NCBI GenBank assembly: GCA_031763025.1
Contig: JASSKH010000035.1
Span: 2,082,320-2,146,319 of the forward strand
DNA: 64,000 nt
Origin: Macrocystis pyrifera
Taxonomy: Eukaryota; Sar; Phaeophyceae; Laminariales; Laminariaceae
Reading direction: 5' to 3'
Shown: positions 1 to 64,000 of the stretch, one piece after another
Numbering within the stretch: position 1 is the stretch's first letter
How the letters are laid out: the number at the start of each line of letters is the position of its first letter
The notes under the pieces: generated by a model
What the model saw: the letters and a program-made list of their open reading frames with translations, nothing else
Database searches by the model: none
Told to the model about the DNA's origin: nothing
Made by a program: the position numbers and the translations under genes

Positions 1-3000
1 AGGTGAGTCTGCGAGGCAGCGACCAACCGCGGTCGAGCCTTCCTTCCAACCGGTTCGTCAGAATTTTCTGAGAAATATATTTGGAGTGATTTTGCCGTCG
101 ATTTGGTGGCTGGCTGTAACCGTCGGCGTGGGATTAGGGTGCCGAGTGTGTCCTGCCGGCGGCTAATTATGTATATAGGGTCGGCTTGGAGGGCCCAGGT
201 CCGGGTGGGATCACGTCGGCGTGTGACCCAGGGTTATTTTTTCACACAATTTATTGTGTTCTCCCCAGTCCTCGGAAATGATATTTTTGCGCCGATAAGA
301 GGGAGTGGAGTTTTCCGAGAAACTTGCCTCCGAGCCGATAGTAAGAACTACTACCGCGATTGGCGGTACCTTGTACTGTAGTATATATTAACGTGTTGTA
401 TCTATACCAGGTATACTTGTATGGTAGTGCACAGAGAAAGGGGTAGGGAGGACACGTCCTCTGTTTTTTCTGTGTAGTGGCGGACGAGGTGGGGTGTAAG
501 TGTGAAAGCGGGAATAGGGTGCGGGGTCACGAGTGAGTGCTTCGAAATGGATCTGACGCTTTCGCTCTGTCTCGCATCTCTCTTTCGTCTCTCTTCCTCT
601 TTCGCTTCTCTCTCTGCCTCTCGCCTTTCTCTCTGTCCGTCCTCTGCGTCGTCGCAAACGCATTGCAAAGCCGCACCGCAAACGTGCATGTAAAACCTCA
701 AAATAAGACCGCATCGCAAGCTGCAGCAGTAACGTCCCCCCCCCCTCTCTCCCCCCCCCCCCCCCCCCCGCCCCGCTTTCCGATCTCTCCACCCCGCCCC
801 CCCACCCTCCCTTTACCGGCGCGCCTCTACTGGACTGGACGCCAACATCAACCATTGATATACCATGGTATACCTAAAACACTGGTACTATGTATACCTA
901 CACACCTGTGCTTGTACCTGTATGGGTTGCTCAGATTGCTTTGTGGGGCCACGCTCCAACGCTTGGCATCCCGTCGATAGACTACTACGTTCTGCCTGAG
1001 CCTCTAGCGGCTGACGCCTGGCAAGGCACTGAAAACCGGGGCTCAGCAGCGGATTTGGAAACGGAAGCAGTGGCAGAAACGGAATCGGATTATGAACCGG
1101 GCTGGGAAACGGATTCGGAATTGGAAGTGATTTCGGAAGCGCAAGCGGAATCGGAAACGGGAGTGGGAGCGAATACCGAACGAGACGCTTGTCGGATGGG
1201 CTCCAGAGCGGCGGATCTGGACGGAAATTGGTCTGGTGCGGGCGATGATGACGACGACTACGACGAGGGTGTCGGTCGGGACGGAGATGCCTCGCATGGT
1301 GAGGAAAATCCTCGCGATCGCGCCGCATTCGGGGGGGGGGGGCGACGGGGTGGGGAAAATCCCGCCGACGCATTGCCCGCCGGGGCATTTCCCTTCGGGC
1401 GGAAGAGATTTCGAAGAAAGTTCCTCTGAAAAAGGGGTTTTCTGCTCCTCCTGTCGCGGCGAGAAGGGGCACGGCAGGAGCGGGGTGCCTCCGAGAGAGT
1501 TACAGGGGGAGGTGGCGAAGTTGGGATGTTGTGGAGATGTCCGAGGCTCACTCGAAGCTGACTCCGACCGCGGCGTGGGAGTTAAGGTCAGGGAAGGGTG
1601 CTGGTCGGATGACAGGGCTGGGCCAGGTATGGGCATGAGAAATTTCCAAAAAAAAGTCGAGGCCCGGGAGGAAGAAAATCAAAGGTTGCGACGGAGGTCG
1701 CGGCTGACATTCGGTGTTGCAGCAGCGTCGGTGGTTGCGGCACCTTCTCAGGCGCGGCTGGACGATGGGAATAAAGGCGATGATGGCGATGATGACGACG
1801 ATGATGATAATGACGACGGTTACCGGCGCGAGCTTGTCCGAGACTCTGAGGCAGTGGTGAGGATGCGTGAGGGAGACACGCCGAGGCCAGCACAGGAGGT
1901 GCAGCGGCAGCGGCAGCAGCAGCGGCAGCGGCGGCGGCGGGAGGACTACTATGACAATGTCGACGACGATGATAATGACTACATTGGCTACGACGACGAC
2001 GATGACGACGACGACCTTATTGACGACGATGACGACGACAACGATGACGTCATCGAGTTCTCCGGAACCTCGCGGCAAGTATACAATCACCTGGAGGGGT
2101 ACGCCCACCTTGGGGGGGAGGGGGTTGAGGGAGAAACGATACGCATGCTTTGGACTGGACAAGCTTGCCACGAGAGTCAAAAAGGAGGAAGCGCAGGAGG
2201 AGAAGACGGGGGGTGGAAAGAGGAAGAGGCTGGTCCACCTTCACCGCAGAAAAGAGTCTCCAAATCCGAGGAGGACCGACGTTCGACAATACGAGCGGAA
2301 CGGGGCCCGGAACAGCGCGCAGAACGGAGCGCAGAACGGGGCTCGAAACGACGTGTGGAAAGGTGCGCGGGACGCAGCGCGGGACGGCACTTGGGACAGA
2401 GCGCGGTCGTCGTCGCGAGATCTGGCGAAGGCTCAGGAAGTCATGAAGCACATCGAAGGGCCCGGTCGTGTCACGTTCGGCGGTGGTGGCGTTGGCGGCA
2501 GCACTTGCATTAAAAATGGCAGGCTTTGCGATGATGATGACGACGATGACGATGACGAGTATGACGACGAGGAAGGAGAGGAGGAATGGGGAGGGGGGGG
2601 AGGAGGAGAAAGACTTTATGTTTTTGTCGGAAAGCTCCGAAGCGCCAGGAGGTTATTCCGGAGTGGGCAGAGAGCGGGGACGGGGCCCCGGCGGCAGCGA
2701 TTGGCCTGCCCCCTGGGCTGGCGTCGGCTATGCTGAGACGGTCGAGGAGCAAGTGGTTTTTCTAGAGGGCTTAGGGGCGTTCGTGACCCCTCCTGGGTGG
2801 GGGGGGCGACTTGGAACGGGTAAGATGGCGAGGGCGGCAGACGGTGCGGTCGTCCGGAAAAGGTGATTATCGTTTTTTGTTTTGTGTTTTTTTTTTAGTA
2901 GTTGTTTCATGCATGAATTTTGCTTTCGTATTCGTTTTCTTTTTTTTTTTCGTTTTTGGTCTATTTTTCGGTTTCGTGTGCCGATATCGATGTCGATGGC

Positions 3001-4559
3001 GATAGTGCCGATGTCAAAAATCGATATTGGTGTTGGTGTTGGTGTTGGTGTTGATGTGGATGTTGACATCAGTGCCGATGTTATTGGTAGTAGTAATGTG
3101 GATGTCGATTCCAGTGTTGGTGTTGATGTTCATGTTGACATCGTCGTCGATATCGATGGTGAAATTGCAGTAGTGTCGATGTCGGTGGTGGTAGTTGTGT
3201 CGATGTCGATGTCGAATCCGATGTTGGTGTTGATTTTGTGACGGTGTCGATGCTGATGGTGGTATCATAGTAAGTAGAGTAGAGTCAAATTCGATGTTGG
3301 TGTTGAGGTTAGTGTTGGTGTTGGTATCACTGTAAATGTCGATGGTAACATTGCAATAGTGTCGGTGTCAAGATAAATATTGGATGTTGATGTTGGTGTT
3401 GGTGTTGATGCCGTTGTCGATGGTGAAATAAAGAGTAGTGTGGATGTTGATGCTGATGTTGGTGTCAATTTGGATGGTTGTGGTAGTGTCGATATCGATT
3501 TTGGTGTTGGTGTTGGTGTTGGTGTTGGTGTTGGTGTTCGTGTACATGTTCTTATTTGTAGTCGTGGTCTTGCTTTTTCTTGTTCTCGCTGGTGTTTGTG
3601 TTCACGTTTTGGTGTTCGCGTTCGTGTTCATGGTCATGCTCGTGCTCGTTTTTTTATTGCTGTTCGCAATGTTGTCCGTGCTCGTGATCGTGTTCCTTTT
3701 CGTATCCGTGCTGCTTTGTTTGTTTCGCAGGCATCTCTTGCCAGAGGCTTCGCGACTGGCGGTGCTGCCTATTCCGGTTCACCACTTCCATCCGGAGTTC
3801 GACGCAGCCGTAGGCATGCTTCTCGAAATGTGTGACACAGAACGTCTACTTTTGATGCTTTTACCTTTTTACATAGTCATCCCGGTAGTCGATCTGCCTT
3901 TGACTGGCGTTTTCTTCTTACTATTGTAGAAATGATACTGTGGAGGACAGGTTTTGAGAAAGGTTCGTAACGGTCATCGCACATACACCCATGGAAGATA
4001 CACCAGGAGTGGTATCACATCTGGGGATCTTTCCGAGAACCGGGAGAACTCGGCTTAATAGCCCGAGCCTCGTTGAAGTCGAGACGGGCCTTGTTTGCCC
4101 GTCCGAAGCTCACTCGATCTCTCTCTGCTCCACGCTGCTAACCCAACGTGGAGGACTCTCTCCTTGCCCCAAATATAAGAAACGAAACGTACAGCCTTCG
4201 GTAGCAGGTCAAAGCTACCACATCACTGGGGACCTTTGGGACACTTACGAAAGTAGGGAGTCCATGTTGGCGTCGACGATGAGATTGGAACTCACGCGGG
4301 CAAAACCCAACGGCTTAGCAAGCCCTGATACGGCTTTTCTGTTTTGTTTCTCCTGCTGCCAGCTCGATGTCGCGAATTGCGTGCGCTTGTCGGGGGCGAC
4401 GGGGAAGGGCGGACGTATGATAGGAGTATCTTCGACTTGGTCATCCTCAAAAACCTCGGCTAAACCTTACCTGGTAGACAGACGAGAATAGACGAAAAGT
4501 AAATCCCATCCTTCCTCGTCCTCCGTCCTTGCCCTCCCTCCCCTTCTTCTTCGCCTTCC

Positions 4560-4594
<35 letters not shown>

Positions 4595-7500
4595 CCCCCC
4601 ACTCCTCCTCCTCCTCCTCCTCCGTTTCCCCCCCCCACCCCGCTTTGGTCCGCTCTACCCCTTCCTGAAGGCATCCTTTGATTCACGTGGTCGTTGCGGT
4701 GGAGGACACCGCGCAGGAAGCTGCAAGTGTCGAGGGACAATTTTTTCGACACGACAATCTCCAATACGCCTTTCCCCCCGTGTGGACCGAAAAGCTACGC
4801 GACCGCCTGGCGGAGCGTCTCGGCGACACCAGCGGGTGAGCTTGTACAAGTAGTCTGTGCGACGCACCTGCCGCGCGAACGTTCTGTTTTTTCGGGGGGG
4901 GTTTTGTCACTTTTACTTTCCAGCTGAGTTCGTAAGAGAGGTTGGTTTTATGTACCCCCAGTAGTTTTCTGGACAATCCGTGATCACAGATGTCTTCCTT
5001 TCTCCCCCCGCAATTCTTGCCCTCAAATTTATCGCGCACAGGGTTCAGCATTGTCACTTGCTCGTCGGTTTTCCACGATTTTAGCCAACTCGCGCTCTTG
5101 TACTTGCGTCGACGGAAGACGGGCTCAGAGCGTGTGCTTATTTCGGTAGTTCGTGTTTTTTCTTTTTTGTGTGCAGTCGTGCGCGGTGGCCACCCTTCAT
5201 GAGCTTTTGTTGCCGTCACTGTCGCCGTTGCTGACTGTGTTCGGGTTGGTTGTCTTCATGCTCATGTCCGAAACGTTCATTATGTTCCACGTTCCTCTGT
5301 GTGATTTTGATTGCGTGATAGTGCGCTTAAAATGATGCCCCCTACCCCCAACAAGGTAGTAGCCGAAATGTGATTTCCAAAAGGAAACACCGCAACGTGA
5401 TACCGAAAGGCATGCCGATACTAGCTTCACTTGCTGCTGCTGTATCCCTTTCGGTCATTGTTACCCTTCGGCATGATGTCACCTTCCGGCGCATTGGGCG
5501 GCATCTTCTCACATTCGTCCATGACGCGCTACCCGGGTTCGTTTCGAATCGGTTCGGTTCGGCACCCGTCACGCGGGGTATCGTATACAGGCGTGTGCAC
5601 TTCCTACCTCCCCTGGATGCTTGGGACTACTTCGCCCTCCTTAGAGTCGCCGACGTGGTACTGGACCCGTTTCCCGTGGGAAACTTGCACGCCGCGGTGG
5701 ACGCCTTCGCCCTTGGAACTCCCGTAGTAACGCTTCCTTCAAGACAGAGACCGGGGGCCAGGTGAGCGGAGCGCGCATGAGCGATGGAGATAGGGCAGGG
5801 ACGGGCGATTGAGTCGATAAAGTGGGTGGATGAATATACGGGTAGATGGGACCTTTGTTGCGGTTCGGTATCGGTACTCTTGTTTTTGTACTAACGTGCC
5901 TGGTAGCTGTTAACTACCCCGAAACTGCTGTAGCGCGTAGTCCTTCGTGAATGAGTTTCCATACGAGTAAGGGTTTGTCCTTGACCGTGGATTGTTTCCG
6001 TATCAGGTGTTGGAATATAGTACTAAGAATGTCAGGTGTTGGAATATAGTACTAAGAATGGTATTGGGAGGTGGTGTTTGTTTTTCTTGCTATCAACATG
6101 ATGCAAGGTTAGCGGTTGAATAGTATTGAACATAGCCAGCATAGCAGTCGAAGTTGTGGTAGTAGTTGCAGTAGTAGTAAAGTACCAGCAGTATTAGAAG
6201 TAGTAGTGTAGTAATAGCAGTCGTAAGTGATACGAAGTATTAGTAGTAGTATCAACAGTAGCGGGAGAAGTAGTCGCTACCAATAGTAGCAGTCTTGTTG
6301 ATAGTAGCCGTAGCAATGTAAAAGTACACTAGGAGCGATAGTAGTTGTTGGCTGCTGCACGTTGATGGCTCGTTCTACAGTTCCCCAACAACCAATAATG
6401 CGTGACATTAACCAAACAAAGCCTCACAGAGCCGACTAAATATGCTTCAAGCACCTGTGCACCCGGCCGACACTCTGCTTGCCTGCTTGCCTGTGCTCGC
6501 TCGCAGATTCGTCCAGGCCTTGGCGAGCGACCTCGGAGTACTTGCGAGGCACTGCGCGGCGGCGAGCGTGGAGGACTACGTCGACAAGGCGGCAAGGCTT
6601 TGCCTGGATGAGGTGGGACTTGGTGTGGCGTCTTGACGCACTCGGTCGGACGCGCTTGTGCGGGTTGCTCTGGTCGATGCTACTGCAGTAGAGCATGCAG
6701 TAGCGATGGCGCTGCTGCAGAAGAGCATGCAGTAGTTAGCGCAAAGCAGAGGTTCGGGTGGAGTAAAAACGGAGTAAATTATTATCTCACAGCTCGGGAG
6801 CGTCGAAGCTGTCTGTACTGACGGTTTCATATCCAAACAAACCGCCGTATCGTACAGTACAAAACCCAATATCCTATTGAGTCGTCCTTGCAAGACAGAT
6901 ATCCTGACATGTCCTCTCGAGAACTACTTTATACCTGTTCCTATTCACGTGATCCAGCTCTCCATGTTGAGAACAGTAGGCCTGCCCTTTTTATATTTAA
7001 AATACAAGTAAATACCATCAACAACTACTGCATGAAATGTCAGCAGTGTAACGCTCCATTCGCCTTCTTCGTGCGAGTTCCATTCAACCCTTTTGGCGTG
7101 ATGCCTGATTTTGAAAAAGGGGGGGCGTTCACTCACCGAACAGCATGAAGCGGTGTGAAACAAACTTTAGCGCACCCAAACTTTTCGTATGTCAGCCTTT
7201 AGATAGATTGTACTTTGGATCAACTACGTTCGTTGTCCGGTTATTCTACACAGTAGATTCATATCAAGACAACAGCCAAATTGAGCAGTTCTCTCAGTCT
7301 ACAGGCGCTCCTGCCAAGCACGCAGCGACCCCCGTCGTAGAGCATTCCTTTTACATCGTATCACCAGCGAGATCTGCATCAATGTCCGCTGTCATATCGT
7401 TTCCTTCTCCTGCGTCTTCGCTGTAAATTAGCTACATTGTCGTGCACCTGTTAAGAGAAAAAATATATCCTGTGGCAGACGTGAATAACGCAATGTCCTC

Positions 7501-10436
7501 AGTCGGCAAAACTAGCTCTTCCACAATCCGCACGGGTCTCACTTCAGCAGGCGTTTTCGTCGGGCATATATCAGTGATCCCTCACGTTTCCAGCACCGTC
7601 GCGGTTGGTCATTTCCTGTGTCATAATAATCATGCCTGCGATAACGTTTGGTTCTATTTCCGTACCTACAACGAACTTCGCTATTCCCAAGTCCACCGTC
7701 TGGTGCGTTTGCGACTCATCTCGCTTGTATCCGATTTCCCTGGATGTTCCGGCCCCGGACTTGTCAATATAATTCTCCCCTGCTGTAAGCTCCTCTGCTG
7801 GCTGTTCCAAAGCGCGAGCGCGGCAGGGACTCATCCTTCGGTGCGACGTGCCCGTGTCCACAGCCGCGAGGGATGTGTGCTGTGGTTCCTCTTACCCATC
7901 CAGCAAGCTATGGAGGTTAAATATCCGTGGAAGTTTCGTTGAAATGGGAAACGAGTCGTTACCGTCTCATAGAACTGGAGGATTAGGCAATAGATCAAGC
8001 TTCACGCCTTTCTCGTGGAGCGCTCCGACCGAAAACAAACTCGCTCCTACTGTAGATCGGGAACAATTAGCACCTGCAGGTGGATCGGTATCAACTCACC
8101 TCGGTCATTCCGTACACGAAATGCGAGAGTACCCTTCGATGTTGCACTAGAGAGGCCGCACGATCCTTGAACACGTAATTTGCGGTCGATCTTGTTGGCC
8201 ACATGTTGGCAAAGCCGAGATTCGGCGGGCACCATATGGTGTGAGGCTGCTGTATCGACGAACACTGCTGCAGTATAACCGGGTGGCGTGCTGGATCCAA
8301 TTTCCTTACCGCCGGCAATGTGATGTCTTCTTTTGGTGCACCAAGTAAGGGACACATTATTTTCTCCTACGGCACCACCGACCTGTGCAGCATTAGCATG
8401 CTGGGTGTCGTCGCTCTTGCTGGTGCGATAGGCAAAGGGTGCAATCATGCCAGCCGTGCTCAGTGGAGTTACGGCAGTAACTACATCAGCGGTGACGGTT
8501 CTTTCCGTCATTTTGGCCGCAATCACGTCCTTCTCGGCCAGAAGTGTGATTGCTGTCATCAGATGAGTTTCCGTTCGACTCATGATCTTCGTTGCGGTTA
8601 TTACTTCTCGCGGAGCTAGAAGTATTATCATTTCCGCGATATCCTCTTCCCTGACCACGACCGCTGTTTCTACGGGAGCTTCGAGGTTCCTCACGTGCTG
8701 TTGTATTCAGCGCGCTCTCGTGACTGTCTGCATCATTTTCGTGTCGGCCCGCACTTTCGTCTTTAGCGGACACCTTGTCACGAATTTGTATGGCATGATA
8801 GGATGTTGCCGGAGCTACTGTATCTTCGATTTTCGAGGGGCTTCCATCACGTTGCCTGTCTCAAAAGCAGTACAGTCTTTAGCGATTCGTACTTCTCATC
8901 AGGGAATGCCCTGAAGAACGCGTGAGACTTGCGAGCGGGGACTAGGACATCACCGAGCGCTCCGAGCTCGACACATATGCGGCGCAATTCCTGGATCACT
9001 CTAGCAGGATCGTGTTTGTCAGCCGTGGTCACTTGCAAATTGGCAACCTGATCGTGCCGCTCCTGCATTCTCGACTCACCATCGAGCCGGTATTTGGCCT
9101 CAAGTGCCATCACAACACCACGACCATCGCCAAACTCCGCTGTTCTTAACCGGAGCGTACGCTAGCATGACTTGGGCCGTGACACTGCCATACCCCTCCC
9201 GGGAATCCGCCATAGGGAGAAGCATTCGCGTAAAAAGCTTACGATTTTTCTCGTCGAGGCGGCCACTCTCTTCGGCGTATTGCGTATTCTGCAGCTGAGT
9301 AGCTAGTTTCCCTCTAGTGCTGCGGGTGCGGTCTCGACGCCCGACTTAACTTTGCCGAGCTCGTACTCGTACATTAGCGACCGCTGTGGCGTAATCCAAC
9401 CGTGATATTGGTTGGATTCCCCATTGAATGAGGAGTACCCTTTTCGGAAAGGGGAGGACGTTGCTGACTGAATCACCACCACCGTGTAGGCTCATGACCT
9501 GCAGAAGAGCATGCAGTAGCTAGCGCTGAGTAGAGGTTCGGGTGGAGTACAAGCAGAATGAATTATTGTCTCACAGCACAGGCGCGTCGAAGCTGCTTGT
9601 ACTGACGATTTAATATCCAAGCGAACCGCCATACCATACAAGTACTAAACCCAATATCCTATTGAGTCGCTCGTGCGCTACAGTATCCTGACAGCTCCCA
9701 CCACCCACTCGGTGTACCGACAAACATCCGAAGGGTTGGCCGCGAAAAAGACACCAGTCTTTTCGCGCCACGTCTACAAGCGCCTGTCTTGCTGAAGAAA
9801 GAAATAATCGCCCATGTTAATTCGACGCTTGCCTCCCTCCTTCCCTCCCTCCCTCCCTCCCTCCCTCACCCTCCGGCCCTCCCTCCCTCCCCCCCCTTTC
9901 CCCTCCGCCACTACCCCTACCTGCCTGCCTGATATCCCCTTTTTATGTTCTGCAAGGACTGGGCTGAAGAAGTTTCAGAAGAGCTCGACAGCATGCGGGA
10001 CTGGGTCTACCTTCACCCGAGCGCTCCGCGTTCCCGCACGGGCCAGCGGAGGCAACATGCCATCCGATGCGGCCACGGTAGGCCTAGGACAGCGAGCGCC
10101 ACCGGCACCGCCGCCGTCGATAACGATCGCGCTTTCAATCGTGTTGTTGCCGGCGATGGTGTTCGAGAGGTTAGTCGCGATGCCAATCGCAATCGCAACG
10201 TACTTCGGTGTGTCAATAGCGGTGTCAGTGTCGACGCCAATCGCGTTGGTATCAAGTGTGATGTCTCCCTCGATTTCACTGGAGGCGTCGGTCGTGACGT
10301 CCGCCGTGATGAGGGAGAGCGTCTTCGGTGGACGAGAGGGCAGGACCATGTACAAGAGTGGGCGGAGTTTTTGTGGAGAGTTGCAAGGCCTGGCGTCACC
10401 GTAGACTTTCCCTTAGACTTGGAGCACTGCGAATAG
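1..10436 (+). CDS. SPINDLY/OGT-like glycosyltransferase (GT41 type), C-terminal part, multi-exon
   Basis: Probable nucleotide-sugar-dependent O-glycosyltransferase catalytic domain; the N-terminal part, where family members carry TPRs, lies before the window. Exons as read: an exon ending at 2 (AG|GTGAGT), 935-2862, 3731-3829, 4671-4835, about 5363-5761, 6507-6612, 9957-10436 (TAG stop). Motifs in order: IALWGHAPTLGIPSIDYYV directly after the acceptor at 935; YAETVEEQVVFLEGLGAF near 2725-2780; VHHFHPEFDAAVGMLLEM; HVVVAVEDTAQ and VWTEKLRDRLAERL; then VHFLPPLDAWDYFALLR, ADVVLDPFPVGN and DAFALGTPVVTLPS; then FVQALASDLGVLARHC; last VQEWAEFLWRVARPG. These follow the order of the SPINDLY/OGT catalytic region. 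Junctions 2862/3731, 5761/6507 and 6612/9957 keep phase. The start of the exon near 5363 is uncertain, and 3829 is a weak donor. Odd: a long Asp-rich insert in exon 935-2862 changes reading frame at poly-G runs, so this exon is either misassembled, contains unrecognised introns, or is broken. Family certain to me; exact substrate unknown. Confidence 0.8.
935..2862 (+). other. Large acidic low-complexity exon of the glycosyltransferase with three frame changes
   Basis: The exon opens in the frame of the WGHAPTLG motif and closes in the frame of the YAETVEEQVVFLEG motif. Between them the best coding frame changes about three times. It runs in one frame to about 1335, in the next to about 2115, in the third to about 2597, and then back to the first. 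Each change falls on a run of G (about 1331-1340, 2112-2120, 2596-2605). The insert is rich in Asp, Glu, Arg and Gln, with several blocks of consecutive Asp encoded by mixed GAC/GAT codons. Each frame stays open for hundreds of bases, which argues for coding rather than intron sequence. Confidence 0.5.
2863..3730 (+). repeat. Intron filled with (TTGGTG)/(TGTCGATG)-like hexamer repeats
   Basis: This intron of the glycosyltransferase runs from AG|GTGATT to TTCGCAG. From about 3000 to 3560 it is an irregular array of gttggt, gatgtt and gtcgat units with almost no C runs. The long Val/Asp and His/Thr reading frames in it are products of the repeat. Confidence 0.75.
3830..4670 (+). other. Glycosyltransferase intron with a 30-base C run
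   Basis: This intron lies between a weak AT|GTGTGA donor and a CCTGAAG acceptor. It contains an uninterrupted C run at about 4562-4591 followed by CTC triplets. I see no conserved coding sequence. Confidence 0.5.
4886..5110 (-). mobile_element. Diverged copy of the tRNA-derived SINE
   Basis: Read on the minus strand, it matches the body of the copies at 33743-34037, 35956-36303 and 48489-48712. Shared blocks are the gagcgygagttrgct-like start, 'gaccctgtgcgcgata', the gggggagaaggga tract, and the end ggctggaaagtaaaagtgac before a T-rich (plus-strand) tail. It carries many substitutions and lies inside a glycosyltransferase intron. Confidence 0.6.
6002..6061 (+). repeat. Tandem duplication of a 29-base unit
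   Basis: Two adjacent copies of tcaggtgttggaatatagta plus ctaagaatg lie in the glycosyltransferase intron between 5761 and 6507. They are followed by an irregular agt/tag trinucleotide repeat to about 6340. Confidence 0.8.
6716..6909 (-). repeat. 3' LTR of the copia-like element
   Basis: This is a 194-base repeat of the same length as 9500-9693, with scattered substitutions. On the minus strand it begins tgtcaggata and ends tgctcttctgca. Confidence 0.85.
9486..9499 (-). promoter_or_regulatory. Probable primer-binding site complementary to a Met-tRNA anticodon arm
   Basis: Immediately inside the 5' LTR the minus strand reads ggtcatgagcctac. Its complement GUAGGCUCAUGACC contains a typical methionine anticodon loop CUCAUGA with flanking stem bases. 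Drosophila copia is primed from this part of initiator tRNA as a half-tRNA, not from the 3' CCA end. That this element works the same way is inference. Confidence 0.5.
9500..9693 (-). repeat. 5' LTR of the copia-like element
   Basis: It matches 6716-6909 over its full length. On the minus strand it ends ctgca and is followed at once by the probable primer-binding site. Confidence 0.85.
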
Positions 10437-11269
10437 GTGCGTACCCGCCCACCCGCCCTCCTGACCCGGACTTGATGCCGGGAGAAGCCGGCGGCAGCTT
10501 AAACTGAGTGTGTGTCTTCTTTGTTTGGGGCTGCTGAAGGCACCGCCGTCCGGGGGAAGCCAGCCGTCGGAGAGTTGTTCTGTGTGTCCGCAGTGTGTCG
10601 TTGTGGCGCGGGGGCGGCTTTTGTTTATTTTGTTCAAAGGAGTGCGACGATAAGTCGATTCGGGGGGGGGGGGGGGGGGGGTAGGCGAGGCGGGGGTAGG
10701 GGGGGGGGGGGGGGGGGGGGGGGGGGATAGAGGGGGGGGGCTGGCGGTATTGTTTGTCGGATGGTGTTGGACGGTACGAGTGTAGCAGTTATTTTTGGTC
10801 TCTTGGTATGTGTTCGTGGTATCTCGGCCGACTATAGCAGATATGACCCCCCCCTACCTCTCCCCTCCCCTTCCCCCGACATAGTCTACTGGTAACCCCC
10901 CCCCCCCCCCCACAATCCCAGCTCACGTTTTTTTCCGTGTTTTTGCGGCGGGAGTTGCGGAGGTCACAGCTGATCAGCGGTAGTACTGCCGCGTGGGTTG
11001 GTTGGTCCCGGGTTTTGTTCTCGAAAGCGCTCAGCGCTTACATCAGGATTCATAGAAGTAGTAGCAGAAGCGGCAGCTGTAGCAAATCAACAAGATGGTG
11101 GGGCACAAACAGCGGAGTGTTCTGTGGAAGAAGCGCCCCACCGCTCGTGTTGTGTTCGGCGAAGGGTAAGCCGACCAACCGGGGAAGTTCTCCATGACCC
11201 CTATGCTGTACACGCGGATGTGTTTCATAGCCTCTGTCGTCAGCCGCATGACACATGGATAGCCTGCCT

Positions 11270-11361
11270 CCCCCTCCCACTCGGTGCTCCGTCTCGAAAG
11301 AGATGCGTGGTTGATGGTCAAATGACTGAGGCAGGCGACAAAGGAGTACACCCCCCCCCTC
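11270..11361 (-). repeat. G-headed dispersed repeat, short form
   Basis: On the minus strand it starts with a G run, then gtactcctttgtcgcctgcc, then tcatttgaccatcaaccacg and catctctttcgagacggagc. The same unit occurs at 49862-50010 and 61800-61880. Confidence 0.6.
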
Positions 11362-11800
11362 CTCCCTGTCCCACTCTCTTTGGGTTATTTTTTACATATT
11401 TATATAGAAACGTACAAACATTCTACTTACATGTTTGTGCTGTTTCTTGCGTTCCCACCGTTTTCTTGTACCAATCTCTGAATGGTTAATATTGCGCTGT
11501 AGGTTGCACGTGGTGCTTGTAGGTTCGGGGGTACTGGCGATGGCTCTCGCTTTTGTAGTGTCTTATTCTAGTTCCCCCCCTCCCAGTAATTACATCAATT
11601 TACGATGGATACTGACAGATGTAGTTCCAGATTATAATGGTAGTTATTTCTGCGTTTTTTTTTTTGGGTTGCCCACTCGGTGTGTGTGCGCTTCGCGTAG
11701 TTTATGGTCCGTGTTTACGAAAAATAATATATAAAATAACAAGTGGAGTATCAACCGGTGTGGTTGAACTCACAGCGGATAATTTTTAGTGTCTTTCTTA

Positions 11801-11894
11801 ACCCTGTTAGAGCCGCAGTCCCATTTTGAGGACAAATTACTTGGAATTTGACTGGTTTGTTCCCAAAACAGGTGGGCGGTTCTGAAAGGGTTAA
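11801..11894. mobile_element. Family D palindromic element
   Basis: The left arm runs aaccctgttagagccgcagt then cccattttgaggaca; the right arm is its approximate reverse complement ending gttctgaaagggtta. The centre is aattacttggaatttgactg. It is a short inverted-repeat (MITE-like) element with no coding capacity. Confidence 0.6.
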
Positions 11895-13159
11895 AAGAGC
11901 AAAGGGTTACGCCGGTCAAAACTTGTTTCCGCTCCCTTTTACGTTTCCGGTTCCAGATCCATGTGTTCTGCTGCTGTAGTATGAGACGAAGTATGCGGAT
12001 CTGTGAGAGAGCCAGCAGCGATGGGATCGTTATTGATAGGACCGGTACTCCGTGTGATGGGTCGAGGAGGTTCGCTCTCCTGTGATTCTAATCTTGATCA
12101 GATTCAAGGATATTTCCCCTGATGATGTTGTGACTACGATCAGATGAAAGAACATCTTTTGGTTTACCCGGTGCTAGGCATGGGTAGTTTTCAGTGGTCA
12201 AATAGGCCCGCCGCCTATCTTGATTTTACCGCCATCCATCTGAGTACCAGGGCTATCAGGCCATCGAAAATCGTATTGTTAATAGGCGTTCCGCTGAGTA
12301 AGAAGAGCAGTAGTCCTAAGAAGAGCAGTAGTCCTAAAGATGTTCAGTTTTGGTGTGCGCAAGTACCTATGTAGTACGAGCACCTCTGTGATAAGCCCGA
12401 CACGTTCACTCGTACATATCCATACTGGTATGTAGTACCAGGTACGTGTGTTCGTAGGCGGCACGGTAAGGCTGTCCTTTTTAGTTTCGTTTTGACGTTA
12501 TGCGAAATAACCGCATTGTTTTTCATTGCGTAGGACCTTTCTTGCGTAACATTATTGGACCAGGATCAGACCCTATTAAATGCCTGGTAGCTGCCTTTGT
12601 CGTGCTGCTTGCTGCAGAATATATACGAGTTCGGATCTTGAGAGCTTGTTGCGTATTGAGCACTCGGTGCCTATGAATAGACTCTGGCGATGGAGCTGGG
12701 GAGATATCGCTGGGGCTGTGCTAGGTGCTATTAAAATAGCCAAGAATAGTGAGCGATGTTGTTGCTCTGTAAACAACATTGTCATTGTTACAACCTTACC
12801 ACATACAGTGCCACCGGCTTGCGTTTATTATAAGCGCGAACAAAAAAAAGGTAAACCGGCATTGCCTACGAGCATATTCTTCACGAGGAATATATATACA
12901 CGATATGCGAAGCGTGTGACCGGTGTATCACGCAGCTTGCAAAGTTGACTATCGACGTACAGTATCCATCGAGAGAACTCGCACCTGACATACGGTACTG
13001 TACCAGTATGTTTCACATGTTTTTTAAAAATGGTAAAATTCGAATTTCAGAAACATTCTCAATAGCAAACTTCGAATTTCGAGTTGTTCCAAATTTCACT
13101 TGGACGGCAGAAAAAGCGCTGCGCCCATGGACAAGAGGAATCGACCTAATCGTATACCA

Positions 13160-13330
13160 GGTACTACACAGGAGTGCTACAAGGATTTACCCTGGACGGG
13201 GCAATCGATCGATATTTCACCCCTATGTTCATAGCGCAGTAGAGAAAGGGATTGCGTGCCTTTACATTTGACGTCGTCGATGACACGGGTTCGAATCTCA
13301 CTTTGAACGTTTCTTTTGCAGAAACGCTTG
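13160..13330 (+). repeat. tRNA-derived repeat (SINE-like fragment)
   Basis: A leader (ggatttaccctggacggggc, atcgatatttcacccctat) precedes a tRNA-like block. That block has an A-box-like tagcgcagtagag and a B-box ggttcgaatctc about 45 bases later. The leader recurs at 15110-15200 before tagctcagtaggt. The T-stem does not pair well, so I call it a retroposon remnant, not a tRNA gene. Confidence 0.45.
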
Positions 13331-13679
13331 CGCGTGCGTCCCTAAAAACAAACCTCCCTGGTTCCCCAAGTATTGAATCGAAGCGGGTCAGTCAACGTTT
13401 TTCGTGAGGATCGAGATCGAGATCGAATTGAGATCGCCACTTTAAACAAGTCGCCCAAAAGATCGAGATTGTGTAAAGGTCTTAGTCCGTTGGGCTACTG
13501 GTAAAAGCTTATTCAATCGCCTAATCAATCTAAGCCTTATAACACTCTCCCCCCCTTAAACGGACCGGATATACGGGTCGACGTGCCACCAACACGCGGT
13601 TCCAATTTTAGGGATCCAGAAGTATTTTTTCAGATTCTTGACATGAGGAAATCCACTTTTCTTTAAAAAGCGTTTTTCA

Positions 13680-13775
13680 TGTTGGACGTGACAGTCGAAC
13701 TCACGGCCAACGACTCATGTACTGCCGATGACGCCATTTGTAAAGGCGTTAGTCCGTTGGGCTACTGATAAAAGG
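13680..13775 (-). repeat. tRNA-like sequence, probable SINE head
   Basis: On the minus strand tagcccaacggac (A-box-like) is followed 50-60 bases later by gtgagttcgactgtcac, a T-arm with a B-box. A second, partial copy with the same A-box region lies at about 13455-13550. Both are followed on the plus strand by 'caatctaagccttat', so the repeat unit is larger than a tRNA. Confidence 0.45.
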
Positions 13776-13941
13776 TTAAGCAATCGCCTACCCAATCTAA
13801 GCCTTATACCAATTGCCGATTTTAGGTCGCCGATATAAAAAAATCGATCGCCGTCGGTTTCTGAACGATCACCAACACTGGTGGCCGTATACGGCACCGT
13901 TGCGTCCCAAAGACCCCGCCGTTCAGAGGGAGGATGCAGTA

Positions 13942-14221
13942 TGATCAGGTTGGAACACTGGGTATCCCTTGCCAGATTCGCCTATTGGGAAGGTACTCGT
14001 TATTACTCACGTGTGTTGATTGCTTAGAAATAGAAGAAGAGCAGCTGCATTCCGGTAGAGCACGATGAAAGAACGAGGCAAGGATTTTGTCAATGCCTCT
14101 TGCTGGGAAACCTCTGGTTTCCCCTCCAAGACACGCTTCCCAAGTACTACGAATACGATCCCAATATCTGCAACCAGGCAATTCCCGGCCTTTCTACGTC
14201 ATTCAAAACAGTGCCATTACA
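13942..14221 (+). repeat. Left terminal repeat of the TRIM-like element
   Basis: It aligns end to end with 14831-15109. Shared blocks include cactgggtatccc, caggtactcgtt, cacgtgtgttg and aagtactacgaatacgatc. Confidence 0.75.
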
Positions 14222-14830
14222 CTAGCCCACTCTGACGAGCCGCATATATATGCAGAAAAGTGAGAAATTCATGGAAACCTCGATTCCACGAACTAGAACA
14301 TGAGTCGAAGATGCGGCTCCTCAAACCCCACTCCCACACCTCTCTCTAAACGGCAAGGCCACGAAGCCGAAAAGAAACGCAAAAAAAGTAAGAAAGGTAG
14401 TCAATTTTACCCAGATTGCCCCCGCGGCTCCCGAGCGGGGGGGAACTCGGCAGGATAAAAAATAAAAAATACGCAACACGCCGTAAACCACCTAAACCCG
14501 GACTAAAAACTCACCAAACGTGTCCTGTGCCACGGAGTGGGCCGATTACCCAACCAGCCCCGGCACTAAGCGGGGGGGGTTGGCAGGACGAAATACGCAA
14601 GAACCATCCCCGACCCGGCCTAGAAAAAATCAGGAAACACCAAAAGCATACGGGGCCCTGGGCCTCAAGTGTCTTGGCTGTCGCCAGGGGAAGCAGACCT
14701 TCCCTCCGCTTGATTCTCCCATCGTGCGTGGTAGGGAAAGCGAGCACAAAAATAATCAAGAAGGCAAACGGTTACAAACCAACGCGTACCAAGCAAAGGC
14801 CAGGTCCTGCCGTCGACGCCAAGTGTGGTA

Positions 14831-15109
14831 TGATCAGCTTGAGACACTGGGTATCCCTCGCCAAGTTCGTCTATTGGGCAGGTACTCGTTGTTATTCACG
14901 TGTGTTGGTTGCTTAGAGATATAAGAAGAGCAGCTGTATTCCGTCGGCGCACGATGGAAGACTGAGGCAAGGGCAAAGTCGATGCCTCTTGCCGGAAACT
15001 CCTGGTTTCCCATCTAAGATATTCCTCTCAAGTACTACGAATACGATCACAATACCTGTATCCAGGTATCTACCGGCCTTTCTACACCATTCAAGGCAGT
15101 ACCATTGCG
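14831..15109 (+). repeat. Right terminal repeat of the TRIM-like element
   Basis: This is the 279-base partner of 13942-14221, diverged by many point changes, so the insertion is old. Confidence 0.75.
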
Positions 15110-15200
15110 GAGGGGGGTGTTATAAGGGTTTTACCTTGGGCTGGGTAATTGATCGATATTTTACCCCCATAGCTCAGTAGGTAACACCTTCTTTCACAAT
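15110..15200 (+). repeat. tRNA-derived repeat head, second copy
   Basis: The leader gggttttaccttgggctggg, gatcgatattttaccccc matches the copy at 13160. The A-box tagctcagtaggt follows, but no B-box is found within tRNA distance, so the copy is truncated. Confidence 0.4.
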
Positions 15201-15802
15201 AACCTGTGGCAAAGGAGCATATATAATAATTGTAGTACTCGTAGCATAGTAGTGGTATACCAGTACTATACGTACGCTGTACACTAGTATATATATGGTG
15301 TTGCTGTACGCGCAGTACCTGGTCACAACAACAGCAGCAGCAACCTTAAAAATAGAACACCTTCGAGGGCGTAGGGGGAAAGCAGGACAATGCCATTCAC
15401 TGGCGCTGCACTGCAATTTTAAATTGTTTCAGTTTTCTTTAAATTTCAAACTTTGGCCATGCTGAAAAAGACCGAATGGCTCGCTGGGCCACAGCCCAAA
15501 AACGGGGTAGCAATCGTGAAAAGGCCGTATCGCGTGAACCACTGCGAATTAAGACTTGAAAATCGGAAGCACTGACGTCCCTGACACAACAATGCATCAT
15601 ATGCAACAAGAAGCGTGTATTAAAAATATGAACAAATTTGAAATCAGACTCGATTTCGCCGAGGTGTCCGAAAAACTAAAAAATAGCATAAAATTTTGCA
15701 ACACAAATTCGTATGCAAATCGTCTTCTTTCAACTCGCCGATCTCCCACCCAGCGCCAGACCCCAGCTCACCCACGCCCAAGAGTAGAGCCCCAGACGTG
15801 CT

Positions 15803-16076
15803 TGTTGTGTGGTATCCCCCCTCTCCTGTTACGGCACTATGATTTGTACCAAGCGTCCCTTAATCACACCTGCAGGCGTTATCGCCTGCCTTTCTGGTGA
15901 ATGTCTCGCCCCTTCGTTCAGAAGACATCTGGTGAGGCAAGCAGTAACTACAGTAATACAAGAGCCTATAACTTCTAACATCGTCAATTAACTTGTATGG
16001 GTGACCAGAGCAGAGCCAAAGGCATCACTTCCTAGCAGTAGTCGGTCTCTAGGTCCATACTGCCTTACACTTGACA
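15803..16076 (-). repeat. Terminal repeat (3') of the second TRIM-like element
   Basis: It shares long blocks with 16430-16707, such as ggcgttatcgcctgcctttc, cctataacttctaacatcgt and tgccttacactt. Confidence 0.75.
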
Positions 16077-16429
16077 CTGGCGTCGTCGGCAGGACGCTTT
16101 AGCACCTGTTCAAGGTCTGTGTTTTTTCCGGCGAGAAAATTTGACTATTTGTTCTTGTAGTATGCTTTTTCGGCTTCTTGCTGTTTATTTGTTGGCTTCT
16201 CTTTCTGGTGATTGCGTACGAGAGTATGATATCCGCCTCTTCCCCATCACGTCGCGTGGTGAGACTGGTGCAACAGCCGCTATAGGCGCATGTGATGTTG
16301 GCCCGCGAGGCGTAGGGGATTTTTCGTATTATCCTGGTCCGCCTGGTTATCCGCTTGTTGGCAACGCGAGCATCTGTGTCACCTGAGGTTTCTATGAATC
16401 TGCATATACGGCCCTTCAGGGTGGGCTAG

Positions 16430-16707
16430 TGTTATGGTATCCCCTCTCCCTGTTGCGGCATTATGATTTGTAGCAAGCGTCCCTCCACCATACCTGGCAG
16501 GCGTTATCGCCTGCCTTTCTTTCTGATGAACGCCTCGCCCCTTCATTCAGAGGACATCTGGCGAGGCAAGCAGCAACTAATACAAAGGCCTATAACTTCT
16601 AACATCGTCAAGTACCTTGTGTGAGTGAACAAAGAAGAGCAGAGCCGAGGCATCACCTGCTAGCAGTAGTCGCCGATCCCTAGGTCCATAATGCCTTACA
16701 CTTAATA
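16430..16707 (-). repeat. Terminal repeat (5') of the second TRIM-like element
   Basis: It is the partner of 15803-16076. Read on the minus strand, the shared ctagcccaccctga leader starts directly after it. Confidence 0.75.
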
Positions 16708-19700
16708 TACTACATACAGTAGTAGATGATCATTTTCCTTTCTATCCCAACCCTTCCCAGCCTGTCTTCCCAGTTCAACCAACTGCACCCATCGTCAAGT
16801 TGATGACCCTCTTGCCCATCCCTTCTTCTCAAACATGCCAACGATATTATAAGTCGGTACCCTTCACAAACCCTAGATTTCCTTCGTCCAATCTTCCACT
16901 TCCCGATCAAGGTGAAATTTGGTGGAGACAGCACCGAAGACAAAAGCAAGGAGAAGGTCGATACATGTTTCATTGCCCACTTCGCCACCCATCATCATCA
17001 GGAGATATTTTACCTATCAGGAGATATTTTACCAAAACACGATTCCATATATATACGTAATATCCTTGACAAGGAATTACATGCAGAATACGCGCGTGCG
17101 GTTTATTACATCACTTGTAAATTCGGTAAAAATGGAATATAGACGAGACGTACTACGAAGCTTGCAAAGTTGAGTATCAACTACTTCATCAGTCGAACTC
17201 AGCTAGCTGACGTATTCAATAAATTTATAAAAAATTATATAAACCAAGCAATAACGAAAAAAATGGTATGTCTGTATTGCCCCGCTCAATTCCGCGATTT
17301 TTTTTCTAGATTTTCAACCACCGTGTGTTGCAGCACGTTCAAAGATACTGACCGCCTGTGCTTTTCTTCTTTTTCTTTGTTTGGCTTATTTATAGACAGT
17401 AGTAGTTTTGGTGGTTTTGATCGCCTTTTTTGTGTTTTTTTCATTTTGGAACGGCCGTGTCAATTTTCCCAGTCCTAATTCGTGAAATTGATCGGGGCAT
17501 CATCCATCTGCAGAACATACTCGTACTGTATAAGCCTGCCTTAATACAATCAAGTAAGTGTAGTCGTCCTGTCGAGCCTGGTATGGTCCCATGCGGTACA
17601 ATATAAGGAAAGTAAAGTACATGATGAACCTATGAATAACATCATCAGCACATAAGCACAGCAAGTACCTGTAGTACATCATGCGACTTCGTGCAGCTTG
17701 CAAAGTTTGTCCTACGTAGTATTATCTTACGGCCCATGCGAAATACGTACCAGGTACGAGGTACCAGTATCAGGTGCTGAATACGTACGTTGTAGCTGCT
17801 ATGTATGACATGTCATGTAATAACGATAGCGGATCAGAGTAGGGCAAATACGTAAGTACACCTACCTATCGTCACGGCTTGTCCTCAAACAAAGAGCGTA
17901 ACAAATCTTAATCTTTCGAGCTGGACTGGAAAATGTACTCTGCTCGAGGACTTCTAACTTGAGGCTTGAGGCCGAGGTCTACGGTTCGAGGCCGAGCAAT
18001 TAATTTCGTAATTTCGCCGCATTTTTGAAACCGTCGGTAGCATCGGGCTTCTGGGCTCGACTGTCGGATTGCCAGCTTTTTCAACAACCCAGGTGGATAA
18101 GGCGTCGCAAGCTTGTGCCAACCGCAACACTACATGAACACCGGCGGGGCGGCTGTCCAGGAGATGCTGCAAGTTACGTGGTAGCACCAGTAGGTGACAG
18201 CTGTGGAAGAGGACTACGACAACAATATCGCCTTTTGATTTGGGCAGGACATCGTCAGCCGATCGTCGGCGGATCACCATCGGCAGATCATCTCAGCAGT
18301 ACGATGAGCTGGGGCGCCGTCCTGGTAAGGCGTACAGCAGTAGTTCGAAAACGGGCCAGCAGGGTGCCTTCTCGCTTGCGACGAAATCACCCTTGGCTCT
18401 AGATATACATAAACCAACGCCGACCTGTGGGCAACACATCTATCTATGCTAGACGATTCTGCTGTCGCGCCGATCTCTTATTATGTAGACGCTATTACTA
18501 CTGCTGTGCTCTAACCACACGCCAACCATGAGCAGCACGGAGACAAAGACAACCTCTGGGGTAGTAGACCACAACATGTTGCCGATTCGATCTCTTGGCT
18601 TGGAACAAAACAAGCTGCTTTTAGAGGAGTATGATACGAGTCGTACAAAGGCTGTCGACTGTCTTTCTACATGTCTACTACTGCTGTAGTGGACCAGATC
18701 GACGTCGCCGACCAAGAGCGCGTACGTACGTCGTGCGTACGCCCTGCCGACTCGACTCGCTTTCCACTCCACACGCGACCCTCCTTCTCTTTTTGGGTGC
18801 TACTACAGTTGCTAACTCTTTCAGGAATGCAGTCCTGTTTTGGGGACAAACTACGTAAACTTTGAGTGGATTGTCTCCAAAACGGGACTGCAGCTCTACA
18901 GGTGTCAAGATAGTTTTATCCGTTACACCGTCGGAACACAATTATTTAAAAAAATTACATTACAGTACGAACCAACCTACCAGAGGTCGTATTGCACAAG
19001 CTAGGCTGTAGTTTGGCCCCATGCGTGCTGTTGAACTACTTTAAAGTATACGTACTGCTGTATGTAGCTTAACGTGAACTGCTACAGCTTGAACTCCACG
19101 AGCTCTTCGGGCTGAAAGGATCGCAGCACTACTGTGCTGTAGCTCAGTATTCATTTTGACGGCATATGTTAATAATGTTCGGAGTATCTTCTGTGGTTGA
19201 TGCGTCGTGCAATACTTACCCTATTTAATCGAAGTACTGCTGTCGTATACCTGGTAGACTTTATCAATAGTACCTGGTACGGTCTTGCAGAACACTCGGT
19301 ACGTTATCTTACTAATAGTTGTGAACACACACTCTATTTGGTACGCAAAAGGCAGAGCAGTTGTACAGCTTGTTTTTTGGGGTGCGTAACATACATTGTA
19401 CAGCAGCAGTGCTATTAATAGATACTGGTATATTTTCAGAGCCTCATAAGACCAGATCCGTACCATTAATACTACAAGAGTACAAGCAGTACTACACGAC
19501 CTCACTCGAACCAAACACACTAACATGGCCCCTTAATGATGTTCAACAACGACACTCGCAGAATCCCCCTAACCTCAACCGCCCGGGAAATTTCTCGGAA
19601 ATTTCTCAGAAACTTCTCGGAATGAAGGTGTATTTAGGAATTAATGTATAGTACGTAGCTGGGTCTATCAAACATTTTTTTCGAAGCTGGGCCAAGTCGT

Positions 19701-20150
19701 AAACACTACGTACCAGAGTACTGATTTGTTTTTCGCTCGTTTTGCGTCGCATCGCGCTTTTATTCCTCGTGCTTTTCCCGCATCTGCACACCATAGCTGT
19801 TCGGGAGCGGACTGCTTTTTTTCTACGGGGTTGAGTTGGTTTTTCGTCCAAGCTTGGATCTTCGCTATCGAGGCTCGGACGACCTGGCTCCTCGTCCTCC
19901 TGACGATCACATCTACGGTTGCGCTCTTGTCTCAAACTTATCTGTGCGCGGTTGTCATCTCCATCGCCCCGGTGAGCCCGCTGGACGCATCATACATGTA
20001 TACGAGCTGCAACTACAAGCCGTTAAATACTGCTGTGTGCGCAGCGCCATTGAATTACGCTGGGCTGTTTCTCCCTGGGTGTTCATATTTCAGGTTTTTG
20101 GATGGAGGCGTAGATGTTTCGGACTTCCATCGTATAAAGAAAAAAGTACG
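16708..20150. other. Intergenic, lower-GC stretch without a recognisable gene
   Basis: It contains an AT-rich patch at about 17020-17300, many ctgctgta and taccaggta words, and one family D element. Reading frames up to about 100 codons exist (for example about 16830-17141, plus), but I recognise no domain in them. Confidence 0.4.
18815..18908. mobile_element. Family D palindromic element
   Basis: The left arm has tgcagtcctgttttggggac; the right arm has gtctccaaaacgggactgca. The centre is aaactacgtaaactttgagt. Confidence 0.65.
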
Positions 20151-20257
20151 ATTACGGGGGATCATAGTAAATAGGACCTACGGTACACACAAAAACCTAT
20201 ATATTTACCTATTTTTACTAACAATATTTGGTCCTATTTACTATGGTCCCCCGTAAT
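20151..20257. mobile_element. MITE A, 107-bp palindromic element
   Basis: It begins attacgggggatcatag and ends ctatggtcccccgtaat; arms of about 28 bases are reverse complements. The interior reads acaaaaacctatatatttac then ctatttttactaacaa. The length equals that of four other copies exactly, which supports these ends. Confidence 0.8.
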
Positions 20258-20573
20258 ACCAGTGGTTAGGGCTGTGCGTCGGCTGACTATAAGTCGCCGA
20301 CAAGATATAAGTTGGCTAGGTAACACAGCTATTAATAGTTATGTGCGGTAATTTGCGTAATTTTGCGGTAATTTTGTATCTGACTGGCGTGTTTGTCGCT
20401 TGACGTGTTTTATTGACAGACTGCTATGCACTGCTGTAGGTAAGCTGGTTAGCTTATTTCGCCATCCAACGAATATCTACCAATAGTCGTGAATTCCAAC
20501 CAGGTCACTCACAGCCCTAGAAACTACAGTATCTATGATGACAATAATATACCATTCTGTCCCAAAATTTACA

Positions 20574-21376
20574 GCGCTGTTCGCGGGTCGGGTCAAATCT
20601 CACGGTTCGGGTCGGGTCACTAACCCGACCAGACCCGCGCGATTTTGTAAACCTCCTGGCCCGACCCGACCCGCGATATTTGAAAAAATCGTGACCCGAC
20701 CCCACCCGTGACGATTGAAAACTCCCTAACCCGATCCGACCTGTCCCGTGAGATTTTGAACACCTCCTGAGCGACCCGATCCGACTCGACCCGCCAGATT
20801 GACCCGTGAGATATGGGTCATATCGCGGGTGGGATCACCTCAACCCGCGAGACCATTAATAATTCGACCCGTGGGTTCGACCCGTCGGATCAGGTCGACG
20901 CTTCAATATCAATCGAATATTCATTTTTGTACGCCACAGTGATATGTGGCCCGGCCATGGTGGGTATTTATGTATGCAGACATTGTATATACTGTAGATC
21001 TCGCGTTGTTTTAATGTTTGAATACGCTACCAAAACAGTATTATTGAGCATTGGTACGAGATAAGCCTTCGGGCAGAAAGCGGGAAGTTTTCACAGTGTC
21101 GACTCCTGATCCACGGGTCGGATCCGCAGGTCTGACCTGCGGATCAGCAGAAAACAACTCGCGGGTCATGCTGGGCCGACCCGTGAGTCACCCGTTTCTC
21201 GCGGGTATGACCTGACCCGACCCGAGAGTTGTTCATCACCTCTTGACCCGACCTGACTCGATCCGACCCGACCAGTAAGATTTGAACACTTCCTGGCCCT
21301 ACCTGACCCGATCCGCGATATTTTGAACATTTCCGGGTCCGACCCGCGGGTCGAGTCATGACCCGCGAAGAGCTCT
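20574..21376. mobile_element. Family F element with CCCGA-rich arms
   Basis: Both ends carry an approximate inverted repeat (gctgttcgcgggtcgggtc against the complement of gacccgcgaagagctct). They are followed by irregular cccgaccc/gagattttgaa units. The unique core about 20905-21095 (catttttgtacgccaca, ttaatgtttgaatac, cttcgggcagaaagcggga) recurs at 35895-36450. No coding sequence is seen. Confidence 0.6.
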
Positions 21377-23943
21377 AGAAAGGTAGGAGCTGTTTAGGTT
21401 AAATCATTCTATGTAAAAATGGTTCAAATACTTCGGGACAGATTGGTATAAAGTATGAAATAAGAAGTACCAGGTATTAAGTATGAACACTTATGGGCCC
21501 CAAGTACACAGACCATAACTATGTTACAGTGGGTTCGGTCTTACGAACAGTCAGGCGGGAGTACGCAGCAGTCCGACTGGCAGATCATCATGCGGCGTGA
21601 GTGTGTCAGAGATGTCCTTGCAATGTAGATCAGGCATACCAGCCCGGGCTTTTTCGTGTATATTTTTTTTCGGTGGCAAGTCACTTGGAATTAGAATTGG
21701 CGCATTTTTGCAATGGTGGAAGGGTTAATGACCGTTGATTCCACCAGCCAGAGTACGTACGTAAGAGCAGCGTACTACGCACGAGTAGTCAGAGGGCGTG
21801 TCGTGTTGCAATAACCCGGTAGCGTATGCCACTGGAGCTCTACGGTGGTCGAAATCATTGTGGTTTAATTGCGGCGAGAACTTGAACTTGAATGTGAATT
21901 ATTGAATGTGTCTCGTCTGCAGGTCCCAGTCAAGGTGAGAGGTGGGTATGGCGGTGAGCCGTACCCCCCCCCCCCCAGACAGCATCGCCGCACTCTCAAC
22001 GAATCGCAGACGACAAACCGATTCAGGACTACGACGCGACCGGTGTCGCTTTGTCGCCGTCGGTCTAGTTCAAGCTGATAGACTGGGTTTCCTTGGGTTG
22101 AATAAGCTCGCACGTGGCAGGCACTACGCGCCGGTGCTAATGACATAAATCATATTACTGCGTGCGTTCGCTTCAGCGAATAGTGTCGGCGGGATGATAC
22201 CATCGCAGCGGGGTGCTGGTCATGGACGGGAGCGGACGAGTTGCGGGTGTCAACATGCTTGGGTGGTTCGGGATTATTTCCAGTATGGCCTCCGAAACCA
22301 ATGGTGTGGTCGCTTGACACGAGGTGGCGTTGTAGGTCCTTGACATGACGTGAACGATCTTGCGAAAAATGAACAGTACCTGGCACGGCAGATCAAACGC
22401 GCATGCCTGCCGCGTACAGTACTTCAAACGACTGCGAGCCACAGCGGTCAATCCACACCCTCCACAAACAACGACAGGCAGTCCTTGAGTTCGCGCTATA
22501 GCACGCGCCAGGTTGGCATATTTCTCAAGATGCACCCCCTTTCGCTGCTTTCGTTTTCCAGGAGTCGAAGCCGATAGGAGTCACACCCGTCAACCGAGAG
22601 GTATGTCCTTAGTGTTGGAACGTGTCCGGGTGCAAGTAGAGTTTGCCACGTATCTCAAAAAATGTCTGACGTACACATGTACGAGACGAAGAGGACTAGG
22701 ATAGGTTAGGCTTAGCGGCATGATTAAGGTTAGGATCAGTTACATCCGTATCGTAAACAGGAGTGTCTGTCAACCGTTTTGTCGATTACGTGGTAAGCTA
22801 CCCTGCCAAGTGCGCTGAAACCATGCGGCACCACCACCATCAGCAAGAAGCAGCGAAGGATCGCAGTGTTGTAGTCGCGATGGCCGCGCATGCCATCCAC
22901 GCAGCATAGCAGGACCTTTGCTAACGTTGTCGTCACTTGTGTTTGTGTAGGGGGGTGTCGCGAGCGTAAGACGGGATGTCACGAAGGTAGGACCTTGAAG
23001 GGTTCGCCACCGCAAAAAAAGCACTGGCGGCTCGATTATTCGGAGTGTTTTTTCTTAGTGGCGTGACCTCATCGTGGCGAAACAAAATGCAGTCATTGCG
23101 TGGGTGTTCAACATTGTTGTATGCAGCATTCACCAAAAGCGATGTTTTTCACTTCACGCATTCTTCTCGGTGTGCCAGGTCACTATTTTCGTTGCCCTTC
23201 TTTGTCACCTAGCGCCGACTCGAAACTAATTATTAATTTGATCGATCAACATCTACTAATCGTAAGAAAAGTCGTTGTGCTGCCAGTATTTTCGCGTAGA
23301 TGCGCACACAACCATATTGGCGGGACAACTCTGTTTCAGATGTATGCCTGAGGCCTGCCCCGTACAGTTACCCTTGACGTTATAGTACTCCCCTGGCGTA
23401 TGCATCCGACCATGCCTTCTTGACGCTAAGTGGCCGACGTCCCACGACGCAAAGCCAACGCTGGCTTCGTATGCTGACAGCAACCCCCCCCTACACACAC
23501 ATACACATGCGGCGATCCGACCACCCACCGCTCGCCAACGACCCCTCGCGTCTATCCGAATCCACGCACCTGACAGCGACATACCACCCCTCCCCCCCAC
23601 ACCCGACAATCCGATCGACCCTCGTTCGCCGACACCCCCTTGCGTCCTTCCCATCCCTCTCCCACCCTCCCACCTATCACAGGCCTTCGCTTCGTTCCCT
23701 TTCGATGAAACTGCAAGCCTTGTCCGCCGGAGAGACCGCGACGACAGACCAACTATCGGCTGGGAAGTCAACTCCGCTCCAAATATTTATCTTCCCGGCG
23801 ACGACCCCGCCGCGATAACACGCAAGGGCACCCGGGCAAGCCTAAGCCGGCTCTCACCGTTCACGGACCGCTCGGAAGGAAGTGTTGGCGTTTGTGCTCG
23901 AGGGGTTGGGGATGACGACGAAGAGGGAGGGGGGAATGGGGGG
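21377..23943. other. Intergenic stretch before the RING gene, nothing recognised
   Basis: It has mixed composition, with a C run at about 21964-21975 and scattered short frames. I see no domain, RNA or repeat family that I can name. Confidence 0.4.
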
Positions 23944-25815
23944 ATGAAGGGAGAGGGAGAGGGGGAGGGGGAGGAGAAGGTGTCATCGACATCCAGGCAG
24001 TTACGGCATCGCAGTGCTGACACGAATAGGGATGGTGATAGTCTGCGGTTGTCTTCCAGCGGTAACCTGGGGGTGTCCGTGGCGGAAGCGGCGGCGGCGG
24101 TAGCGGCGATGGCGTGGGGCCGCGTTCATTCGGCGACACTAGGGGTAGTACCGCCGGAGGAGACGGTCGGTGACCGCATTGGGAGGGTGAGTCGCGGTGA
24201 GGAGAGAGAGTGTGGTATGGAGGGGACCCAGCAGCTTGACGAGGACTGCGTTGAAGATGTGCTAGAGTCGGGCTGCGCGGAGCCGTTCCCCCCGGAAGGG
24301 GGGTCGATGCTGCCGGTGGGGCTGTGGAAGCCCGATCGCGAGCCGAAGGAGACGTGTCTGGGTCTCGGGGAGGGGATAGTCGATGACGGCTTCAAAGGCG
24401 TCAAACTCTCGATGCAGCAGCAGCAGCAGCAGCAGCACCACGAGGACCAGGGGCACCAGAGGACGAAACTGTACGTTTGGACGGACGATGCGTCAGACGT
24501 ATCAGACCTAGGCTCAACCGTGGGCCAGGTCGGGTGTGAACTACGCCTCCGGGCGGAGGGCGACGCATTGGAAGCCCAGGGCGGGTGCGACGCACTCGTC
24601 TCGAAGCTGAACGGCAACGTCGAAGGTGATGTTGACTGTCGAGCGAACATTGACATGGTGGATGTAGAGCTGACGAAGGCGGTGGCGGCTTCGATACCGG
24701 AGGGGCGTGAAAATCTCGCCGAGGCTTGTTGTCCGCGACGTCGGGACAAGGCATCGGTGCGCGTGAACGAGCTCCCCGACCTATGTGCAATATGTCTGGG
24801 CCAGTACGCTGCCGGCGAACAGGTCTATGTTTTACCTTGCCTGCACATCTTTCATGCTCAGGTAAGACCTCGTGCGTTGAACCTCTTGCATTGAGGCAAA
24901 ACCCACGCCCCTCCCTCGTCCTCTGAGAAGACTGCTATATTAGGATGAAATGTACGCAAGGATGTTTGCCAAGCCTAGCGGTAGCGGTATCGCTACGGAA
25001 GAGGCGTGTTTTTCCTGATGTACGGCCGTTCTAAACGTACAACAAGTGAAATCATCTCACCGTAGATATGAGAATACATCAAAGCTTCTGTAAATTTGAA
25101 ACCCCTAGTCTTGGGCCATATTATCGACGCCGCCGGTACTCGATGTCATGTCATTCGTCTTTCTAGTAATATAGTACAAGCCGTGAGCGTTGCTACCTGG
25201 TCAGTCCCTTAAAGTGCCGTCGAATGACCAACTATGTCCACTTATGCCCAAAAAGAACAATACGACAAGCTCATGTATTGCAGTCTTGCCAGCTTCCAGG
25301 CCTACCTCCACGTACCCCCCCCCCCCCCCCCCCCCCCCTCTGCACAACTCCTTGTATCGGCAAGTCCTTGATGCCGGTACAGGTCGTACGTCCACATGCC
25401 AACGCTCTCGAATTCCCTTCTTTTATTATCCGCGTCGACCACAAACACATGCAAGTGTGATTGATAACGACCTCACTATTATCCAAACAAAGAAAACTGA
25501 CTTCAACCCCTTGTTCTCTTGAACGTCACCCGCTATCGCCACCCCCCCCCCCCCCCCCCCCCGTCGCCGCCGCCACCGCAGTGCCTGGATGTTTGGATCA
25601 CCGAGCATCCTTCTTGCCCCTACTGCAAGGGGAACCTTAACGTAGTGGTACCGGAGCGAAGCGCGATGGCCAACTGTACCCGTCGAGTCACCAGCTTCGT
25701 GGCTTGGTCGTTAACTCTATTTCACGACCGCCCGTTGCGCCGGCGTGAACATACCGGGGACCACATAATGCCGTCCCCTCCCACTGCGATGCCGTCCCCA
25801 GCGGCGGTGCCGTGA
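23944..25815 (+). CDS. RING-H2 zinc-finger protein, probable E3 ubiquitin ligase
   Basis: Exon 1 is 23944-24861 (donor CAG|GTAAGA) and exon 2 is 25582-25815 (acceptor CACCGCAG, TGA stop); the junction is phase 0. The product is about 383 residues. Spliced, it contains a C-terminal RING-H2: CAICLGQYAAGEQVYVLPC, then HIFHAQC, then ten residues, then CPYC. The eight ligands C-x2-C...C-x-H-x2-H-x2-C-x10-C-x2-C are all present, and the intron falls inside the motif just before the sixth ligand. RING-H2 proteins usually recruit E2 enzymes to ubiquitinate substrates. The N-terminal 280 residues are acidic, with an Ala run and a Gln run (about residues 159-166), and have no recognised domain. No membrane segment is seen. 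The start is the first ATG of the open frame and could be wrong. Confidence 0.85.
24862..25581 (+). other. Intron of the RING-H2 gene with two long C runs
   Basis: The 720-base intron has C runs at about 25315-25338 and 25542-25562. The second lies just upstream of the acceptor, where it serves as the pyrimidine tract. Confidence 0.7.
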
Positions 25816-28457
25816 AGATCGAGGTAGCCGCGGCGATGGCAGCAGCCTATCTGTCAGCTGTGGGCGGAGCGTGCTGTTGGCGTTCGGTAGGGGGGTGAAC
25901 GATTTCTTTTAGATGTGGGTCATTCGGCGAGGACCGTCCACCCTTGAAAAATCTTTGTTGTTGAACGATAGCTGCCACGCCCGAGACTGACGAGATACTA
26001 TCAACATAACCACGGTAGTCACGAAGTGGCAAAAATATGTGCTTCGGTATGCTACTACTTTGATAGTAACATGATTGGATGTTGTGCTGTCAAAGCGTGG
26101 GACAGCCGGTAATGGATGCAACGATACTCTGTGCGATCAATTACCGATAGGTTGTACTTTTTAGGTTTCGCGTGGGGTGGAGGCGACGGGGCGAGGACGT
26201 CGCGCTGAGGCGATGTTTAGCTTGAGCCCGGGGTGCCCCGTCAAAGACGTAAGCGTTGCCGTCAGTCACGAGCGTGTGCCGGCGCAGACACCGAACAAGA
26301 GCAAACAAGACAAACTACTGTAAAATGTCGTTTCTCACCCAGCACGCTACCGTTTTTCTATCTTCTTGTGGCATACCTGGCACCAGGTGAGCAAGCATAT
26401 CGAAGGGCTGTACGACGTATACCTCTTGGCCAAGTTTCGCCAAAAGGAACGTTGTCTTTGTGGATATTTTGGCTGATCCGACCCAGTACAGCCCTAACTC
26501 CAACCCCGACCACGACCCGGCACAAGTGTGTGGCGGTTACCGGGGCCGAAATCGGCGTCTATGGTGCCGAATTTGGGCTAAACGTGTTAATTATGGTTGT
26601 TTTTTTTGTCGCCGAGGAGACCGGAGCTATTGAAAGCTTCTCGGAATCCAGCTCGTAATACTTGTTTTGTGCAATATCAACCAATCTTCTCGAACCTGGG
26701 CCAAGTTGTAGATATCACTATTTATACCGTCATATCGCACCAACATCGCGGATCGACCCAAGTCAGCAGACGGGAAAAGGTGCGAGCAACATTCCTGTTG
26801 GTCAACTGTTTTCGAAAGGAGATATTCGATTGGTCCACAAAAAATGGATGTCGTTTGCCGTCGCCCACGGTCCTGACGTCATTTTTTACTTAGAGGTAGG
26901 TTTTCACCATGGGCTACGTACGTCAATATACTTGGGAACAGTATGTTTCTAGATGTTGAAGAAAAATCCCAGAAATTCTGATTGGATAGTGTGATGGATT
27001 TTGTTAGAACTCAAACAAACAGGACTTTTACCCCTGAAATCGTGGCCTGCACCGATCATTTTTACCCCGCAACGGTGGTTCGCCGCACACCCCCTCATCG
27101 GGAATTTGTTATACGGTACGCCCGATCATGATGAAATACAATTGGAGGAATCCGCATACGTAAATGCCGACCTTCATACGACGATGCTGTGACGTTTTAG
27201 TCACGCGCAAACGCTAGACTGGACGCAAGCACCAAACGCAACAGCAACACAGCAAGAACAATAACAACAGCAAGAAGAAGAGGAACAACAACGACATCGA
27301 CATCAACAACACCAAGATAGTGCCTGTGGAGCTCCTGCAGGAGGAGTGCTGTGCACAATACGGAAGACCAGACAGAGGTATTCATGAAAAACAAAACGTT
27401 GGCACCAGAAACAAGACAAAAACAAAACTGTCCCGGCTAGCCCCGCGTTCTGACTAAAGGTCGAACGCTTGACCGATCCGTTTCGTCCCGCGTATGCTGC
27501 AGTAGCACAGCACAGCACAGAACAGTACGGACGCGCCCACAAAATAACGGCCCAAACTGGTCAGTTCCTCAACAGTCAAGAGTGCCTCCACCACCGGCCC
27601 AACAACCCAGTCGCCTTCAAGAAACGAAACCACAGGCGACCAACCACCCACGAAGTTTGTACTCCAACAGCGCAAGAGCTCAAACAGGCAACCCACCACA
27701 CACGAGCCGCTCGAAAGACCAACGAGAATCAAAATAGCAACCACCCACGCAAGAACTCATGCTCAAAAGACCCGCGGACTCAAAATGCAAAGATGAACTG
27801 ACGTGCACGTCTGGCAGCAAAGTATGCTGCGACATGAAAAGTCACCAGACAACGGTAATATATATTGTTTGGCACGCTAGCCCAATAGGAGGTCGGCAAG
27901 AGGCACGCTAGCCCTCGAGGAGGAAATGGAATTGCTATTTTCACTGCCACAGTGGGGCAAAAACAGGGAAACAACACGAAGTGGAGAGAGGGAGAACTCT
28001 TGCTCATCTTCGACGACCCCGGGTAACCGAACCCAGGTTTTGCAAACAAACGATGCTCTCCTCTTCTCCTTGACTCGACACACACAATTGCAAACGCCCA
28101 AAAGATAGCGCCTGAAGAGCTACCTTAGGCCTGAAACGCCTGGTCTGGCCTGAAGAATCAGGCCCTCTAACCGAAAGAAAAGCTTCGGAGAAAAAAATCG
28201 GGAAAAACTCATAGCGCACAAAGGTAACTAACTATTAGTACCAGGTATACTATTAATATAAGTATATAGACGATGCCGCCAACAACGTTTCTCGCGTCGC
28301 GGAGCCTCTTCCCAAAACACAAGCACACATTCAATCTAGACCAAGAAGCTTCGGGCACCCGCTCCCGACAAGGCAGAACATATCGTCCCAAACCCTTTCT
28401 TTCTCTCTCCGACTCCACGGTATTACACGAGACTCACATTTTTCCTTGTCAAAAACA
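25816..28457. other. Intergenic stretch between convergent genes
   Basis: Reading frames here (for example about 26660-26952 and 27001-27192, plus) look partly protein-like but show no motif that I recognise. The CA-rich segment about 27230-27800 is low-complexity. The stretch lies between the 3' ends of the RING-H2 and NHL genes. Confidence 0.4.
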
Positions 28458-31071
28458 TCAAACAAAAGCGAGAACAACTCCCGATACCTTCACCACCATC
28501 AACACTTGGAAAGCAACCAAAAATGCAAACCCGGGGATGAAGCGGCCTCCTCCCCCCGCTCCATTGGTGGAAGAAGCCTCCTCCCCGGCCCCGGCCGGGC
28601 TGGCCGTTCCTTCCGCAGGGCTGGCCGTTTCAGCGGGACTGGTCGTCGACCCGGCGGGAGTGGAAACAGGACTGAGCGACGGAGTTTCGGAGCTGATCCC
28701 CCTTGAAGACGAACTGCTGGTTGGCGCGGGAGTCACGGAACCTGTCGATGGTGCGAGGGAGCCAGACGGGGCTGTCGTTGATGGTTCGACAGAGCCAGAA
28801 GGGGCAGTCGTTAGTGGTACGAGAGAGCCCGACGGGGCCGTCGTTAGCGGTGCGAGAGAGCCCGACGGGGCGGCAGAAGGCTGAGGCGTTTCTGTAGAAT
28901 TGTCTTCCGTCGCTACGAGGGTAGAAACGGAAAGTAAGGAAGCCGCGCCGAGTGGATGAAGCGGGAGGGAGGAAGGGAGGGAGGTGTGGTTCAGAGTATA
29001 CCTTCAGCCGGCTTGGGGTGATGGAGTGATCCCTGACCGTACCGCGTGGAATCTCTTCTCCGAATTTTTCAGGAGTTGAGCATGCATCGAGTGATTCTAT
29101 TTTCCGTCATGGGTTTTTTCGCACAGGAAATCGTTACTCGCAAGTGCGTACGCAGTGATCCCACCTAACGCAAAGGAGGTGGTGAAAAAGCGCTCCTGTA
29201 ATCGACATATCACAACACAAACACGAATATTTTTTTGTGACTTGACCATAGTATAGTGACCTGAAAAGAGAAGTCTACGTAGTGCGGGATTATCAACAAC
29301 CTACTGCTGGGAAGAGCGGGCAACAGTACAAGTACCATCACTACGGCTGACGTTTGGTTGGAACTCGAATCTACCTGGTAGATATTATTTGGATGGTGGA
29401 ATTAGCCAACCAGCTGACTTAGTCTTTATCCATCAAATACACATGTCAAGCCACAAACGCATTAGCCAGATGCAAATTTACTGCAGAATTACATAAATTA
29501 CCGCACGCAACTATAGTAGCTGTTATTGCTGTAGCAATTACCAAAAAAAAATCCCAAAATAATGTAAGCCAGTTAAACTCAGGCGCTAATGATCCAGCTC
29601 TTGGTTTGTACATCAATGTACATGGCACTTCAGACACATCGTCCATCATGCTATCATGCCATCATCGTCCATCATGCTATCATGCCATCATCGTCCATCA
29701 TGCTATCATGCCATCATACCCCAGCAGTCCGGGCTGCTTGGGATGGCCGGTGCAATATTCGATATCCACGTTGGACATTTTTACCCTCTGTACGAAGATC
29801 AAGTCCCAAAGGTGGTACGTAGGGTAGTTAACCCCTCCAAAACTGTACCCCCGTTTCCCAGCGACCAACCGGTAGCGTGGGGTATTTTGTTCGCAGTGTT
29901 TTAAAGGAGTTAGTCAACCAACCCTTAACCCTGAACTACTCACAATTTCAGTGATTTATCACGAAAACGGGACTGCTGTCCCAAAAGGGTTAAGAACTGC
30001 ACCGATTTTTTTGCTGGACCCAAACTACTTGGTAATAGATTATACTCTTTTTTGCGATTGCCCAAGGGGGGACAGTTAATTAGCACAGCAGCAGCACGAC
30101 TCACCTTCCCAGCACGAAGACAGCAGGCCGACCTCGTCTCCCGTGGCCCCGTCGTACTTGAACACGTCCGCCTCGCCTCCGTCCTCCACCTGAGCGCTAA
30201 CATACACGTCTCCACCACCATCGACCGCCACATGCAGGGGTGACAGCGCGTTGCCCACCCCGTTGGTGTCATCGTCTTCGCCAGCGACGATCGCCGAGAC
30301 GCTTTCCCCCGGAAACCACCACCTCAGCTCCGCTCCAGACTGCGAGTACTCCGTTACCTCCTGAGAACCCGCCCAGCACACGTAGATAAGGTAGTCGTCT
30401 TGGTTTACGGTTACTCCCCACGGACCCGAGCGGGTTCGCGAGCCCGAGCCACCGTTAATGAAAGCGTCGACCAAAGTCAAGTTTCCGTCCAATGATGTGG
30501 CGAACCGCCGAACCTCGTCGTCCCCGTTGATTGCGGCGTACAGCATGCCGTCGGGCCCGAAGGCAATCCCCAGCGCGCGGGTGTCTCCGAGAACCTGCAT
30601 TAGGTGCTCCCCCGTTGAGCCGTCGTACACCTCCACCCCGTCCGAGAGGTAGTTGGAGACGTACACGTTGCCGTCGGCGGCGACGGCAACGTCGTAGCCC
30701 CCCGCCGTCAGGTCTACGTCCCTGGAGGACGAGTCGGACGGGAATGTCTCCAGCAGGGTCCCGGTGAGATCAAACTTCTCGACTGTCCCCCCCGAATTCG
30801 ACGCCGCCGAGACGAAAATACTATCGTCGGCCACGTGCATTCCGCCTTCGGACTTGGTTTGATCGGTCAGAGTGCCCACGAAGGCGCCGTCGAGGGAGCT
30901 GTACTCCTGCAAGCCGTGGGCCGTGTCGAGGACGTACAGTGCCCCATCCTCGTGCACGCCGAGACCTTTGGGGCTGACCGGCGGGAAGCAGCTCGGAGTA
31001 TCGCTGTCGCGCTGCGAGCTAGCCACCGAGATGAGCGCCGACAGGCAGAAAGTCCATGCCACCAGCTTCAT
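28458..31071 (-). CDS. Secreted NHL/beta-propeller protein with mucin-like stalk and C-terminal anchor signal
   Basis: Exon 1 is 31071-30105 (donor GGAAG|GTGAGT) and exon 2 is 28912-28458 (acceptor CTCGTAG, TGA stop). The split codon G|CG gives Ala in the frame of ATEDNSTETPQ. The product is about 473 residues. Residues 1-19 (MKLVAWTFCLSALISVASS) form a signal peptide. Residues about 30-320 repeat short G-x-DG-x-LYV/VYVS units typical of NHL or related propellers (DGALYVLD, DGNVYVSN, DGMLYAAI, GGDVYVSAQ). A Ser/Thr/Pro/Ala stalk follows, with four near copies of APSGSL-type repeats. The end GFAFLVAFQVLMVVKVSGVV runs almost to the C-terminus, as in a GPI-anchor signal or single membrane segment. 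Likely a cell-surface or wall protein; ligand unknown. Confidence 0.82.
28913..30104 (-). other. Intron of the NHL gene with a minisatellite
   Basis: The 1.2 kb intron contains about three copies of a 26-base unit (cgtccatcatgctatcatgc...) at 29640-29716. A weak family D-like remnant lies at about 29925-29995. Confidence 0.7.
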
Positions 31072-32727
31072 GGTGACTGGCAGTCGGGCGATTGCTGCGG
31101 GGGGCGAGGGGCGCGAAAGGCGGGGGAAGAAGGGTGTAACGTAGGAAGGATCGGACTTCGCGAAAACCGGGTCAGGAGCAAGGGGGCGGCCTGAATATTT
31201 TTTTTAAGGTTCACACAATGACGATAACGACAAACAAACGAGGACAGCGCGCGACGGCGCGTGGGATGTTGTTGACGTCGTGACTTTTAGTTGAAAGGGA
31301 TATCCTACTACAGTACCGTTTCATACTACAGGCACGTGACTACGCGGTCAAGTGGGTAGTAAGGCATGTTCCCGACAAAAAGTTATTCGCGAGTTCGAAT
31401 ATTGGTGGCAACGCTTTATCGCCCTTGGAGTGTAGGTCCTTGTCAACCAAACAATCGTTACGTATGATTTTCTCTTAGATGCTAGCGCTTGGGGAGGGGT
31501 TCGCCCCGGAGATCGCTGACGAGACTGGATCGTTCGAGCTCCATATTGCCAGTATACACTTTGTTCGTTCGGAATAACTACAGGTACAGTAGGTCTGCGC
31601 GTGAGGTGCTTTTATAGACGTTACTGGCTACACCGATGACCGGTGTTCGTTCCACGCAGATACGTAAGTAATTTGTTTCGACCAACCATAACCAAGCAAA
31701 AAATTGACAGCAGCCGTCATCAATATCTTAATGTGGAAACCGAAACCCATACGCCTGAAGCATTTCACGAGACCAAAAGTTCGAAAATAGCAAAACGTTC
31801 GTAAAAATTAATAAGAAACTGGTAGCTCTGAGCCCATCCGAGACCAGCGACAAGCGACGCATCTACTCCCCCAGACTCGCCCGCGGCCTCCTCCTTCCGC
31901 CTCAGTCCCTTGTAGGCTGCCATCGCCGCTTGGGCTACACGCGTAGGCTTCAGTACCTATGGTTCGCTCGCTCCGTCACCAGCCTCTCAGCCGATCGGTG
32001 GCATCGAGCTTCCTCAGCGCATTGAGCAACGGCAACATCTCACACCCGAGCAGCGCCGCTATGTCATAGCTCCAACGCTTTGTAGTCATGTCGCTCCGCG
32101 TTATTCTGGGCCTGCTTGTCCCTCCGGGCTTGGCCCATCGTCTCCCCCGTCCGAGCAAAGAGAGTATAGATTTTTTTTTTCGAAGCAACCTGCTTTTCTT
32201 TTCTCGTACGTAGTTTTTTTTTTCCCCCGTCCAGAGTTGGCCATGGTATCTGACCGGGGTAGGTTCGGGCTCGTCACCAACTTAACGGATAGGGATGCGG
32301 TTTTCATCGAGGTCTCTGCAAAATGCAGAGCTACACATTCGTTGCCACGCATCTTCTCTACTGATAGGGATCGACAAACAACACGGCGCCGTTGCAAAAA
32401 GGCAAAACTCAGAATACCGTGTTTCGGTCGTTTCAGTCCTCTTGAAAGCGGGCCAAAAGCACGATGGCGTGTATATTGTTAAAAAAAACGAATACGCTTT
32501 TACACATATTGGGCGAAGTGTCAGCGCTCAACTCGTAACGTATCGCGCCCAATGTATAGCGCCATGCAGTATGTCTGGGCACTCGACTTTCAGGCCGTAG
32601 TGGGCGCGCAAGAGAGTCGCTTTTTCCTGGCGATATTTCAGTCTATTTAATGTTACGTTGGGCAAATACTTCACACCAAACAACTGGCAACTACTACTAT
32701 TAGTTGTGCACGGCTGCAACTACCAAA
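31072..32727. other. Upstream region of the NHL gene, with a possible decayed minus-strand gene fragment
   Basis: On the minus strand from about 32130 to 31780 two frames read protein-like: TTKRWSYDIAALLGCEMLPL, then VAQAAMAAYKGLRRKEEAAG. They are separated by a stop and a frame change. I do not recognise the family. It may be a pseudogene piece or two short exons. A tRNA-like B-box (gcgagttcgaatat) lies at about 31390. Confidence 0.3.
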
Positions 32728-33118
32728 CAGTTGTCCAGGACAACTCGTTGCGTAGCTATTTTAGAAAGCAGTTGTCCCAGGACAACTAGTTGCGCATCAT
32801 TTTTCGAAATAAATTATCCAGGACAACTAGTTGCGCAACTTTTCTGAAAAGTAGTTATCCAGGACAACTGGTTGCGCAACTTTTCTCAAAAGTAGTTTTT
32901 CATCCAGCACAACTATTTGCGCAACTTTTCCGAAAAATAGTTATCCAGGACAACTATTTGCGCAACTTTATCGAAAAATAGTTGTCCAGGACAACTAGTT
33001 GCGCAACTTTTCCGAAGAGTAGTCATCCAGGACAACTAGTTGCGTAGCTTCTTCGACGAGTAGGTGTCCAGGACAACTAGTTGCGTGCATTTTCAATTCA
33101 GTAGTTGTCCACACAACT
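32728..33118 (+). repeat. Tandem array of about nine 41-46-base units with a palindromic core
   Basis: The unit is agttgtccaggacaact followed by agttgcgcaacttttccgaaaagt, with small changes between copies. The core is a perfect 17-base palindrome around one central base. Further copies lie at 33555-33723 and 34137-34222. Confidence 0.85.
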
Positions 33119-33554
33119 GTCGATTACTGAGAACGAGGTTGACCAAAGTGCGTTTTTTTTATTTTGTTTTGGTGCGGCGATCCGCAGTCAGTTACACATA
33201 ACCGCGCTCGTACACGTTCTGGTTTGTTCAGATCATTTTTGTGTACTGTTTTTCGTATCTTCTCCCCCCTCTGATCACGAGGGTGTCTTCTTTCGTGCAG
33301 TTGTCTACATGCGTAGTACTACAGGGGGCTCGGTTGACTATTGCCGTTGCCGCGACGTCGTGATCATTTCGGTTCGGTTCTCGGTTGGTTTGTTTCTTCC
33401 CCCTCTCCCCCCGATGAAGGTAGTCTCCCATGCACGCATTTGCATTGATTTGAGAATATATTTTTTGCCGGTGCGAATTTCCATTTTATGATGACACAAG
33501 GCTAGACTTCCTCCGACTCCTCCAGACCACTACTAACGAATGACACAGCATCTT

Positions 33555-33723
33555 CACCCAGGACGACTACTTGCGCAGCATTTTTGAAAACACTGTAGTT
33601 GTCTAGTTGTCCAGGGCAACTGTTGCGCAGCATGTTTATGAAGTAGTTGTCCAGGACAACTAGTTGCGCAGCACTGTTCAAAAGTAGTTGTCCAGAACAA
33701 CTACAGTAGTTGTCCAGGACAAC
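33555..33723 (+). repeat. Second block of the agttgtccaggacaact array
   Basis: Four or five units occur here. It stops exactly where a MITE A begins. Confidence 0.75.
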
Positions 33724-34136
33724 TATTACGGAGGACCATAGATTTCGTGGGTTCAAATCTCACCGAGTGCATGCTCGTAGGGACTTTTTCTTGCATAAAA
33801 AATTGATAAGCGGAAAGCGCGAGAGCGTGAGTTAGCTACATTCGATGAAAATCGACGAGCAGTGGGAATGCTGAACCCTATGCGCGACAAAAAATAAAGG
33901 CAAGTACCGGGGGGGAGAAGGGACGACACCTGTGACCACGGCTTGTCCAGAAGATCGTCGAGGGTAAAACCTCCTACGAGCGGGCTGGAAAGTAAAAGTG
34001 ATGATGAAAAAAAAAAAAAAAAAAAAACAAAAACAAAAGTAAATACCTGGTAGCACCTACGGTATACACAAAAACCTATATATTTCCCTGTTTTTACTAA
34101 CAAAATTTGGCCCCATTTACTATGTTCTCCCGTAAT
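33724..34136. mobile_element. MITE A interrupted by a SINE
   Basis: The left end attacggaggaccatag (33724-33740) and the remainder (about 34038-34136, ending gttctcccgtaat) make one MITE A when the inserted SINE is removed. The right part has the variant taaatacctggtagc, also seen in the copy at 63479. Confidence 0.7.
33743..34037 (+). mobile_element. tRNA-derived SINE, 5'-truncated, inserted in MITE A
   Basis: It starts in the T-arm of the tRNA head (atttcgtgggttcaaatctc), continues through the body ggaaagcgcgagagcgtgag ... ggctggaaagtaaaagtgat, and ends in an A-rich tail at about 34010-34037. Confidence 0.75.
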
Positions 34137-34222
34137 AGTTGCGTAACTTTGTTCAAAAGTAGTTGTCCAGGACAACTAGTTGCGCAACTTTTTCAAAGAG
34201 TAGTTGTCTGCCAGACAACTGA
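34137..34222 (+). repeat. Third block of the agttgtccaggacaact array
   Basis: About two units resume directly after the MITE. The mobile elements therefore landed inside or at the edge of the array. Confidence 0.7.
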
Positions 34223-34628
34223 TGATTAAAGTATTAATGGTTGTACAGGGTGTGAAATTATTTTACCAAAATCACTCTGCCACCGTTTTCTGGTTGTTAG
34301 GCGTACCTCACCCCTCATGTGCGAGGCTAACTACAAGTACCTGTTGATCGGGCTATTTCAGCCAAGTGACTGAAATAATGAAGTCAACGTTTCTAAAGAA
34401 CAAGTAGTACAAGCAGTACAAGTAGAAATGCAGTCAGCGCTCAGTGACTGTCGGCGGCGAGAGCCAGAGCAATAGGCAGTACAGTAGGATAAACTGAACA
34501 TTCCAGGAACCTTTAACTCGCTCTTACTGCTGCTGTAGTATCAGGAGGTAAATCGTGTTCCGCAGTTCGGAATATCAGGTATTAAAACAACCAACAGCGG
34601 CGTTTCTAGCCTATTTCTGAGTAGGTTT

Positions 34629-34936
34629 AGCAATCTGGGAGAAGGGATCTTTACGAGTGTTTTTGACTTGAAAAATGCGTAGCGCGGTCTGCACTTCGGA
34701 ATCGTCGTCTGCAATTGAGAAATTTCCTGGTTCGATGCAAACGCGGCGCAGCCGCGTTTATGGCCAGTTTTGGCCCGTTTTGGCTGCGGTTTGGGGTCAG
34801 GGTCAGGGTTAGGGTTATAGGGTTAGGGTTAGAGTCAGGGGTTGGGTTGGGTCTTCACCCGTGCCTTGATCCCAACAGGAACCAAAAAACCTGAACAGCC
34901 TACCAACCTAAAGATCCCTTCTCCCAGATTGCTAGG
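34629..34936. repeat. Inverted repeat enclosing TTAGGG-like repeats
   Basis: Arms agcaatctgggagaaggga (34629) and its complement ending at 34936 enclose gggttagggttatagggtta-type sequence at about 34793-34850. More ttagggttagggttcggg follows at 34973-35010. An origin as interstitial telomere-like sequence or a hairpin element is possible. Confidence 0.5.
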
Positions 34937-35446
34937 TGACCTCCTATTTCTAGCCTGTTTCTAGTCGGTTTTGGGTTAGGGTTAGGGTTCGGGCTAGGGT
35001 TCGGGTTAAGGTTGGGTTGGGTCTGTGCCCTTATTTTGACCCCACTACTTGTAGGGAGTGTTTAATATATACCAGGTACCAGCGAGCTCGCAAGAATGAA
35101 TTCCTCGAGATCCCTGGAATATCCTACTGGTCACCGCGTTCAAAGTCCACGCTCGCGATAGGTCTACTAATAGCCACTTACTGGTACCTGGTACCTGATA
35201 ATACCAGCTAACAGGCACCAACTAACAAGTATGATGCGGCGGGTTGATGAACGATGCCGAATACAGGACGTGACACCTTTTTCAGGGCTGCTCGCGGGTC
35301 AGGTCAAGCACAAGCCTCAGGGATCAGGTCGGACCACTGACCCGATCCGCCAGATTTTGGAAGCCTCCAGACCCGACCCGACCCGTGAGATTTGAAAACC
35401 TCCTGATCCCACCCAACCCGACCTGCGAGATCTGAAAACCTCTTTT

Positions 35447-35697
35447 GACTATTAGTGGGTGAGCTCGCGCAAGTCCCACACTACCCGGGAGAGATGACTC
35501 TCCCGGGTGGCTATCTCCACCGCACCTGCTCCTCTCGGGGGTCAGGTCGGGTCAACGTGCCCAAACTCCAGGGGTAACAAACAACAGCCTCTGATGTTAC
35601 AACAGGGGCTATGGGCTAAATTGACACACGACACGAAATTGGAACGTGGAAGTGTGGTATTTTACCAATCCGCCGGAGGATAAAAAAAAAAAAAAAC
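35447..35697 (+). mobile_element. Poly-A-ended insertion of unknown type
   Basis: It starts near ctattagtgggtgagctcgc and ends in 14 A. It interrupts the CCCGA arm of the family F element and is absent from the copy at 20574. It may be another retroposon; no tRNA head is clear. Confidence 0.4.
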
Positions 35698-35955
35698 TTG
35701 ATCCGATCCGACCCGACCCGTGAGATTTTAGACGACTCCTCACCTGACCCGACCCTACTCGACCCGCCAGGTTCCGATTGACCCGTGAGATACCGGTTAT
35801 GTCGCGGATCGGGTCACCTCAATCCCGCGAGACCATTTATCTCGACCCGCGGATTCGACCCGCGGATACGGCCCGTGGGTCGACTGACACTTCAAAAACA
35901 AGACTATCTTCATTTTTGTACTCCACATCAGTGATGCGTGGCCTGGCTGTGGTGA

Positions 35956-35991
<36 letters not shown>

Positions 35992-36303
35992 CATCATCAC
36001 TTTTACTTTCCAGCCCACCCGTAGGAGGTTTTACCCTCGACGATCTTCTGGACAAGCCGTGGTCACAGGTGTCGTCCCTTCTCCCCCCCGGTACGTGCCT
36101 TTATTTTTTATCGCGCATATAGGGTTCAGCATTCCCACTGCTCGTCGATTTTCATCGAACGTACACCTAACTCACGCTCTTGCGCTTTCCGCTAATCATT
36201 TTTATGCAAGAAAAAGTCCCTATGAGCATGCACTCGGTGAGACTCGAACTCACGAAATTGATCTTGATAGGCTCGCGGACCACCTACCAAGCTACCGGGG
36301 TAT
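35956..36303 (-). mobile_element. Full-length tRNA-derived SINE
   Basis: On the minus strand it begins ccggtagcttggtaggtgg (A-box) and has the B-box gtgagttcgagtctcacc about 50 bases on. The body shared with the other copies follows, ending in 33 A (plus-strand T run 35959-35991). The head reads as a tRNA, so this is the best copy from which to define the family. Confidence 0.8.
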
Positions 36304-36570
36304 GGATGGATGCAGACATGGGTATACCTGGTATATATTACGAAGGTGGCATTTTAATGTTTGAATATGGTACCAAAGGGATACCGGTCTTACTCAGTGT
36401 TGGCACTCTAGAGAAGTCTTTGGGCAGAAAGCGGGAATATTTTAAAGTGCCGGATCCGCGGGTCGGATGCGCGGGTCCGACCCCGCGGGTCAGTAGAAAA
36501 ATCTCGCGGGTCATGCTCGCCCGACCCGTGAGTGATCCCTTCCTCGCGGGTCATGACCTGACCCGACCCG

Positions 36571-38339
36571 TGCATCCTACAGCAGTTACGAACATACCGT
36601 TATGATACCGCAGCGAACCGGGCAATATTTTGGTATGCGTACTGCTGTACAAGTGTGCAAGAATGAAAGAAAACCAACAGCGAATAATCCTGGAAAACCG
36701 AAAAGTAACTGGCACTCGGATTGTTTGTTCTGATATGCCCCCACAAAAATCCTACGGATATAGCGTGCTGTCCAAATAGATACCACACCAGCAGCACCTC
36801 GTAGGTAGTGGTGGTGAGAAGCAGTAACACCGATCATAATACGCCTCTCTCTCACACATCCCGTCTATTAGGTATACTTCGTATACACGTAACGACGGTG
36901 GAACACAGCAGTCACGAAACAAGCTGTACTCGAACGAGAGTTTTTACGTACTGCTGTAGCACCGGCAGTCAGTTGTTGTAGGATCCCGACGGTGAAACTT
37001 CGAAGCAGAAGCAACAAATAACTCCATCACCACACTACAAGCAGTTACTCTGTCTCTATGTGGTACAACTTGCAGCAAAGAACCAAGAACTCAACCCACA
37101 GGTCACGCATGGAGCGAATGCAAGCCTCTGAAATATGGCAAGGGGGAGCTACGGACGCAATGAGAATATCTCGAGATGATGGGTGCGTGCTTGGGGTGCA
37201 CGTAGTTGTGATATGATGAGCATATCACGAATAGCAGGATGCGCGTCGGGTTTGCGGCGTGTGAGGGTCATCCCAGACGGTCCGTTGTGTTTAGAACAAG
37301 ACGGACGCCTGCAAAGATCGTCCGACTCCCTCTTTGTATCGTCTGCGTCCGATTCCTGTATACAGCTGTAGGTATGTATCTCCTCCACGACACGGAATCA
37401 TCCCCACACATAGTGCTTTCCCTTAGCTCTACTCTCACTCGTCTGTGCCGAGTTCTCGACGACTCAAGACACGAGGCAACGGTCGTCGATGAAACGCAGC
37501 CGAGCAATGCTCAAGGTCTTTTTTATAGAAACGTTATATAAACTGGACATACATCTCGTGATTGACTTGAGCATACCACATACCTGGTACATACCTGGTA
37601 CCTGGTATACCAGAGAGGGCATATGACGCCATATTTCATACACAACCTCCAAGATCGGCACCGTACCTGAACAGTACGGCACTCCGTCGCAGTTGGTCTC
37701 AGGGATGGTGACGTCCACTGGGAGTAATTCTTCTCCTGCCTCCGTTAGGTCTCCCTACGCAACACAGACAGCAGTCCCAAAGAGTGAGAGAGATGGGATC
37801 TTGGACACTGGACAGCACAACGCTCCAACATTTACTTTTGAGCATCATATATCCCCCCTATATCATAACGCTTACACATCACGAAACCTCCGTGAAAGAA
37901 ATTTTAAATTTCGTGACAAAAAACAAAAAACTTTTTTTTAGTTTCAAAATGCGAGAACATGCATGGAAAAGAAGGAGAGAAAAGAAAAAGAGAAAAGAGC
38001 CCTTGAAAAACTCGCACAATCGGCACAAATACCCCCGGGATCAATTTCCCGACTCTACGAATTTATATAGGCTCCCAGACGGGCCCCTCTAGACCACACG
38101 ACAAACGTAAAAAAACGTTTTTTCGGCTCGTACTCCAATCCATCATAGTCCCGTCCCGACCCGAATTTTTTCTGGAACACATCCATTTGTACCGACATGA
38201 TCCACACCCCACCTCGAAACTGCAGCCCATTTCGACACTACACGACACCAAAGCAAGCAAGGCACCGCTCTACCTTACCGCAATCATTAACTTTCTCAAA
38301 AACCTTCTATCGGGTGCCTCCACCGCCGCCCCGAGCAAG
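36571..38339. other. Intergenic stretch upstream of MsrB
   Basis: It contains taccaggta/tacctggta clusters at about 37575-37610 and no recognised gene. The last 150 bases before 38340 are open in frame with the MsrB start and could encode an N-terminal extension from 38187. Confidence 0.4.
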
Positions 38340-41300
38340 ATGTCCAAGTACCCCAAGCCCGAGTCTTTCCCTGTTACCAAAACAAAGGCTGAATGGCGTG
38401 CGGAGCTATCTTCGACGGACTACAACGTCATTCGCAGAAAGGTAACAAGAGGCTCAACAGCAGCGGTAGTGTACTAGTCGGTGGCACCCTGTGCCCTCGC
38501 CGCTGGTGGTAGTGCCGTCCTCTCGGTAGATTTGTCGTGGGACCAGGGCCCACTTCCGAGTCGAGTCGACTCTGCATGTAAAGATCCTGTCGAACCTGCG
38601 ATCCGAAGCAGACAGTAGCCGTAGTACTTCTACTGCTGCTGCTTGTACTGCTCGTGCCGCGGCGTGGCACCATATGCCCTCCGCGCTGTTATAGTGGTAG
38701 CGCCGGTATCTTGGTAGTTTTTTTGTGGGAGCAGAGCCCACTTCCTTGTTCGGTAGACTCTGCGTCACCAGCACGTAAACAGCCTGTCGAACCTATGAGA
38801 TCCGACGCAGACAGATAGCGCCGGTGAGCATTTCCATTGCTGCTTGTACTGCTTCTTGTGCTTGCCGCAGCCGTTGTTGTTGTTGCAGCTTCGTGCAACA
38901 GCTACCATACACTGCTACGTACAGAAGTAGCAGTGTGTGAAAATTTCTCTCTTCAACAGCTATCGCATTGAACAAGCAGTAGTGCTCGTAGAAGTAGCAG
39001 CAGCAAGTACAATCAGGTATGATAAAATTTACGCTGTGTGACTTCTGTTTATGTACATGTTCCGGTCAGCTTGATTCGTCTTTTGTTGGCTTACTCTGTA
39101 CCAGTATCACAGAAAGCCTGCCTGTGGATCCCAACCAAGCTGATCCGCCAAGTGTCAACCCAACCTCTTAACTCTTCCCTCCGCACTCGGCACACCCTCC
39201 GCACGGTGACTGTTAATATTATACTGCAGCTGCTGTGCATACTCTACATGCCTGTGGTATCGTACCTTACGCGCTTCTAAATGACGATCTCCCGTTTACA
39301 TGGTTTGCTGGTTTGCAGGGCACGGAGGCGCCATTTTCAGGAGAATACGACAAGTTTTACCCGACCAAGGAGGAGGGATACTTCGTGTGCAAGGCGTGCA
39401 AGCACCCCCTATACAGCGCCGAGTCCAAGTTCAAGAGGTTGGTCGGGATTCGTAGTGCCATATTGCCTTTTTTGCTGTGTGGTTAACTTCGTCATGTTCC
39501 ACTTCTGGCTGGTTGCTGTGCTGCTGCTCTGTCGCCCCCAAGGAATGCCACCCTCTCCTTCGTCAACGTGGCACAGCGTAGTGTGGGGTGTCACGTATAT
39601 TTGATTTGATTCGAATTTGGTACGTATAGTAGCAGTACATGCCTGGTGCTAAACAAAACGCGCTCTTGTGTCTTGGGAGTTGCAGCAAGCGCACATGAGC
39701 AATCGGGGGGCAATGGGCGCATGGCGGGGAAAAATTATGTCTTGGATTGAATCGTAAGATGCCACATTTTATTAATGCATAGTTGAAGTCCTCGTACACG
39801 ATCGTATAGACAAGGGTACGGTCATCAGAAAGGCTTTCTTACAGAGGGTAGATACACTACTGCTGTGCCAGGTATATATCACACATACGGTACCAGTATT
39901 AAACACGGCTGACCACGAACAAGAAACACAGCAGGCAGATTATCATGTCCCAATCTCCCTATATATAGGAACCATTTTTATGTAATATTAATAGATAAAA
40001 CAATCCTTATATATCGGAACAGAGTGATACAAGGTACCTGGTATACAATTACCAGGTATAAAAATACCCCTGGTAAGGTATGTATATGTTTTATTGATAT
40101 TAATAGTGTATGTACTCTTGTACAGAGCACAACGCATTCAGCTGCTGAACCTTCGTACCGCTCAATGCTTTCTACAAGGTACCTCGTGCTCTCTGCTGCA
40201 GTGATGGGTGAAATGGCACCCGTCCGGTTTGTCGAATCTGGGAGCGCGTGGGTGAACAAGGTGTAAAACGTGCCCCCCCCCCCCCCCCCCCCCCCCCCGC
40301 CTACCCTTCACATCTGCCTTCGTGATCCCTCGCAGTGGGTGCGGCTGGCCAGCGTTCGACAAGTGCTTTAAGGGGTCGATAGTGACGGAAACTGACAACG
40401 CTTACGGCATGCGGAGGGTGGAAATCATGTGCGCATCGTGCGGCGGGCACCTCGGCCACGTGGTGAGTTGCTGGCGATGTAGGCAACCACTTTTTCGCTG
40501 TTTTGTCGATGAATGGCTTTCGACGTCGAAGGAGGCTTTGCGCTTTTCGCCGTGCCGGAACGCGCAGCGGAAGCTTGCGCTACGATGAAACATTTACCCG
40601 AATACCTAATGTATGTAGCGGAAGTACTGACACCTGACAGCGTTTTTGACGAGAGTACCGTATAACACTATCACAGTAGGGTGATAAGATAGCACACCCC
40701 CGCGGACGATTTTCAGAGCTGGATTTCTCGACAACGGGGAGGGCGTACTGAATACGGCGAGCGATGCGTCTATGCAACCTTCTCGACGAAATATTTCCAA
40801 AGCCACCATTTTCGTGGTGTGTGCTCCCCTTAAGGCATGTTTTGGAGGATACCGGGTCTGAAATTCGCCCCAGGGTGTATTATCTTGAGTGTTGCGTGTT
40901 ACACGGTAGGAATGAGACGGCAGAGGGTGTGGCACGGTCCCCGAATCGGTCTGGCAGCCGAGCCCGGGCGCCTTGTCACTGTCACCGCCTTGAGCACGTT
41001 TTTCTCTTTTCTCTCATCTCTCTTCTTGCTTCTCGCCTTGTTTCTGTTTTAGCTTCCTTGCCCCCCCCGCCGTCCTTTTCGCCGTTATCTTCCTCTCGTT
41101 CGTGCTGCCTCGTGTTCCCCTTGAGCATGTGTGCGTTTCTTGCATTTAGCAACCTTTCTGATTCTTTTGCGTCACTTGTATTACGTTTCATTTCTCATCT
41201 GGTTTCTTCTTTTTTTAAGTGTATTTTTGTTGTTTTTTTCTGTTTCGGGTTGTGTTACTGACTGTGTCCTACCTGGTACCTGGTACGTTGGCATTTCACT

Positions 41301-41972
41301 TGCTTTACCCATTAATTTGCGGCTATTTGCGTTGTGTTTTTTTCCCTGTGTCACAGTCTGTGACCATACATCTACAGCAGTATCTCTCTAGGATAGGGAA
41401 TCAGTACGGACACTATTAATACGTGTATTGGTCAGGGTAGGAGCAACGGTTTGGTGCGAAAAGAACGCGCACACATACCTGATTGATTGCGGAATGATCG
41501 CCGCGATCGATGGGAATCGTACCCTCGCTTCATGTCTCAATTTTTTCCCGGCTGATTTCCCGTGGCCCCTGGCTCCACTTCCTACTGCTGTACTTCGTAT
41601 TGATATTAATACCGTCGTCCCTGTTGCCTAGTGGAACGCTGCTTTTCAAGTCACCGTTTTTTTAGGGTCGTTGGAACCCAGGCGCTATCCCCCATGAAGA
41701 GTGCGTTTTTGAACGCAACTGCGATACGATACTGCTGCTATGCCTACACATACCGACCGGTGATTTTCGCTCCCGTAGTCATCCACGTTGATGATGAGGC
41801 ATCAAATTCTGACCACCCCCTCGCCGCCGTTTGTGGCTGTTCCTTTTGCCGGCGGCAGTTCGAGGGCGAGCGCATGACCCCAACGAACGAGCGGCACTGC
41901 GTAAACTCGGTCAGCGTCAAGTTTCAGAAGGGGCCTATCCCCGAAGGTCTTGAGGAGGACAAGGTCGTGTAA
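38340..41972 (+). CDS. MSRB: Peptide methionine-(R)-S-oxide reductase (MsrB)
   Basis: It reduces the R-epimer of methionine sulfoxide in proteins, with thioredoxin as the usual reductant. Four exons: 38340-38441, 39319-39437, 40336-40462, 41859-41972 (TAA). All three junctions have GT/AG and keep phase (0, 2, 0). The product is 153 residues, normal for a single-domain MsrB. Motifs in order: [19 protein letters not shown] start; [15 protein letters not shown]; zinc pair [13 protein letters not shown] with the possible resolving Cys; second zinc pair CASC followed by GGHLGHV; then [11 protein letters not shown] with the catalytic Cys; C-terminus SVKFQKG...EEDKVV. All key residues are present. 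An in-frame ATG at 38187 would add 51 residues, perhaps a targeting peptide, but its sequence is not clearly one. Probably cytosolic; sure of the function. Confidence 0.92.
38482..38825 (+). repeat. Two tandem copies of a ~175-base unit in MsrB intron 1
   Basis: Copies at about 38482-38655 and 38662-38825 share gtggcacc, agcccacttcc-like, gactctgc, gtcgaacct and ccgacgcagacag-type blocks. They differ by many changes and lie wholly within the first MsrB intron. Confidence 0.65.
40273..40299 (+). repeat. C homopolymer of about 27 bases in MsrB intron 2
   Basis: An uninterrupted C run ends about 36 bases before the acceptor of exon 3. Confidence 0.85.
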
Positions 41973-42124
41973 ATGGGTCGGCCTCATCGCGGGGAGGGGG
42001 GAGTGTCGATGTCCTCGGGTGTCGATGTCCTCGTTGGCGATGGGTAAGGCGAAGGCAAGATGATATGGCGCCTCTTTTTTTTGTTGGTTTGTCCCTCGGT
42101 TTATAGAGTCAAACCGTTGGGAGC

Positions 42125-42235
42125 TAGTGCGGGGGGGGGGGGGGGGGGTGCACTCGATATCATGCATAGTCGTGTTGCTATGACCATAGACCCTCGTATC
42201 CCTAAAATGCCGGGACGGGGGGGGGGGGGGGGGGG
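42125..42235 (+). repeat. G-headed dispersed repeat
   Basis: A G run (about 42131-42149) is followed by tgcactcgatatcatgcata, then tatgaccatagaccctcgta and cctaaaatgccgggac. It is truncated into a second G run. Confidence 0.65.
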
Positions 42236-42693
42236 GTTGTAAAGGATAGGGATTGTAGAGCCTTGAATTCCTGCGTGGAGTGAACCTCGCGGCTTGGTAT
42301 TAGTAGAAGCAGGAACGATAAATATATTATATGACAAATGTTGTACGTGATGTCTCTTGTGTGTATCAGTCTTTGCACGACAGTGTCGGGAGGAAAGTGG
42401 CATGGGTGTGGTGCGGGGGGGGTGGTAGTGCAAGTAGGTAGGTGCTGCTGGAGTCAGAATAACGCGTCACTGTATTGCTGTGTCATAACACGCTCTGGAA
42501 CCCCGCGACCCAAGTAGAGAGAGTCGGACAGCCAATGGCGGCCGCGTCGTGGCTGCGCTGCTAGTGCGTTGGCTCTCCAGCCTGAGGTTTTCCCGTAGAG
42601 CAGAGGACGAAATGCGTGAAGCGGGGCTTCTCATTCTCAAGTCCGTCAGCACTACAGTAACTTGACCGGTCCCAGTTCGTAGTAAACCGCAAA

Positions 42694-42764
42694 ATGGAAG
42701 CCGAACGCCTCATTCTCCGCTTGTTTTTCGTGATATTTCTGTTGGCACCGCCTTTTGGGCGAAG
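42694..42764 (+). other. Possible first exon with signal-like sequence
   Basis: An ATG opens MEAERLILRLFFVIFLLAPP and a GAAG|GTAGTC donor follows. It lies 62 bases before the gap. It does not join in frame to the exon at 43121 directly, so any link would need an exon in the gap. Speculative. Confidence 0.2.
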
Positions 42765-42825
42765 GTAGTCCGCATGATGTACTGGCAGCAGTGTTAGCAG
42801 TGCGCCCGGTAGCCCAAGCTTTGGG

Positions 42826-42925
42826 NNNNNNNNNNNNNNNNNNNNNNNNNNNNNNNNNNNNNNNNNNNNNNNNNNNNNNNNNNNNNNNNNNNNNNNNNNN
42901 NNNNNNNNNNNNNNNNNNNNNNNNN
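42826..42925. other. Assembly gap of 100 N
   Basis: A run of N; its size is conventional and may not reflect the real distance. Confidence 0.98.
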
Positions 42926-43120
42926 GGTGTACATATTCGCGATGTGTGGGTTGTTGACTCAACGCATATTCCTGTTCAGTAAACCGCGCGTTCCCCATCC
43001 CTTCCCCCCTTCTCTCTCTAGCGACGGCCGGCTGACGGCGCTCTCCGTTATCCCTTTCTTTTTGCACCGCAACAACCGTTCGTACGGAATTACCCACCCC
43101 GCTTCACTTTACATTTGCAG

Positions 43121-43231
43121 GTGACGGCTGTCAACGCCGTGGAAGACGAAGAACTGATCGAGGTCAACCAAAAAGAAGTCAACCAGCTGGAGGACCGGCT
43201 CAAAGCGGCTGGTGTTCCTTTCGAGGCGTGA
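43121..43231 (+). CDS. Possible terminal exon of an unidentified gene
   Basis: A good acceptor (ctttacatttgcag) is followed by a 36-codon frame to TGA with GC-rich codons like the other exons. It includes AVEDEELIEVNQKEVNQLED, an acidic, helix-prone sequence ending AAGVPFEA. I do not recognise the protein. Upstream exons would lie before or in the gap. Confidence 0.4.
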   Translation: MTAVNAVEDEELIEVNQKEVNQLEDRLKAAGVPFEA

Positions 43232-45263
43232 CCTAACGCGATCGGACTTGACTTGACCTGACGTGGCAAGCCGCGCGCGACCCCGCTCCCCCCCCCCCCC
43301 CCACCACCCGCGTGCTTTTTGCTGACCAACCACCCAGCCTAAAACGCGCCAGGTATATATATATATACGTGAAACCGTTGTTCACCCTCTAATTTTATTT
43401 TTTCGTTCTGGCCTTATTTTTTTTGTTTTTGAATTGCCGGGCACGGGGATGGGGAGGGTAATTTTTGAGCGGCGGGTCCAAGGACCGGTTGTTGTTGTTT
43501 GTTTATTTGACACCACTGTAATGAGGGGACTCGGGGCAGACGAGTTAAAAAGTAGAGGGCTCGGTTACCGTGAAACACGTGATGAGAGGACACACGCCCT
43601 AGGGTTACTTTCGGAGCCGATTTTTCTTTTTCTTCAAAGCGTGCCTTAAGGGGGGGAAGCGCACGCAACGAAAATGATGGCGTCGGAAACGTCTCGCGTA
43701 TATAGAGATATTTTTCTCTTTTCATAGAGGCTTCGCTCTGCGTTTGCGCTCTCGGCGTTGTAGAGAAAAAATGAGCCTCGAAATTTGTCCGAGGAGCGTG
43801 TGTCTTACCTGATCACACGTGTGATATACCGCTCTGGCCGGAAATTTGAGGATCATTTGGACAGTAATATGAAGACCAAGCGGTACTTGTATTTTCGTCC
43901 AAGAATGGTACGGTGGAAGCTGCTCGTGGGTTCGCGGAATTGTGAGGGCATTGTGGGTGCTGTGCGCTGTGGGGGGGGGGGGTGTACTCTTTATCATGCA
44001 TGGCCGTGGTCGTATGACCATAGACCCTCGCATCCCTACAATGCCGGGACGGAGCACGTCGGGTTTTCACCGACCAGGCAGTCATTGCTTGCACCAAGGG
44101 CGAAGCGCCGTGAGCTGCATCCTACTAAGAAACCCTTGTGAGGCGGGCGGGGGGAGGGGGTAGAGTCAGCCCCTTTTCAACCGCGCCAATTTTTCGGTGA
44201 CAAATTCGTACTTGGGAAGTGGTGTCGGATAGTTTTTGAAGTACAGTAGTAAAAAAAGGTTGACCCCAAGAATAAAAAGGTGGCTTAAAGAATACCAGGG
44301 TATGCGGTTAAGGTGTGATTTTTCCTCTTTCCACACGTCCGTCCGTTTCATTCCGTCTGGTTCGTGCTATTATTTTTTGAGCAGCGATTGTTGCCCCGCT
44401 GCTGTCGGCCTTGTTTGTTCGGATTGCACTGTAGGTGCTCGTTGCCGAGTGGTGGTCGGTCCGAACATCTGTGATGCGGATTGGGTGCAGCGGTAGAGGA
44501 GTTGGCCCGACGGCAAGGCCCTTCCTTTTATCTTGTGCGCGAATGGGGTTCTACTTTTTTGCTGGAGGCGGGGTTGGATCGATATTAGTCAGTACTGGTA
44601 TACACCAGTATCGGTAAACAATACCAGGTAGCAGGTACCAGTACCTGGCATGAATTGCCGTCTCGATCGGCAATGAACGTTTGAATACTGCAGAGCGGCT
44701 CCAACGACATGCGTTGCCCTGCGATTCCCCAGTGCACGGCTTAATTTTTGAAGATTGGGCGTTCGCACGAGGAGGTGGTCGATTTTCGCGAATAAAGAAC
44801 GAACCCATGCCGTTTTCGTACCGTTTTTCTTGCGTACGTAGCGCTTGTTAACTCATTTGGAATTGCACTCGCGTGTCGGGGACAACTTCCTTGAAAGTGA
44901 AGTTAGGTATTGGTTTCTGTACAGTGCTGTTCTAACAGGGTTAATCTGTATACAAGGCCGCCACCAAATTGCCGAGCGAGCGGACGACGGCGCGTTCAAC
45001 AGGTTCGACTGACGTTCGACGCAGTAGAAAGTCCAAGGTCGCGGATGCAATTTCGTCTTTAATCTCACGCGAGCGAGCATCATTTTATCGTGTCGATACA
45101 AACCAAACTACCTTTTGTTTTTCGGAGGCAAAATTGATCGGGGTTATTTGGCCTGTTTTTTTAGCCGACTGATGTTGAGTGTGATACAAACAAGCCAGAG
45201 GAACTGCTTTTCAGCCCTCATGTCTGGTTCTTTTTTTCAGCAAGTTTTTGAGGGGAAACTATC
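43232..45263. other. Intergenic stretch after the unknown exon
   Basis: It holds a C run at about 43288-43301, a G-headed repeat at 43970 and a weak family D-like remnant at about 44848-44942. No gene recognised. Confidence 0.4.
43970..44155 (+). repeat. G-headed dispersed repeat, long form
   Basis: A G run leads into tgtactctttatcatgcatg, tatgaccatagaccctcgca, caatgccgggacggagcac, then cttgcaccaagggcgaagcg and ctgcatcctactaagaaccc. It ends in another G-rich tract. The same long form occurs at 50925 and 55420. Confidence 0.7.
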
Positions 45264-45370
45264 ATTACGGGGGACCATAGCAAATAGGACCAAATATTCT
45301 CAGTAAAAATAGAGAAATATGTAGGTTTTCATGTATACCATAGGTCCTATTAACTATGGACCCCCGTAAT
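45264..45370. mobile_element. MITE A, 107-bp palindromic element
   Basis: It begins attacgggggaccatag and ends ctatggacccccgtaat, the same length as the copies at 20151, 51826, 52798 and 59546. Confidence 0.85.
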
Positions 45371-45708
45371 AATACTGTAACTCCCTTTTGGCCCGATGTT
45401 AGAGGGTAAAGGCCACGGGCTGATCGTCGCCCCGCTATTCCTCACACGCGCCTCAGCGTTTCTTTTGCGGTACCATACAGCATGGGCTCGCCAACAACAA
45501 ACACCCAATCGGAGCAAAAAGCCTTGAAACCTTGCACAGTATTGGTCCCTGTAAAGTGCCGGCTAGCGCTATAATAGTGCCTGTGGAATCGCTTTGGGCA
45601 GATGGGATTATCCTGTGCGGCCGTGTGCGGAGTAATTAGTGCCGGTTGGTTGCCGCTAGATAGTGCCGGTATTGTTGGCTGACGCATACGTACCGGCACT
45701 ATATAGCA

Positions 45709-45862
45709 GCAACCGGCACTTCTGTGGTGGCACCATGATTCTTTCTACAACCTTGAGCATAATAGACTATTATAAACCACTCTGTTCCCAACTATTAATA
45801 TAAAGCAACCGGCACTGCTGCAGTGGCACCATGATTCTTGAACAACCTTGAGCATAACAGGC
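45709..45862 (+). repeat. Pair of ~58-base direct repeats
   Basis: Copies at 45709-45767 and 45805-45862 share caaccggcact, gtggcaccatgattctt and acaaccttgagcata. The flanks hold further accggcac/gtgccggt words in both orientations. Confidence 0.7.
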
Positions 45863-46479
45863 TAAAGGCTATTGTTATTCCCTATAAGTTTACCTTGGGT
45901 TTCTAGAATCAAAATTAAAAAACCTGTCCCACTCAATAAAATGAGTTATCGTATCGCTGCTGCTATTTTTGGCTCCTACCCCAAATGCACATACATGTTA
46001 TTGTTTCTGTGATGCGGAGGCCGCTCTAGGGTAGTGGTAAGGGTAGTGGTAAGGGGCGCAGGTGGTTCTGGCAGCTGGAAAGCAGTGCTTCGCTTCTTCT
46101 GATCTAGATCTTATTGATGGCGAGAGCCGAGGAGGTGCTCTGGTAGAGAGAAGTGAGAGGTAGGGGGGCGGGACTCGACGCCCAGATATACTCGTCCCAC
46201 CCCACGCCACAAGCTCTCCTAAATTCCTCTTATCTGATGTACGCCTACAGAACTTTCCTATGGCTACCAATCGTTCTTCTGCTAATATAAGAATATCTCA
46301 CTTCGTGATCCTATCTGCGTTCAGGAACATTACTCTCATCTAAGGGGTTTTCCGCCCTAGGAAACATTCTTAAGAGAACGTTACTCTCAACTAACGGAAT
46401 ATCCGCCGGATTAATCCATCCTTTGGATTATTCTCGTATTCGTGAGACTACAAGACTGCAACGTATTATCTATATCTAT

Positions 46480-47050
46480 AGCCCATGAATACTCCACCCA
46501 TATCACATTAGCCCACCCTGAATAGTCGTATATGCAGACCACAAGATGGTCGGAGGGTGATGACAAAGTTCATCCCAAACGGCCAGGAAAAAGTGGTCGA
46601 AGATGCGGCTATTCGAAACAAAAGAAATGAGGCTATAGATCCCCCCACACCTCGTAATAAGACCCAAATACTACGAAGAGGGGGTGTTCGCTGAGAACAA
46701 TCACTGAAAGGGAGACTAAAGGAGAGAGAGACACAGAACTCAAAGCAGAGGCGAAAGGAAAAATCACCCAAAATGAAAACAAAGAAAGACGAACGCAAAA
46801 TGAGACAGAAACCGAAGCGAAAACTGAAGAAAACGAAGACCCAAATGAAGGCAAAAGAAGGACGTACAAGCGTTTCACTGGAGCCATTGTTTGGGGCCCA
46901 AGGAGGTACGAAAGGGTTGTTCGCTGAACCGGGTTGGCGAACGAGGAAACTCTATAAAGGAGACAGCGATCACAATTCAAAAACATGTATATATATATAT
47001 CCGCTAGGCCCCATGCCTTGTCTTGTGGCGAAGGTCCTAACATGGTAGAC
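46480..47050 (+). mobile_element. Fragment of the TRIM-like retroelement family
   Basis: The sequence ttagcccaccctgaatagtc, gtatatgcag at 46506 matches the leader directly after the terminal repeats of the elements at 13942 and 15803. A shared tcgaagatgcggct block follows. A Lys/Glu-rich frame runs to about 47048. I find no second terminal repeat. Confidence 0.45.
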
Positions 47051-47363
47051 ATCACGCGAGACAGATGTGTAGCCGACGTCTTGCGAACGTATCGTTCCCG
47101 CCTTTTGGCCCCTTTTCTAAGCCCGACCAATCCCTGAAAGTTCCTTACCTCCGTCCCACCTTGTATTAAGTGGTGATACGTAGGGAACAGCAGGGCAACG
47201 CTTGCCCTGCTCTACAATATACCACTTTGTTCATAAATATAAAGAACAGTTGTACATTAATACTCACTCCAAACGGTCCTCATATTGAGGGACGGAGTGG
47301 TGGCGAGTACCAGGTACGGTGTAGTGTGTAGTGTAGTGTGGCGCTCGCCGGGAGAACGATTTC

Positions 47364-47459
47364 TTAACACTTTTAGAACTGCAGTCTCGTTTCGGGGACA
47401 AATTACTTAGAATTTGACCGGTTTTCCCCAAAACGTGACTGCATTTCTAACAGGGTTAA
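47364..47459. mobile_element. Family D palindromic element
   Basis: Left arm cttttagaactgcagtctcg, ttcggggaca; right arm ccccaaaacgtgactgcatt, ctaacagggttaa. The centre is aattacttagaatttgac. Confidence 0.65.
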
Positions 47460-47879
47460 TCCGATATTCTTAAGTGTCACCCAAAGAAAAACTGAGCGGT
47501 AGGTGTCCTTGCTGCTACTGCTGTACGTTAGTTCTTGTTCGTGGGCCAATACTGTATCGATACTACAAGTAGCGCCCCATGCCATGCATGCATTTATGCA
47601 TGCCCTGTAACGTCCACCGGTATGTCATAGCGTCGTTACAGTAGCAACGCTGCTACCGGTCCCGAGGGAAAAAGCCATAGTACCCTATGTGCGCCTCGAG
47701 CGCATCTTTTTTCCCCCCATTTTTCTTTTCGTTCTTCTTTTTTCCTGTTTTCGACGTCTCCAACAACTACTCCATCGAGGGTTCCCACTCCAAGAAACAA
47801 ACTACTGACAGACTAGTAGGCACCAACCACACAGTGCGGTACACGGGTGCAGCAAGAGAAAATAATCCATGTATTCAGA

Positions 47880-48110
47880 TCGTCTACAGATAATCAATTC
47901 CCACAGACAGTTCATGATCTAGACCTTTCAAGGCAGATGTATGTATGATCTGTATGACCTAGCTCATGTTGCCGGGTGGGATCCGTATAACTTGCACGAG
48001 ATAGCACATGTTTCCCGGGTTGGATCTGTACCGTACAGATCCTGCACAGTAACTCATAACGGCAGGTGAGGATCTAGATGATCAATCTGATCTATCTGTC
48101 AGATACCACT
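47880..48110 (+). repeat. Family E repeat
   Basis: Blocks cccacagacagttcatgatc, gatctgtatgacctagctca, ttgccgggtgggatccg, cagatcctgcacag and ctcataacgg recur at 57690-57905 and, inverted, at 55998-56280. Confidence 0.7.
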
Positions 48111-48488
48111 CTGACCGGGAACATAAGCTCCGGTAAATATTCATACCATATTTCAAATGGTGCTTATACTCCCGGTCAAAGTGATATCCTTATTTCCTAT
48201 TTCCGTACCGCACTTGCTTGAGGTTGCGGAAGTTGTGGCCGAGCTGAAATTATCGACTTACCAAACATCGCTCACACACACAGTCACTCCGCGGACAGGC
48301 GAGACAAGGAAACGGTACCACAGCACTACTACTAATAATAGCGATGAGCGAAAAACGTCCGGGCGAGCTTCTTAATAGCACCATCCCCACATACTCCGAA
48401 ACGGCCACAAGCTCTCCCTCGAACTACATCGACCTTTCGCCTCTCACGAACTACGGAAAGCGAAAAGCCAGTCGCCGCCTGGCATAGA

Positions 48489-48712
48489 GCGGAAAGCGCG
48501 AGAGCGTGAGTTAGCTACATTCGATGAAAATCGACGAGCAGTGGGAATGCTTAACCCTATGCGCGACAAAAAACAAAGGCACGTACCGGGGGGGAGAAGG
48601 GACGACACCTGTGACCACGGCTTGTCCAGAAGATCGCTGAGGGTAAATCTTCCTACGAGTTAGGCTGGAAAGTAAAAGAGATGAAAAAAAAGAAAAAGAA
48701 AAAAAAAGAACA
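48489..48712 (+). mobile_element. tRNA-derived SINE, 5'-truncated
   Basis: It is nearly identical to the body of the copy at 33743-34037, from ggaaagcgcgagagcgtgag to ggctggaaagtaaaagagat and an A-rich tail. It lacks the tRNA head. Confidence 0.75.
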
Positions 48713-48984
48713 GGCCAAAAATACTGCGCAATCGAACCCCCCCCCCCCCCCCACCACCAGCATGCTACACCTCGTGTGTCACCGCAGGCTGGAATATGGC
48801 AACGCGGCACGTAACGCGAAACAGGAATAACAAGAACAACAGCAACAGCAACCGAATGTCGGTTTTCTCTCTCTTTTCGAACCCCTCTCGACTTGTTCTC
48901 TTTTTTTTCTTCTCTTGGTTAACCAAATTATCGGTACTGCTTCAGTACATCGATTTTCTCCATTTTTTTTTCTTCCTTTGTTGG

Positions 48985-49143
48985 TCAAACTACGTCGAAG
49001 GAGGCCGTGTTATTGACCGCCTGCAGAAGCTTGTGTCGCAGCACAGACTCTTTGTCGTAGTCGGGTACATCGAGCTGGAAGAAGCAGGTGTGGGCCGCGG
49101 GCAGAGCCGGTGATCTCGGCTGGCATCGTACCATGATCTCCAC
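48985..49143 (-). other. Terminal exon: HECT catalytic cysteine
   Basis: It starts after ctcactccag-type acceptor sequence in phase 0 and reads PRSPALPAAHTCFFQLDVPD through LRHKLLQAVNNTASFDVV to the stop. The Cys of HTCF is at the position of the thioester-forming residue of HECT C-lobes. Confidence 0.88.
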
Positions 49144-49413
49144 CTGGAGTGACAAGAAAGAGAGCCGACGCAAATGACAAAAAAAAAAAAACGAAAAACG
49201 AATTACAACCGAACAAATAACGAACCAAGACACGAAACAAATGAACAGGAACAAAACCAATCAACAGAAAGCGGTGAACGTTAAAATGAACGAAAACCGA
49301 AACAAAAACGGAACAAATTTCGAAACAACACGAACATAAAAAATGGAACAGCAAAAAAAAAACCCGTCAATAAACGACGAACGAAAAAGCAACAAAAGCT
49401 GAAAGAAACTAAA

Positions 49414-49508
<95 letters not shown>

Positions 49509-51200
49509 GGGGGGGAATCCCTTGCCACGCGGGCGCGCGGCCACAGCGTACATCCCGATGAAGCGGGAAGCATTGCACCGCACCGCACCGCACCGCACCG
49601 TGCCTTGCACAGCACCGCACCGCACGGCATCTCGCGTCTTACCTTGGCAGCCGAAGGTGTTGGAAGCGACGGCGTTCCACAGACGAAAATCAAGAAACGT
49701 CGGAGGGCGTCTTCCGGGAGAGACAGAAGCAACGTCTTCATCCACTGCGGGACCTCGCTACGAGCCGGGAAGCCGAACCACGTCAGTACCGCCCACTACC
49801 TGTGACGAGCGGAGCGGGGGGGGGGGGGGGGGGGGGGGGGGGGAGGAGAGGGAGGGGGGGGGGTACTCATATGCTACTAGCCTTAGTCAGTGGACTATTG
49901 ACCACGCATCCCTTTCGAGACGAGGGAGATGGGGCCTAGTCATTTTTGGCTTGCCTAGAAGTCACTTAACCATTGACCACGCATCCCTTTCGAGACGGAG
50001 CACAAGAGGGAGCGGGGGGGGGTTATCGGGGTTTCAACCACCGTTCGATCAAAAACATCTACTTGGTAGCGCGCCGAGGAGAGGGGGGGTTCTCTCGCCT
50101 ACGGCGATACCCATACAAAAAACATCTTAAGCATTTCATATATATGTAAGTATATTTATCGGCATGCTTCGTAGTACACGGTAAGTGTAACCACCTACCT
50201 CACCATCACAATCTCCACTACCACAACTACGTCTACCACCACCACCACCGCAGTTGTGTATACTCGTACCTTTCCCCGAAATACACAAAAACACAAAACC
50301 CATCTGCGGGTCGCTAAACGTTCAAAAACTATCCTATGGTTACACGAGTACGGCCATGACGTGCTCCGTCCTGGCATTGCAGGGATGCGAGCGCCTATGG
50401 TCGTACGACTACGGTCATGCATGATAATGAGTACCCTCTCCCATCACCCACCACCACCCACCACCACCACCACTACGACCACCGGCGCAAAAAACAAAAA
50501 AACACAGCAATGCACGACTGACGTTATTACCTTTCCTTAAAAACCACAAAAACACAACAACAGCAACAACAACAAACCACAGAACCCCGTACCAGGCAGG
50601 TGTTTATGCACGCACACACCTGCGGGCCGCTGACGTGCTCCTCTCCGCACAGCAAGACCCTCCAGTCGGCGTGCGACAGCAGCCCCATGAAGGGAGCCGC
50701 TCCGGGGGACAGGTCTCTCAAAGCCCGGGCGAAACCCTCCTTGAGGGCCTCAAGCGCAGGCTTGCGCGATCCCACCAGGATGAAGCGAGCCTTCGCGGAA
50801 ACGTACTCGGCTTTGTTCCCGTCCGTCACTGCTCCCTGGAGGCAGACAGCAAGGACGGTGCGTCGTCGTCAGAGCGAGGCGGTGGCAACTCGGGGGATTG
50901 GCGTGTACGTGTGTGGGGGGGAGAGGGTGGGGTGTGTACCCGTGCCACGGATGGCCGCAGTCGCATGATCATACAGCAGACCCCTCGCATCCTCGCAACG
51001 CCGGCACGGAGCAGGTCGGGTAATTCACCGACCAGGCCAGGACATTTTTTTATCCTGCACAAAGCGCGAAGCTCCGAGAGGTGTTCCGCGAGTCGCATGA
51101 AGGGTGAGCTGCATCTTCCTTCTAAGAACCGCTTGTAAGGCGAGCTTTCATTGCGTGTGGATGACAGCGTTTAATTGATGGGGTCGGGAGGGGGCGCGGT

Positions 51201-51246
<46 letters not shown>

Positions 51247-54200
51247 CTGGGGGACGGATATCGCAGCGGTCAACGGTTCGGCCAAGACACGAAGAGAAAC
51301 ACTTGGTCCATCACTCTGAACGGGAACACAAGCACCGTTTGGAATCTGGTACGAGTATCAAACACAGCTTATCTTCTCGGTCAGATTGGCATGCCGGTCC
51401 TTATGGTTGTTGTGTTCGTTCTCATCTTGTGCTCTACCGGCATACACCGGCGAGCAAGAGCACGCCACAAGCGGTCTCCTATACGAGTACAATGGGCGCC
51501 CGCCCGGTGTAAACAAACGTCAACAAGGTGTCCACGCTCAAACGTCTTACTTCTTTTTTCCGACCTTGATCTAAGTAACTCTATTGCATAGGGATCTAGA
51601 CTTGGTCCCACTGTCGAGCTGTGTTTCTTAACCCAACTTTCTCACTGTTTTCGCCGATCTGAGTCGATTTTTCTCAACATTAATGGTTCTTAAGCTGCGG
51701 GCGCCCACTGCTGTAGTCAGTGTGCTGCACGCAGCATGCAGTCAGTGGACAAATTCTTGGTATGACTGTGTAATCTGCACTCCTATGAGGGTTAAGAACT
51801 GTTTTTGTCAAAAATGAACCCTTCTATTACGGGGGACCATAGTTAACAGGACCAAATTTTGTGAGTAAAAATAGGTGAATATATAGGTTTTTATGTATAC
51901 CATAGGTCCTATTAACTATGTACCCCCGTAATTGGGCAAAAACTGAAGTTCCATTTTGGGGACAAACCACTCAAATTCTAAGTAGCCTGTCCCCCAGGAC
52001 GGGACTGTGCACTGTCGTCACAAAAGGGGAGTGATACTATTTAATATTTGACGAAACGGTTCTGACACTTCGGGACAGAGCGGTAAGCTGCTGTACGATA
52101 GTGTAATGTGCACCGCCGTACATACATACGCACCCTGTCGGGGTCGCCGACGTCCTCGAAGTCGAAGTCCATCTCTCGGATGCCGGTGTTGGCCAGCACC
52201 CACTTGAGGTTCTCAAACCGCTGGGGGTCGAAATCCTGCGCAGTGAAGTCGCAGCGGCAGCACGAAATAAGCGGCACAGATAAAGCCGCACAGACAGGCA
52301 GCACAGACAAGCATCACAAAAAATAAGCGGCACGAAACAAGCGGGACAAAAACGAGCAGCACAAAAACAAGCGGCACAAAAACAAGCGGCACACACACAC
52401 AAGCGGCAGCGGGACCAGAGATGGGGGTGAGGGGCCAAGCACCAGGCACGCCACTACTGTACGGTCAGCACCAATTGGTGGTTCAACCATGGCAGAACTA
52501 CAGTCCCGTTTCGGGAGACAATACCACTCAAACTCAAAGCAACGTCAACTTTTGTCCCTCAAAACGGGAGCACAAGCAGTTTGTTTTCGCCCTACAAGAG
52601 CTGAAATATTCAATCTCCTTCCACAAAAAAACCCGGCTTTCCTGCAGCACGCGCCATATAGCACTCGTATACGTACCACTCTTGTCGCAGAATATAGTGA
52701 ACACTTTCATATTATTTTTTTTATCGAAGCGGTCCTTACATTTTCGTCCGTCAAAGGGGTCAAACCGCGGTCTACATGTAGTATTACCAATATTGACATT
52801 GCGGGGGACCATAGTAAATAGGACCAAATCTTGTTAGTAAAACTAGGTTTATATATAGGTTTTTAGGTATACCATAGGTCCTATCAACCATGGACCCCCG
52901 TAATAGTAGCATATTGCGTGGGGTTTAGGGGCGGGGAAGGAGGATAAGCCGCGGTGGCGGGGTCGTAAAAAAAAAACGCTCGTTTCTTGCACGTATACGC
53001 ACTTTGGCAAGTACCGGGCACATGTCTTGACCCTTCTGGGACAAACTACCCATGAGCAGTCCCGCTTGGGTGGACAAACCACTCAAATTATTCGTAGTCT
53101 GTCCCAAACACGGCGGTGCTGCAGTCTTGAAAGCGTAAAAAAATGTATACCTGGTAGTACCTTGGGGGGTATCGTATAGCACCTACGGTACAACAAATAT
53201 CGCACGACTATCCAAACTACCAGCAGCGCAGGCATTCAATACGGCAGTTCGTGTGTTTTGACATTTTACCTCACGCTAAGTCCAGTTGCGCAGGTCCCGC
53301 AGTCAAAACCACAATATTTCCCGAAAAGGTATTATACCTGGCGTTTTGCTGCGGTTTGGCCTGGTTACGTACGTACGCTCTCGCCCGCAGGTCTCGCAGC
53401 GAAATCGTAACCTTTTCCACACTGTAGGTTTTGAGGTTTGATCTCTTCACGCAAACTCTCGCCTGCAGCAGGTCTCGAAGCGAAATCGTCATATTTTCCG
53501 TACTGCACATACGTACCAGTATCTGGTAGATTTTGAGGTTTGACCTCCCACCACCAGGCCTCGCAGCGAAACACTGCTGTCGAAGTACCGTCCATGCTGT
53601 ATCTGGTGGGCTTCGATGTTTGATCTCTCGCGCAAATCCACCCGCAGGTCTCGCAGGTAAATCGTAACTTTCTCCATAATACGCGCGATCCAAATATCGC
53701 ATTTTAAAAACGGGGGAGCATAGTGATCAGGGTGCATCATACACACAAAAACCTGTATATTCCAGTATTTTCACTAAGCATATTTGGTCCTGCATTACAA
53801 TGTCCCCGCGAAATAGTATCACACACAGCTTTCCAAGACGAGTGTTTCGACCAAATCCTCCATCTCACGGCTCATGTTCCTATTTTTATATCTTAATACC
53901 GCTGTGTACCGTATCCGGTAGGTTTTGATGTTTTGACCCCTCTCGCTCAATTCCACCTGCAGATCTCGCAGCGCAGCCTCCGTTCCCGTGATGAACTTGA
54001 ACACGCTCGGCGCCAAGCGGCTGCCCATCCTCCTCCCCTCGTACAAGCACTTCACCATCGCCCGCCCCACCGCCCGATACCTGATCGACGTCAAGGGCAA
54101 GCAAGGGCGAACCATCGAAAAGTTCAATGAAAAAATATCGAGCGTATTCGGTACGGTCGTCATCGTCGAGCGTCATGATTGCTGGCTGGCTACATGGTAA

Positions 54201-57200
54201 AAACGCTCGTCATGCGAAACAAGCTTTCGTATTGAGATGTGGTGTGCCTTTTCGCGGTTCCGGAAATTTATGTTTCGAGCCTTTACGTCTGTCTTACTCG
54301 TTGATGAACTAGATATTGGCGAAGAGCTAATGCAACAACAGCAGCGACAACAACAGCAATCACGAGGACAGCAACTCTCTCTCCATGCGTGTCTTCATCT
54401 GTTGGGTCTCTTGTCGCCAATTCTAAGTCTGTCTCTTGTTGTCTGTCTCCCCCTCTATCGATATCGGATTCGTCACTAAGCTTCGATAGGTTTCCCCTCT
54501 ACGATATCCCTCTACATTATCATAACATCCCAAAAGGGGACGTGCCCGCGATGATAAAAAAATAACTGCCCCCCCCCCTTCCCCAACCTCAGTCCAAGCC
54601 CAAGCTCCGTCACCTCGCAAGCTGCTTTTCGGAGTAGCCCCCCGGGCGCGCCGTCGGCAAGAACTTCCCCTTCCCCCCCTCCCCTCCCCCCCCCCCCCCC
54701 CCCCCCCCCTGCAGAAGACGCCCCCTCCATGAGCAGCTGCTGTGCCTCCTGCTGAGCGTTGAACTCTTCTTCCCCCCCCTCTCTTCCTCCTCCTCCTCCT
54801 CCTCCTCCTCCTCCTCCCCCTTCTCCTCCTCCTCGGCCTTCCCCTTCTCCATTCCTCCTCCTCCTCCCCCTCCCCCCCCCCCCCCCCCTCCTCCTCCTCC
54901 TCCTCCTCCTCCTCCTCCTCCTCCTCCAGAGGAGATGGGTTCAAGATACACCTGGTTTTCGTCCACGGAGCTAACAACCGTCGCTCCGCTTCCTGAAGTG
55001 GCCGACGATATCAAAGTCCTTAGTAAAGCACCAGTACGCCCAACACGATGACCACCACCACCACCACCACCACCACCAACAACCCCACTCCCCTCACCAC
55101 TACTACTATCCCCAGCGCTACCAGCACCACCGCCGCCACCACCGCCGCCACCACCGCTACCGCCACCGCTAGCAGCTGCTCCTCTAAATCGGGAGGCAAA
55201 CGCTTTCTCAGAGGGGTCGGCCTTGCTAGCGCGGTTTCCACTAGCGGGGGAGGCGGCGGCGGGAGGGGGATGCGGGGGGGGGGCGTCACAGTCCTCGAAC
55301 AGACCGAACCTCGGCAGCATCATCGCTTCGAAGAGGAGGGTGTACATCTGACCGGGGCAGCAGCGAAGAGACCAGGGAAAAAAAAGAAGAAATGATGATT
55401 CGCACACAACGGAAGGGTGGTGGGGGTGCACTCATGTCATGCATGGCTGTAGTCGTATATATGACGATAGACACTCGCATCCTTACAATGCCGGGACGGA
55501 GTACAGCAGCGCGTCTGGTTTTCGCCGACACAGACAGGCCTTGCTTGCACCAAGCGCGAAGCGCCGCAAGAGGTTTCAGCGAGTCGCACGCGAAGGGTGA
55601 GCTGCATCCTACTAAGAACCACTTGTGAGGCGGAACTTCTTGCATATGGATGACAGCATTGAATTAATTGAGGAGGCGGGGGGGGGGGGGGGGGAAGGGG
55701 GGGGTACATCTGATTGGGGCGGCAGCGGGGAGACCCGCGGAAACGGGGGGTTTGCATACACGCAGGCGAGAGGGGGAAGGGGCGACATCTGAGCGGGGCT
55801 GCAATTGGGAGACCCCGGAAACACTTGCGGTTTGCATACACGGCGCGAAGGGAGGGGAGGGGAGGGGAGAGAGAGAGAGGGTGGAGAGAAACAACATGCT
55901 ATTGTGTGTACACTCTGCGTACCTCGAGCAGTGCCAGGTTGGCCGGGGGGAGGGGGAGTTATATGGGGGGGAGGAAAACAACATCAACATTTTCTCAGCT
56001 CGGATAGATCATACAGGTCATGCAGGTCATAATCTATCTATCTACAGTAGATCATCTAGTTCGTCACCTGCCGCTCGTTGTGAGAGGTTGTGCAGGACCT
56101 GCAAGGTACAGATAGACGGAACAAGTGCCACTAGATCTTGGCAGATTATACGGCTGCCACCCGGCAACATGAGCTAGATCATACAGATGATAAATATCAT
56201 ACAGATCATACACGATCGGGAAAAGACTATATATCTGCCTCGAATGGGCTATAGATCATGAACTGTAGACGATCTGTCAAGAGGTGTGTGACATTCCCGG
56301 AAACGCAAGGACCGTTTGGGTATCGATACCCTGGAAAATCTAGATTATGGCATGCGAATCTCTTCTGTCCGGTGTTGTCGATCTTTGGACTAATCAAATT
56401 ATTAACGGTCTATACCTGCCCTGAGAGACGTAGATTATGGCAGGGGGATCTGACCTACTCGAATTAATAGATGATTCATTGGACCGACCAAAACCGCCTC
56501 GCTGAAGACGCCCTGCACTCATACGAATCGTGGTGCACAGTAAATCGTGCAGCATAACGAAAGATCACCTAATCTTCCCCTGAAATGTCTAGATCATAAC
56601 ACCGAGGTCTGGTCCGGTGTGTGGATCACGGACCGATCAAATCACCACATACGAGCTGTCCCTGAAATCGTTAGATCATGACAGGGGATCTGATCAGTCC
56701 CTTAAAAGATTTAGATCATGACATGGGGATCTGATCTGTACCTGAACGGTCTAGATCTTGACAGGGAGATCTGATCTATACCTGAAAGATCTAGATCATG
56801 ACACGGAGGATCTAAGCTGTCCCTGAATTATTTAGATCATGACAGGGGGATCTGATCTGTGCCCGAAATATCTAGATCATGACATGGCGATCTGATATGT
56901 CCCTGAACGATCTAGATCACTGGGCCAATAAAATAAAATAAAAAAATAAAATAAAATAAAATAAATAAAATAAAATAAAATAAAATAAAATAAAATAAAA
57001 TAAAATAAAATAAAATAAAGTAAAATAAAATAAAATACAACAAAATAAAAATGAAATAAAATAAACTCACCTCGCTGAGGATTCCCCCTTCGTCGATGCC
57101 AGCCTCGCCTTCGAACGTTATCTTCAAGGGCCGTCGCAGCGCCGGCCCCACAGCCTCCGTGCACATCAGCTCCAGCACAGAGGGCACCAGGTAGCGGCTG

Positions 57201-60200
57201 TCCCTCCGAACGGTCCACTTCAGGGGTCCGCTCGACTTAGCCTCGTCGCGCACGTTGCGGAAGAGCGCCCTGAGCGATGGTGGGGTCATGTAGTGTCACG
57301 CGACACGACAATCCAAGACAATCTGAGTTGTTGGGTGGACCCCGTCCTGCGTCTTTGGTGACAAGACGGTCTACTGCAGTACTTCAGGTTATGGCGATCA
57401 AGTTAATGTGAGAGCAACAACGAAACATCAACAACGAGAAGGCAACGCAAGAAACTAAACGAATAGAAAAGACAAGGCAAGAAACTTGGGGCCGCAGTAC
57501 GTACGTAGGGCAGCTCTATTTCCGTAGTTCAATTACAATTCAGTAGATCAACTACAATTCAGTAAGGTCAACTACGATCTTAAGTATTTTGTCCCCAACG
57601 CGTTAGCGCAGTAGGTCCAACTATAATTCCAAGTAAATTGTCCCAAAAAGTAGGCGCAGTGCTCATAGGTCAACGGTAGTAGTCCCATAATTCCACGGAT
57701 CATCTACAGATCATCCATTCCCACAGACAGTTGATGATCTAGATCGTTCAGGGCAGATAGATGTATGATCTGTATGATCTAGCTCATATTGCCGGGTGGG
57801 AGTCGTACGACCTGCTTGACCTAGGACAGGTTTCCTGTGCACAGATTCTGCACAGCACCTCATAACGGTAGATAAAGGATCTATCTGATCTATCTGATAG
57901 ATTATCTATCCGTAGATGATTGATCTGATCTATCTGTAGATGATCCATCTGATCTATCTGTAGATGATTGATCTGATATATCTGTAGATGATCTATCTCA
58001 TCTATCTGCATATTTTCTATCTCATCTATCTGTAGATTATCTATCCTATCTATCTGTAGATGATCTATCTGATTTATCTGATCTATCTGTAGATGATTTA
58101 TCTGATCCATCTGTAGATGATCTATCTCATTTATCTGTAGATTATTTATCTGATCTATCCGTAGATTATCTATCTGATCTAAATATAGATCATCTATCTC
58201 ATCTATTATATCTATCTGATCTATCTGACCTGTCCAAGCAGTTTTTCCCCAGAGCGTGTGTACAGTAGACATACTCTAATCCAAAATAGTACGGCCTCCG
58301 ACACGCGGGCACAATAAGTCAATACAGTCTCCATGGCAGTGTTACCCCCAAATCTCGCAGACGGAGAGGGAGAACAAGCCGGGCGCTTGTCCACACAGCC
58401 TACTATAACCCCCCTATGCCCCATGCGATTGTTTTTTTTTCATTACCCACCTCACGGCCTCCAGCTTGCGGGTCTGCTCCAAAAGCGCCCCTTCCTCCTG
58501 CAGCCTCGATACGTGGGAGACTCGGAAGTAGTCCGCCTGGAAAAAAAAAAACGACGAAAAAGAAAGAAAAGTACACACACACAAAGCGCGCGACCAGTTG
58601 GTTGTCGATCGCGTTAGTAGGAGGAGCAAGAGGATGACGAGGAGGAGCGCCCAGAACCATATTCGCATCTCCCGAGCACGCCGACCTGCCCTCTCGACGG
58701 CGCTCTCAACGGCTCTCCTTGGGCACTTTCAAGGACACTTTCAACAGAACTCTCCCACGAACAGAACCCAAGGTATTTACCGATCCCCCACCTGGAGGGC
58801 ATCCACGGTCCTCTCACCGATCCTCTCAACGGCACTCCTAACGGTCTTCTTAACGGCACTCCTACCGGCCCTATCAACAGCACTCCCGACACCAATCCTA
58901 ACAGCTCCCTGTCAACGGCCCTCCCAACGGTACACTTCCTAACACCCCTCCTGACGGTACTACTCTGAAACAGCCTTTTTTAGGCCCTATCAATGGCACT
59001 CCTAACGGCACAACTCTAAAACGGCCATTTCAACGGCTCTACCAACCGCACTCCTAACGGCACAACCCTAAAGCGGCCATTTCAACGGCCCTATCAACGG
59101 CACTCCTGGCGAAACCCCTCCCCCACGGCGACAGCGCTACACCAAAGGGCAAAATAAATTACAGAACACTATTCCCATACCCCACACCACCCGACACCAC
59201 GCCAACCCACCTGGAGGGCATCCGAAGCCCTAGGCCGCCTCGCCGGGTCCGCGTCAAGAAGCGACCGGAGTAGGGCCGCCGTGGCAATGTCTGCCCCTCT
59301 CGGGATCGCAACACCCACCCCGCCGCCTCCCTCAGCAACCGGCAAGGGGCCGGTGGGGTGGTCGGGGAAGTGCATGTGAAACAGGACAGCTCCTAGGCTG
59401 TACATGTCTGATGCAAGGGACGAGGGTTTCCCGGATTCCACCTGTGCATTCGGCGGGGGGGGGGGGGGGGGGATTTGGTAGGGGAGGGAGAGGAGGAGCG
59501 GGAACGGGGCAGGCGGGGGGGGAGGGGAGGGGGCAGGGAATATTTATTACGGGGGACCATAGTAAATAGGACCTACGGTACACACAAAAACCTATATATT
59601 TCGCCAATTTTATCAACAATATTTGGTCCTATTTACTATGGGCACGCGTAATAGGTACAGAGAGGGGAGGGAGGGGGAGGTCGCGGGGCGGGAGGGTTGG
59701 TTTGAAACAGAAGGGAACGAGGGGGCAGAGGCGGGGGTGGGGAGGCGTGTGATTTGTCGTCTGGGTCTTGGCAAACAAGCAGCAGAAGCAGAAGAAGAGA
59801 GGTAAAAAAAAGGTTGTTTGGTTTTCCTCAGCTGTTGTTTGGCGCAAAAGGCCGACCACTTACCCCGAGGGTTAGCCGACTGAACAACAGCACGAACCTC
59901 CCCCGACCCACCCGCCCTCTCGAAAGGCAGGAGAGAAACAGAGGCCAGCAACCCTAGGACTGAACTGCTGCTGAAAAATATGGTCCCACCGCGAGGGTGC
60001 GCGGTAAAATAGGTTGCTGAAAAAAAAAAGAAGGATCAAAGCGGGATTCACGTTGTTGTTGTTGTTGTGGTGGTTGTTGTTGTTTTAGTTTTTTTGTGCC
60101 TAAGCGCAGCCGTGACGAAGGGGCTTGGGCCTTAACTCCTTTAGTACATCAGTCCCGATTTGGGGACAAACCAGTCTAATTCCAAGTCATTTGTCCCCAA

Positions 60201-63200
60201 ATCGGGACTGCGGTACTAAAAGGGTCAACAAGAGGGTCAACCCTTTTTAGGGCTGCACTCCCGGTGTGTGGGAACAAAACACTTGGGATTAGTGAAGGAT
60301 TCAGGTTTTTGTACAGAGTTAAGACGCGTGTCGACGAGGGAAGAAATATGGCTCAAGTCTTCTAGCGATAAAAATGAAGGCACGCGACCGTGGTGGGGAG
60401 GGGGAAGGAGACCCAATGGTTGATCTGAGTTACGACTATTGATAGGAGGGAGGGAGAAAAAGAGGGGCTAGGATAACATGTGGGATGAAGAAAAACTAAA
60501 ACTAAAACAAAAAACTGAAACGAAAAACAGGGCACCACGAAAAGAGTGAAGGACGATTAACAAACAAAAAAATGGGAACAAGAGCAATCGATACTCCCTT
60601 CCCCTTCCCTCTCTCCCCCCTCTTCTCACCACGTTTACCCCTCTCCGCCCCAACCCCCCCACAACCAATCCACCCGCCCGCCCACCCACCCCCCGCCGAA
60701 CTCCCCGACCCCAATCACGCAACACACGCGTGTCACACCACCACACCCACCTCAGGCGCCATGAATCCATGCGTGCCCACCAAGCTCGTCATCGTAGTCT
60801 CCGACTCCGACATTTGTCTGAAAACCCTCGACTCGCCGCCATCCTTACCACCACCACCACCACCGGGGACGCCAGAGGAACCATCCCCTGCCATAGACAC
60901 GCCTCCTCCTCCTCCTCCTCCTCCTCCTCCTCCTTCCGAACGCCCTGCCGCCGCCGTCCCAGCAGGTATGGGGGCGTTTGCCCTGAGCGTGTCTTTGCTC
61001 ACATCGAAATCAGCCAGCAAGAAGCGTCCGTCCGCATGGACTAGAATATTCCCCGGCTGGCGAGCAGGTAGGGGAGGGGAGGGGAGAAGAGGGGAGGGGA
61101 GGGAGGGGAGGCAGGGGGTCAGTGCTGTTGGAGAGCACCCACGAGTATTCGTAACCCCTGCTCGAAAAATTAGAGAGGCAAGCCCCAAACCTAACCGTAC
61201 AGGCTACCTCTCCCCCCAACCCTGCCCCTAGAGCTGAATCGCGCCTTCAGGTAGCTGCATAAAGAGCTTATCATAGCTGCAGATTCCAAACTTTTGATGA
61301 GATCAACCACTCGATCGGCCGGCCTCAAGGCTAACGTGTTGCATGAACATTTAAGGATTGTTGCGTCCTATGTGTGGATACCATGTCACCGCAACCAACA
61401 CGCCCACCCACAGAGTCGAAACCCTGATGCGTTCTTCGAGAAAGCATTCTGGAAGCTTTGCTCGGGAACCTTGGGGGATTGTCTCACGCCTGGACTTTGC
61501 CACGGAGCCTTATCCTCACGTTTCGCCGACGGGTCTTAGGCGGCGGCTGCACTGCCTGATGGATTACCCGCAGCGGGATCTAGGAATGTGCGGTGAAACT
61601 AAAATCGCGTGTGTGGCCTCGCGAGTGTAGGCAAGCTCCCACAAATAGCAGCGGAAACAACGAGAACAAGAGGATCCAATCCCACCCCCACCCACCATCA
61701 CCACCACCACTAACCCCCCCCCTCCCCTCCCGCTCCCCCCCTCCCCCCCAAAAAACAGAGGCGATTTTCACATCCTGGAACAAAGTGTCTCTATGAGGGG
61801 TAGAAACGGTGCTGCGTCTCGAAAGGGATGCGCGGTCTACGGTCAAATGACTAAGGCAAGCAACAAATGAGTACCCCCCCCCGCCCCCTCCGCCCTCCTT
61901 TCCCCCGCACACACCTTAATGTCCTTGTGGATTACCCCGACATCGTGCAGGTGCATTACCCCGCACATCACCTGCACATAGAAAAAAAAAAAACATCCCC
62001 CGCCGACCGATCGATGCATGCATGGGTGCGGTCCGCCACGAGAAAAAGCGTTCACAGGCGGAGAGAGATCGGGAGCAAGAAGAGAGTGAGACAAGAGAGT
62101 GAGCCAGCAAAAAAGCAAGGAGCAGCTACAGCACAAGTCGCAGACGAGAAGGCAGACCGTCAACCGTAAACAGCCTCGTCTGGATCTGGATCTGCATCTA
62201 CAGTCGACCCATATATCCAGATTTGGGTTATATCCGGATCTTGATCTAATAATAGATCGGGATTTGGAGTTGGATCTAGATCTAGATACTGATATAAATC
62301 TCGAGTAGGATTAAAAAAAATCTAGATCTGGATCTGCATGGGACTACCGTAGATCATACAGGTGAGGAATTTTCTGTCGTCTTAAATATTTACATTCATG
62401 GAAGTGGGAATCGATTATCTGTTCACGGTGCGAGGTCGACGCGGTCATGTGCGGACGCCGAGAAGACCAAGGCCGTCCACTATCAGTTCCCCGCTTGCAC
62501 GTTGATGTCAAGACAAGACAAGGCAAGGCAAGACAAGACAAGACTGGCTGTCCTTGGTTCATCTGTTTGGAACCATCCACACCAGCCTGTTGTCGAGGTT
62601 CACGCTGTGGATCTTATGTTGCCGCATGGGAGTCGCAAAAAAAAAATCGGCATGATCTACGACAGGCTCGCTTGTGAATTGGACCCGTACTACTGCACAC
62701 AGATCCGGCACCACGTATCGTATCGGCAGGTTGGGATCTATCTGATCTATCTGATCTGACCGATGTTAACCAACCTCTGTGAGACCGCACTCCCGACATG
62801 GAGACGAAACACTTGGGGAATTAGAGTAAGATTTAGGTTTCTGAACACTGCACTACCAAAAGGGATACCAGGTACTTCGTATCCGCGAACAACAGTCTGA
62901 TATGGAGTGGCATCAGCGCGGCACTCCTGGCGACAGAGTTCCGTCTCGCTCTCGCGCTGTGCGCCTTCAGGCCTCCCACCCGCCCACACACGTCCACAAA
63001 AAAAAAAAGAAGCAAAAACGTTACTAGACCTCCGCTTTCGGTGCCCGTCGATTCCACAGAACGGTACTACTACAGCAGTACACTTTTTTTCATGCCCTGC
63101 ACCGTTTTGTGCTGCATCAACTTTTTGTGTCCTAGGTTTTTAGGCTACGTGCAGCACCAACTTTTGAGCTCTCGATTTTCCCGCACAACCCTCTCCCCCC

Positions 63201-63746
63201 CCCCCCCCCCCCCATTGATGCAAGCAACGCCTACCTGGTGGAAACCCGACCTGCTACTCCGTCCCGGCATTGCAGGGGCGCGAAGGCATAACTATGGTCA
63301 TACGACTGCGGCCATGCACGACCTGAGATCACCCCCCCCCCGCCCCCGCCCCCGCCCCCGCCCCCCCCCCCCCCACCCCCCTCTTCGCATATCTCGCGTA
63401 CAGATACCCCCTCCCCTCGTGCACTGCCTTTTAGGACTCCACTTCCGTTTTGGGGGGCGGATCACGTGAAATGCAAGTATTACCGGGGACCGTAGTAAAT
63501 GGGACCAAATTTTGTTAGCAAAAATAGGGAAATATATAGGTTTTTGTGCGTACCGTAAGTGCTACCAGGTATTTACTATGGTCCTCCGTACTAGTTCGTC
63601 CCCAAAACGTGATATCTGCAGTCCTAAAAGAGTTGATGCAATTAGTCCGTCCAACACACCTGTCGAAACGCCTCCTGCAACTCCCACGGCTGCCTGTCTC
63701 GGGCCTTGAGCCAATGCCTTAGGTTCCCCTGGGCACAGTACGGAAA
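48985..63746 (-). CDS. Protein kinase-HECT ubiquitin ligase fusion, multi-exon, 5' end beyond the window
   Basis: Twelve exons: 63746-63660, 61971-61915, 61056-60751, 59441-59211, 58536-58451, 57269-57071, 55347-54614, 54080-53957, 52235-52134, 50835-50620, 49753-49643, 49143-48985 (TGA). Every junction has GT/AG and compatible phase, giving about 803 residues here. First three exons plus the fourth: kinase C-lobe (PYCAQGNLRHWLKARD; VMHLHDVGVIHKDIK joined to PGNILVHADGRFLLADFDVS; SLVGTHGFMAPE; SDMYSLGAVLFHMHF; DADPARRPRASDALQ). Exon five, ADYFRVSHVSRLQEEG, links to the HECT domain: LRRPLKITFEGEAGIDEGG, MYTLLFEAMMLPRFGLFEDC, YRAVGRAMVKCLYEGRRMG, RFENLKWVLANTGIREMDF, NKAEYVSA, LSHADWRVLLCGEE, RRFLIFVCGTPSLP, and LPAAHTCFFQLDVPDY with the catalytic Cys. 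HECT enzymes form a ubiquitin thioester on that Cys. The kinase N-lobe lies outside the window. About 15 residues of the usual HECT C-lobe entry are absent between exons 10 and 11, possibly a missed small exon. Confidence 0.88.
49418..49514 (+). repeat. 90-base G homopolymer in the penultimate intron of the kinase-HECT gene
   Basis: G runs without a break from 49418 to 49507, then one T and seven more G. It lies in the intron 49642-49144, where the transcript would carry poly-C. Confidence 0.9.
49815..50010 (+). repeat. G-headed repeat, short form, as an imperfect dimer
   Basis: A G run (about 49815-49843) and ggggggggggtactcat lead into ccttagtcagtgg, actattgaccacgcatccct and ttcgagacg. A second unit follows (gcctagaagtcacttaacca, ttgaccacgcatccctttcg, agacggagcac). 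It lies within an intron of the kinase-HECT gene. Confidence 0.65.
50348..50432 (-). repeat. G-headed dispersed repeat, truncated
   Basis: On the minus strand: gtactcattatcatgcatga, gtcgtacgaccataggcgct, atgccaggacggagcacg. The usual G run is replaced by gggtgatgggagag. Confidence 0.55.
50925..51175 (+). repeat. G-headed dispersed repeat, long form
   Basis: It follows a G-rich lead. Blocks gtgtacccgtgccacggatg, cccctcgcatcctcgcaacg, ccggcacggagcaggtcggg, agcgcgaagctccgagaggt and ctgcatcttccttctaagaa match the copy at 55420. Confidence 0.65.
51204..51246 (+). repeat. G homopolymer of about 43 bases
   Basis: This unbroken G run lies just 3' of a G-headed repeat, inside intron 52133-50836 of the kinase-HECT gene. 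Confidence 0.85.
51826..51932. mobile_element. MITE A, 107-bp palindromic element
   Basis: It begins attacgggggaccatagtta and ends ctatgtacccccgtaat. It abuts a family D element on its right and is intronic in the kinase-HECT gene. Confidence 0.85.
51937..52028. mobile_element. Family D palindromic element
   Basis: aactgaagttccattttggg and gacaaaccactcaaattcta form the left half; cctgtcccccaggacgggac forms the right arm. Confidence 0.55.
52490..52565. mobile_element. Family D element, partial
   Basis: gaactacagtcccgtttcgg and gacaataccactcaaactca, then gtccctcaaaacggga. The palindrome is short and imperfect. Confidence 0.45.
52798..52904. mobile_element. MITE A, 107-bp palindromic element
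   Basis: It begins attgcgggggaccatag and ends catggacccccgtaat. It is intronic in the kinase-HECT gene. Confidence 0.85.
53048..53130. mobile_element. Family D element, diverged
   Basis: gcagtcccgcttgggtggac and aaaccactcaaattattcgt, then gtctgtcccaaacacggcgg and tgctgcagtc. Confidence 0.5.
53290..53680. repeat. Repeated 'caggtctcgcagcgaaatcg' segments in a kinase-HECT intron
   Basis: Five or six copies of a unit containing ctcgccygcaggtctcgcag and gcgaaatcgtaacc, with spacing of about 70-80 bases. One more occurs at about 53640. The gcaggtctcgcag word also resembles the exon end near 53960 (ctgcagatctcgcag), so part of the unit may derive from this gene. Confidence 0.55.
53707..53815. mobile_element. 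MITE A, diverged copy
   Basis: aaaaacgggggagcatagtg at the left, acacacaaaaacctgtatat in the middle, tatttggtcctgcattacaa at the right. The arms no longer pair well, so this is an older insertion. Confidence 0.65.
54614..55347 (-). other. HECT N-lobe exon with in-frame poly-Gly and poly-Glu insert
   Basis: The exon opens MYTLLFEAMMLPRFGLFEDC and closes YSEKQLA, whose last two bases join the next exon in phase. Between them 200 residues of low complexity stay open in one frame: Pro/Ser/Gly runs, DENQVYLEPISS, about 25 Gly, then about 12 Glu and another Gly run. The typical HECT domain has only a short loop here. Confidence 0.75.
55420..55690 (+). repeat. G-headed dispersed repeat, long form
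   Basis: gtggtgggggtgcactcatg, gcatggctgtagtcgtatat, cactcgcatccttacaatgc, gggacggagtac, cttgcaccaagcgcgaagcg, then gtgagctgcatcctactaag and gatgacagcattgaattaat, ending in a G run. It is intronic in the kinase-HECT gene. Confidence 0.7.
55998..56280 (-). repeat. Family E repeat, inverted relative to 57690-57905
   Basis: On the minus strand it carries the blocks of the other copies: gatctgtatgatctagctca-like, ttgccgggtgg, atctgcc and ctcacaacg. Confidence 0.6.
56480..56925 (+). repeat. Minisatellite of ~48-base units (tctagatcatgacaggg...)
   Basis: At least seven units of tctagatcatgacaggggga tctgatctgt-type sequence followed by ccctgaaa. It lies within a kinase-HECT intron between two inverted family E repeats. 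Confidence 0.8.
56929..57065 (+). repeat. (AAAAT)n microsatellite
   Basis: About 27 imperfect aaaat units end six bases before the donor of exon 57269-57071, so this splice site sits at the edge of a simple repeat. Confidence 0.9.
57690..57905 (+). repeat. Family E repeat
   Basis: It matches 47880-48110 and 62610-62762, and matches 55998-56280 on the opposite strand. Confidence 0.7.
57855..58235 (+). repeat. GATC-rich satellite (gatctatctgtagat units)
   Basis: An irregular array of gatctatctg and tagatgatctatct units with period about 24. Its minus-strand frame of Ile-Asp-Gln repeats is a by-product. Confidence 0.85.
59546..59652. mobile_element. MITE A, 107-bp palindromic element
   Basis: It begins attacgggggaccatagtaa and ends ctatgggcacgcgtaat. 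It is intronic in the kinase-HECT gene. Confidence 0.85.
60134..60228. mobile_element. Family D palindromic element, best-preserved copy
   Basis: The arms tttagtacatcagtcccgat, ttggggaca and tgtccccaaatcgggactgc, ggtactaaaag are nearly perfect reverse complements around aaccagtctaattccaagtc. A diverged copy follows at about 60240-60330. Confidence 0.75.
61800..61882 (-). repeat. G-headed dispersed repeat, short form
   Basis: On the minus strand: G run, gtactcatttgttgcttgcc, tagtcatttgaccgtagacc, gcgcatccctttcgagacgc. It is intronic in the kinase-HECT gene. Confidence 0.65.
62610..62762 (+). repeat. Family E repeat, diverged, with GATC-rich end
   Basis: ttgccgcatgggagtcg, catgatctacgacaggctcg, cacagatccggcacc and ggatctatctgatctatctg correspond in order to the copy at 57690. 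Confidence 0.5.
63225..63340 (-). repeat. G-headed dispersed repeat, truncated
   Basis: On the minus strand: G-rich run, gatctcaggtcgtgcatggc, gcagtcgtatgaccatagtt, caatgccgggacggagtagc, then aggtcgggtttccaccagg. Confidence 0.6.
63429..63635. mobile_element. Family D element interrupted by MITE A
   Basis: The left half ccttttaggactccacttcc, gttttggggggcgga and the right half tcgtccccaaaacgtgatat, ctgcagtcctaaaag pair when the intervening MITE A is removed. Confidence 0.65.
63479..63592. mobile_element. MITE A, variant copy inside a family D element
   Basis: taccggggaccgtagtaaat at the left, gcaaaaatagggaaatatat in the middle, tttactatggtcctccgta at the right, with the gctaccaggta insertion shared with the copy at 34038. 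The ends are uncertain by a few bases. Confidence 0.7.
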
Positions 63747-64000
63747 CTGGGCAGAACAACAGCGGCGGAAATTGAAAAAAACGAAGAAAAAAAAAAAAAA
63801 AAAAAAAGCAAGAAAAAAAAAAAAAAAACGCACATAAGAAGGGAGATTTAAAAACATAAAACATAATATCACCCTGCGAGTCAGTAGAGCTGTGTGCCAG
63901 TATTTCTGCCTAAAGCGTGCTGGTTTCGCGTTAATGTTGGCCGATACCAGCCAGGTACCTGGTGTGTGTATGCTGCTTTCATTTCAGGACCAATGTATAC

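Follow-up and report, generated by a model that had tools for sequence, protein, structure and literature searches.

The stretch of DNA analyzed here (the window; 64,000 nucleotides of Macrocystis pyrifera contig JASSKH010000035.1) contains twelve minus-strand exons which, in the gene rebuilt from the DNA, form one open frame from 63746 to a TGA stop codon at 48985. Reading from the exon 1 start at 63746 gives a product of 817 residues, and a later start in exon 1 gives one of 811, six residues fewer. The twelve exons on one strand, with GT/AG ends and matching phase, that had been predicted from the sequence are present as stated; the frame is open throughout and all 11 introns of the rebuilt gene (11/11) are bounded by GT..AG.

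The first five exons carry the kinase. Exon 1 of those in the window (63660..63746) encodes a segment preceding the catalytic loop, FPYCAQGNLRHWLKARDRQPWELQEAFRQ, which was located by tblastn of relatives and spliced alignment and is identical to the Scytosiphon protein P0001 at 26 of 29 residues. Exon 2 (61915..61971; rebuilt frame, tblastn, and spliced alignment) contains the HKDIK catalytic loop, and exon 3 (60751..61056; frame, hmmscan, spliced alignment, and residue table) contains PGNIL, DFD replacing DFG, a Gly-rich insert and GTHGFMAPE. The kinase C-lobe continues in exon 4 (59211..59441; frame, tblastn, and spliced alignment), from SDMYSLG to DPARRPRASDALQ. Exon 5 (58451..58536; frame and alignments, with domain limits from the model of a relative) passes from ADYF, the last residues of the kinase, into RKLEAVR, the first of the HECT domain.

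The HECT N-lobe occupies exon 6 (57071..57269; KITFEGEAGIDEGGILSE; frame, structure search, tblastn, and spliced alignment), exon 7 (54614..55347), exon 8 (53957..54080; RYRAVGRAMVKCLYEGRR) and exon 9 (52134..52235), the last three placed by the frame and by spliced alignment. Further HECT segments follow, supported in the same way, in exon 10 (50620..50835; VTDGNKAEY to DWRVLLCGEEHVSGPQ) and exon 11 (49643..49795; WAVLTWFGFPARSEVPQWMK to PSAAK). Exon 12 (48985..49143; frame and residue table) encodes the C-terminal part of the domain, with the catalytic cysteine in AHTCFFQL and the C-terminus SFDVV before the TGA, and is identical to P0001 at 50 of 52 residues. The exon limits were reproduced by spliced alignment to the EukProt protein P0022 at all but two places: exon 7, which it split in the Gly/Glu-rich stretch, and exon 10, to which it added 27 nt. 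The long Gly/Glu-rich loop of exon 7 is uncertain in frame within its G runs because, when exons were compared, the part between two of these runs resembled relatives in another frame. The limits of exon 11 agree between the rebuilt gene and the alignment to P0022; its acceptor is odd, since the exon begins after GTAG, one base off relative to P0001, and the window reads WAVLTW where P0001 has VVAVLTW. This site may therefore contain an extra G in its G run, or its acceptor may be shifted.

The gene is larger than was originally reported, although the observation itself is right. The kinase had been described as starting at the catalytic loop, but an N-lobe exists; it is missing from the window because its exons sit beyond the window edge. 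A tblastn of relatives against the next 20 kb upstream matched the N-lobe at 67623-67441 and 66350-66216 (window numbering), and also matched further middle-region exons and Kelch exons. Spliced alignment to P0022 extended from an ATG at 89364 to 48988, ending just short of the stop codon, with 1337 of 1915 aligned residues identical; its upstream exons of 1, 2, and 9 bases are artifacts. With the coding part running on upstream to this ATG, about 25 kb past the window edge, and the Kelch propeller and kinase N-lobe encoded in that portion, the whole gene measures about 40 kb. The upstream exons were taken from the same 537 Mb assembly as the window. In profile searches of the assembled pieces, Kelch PF24681 scored 109 bits, and the kinase with its N-lobe scored 108.3 bits against PF00069 (cut-off 31.7).

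A search with the kinase-HECT junction alone returned six matches, three of which have both domains: proteins from Scytosiphon promiscuus (P0001; 1219 aa; 77% identical to the window protein in the junction region) and Tribonema minus (506 aa), and a Kelch-matching metagenome protein. The other three were one Ectocarpus HECT fragment and two proteins with the kinase only. P0001 places the same domain order, kinase then HECT in one chain, in another brown alga. Using the metagenome protein as the query gave at least 20 matches with both domains, query included, among the 120 listed of 153; 16 of these 20 carry Kelch PF01344 and one is from Leishmania martiniquensis. When the junction of that Leishmania protein was the query, in a search that scored the 7992 candidates sharing most words, all 23 matches (query included) had both domains and 20 had TPR repeats, the TPR-bearing set including Leishmania, Porcisia, Leptomonas, Novymonas, and Phytomonas. 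The same search found P0146, an LRR-kinase-HECT metagenome protein. P0001 and the EukProt proteins P0022 and P0023 have kinase and HECT domains in the order of the window protein and are 50-96% identical to its exons. P0022 and P0023 also share the Kelch part, whereas P0001 is without it, and in all three the HECT N-lobe loop is acidic or Ser-rich, while in the window it consists mainly of Gly/Glu runs.

Where the kinase meets the HECT domain was examined with the model of a relative, P0012 (mean pLDDT 80.8, pTM 0.44). Its kinase matches DAPK3 over residues 159-437, with other kinase rows ending at 428-432, and its HECT domain matches AREL1 over residues 442-834, such that the kinase end and the HECT start are predicted to lie about ten residues apart, at a point which exon 5 of the window spans. 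Both structure models are low in pTM (0.48 for the first and 0.44 for the second); the first is poor in the last HECT part and the second better. In a relative, the middle region is modeled as long helices, probably a coiled coil. The 28-residue exon 5 that had been described as a linker is real, but alignment shows that it is more than this, as it has ADYF at the kinase end, where others have HPYF, followed by the first HECT residues. It is 27/28 identical in P0001, level with exon 12 and above the remaining exons, and 26/28 identical in P0022 and P0023, where exon 2 is slightly higher (18/19).

These data bear directly on whether the locus might instead comprise two neighboring genes, one for a kinase and one for a HECT ligase, that happen to read as a single gene. 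The locus is known from genomic DNA alone, and two of the protein models are incomplete: Ectocarpus P0004 begins within the HECT domain and Tribonema P0002 at MAPE, so that neither annotation reaches the full fusion. Against this, the kinase end and the HECT start share a single conserved exon, and one-chain relatives occur in Scytosiphon, EukProt, and metagenomes. One of the latter, P0007, has 1286 residues on a contig of 3903 bases which its ORF fills, and since this contig leaves no room for introns, its kinase and HECT domains are one uninterrupted frame. We therefore rejected the two-gene reading, which we regard as very improbable. The prediction of a kinase and a HECT ligase in one gene is supported by the single frame, the spliced alignment to P0022 and the one-chain relatives. 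The gene is likely single-copy, as 18 stretches of ten kilobases surrounding further HECT matches in the same genome contained no kinase match (best HECT match 45 bits; a few of the 44 same-genome HECT matches fall just outside these stretches). A scan of viral contigs with the alignment gave 31 pattern matches, none of which was confirmed by tblastn as a viral relative.

Both domains of the window protein were recognized by profile searches above their cut-offs. In the 811-residue version, hmmscan placed the HECT domain at residues 558-810 (6.1e-41; PF00632 141.5 bits, cut-off 23.9), with the match reaching residue 810 of 811 and thus the C-terminus, and the kinase part within the window alone scored 3.5e-23. 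The best match to a solved structure was NEDD4, over the HECT part (4.5e-23). The protein has the motifs HKDIKPGN, DFD, MAPE, and HTCF, with a Phe four residues from the C-terminus, and it retains the kinase Lys, Glu, HRD Asp, Asn, and DFG Asp as well as the HECT cysteine. Its kinase lacks the DFG glycine; while this is not decisive for activity, catalysis is not assured given that DFD replaces DFG.

To place these residues we tabulated 44 proteins, excluding the Ectocarpus fragment P0004, which has no kinase part and an unalignable C-terminal end. The column labeled R(XI) was one residue out of register and was disregarded. The labels algal-type and trypanosomatid-type are our own; many rows are metagenome proteins without a name, and the only ones on the algal side with an organism name are P0001, P0002, and P0004. 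The HECT cysteine and the Phe at -4 are present in all 43 members that have a C-terminus (P0017 is without one). The catalytic Asp is lost in six of 43 kinases (P0002 is without that part), namely P0019, P0137, P0140, P0141, P0143, and P0144. The last five are trypanosomatid-type and form one clade in the kinase tree, which indicates few independent losses. All five kinase residues are present in 36/43 rows, including the window protein; P0146 deviates only at the Glu column, where it is possibly misaligned. DFD occurs in the window protein, P0001, P0020, P0021, P0022, and P0023, DFE in P0146 and the remaining algal-type rows with the exception of P0019 (NFS), and the DFG glycine is retained in 22 trypanosomatid-type rows.

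We consider it probable that the gene of about 40 kb encodes one polypeptide, composed of a Kelch propeller, a helical middle region, a kinase, and a HECT domain, that belongs to a kinase-HECT family and in which the Kelch part and helices recruit, the HECT domain transfers ubiquitin and the kinase acts mainly as a cis switch or primer. The propeller and helices would bring in partners or clients and may oligomerize the enzyme. The HECT domain, judging from its residues and fold, would be charged with ubiquitin by an E2 at the HTCF cysteine and hand it on to the client. The kinase, being next to the HECT N-lobe, could set the activity of the ligase by phosphorylating the HECT domain, the junction or a bound client. 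The universal HECT cysteine, set beside the loss of the kinase Asp in 6/43 members, suggests that the HECT domain provides the output and that the kinase regulates it from within the chain. We give this modest weight, as the rows without Asp are few and mostly one clade, and the conservation pattern favors the switch function only slightly.

Two other functions for the kinase would use the same residues differently. It might phosphorylate a client held by the Kelch propeller which the HECT domain then ubiquitinates, making one chain both writer and reader of a phosphodegron. The window protein has what this requires, a complete set of kinase residues, the HECT cysteine and a propeller module at the N-terminus, but six members retain the HECT cysteine after losing the catalytic Asp, so phosphorylation seems dispensable in them, and we think this reading rather unlikely. 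Alternatively, the algal kinase domain could be mostly a pseudokinase, a scaffold or allosteric domain for the HECT domain and not an active enzyme. Substitution of the DFG glycine by Asp or Glu in the window protein and most algal-type rows, NFS in P0019 and the missing HRD Asps would fit this, but the intact kinase residues in 36/43 rows, the window protein among them, and the DFG glycine of the trypanosomatid-type rows do not, and we consider it more doubtful still. We retain the reading in which the kinase switches or primes the ligase.

Whether the algal and trypanosomatid proteins are one family was addressed with several comparisons. By BLASTP, the Leishmania protein P0024 and P0012 are colinear, with 29% identity over 696 columns. 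In the kinase tree, 43 kinase-HECT kinases form one clade relative to 45 other kinases (SH-aLRT 99), the outgroup being the first 45 of 82 retained kinases (102 tried) from the same searches and not a broad eukaryote sample; the tree was made by a quick method and long branches were flagged, P0146 foremost. An HMM of algal-type HECT domains only scored 205-241 bits for the 22 trypanosomatid-type HECTs and 148 for P0146, but 36-37 for two other HECTs of the same genome. The best PDB HECT, WWP2, reached 130 bits with a different, full-length profile. With an HMM of the linker only, trypanosomatid linkers ranked first, weakly (best 9.5 bits, P0145, vs. 4.4 for the best reversed decoy), and one of the top matches, P0139 (8.4 bits), falls outside the linker.

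Together, these comparisons suggest, with few outgroups, a single family whose N-terminal modules have been swapped, and they lead us to favor a shared origin, or transfer, over separate fusions that merely resemble one family. Separate fusions could draw on the differing N-terminal modules (Kelch, TPR or LRR), on the weak linker match and on domain order, which is constrained because a HECT domain works only when C-terminal (PMC4327156). The single kinase clade, the difference in HECT scores and the colinearity all speak against them, and we judge them unlikely. A broader proposal, which we hold tentatively and would stop short of calling probable, is that the kinase-HECT protein is a single, ancient enzyme, which either existed before stramenopile algae and kinetoplastids split or was passed between them. 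In this view its two catalytic domains would form an inseparable core, in which the kinase throttles the ligase from within, and its N-terminal receptor (Kelch, TPR or LRR) would be exchangeable.

Phosphorylation and ubiquitination normally influence each other via separate proteins. In the product of this gene, some ten residues separate the kinase from the HECT ligase within one chain, and since this pairing recurs in distant eukaryotes, it offers a natural, testable system for kinase control of a HECT ligase in cis. As Leishmania and related organisms also have it, behind another N-terminal module, two major routes of protein marking may have come together in a single molecule in the distant past, and a Leishmania curiosity of 2005 may become part of a wider family.

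Classical HECT ligases such as NEDD4, WWP1, HUWE1, and AREL1 share the HECT fold and catalytic cysteine with the window protein and have N-terminal modules other than kinases. Plant U-box kinases, as here, combine a kinase and a ubiquitin-ligase module in one chain, although the U-box, unlike the HECT domain, has no catalytic cysteine. No algal or named kinase-HECT family was found among the matches listed in the mostly open-access literature searched, and the P. infestans kinome paper nowhere contains the string "hect". Kelch-kinase-HECT proteins of algae thus appear undescribed so far in the literature searched. The pairing itself is known but neglected: the original prediction knew of no named kinase-HECT family, but LmjF35.4000 of Leishmania major was described in 2005 as a kinase with three TPR motifs and a HECT domain, and was called Leishmania-specific (Parsons et al., 2005; PMC1266030). 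In the accessible part of a paper on L. mexicana, 12 HECT ligases with the cysteine are reported and none is termed a kinase (PMC7647121).

LmjF35.4000 resembles the window protein in having kinase and HECT domains within one protein, and from its architecture we infer that P0024, colinear with the window protein's relative P0012, is its ortholog. Two deposited structures match P0024 closely, 9gmp_A, deposited as a Map kinase kinase-like protein, over residues 726-1005 (the kinase), and 8ye5_A, called TmrC, over residues 122-248 (the TPR part); no publication on 9gmp or 8ye5/TmrC was found among the literature matches listed. The trypanosomatid-type proteins keep the DFG glycine and have Gly, Ser or Ala before the HECT cysteine, whereas the window protein has DFD and Thr at these positions. 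Since the Kelch propeller stands where the Leishmania type has TPR, the window gene is a variant and not the Leishmania type itself.

The introns of the minus-strand kinase-HECT gene contain a nearly unbroken G run of about 90 bases (49418-49514; C on the gene strand) in intron 11 and a minisatellite with a 24-nt period (57869-58230) in intron 5. Because G runs are present in some exons of this gene as well as in intron 11, the assembly may contain errors in homopolymer length. An element about 107 nt long is dispersed over non-coding parts of the gene, with copies at 51826-51932, 52798-52904 and 63479-63585 and an inverted one at 59545-59654. Similarity among the copies is 76-89% (81-82% for inverted copies), and the element may be a short mobile repeat.

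Elsewhere in the window, a long plus-strand ORF (23386-24891) encodes a protein with a RING-like zinc finger close to the C-terminal end (PF17123, 1.8e-8; its PF13639 match was under the cut-off for that family), and on the basis of this domain match it is possibly a second ubiquitin ligase gene. An exon-like ORF on the plus strand (40256-40585) matches the SelR domain (3.5e-15), a domain of the methionine sulfoxide reductase B type. A minus-strand ORF of 375 residues (30079-31203) has a weak NHL-repeat match (1.2e-4) and still weaker SMP-30-like matches.

Among the kinase-HECT proteins found by database search, five of trypanosomatid type (P0137, P0140, P0141, P0143, and P0144) form one clade in the tree, and in the residue table all five have lost the kinase catalytic Asp and retained the HECT cysteine. 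The metagenome protein P0146 has an LRR-kinase-HECT architecture with the motifs DFE and HTC, and its branch is very long in the trees. The LRR is apparently a third N-terminal module, alongside Kelch and TPR, on a related kinase-HECT core.
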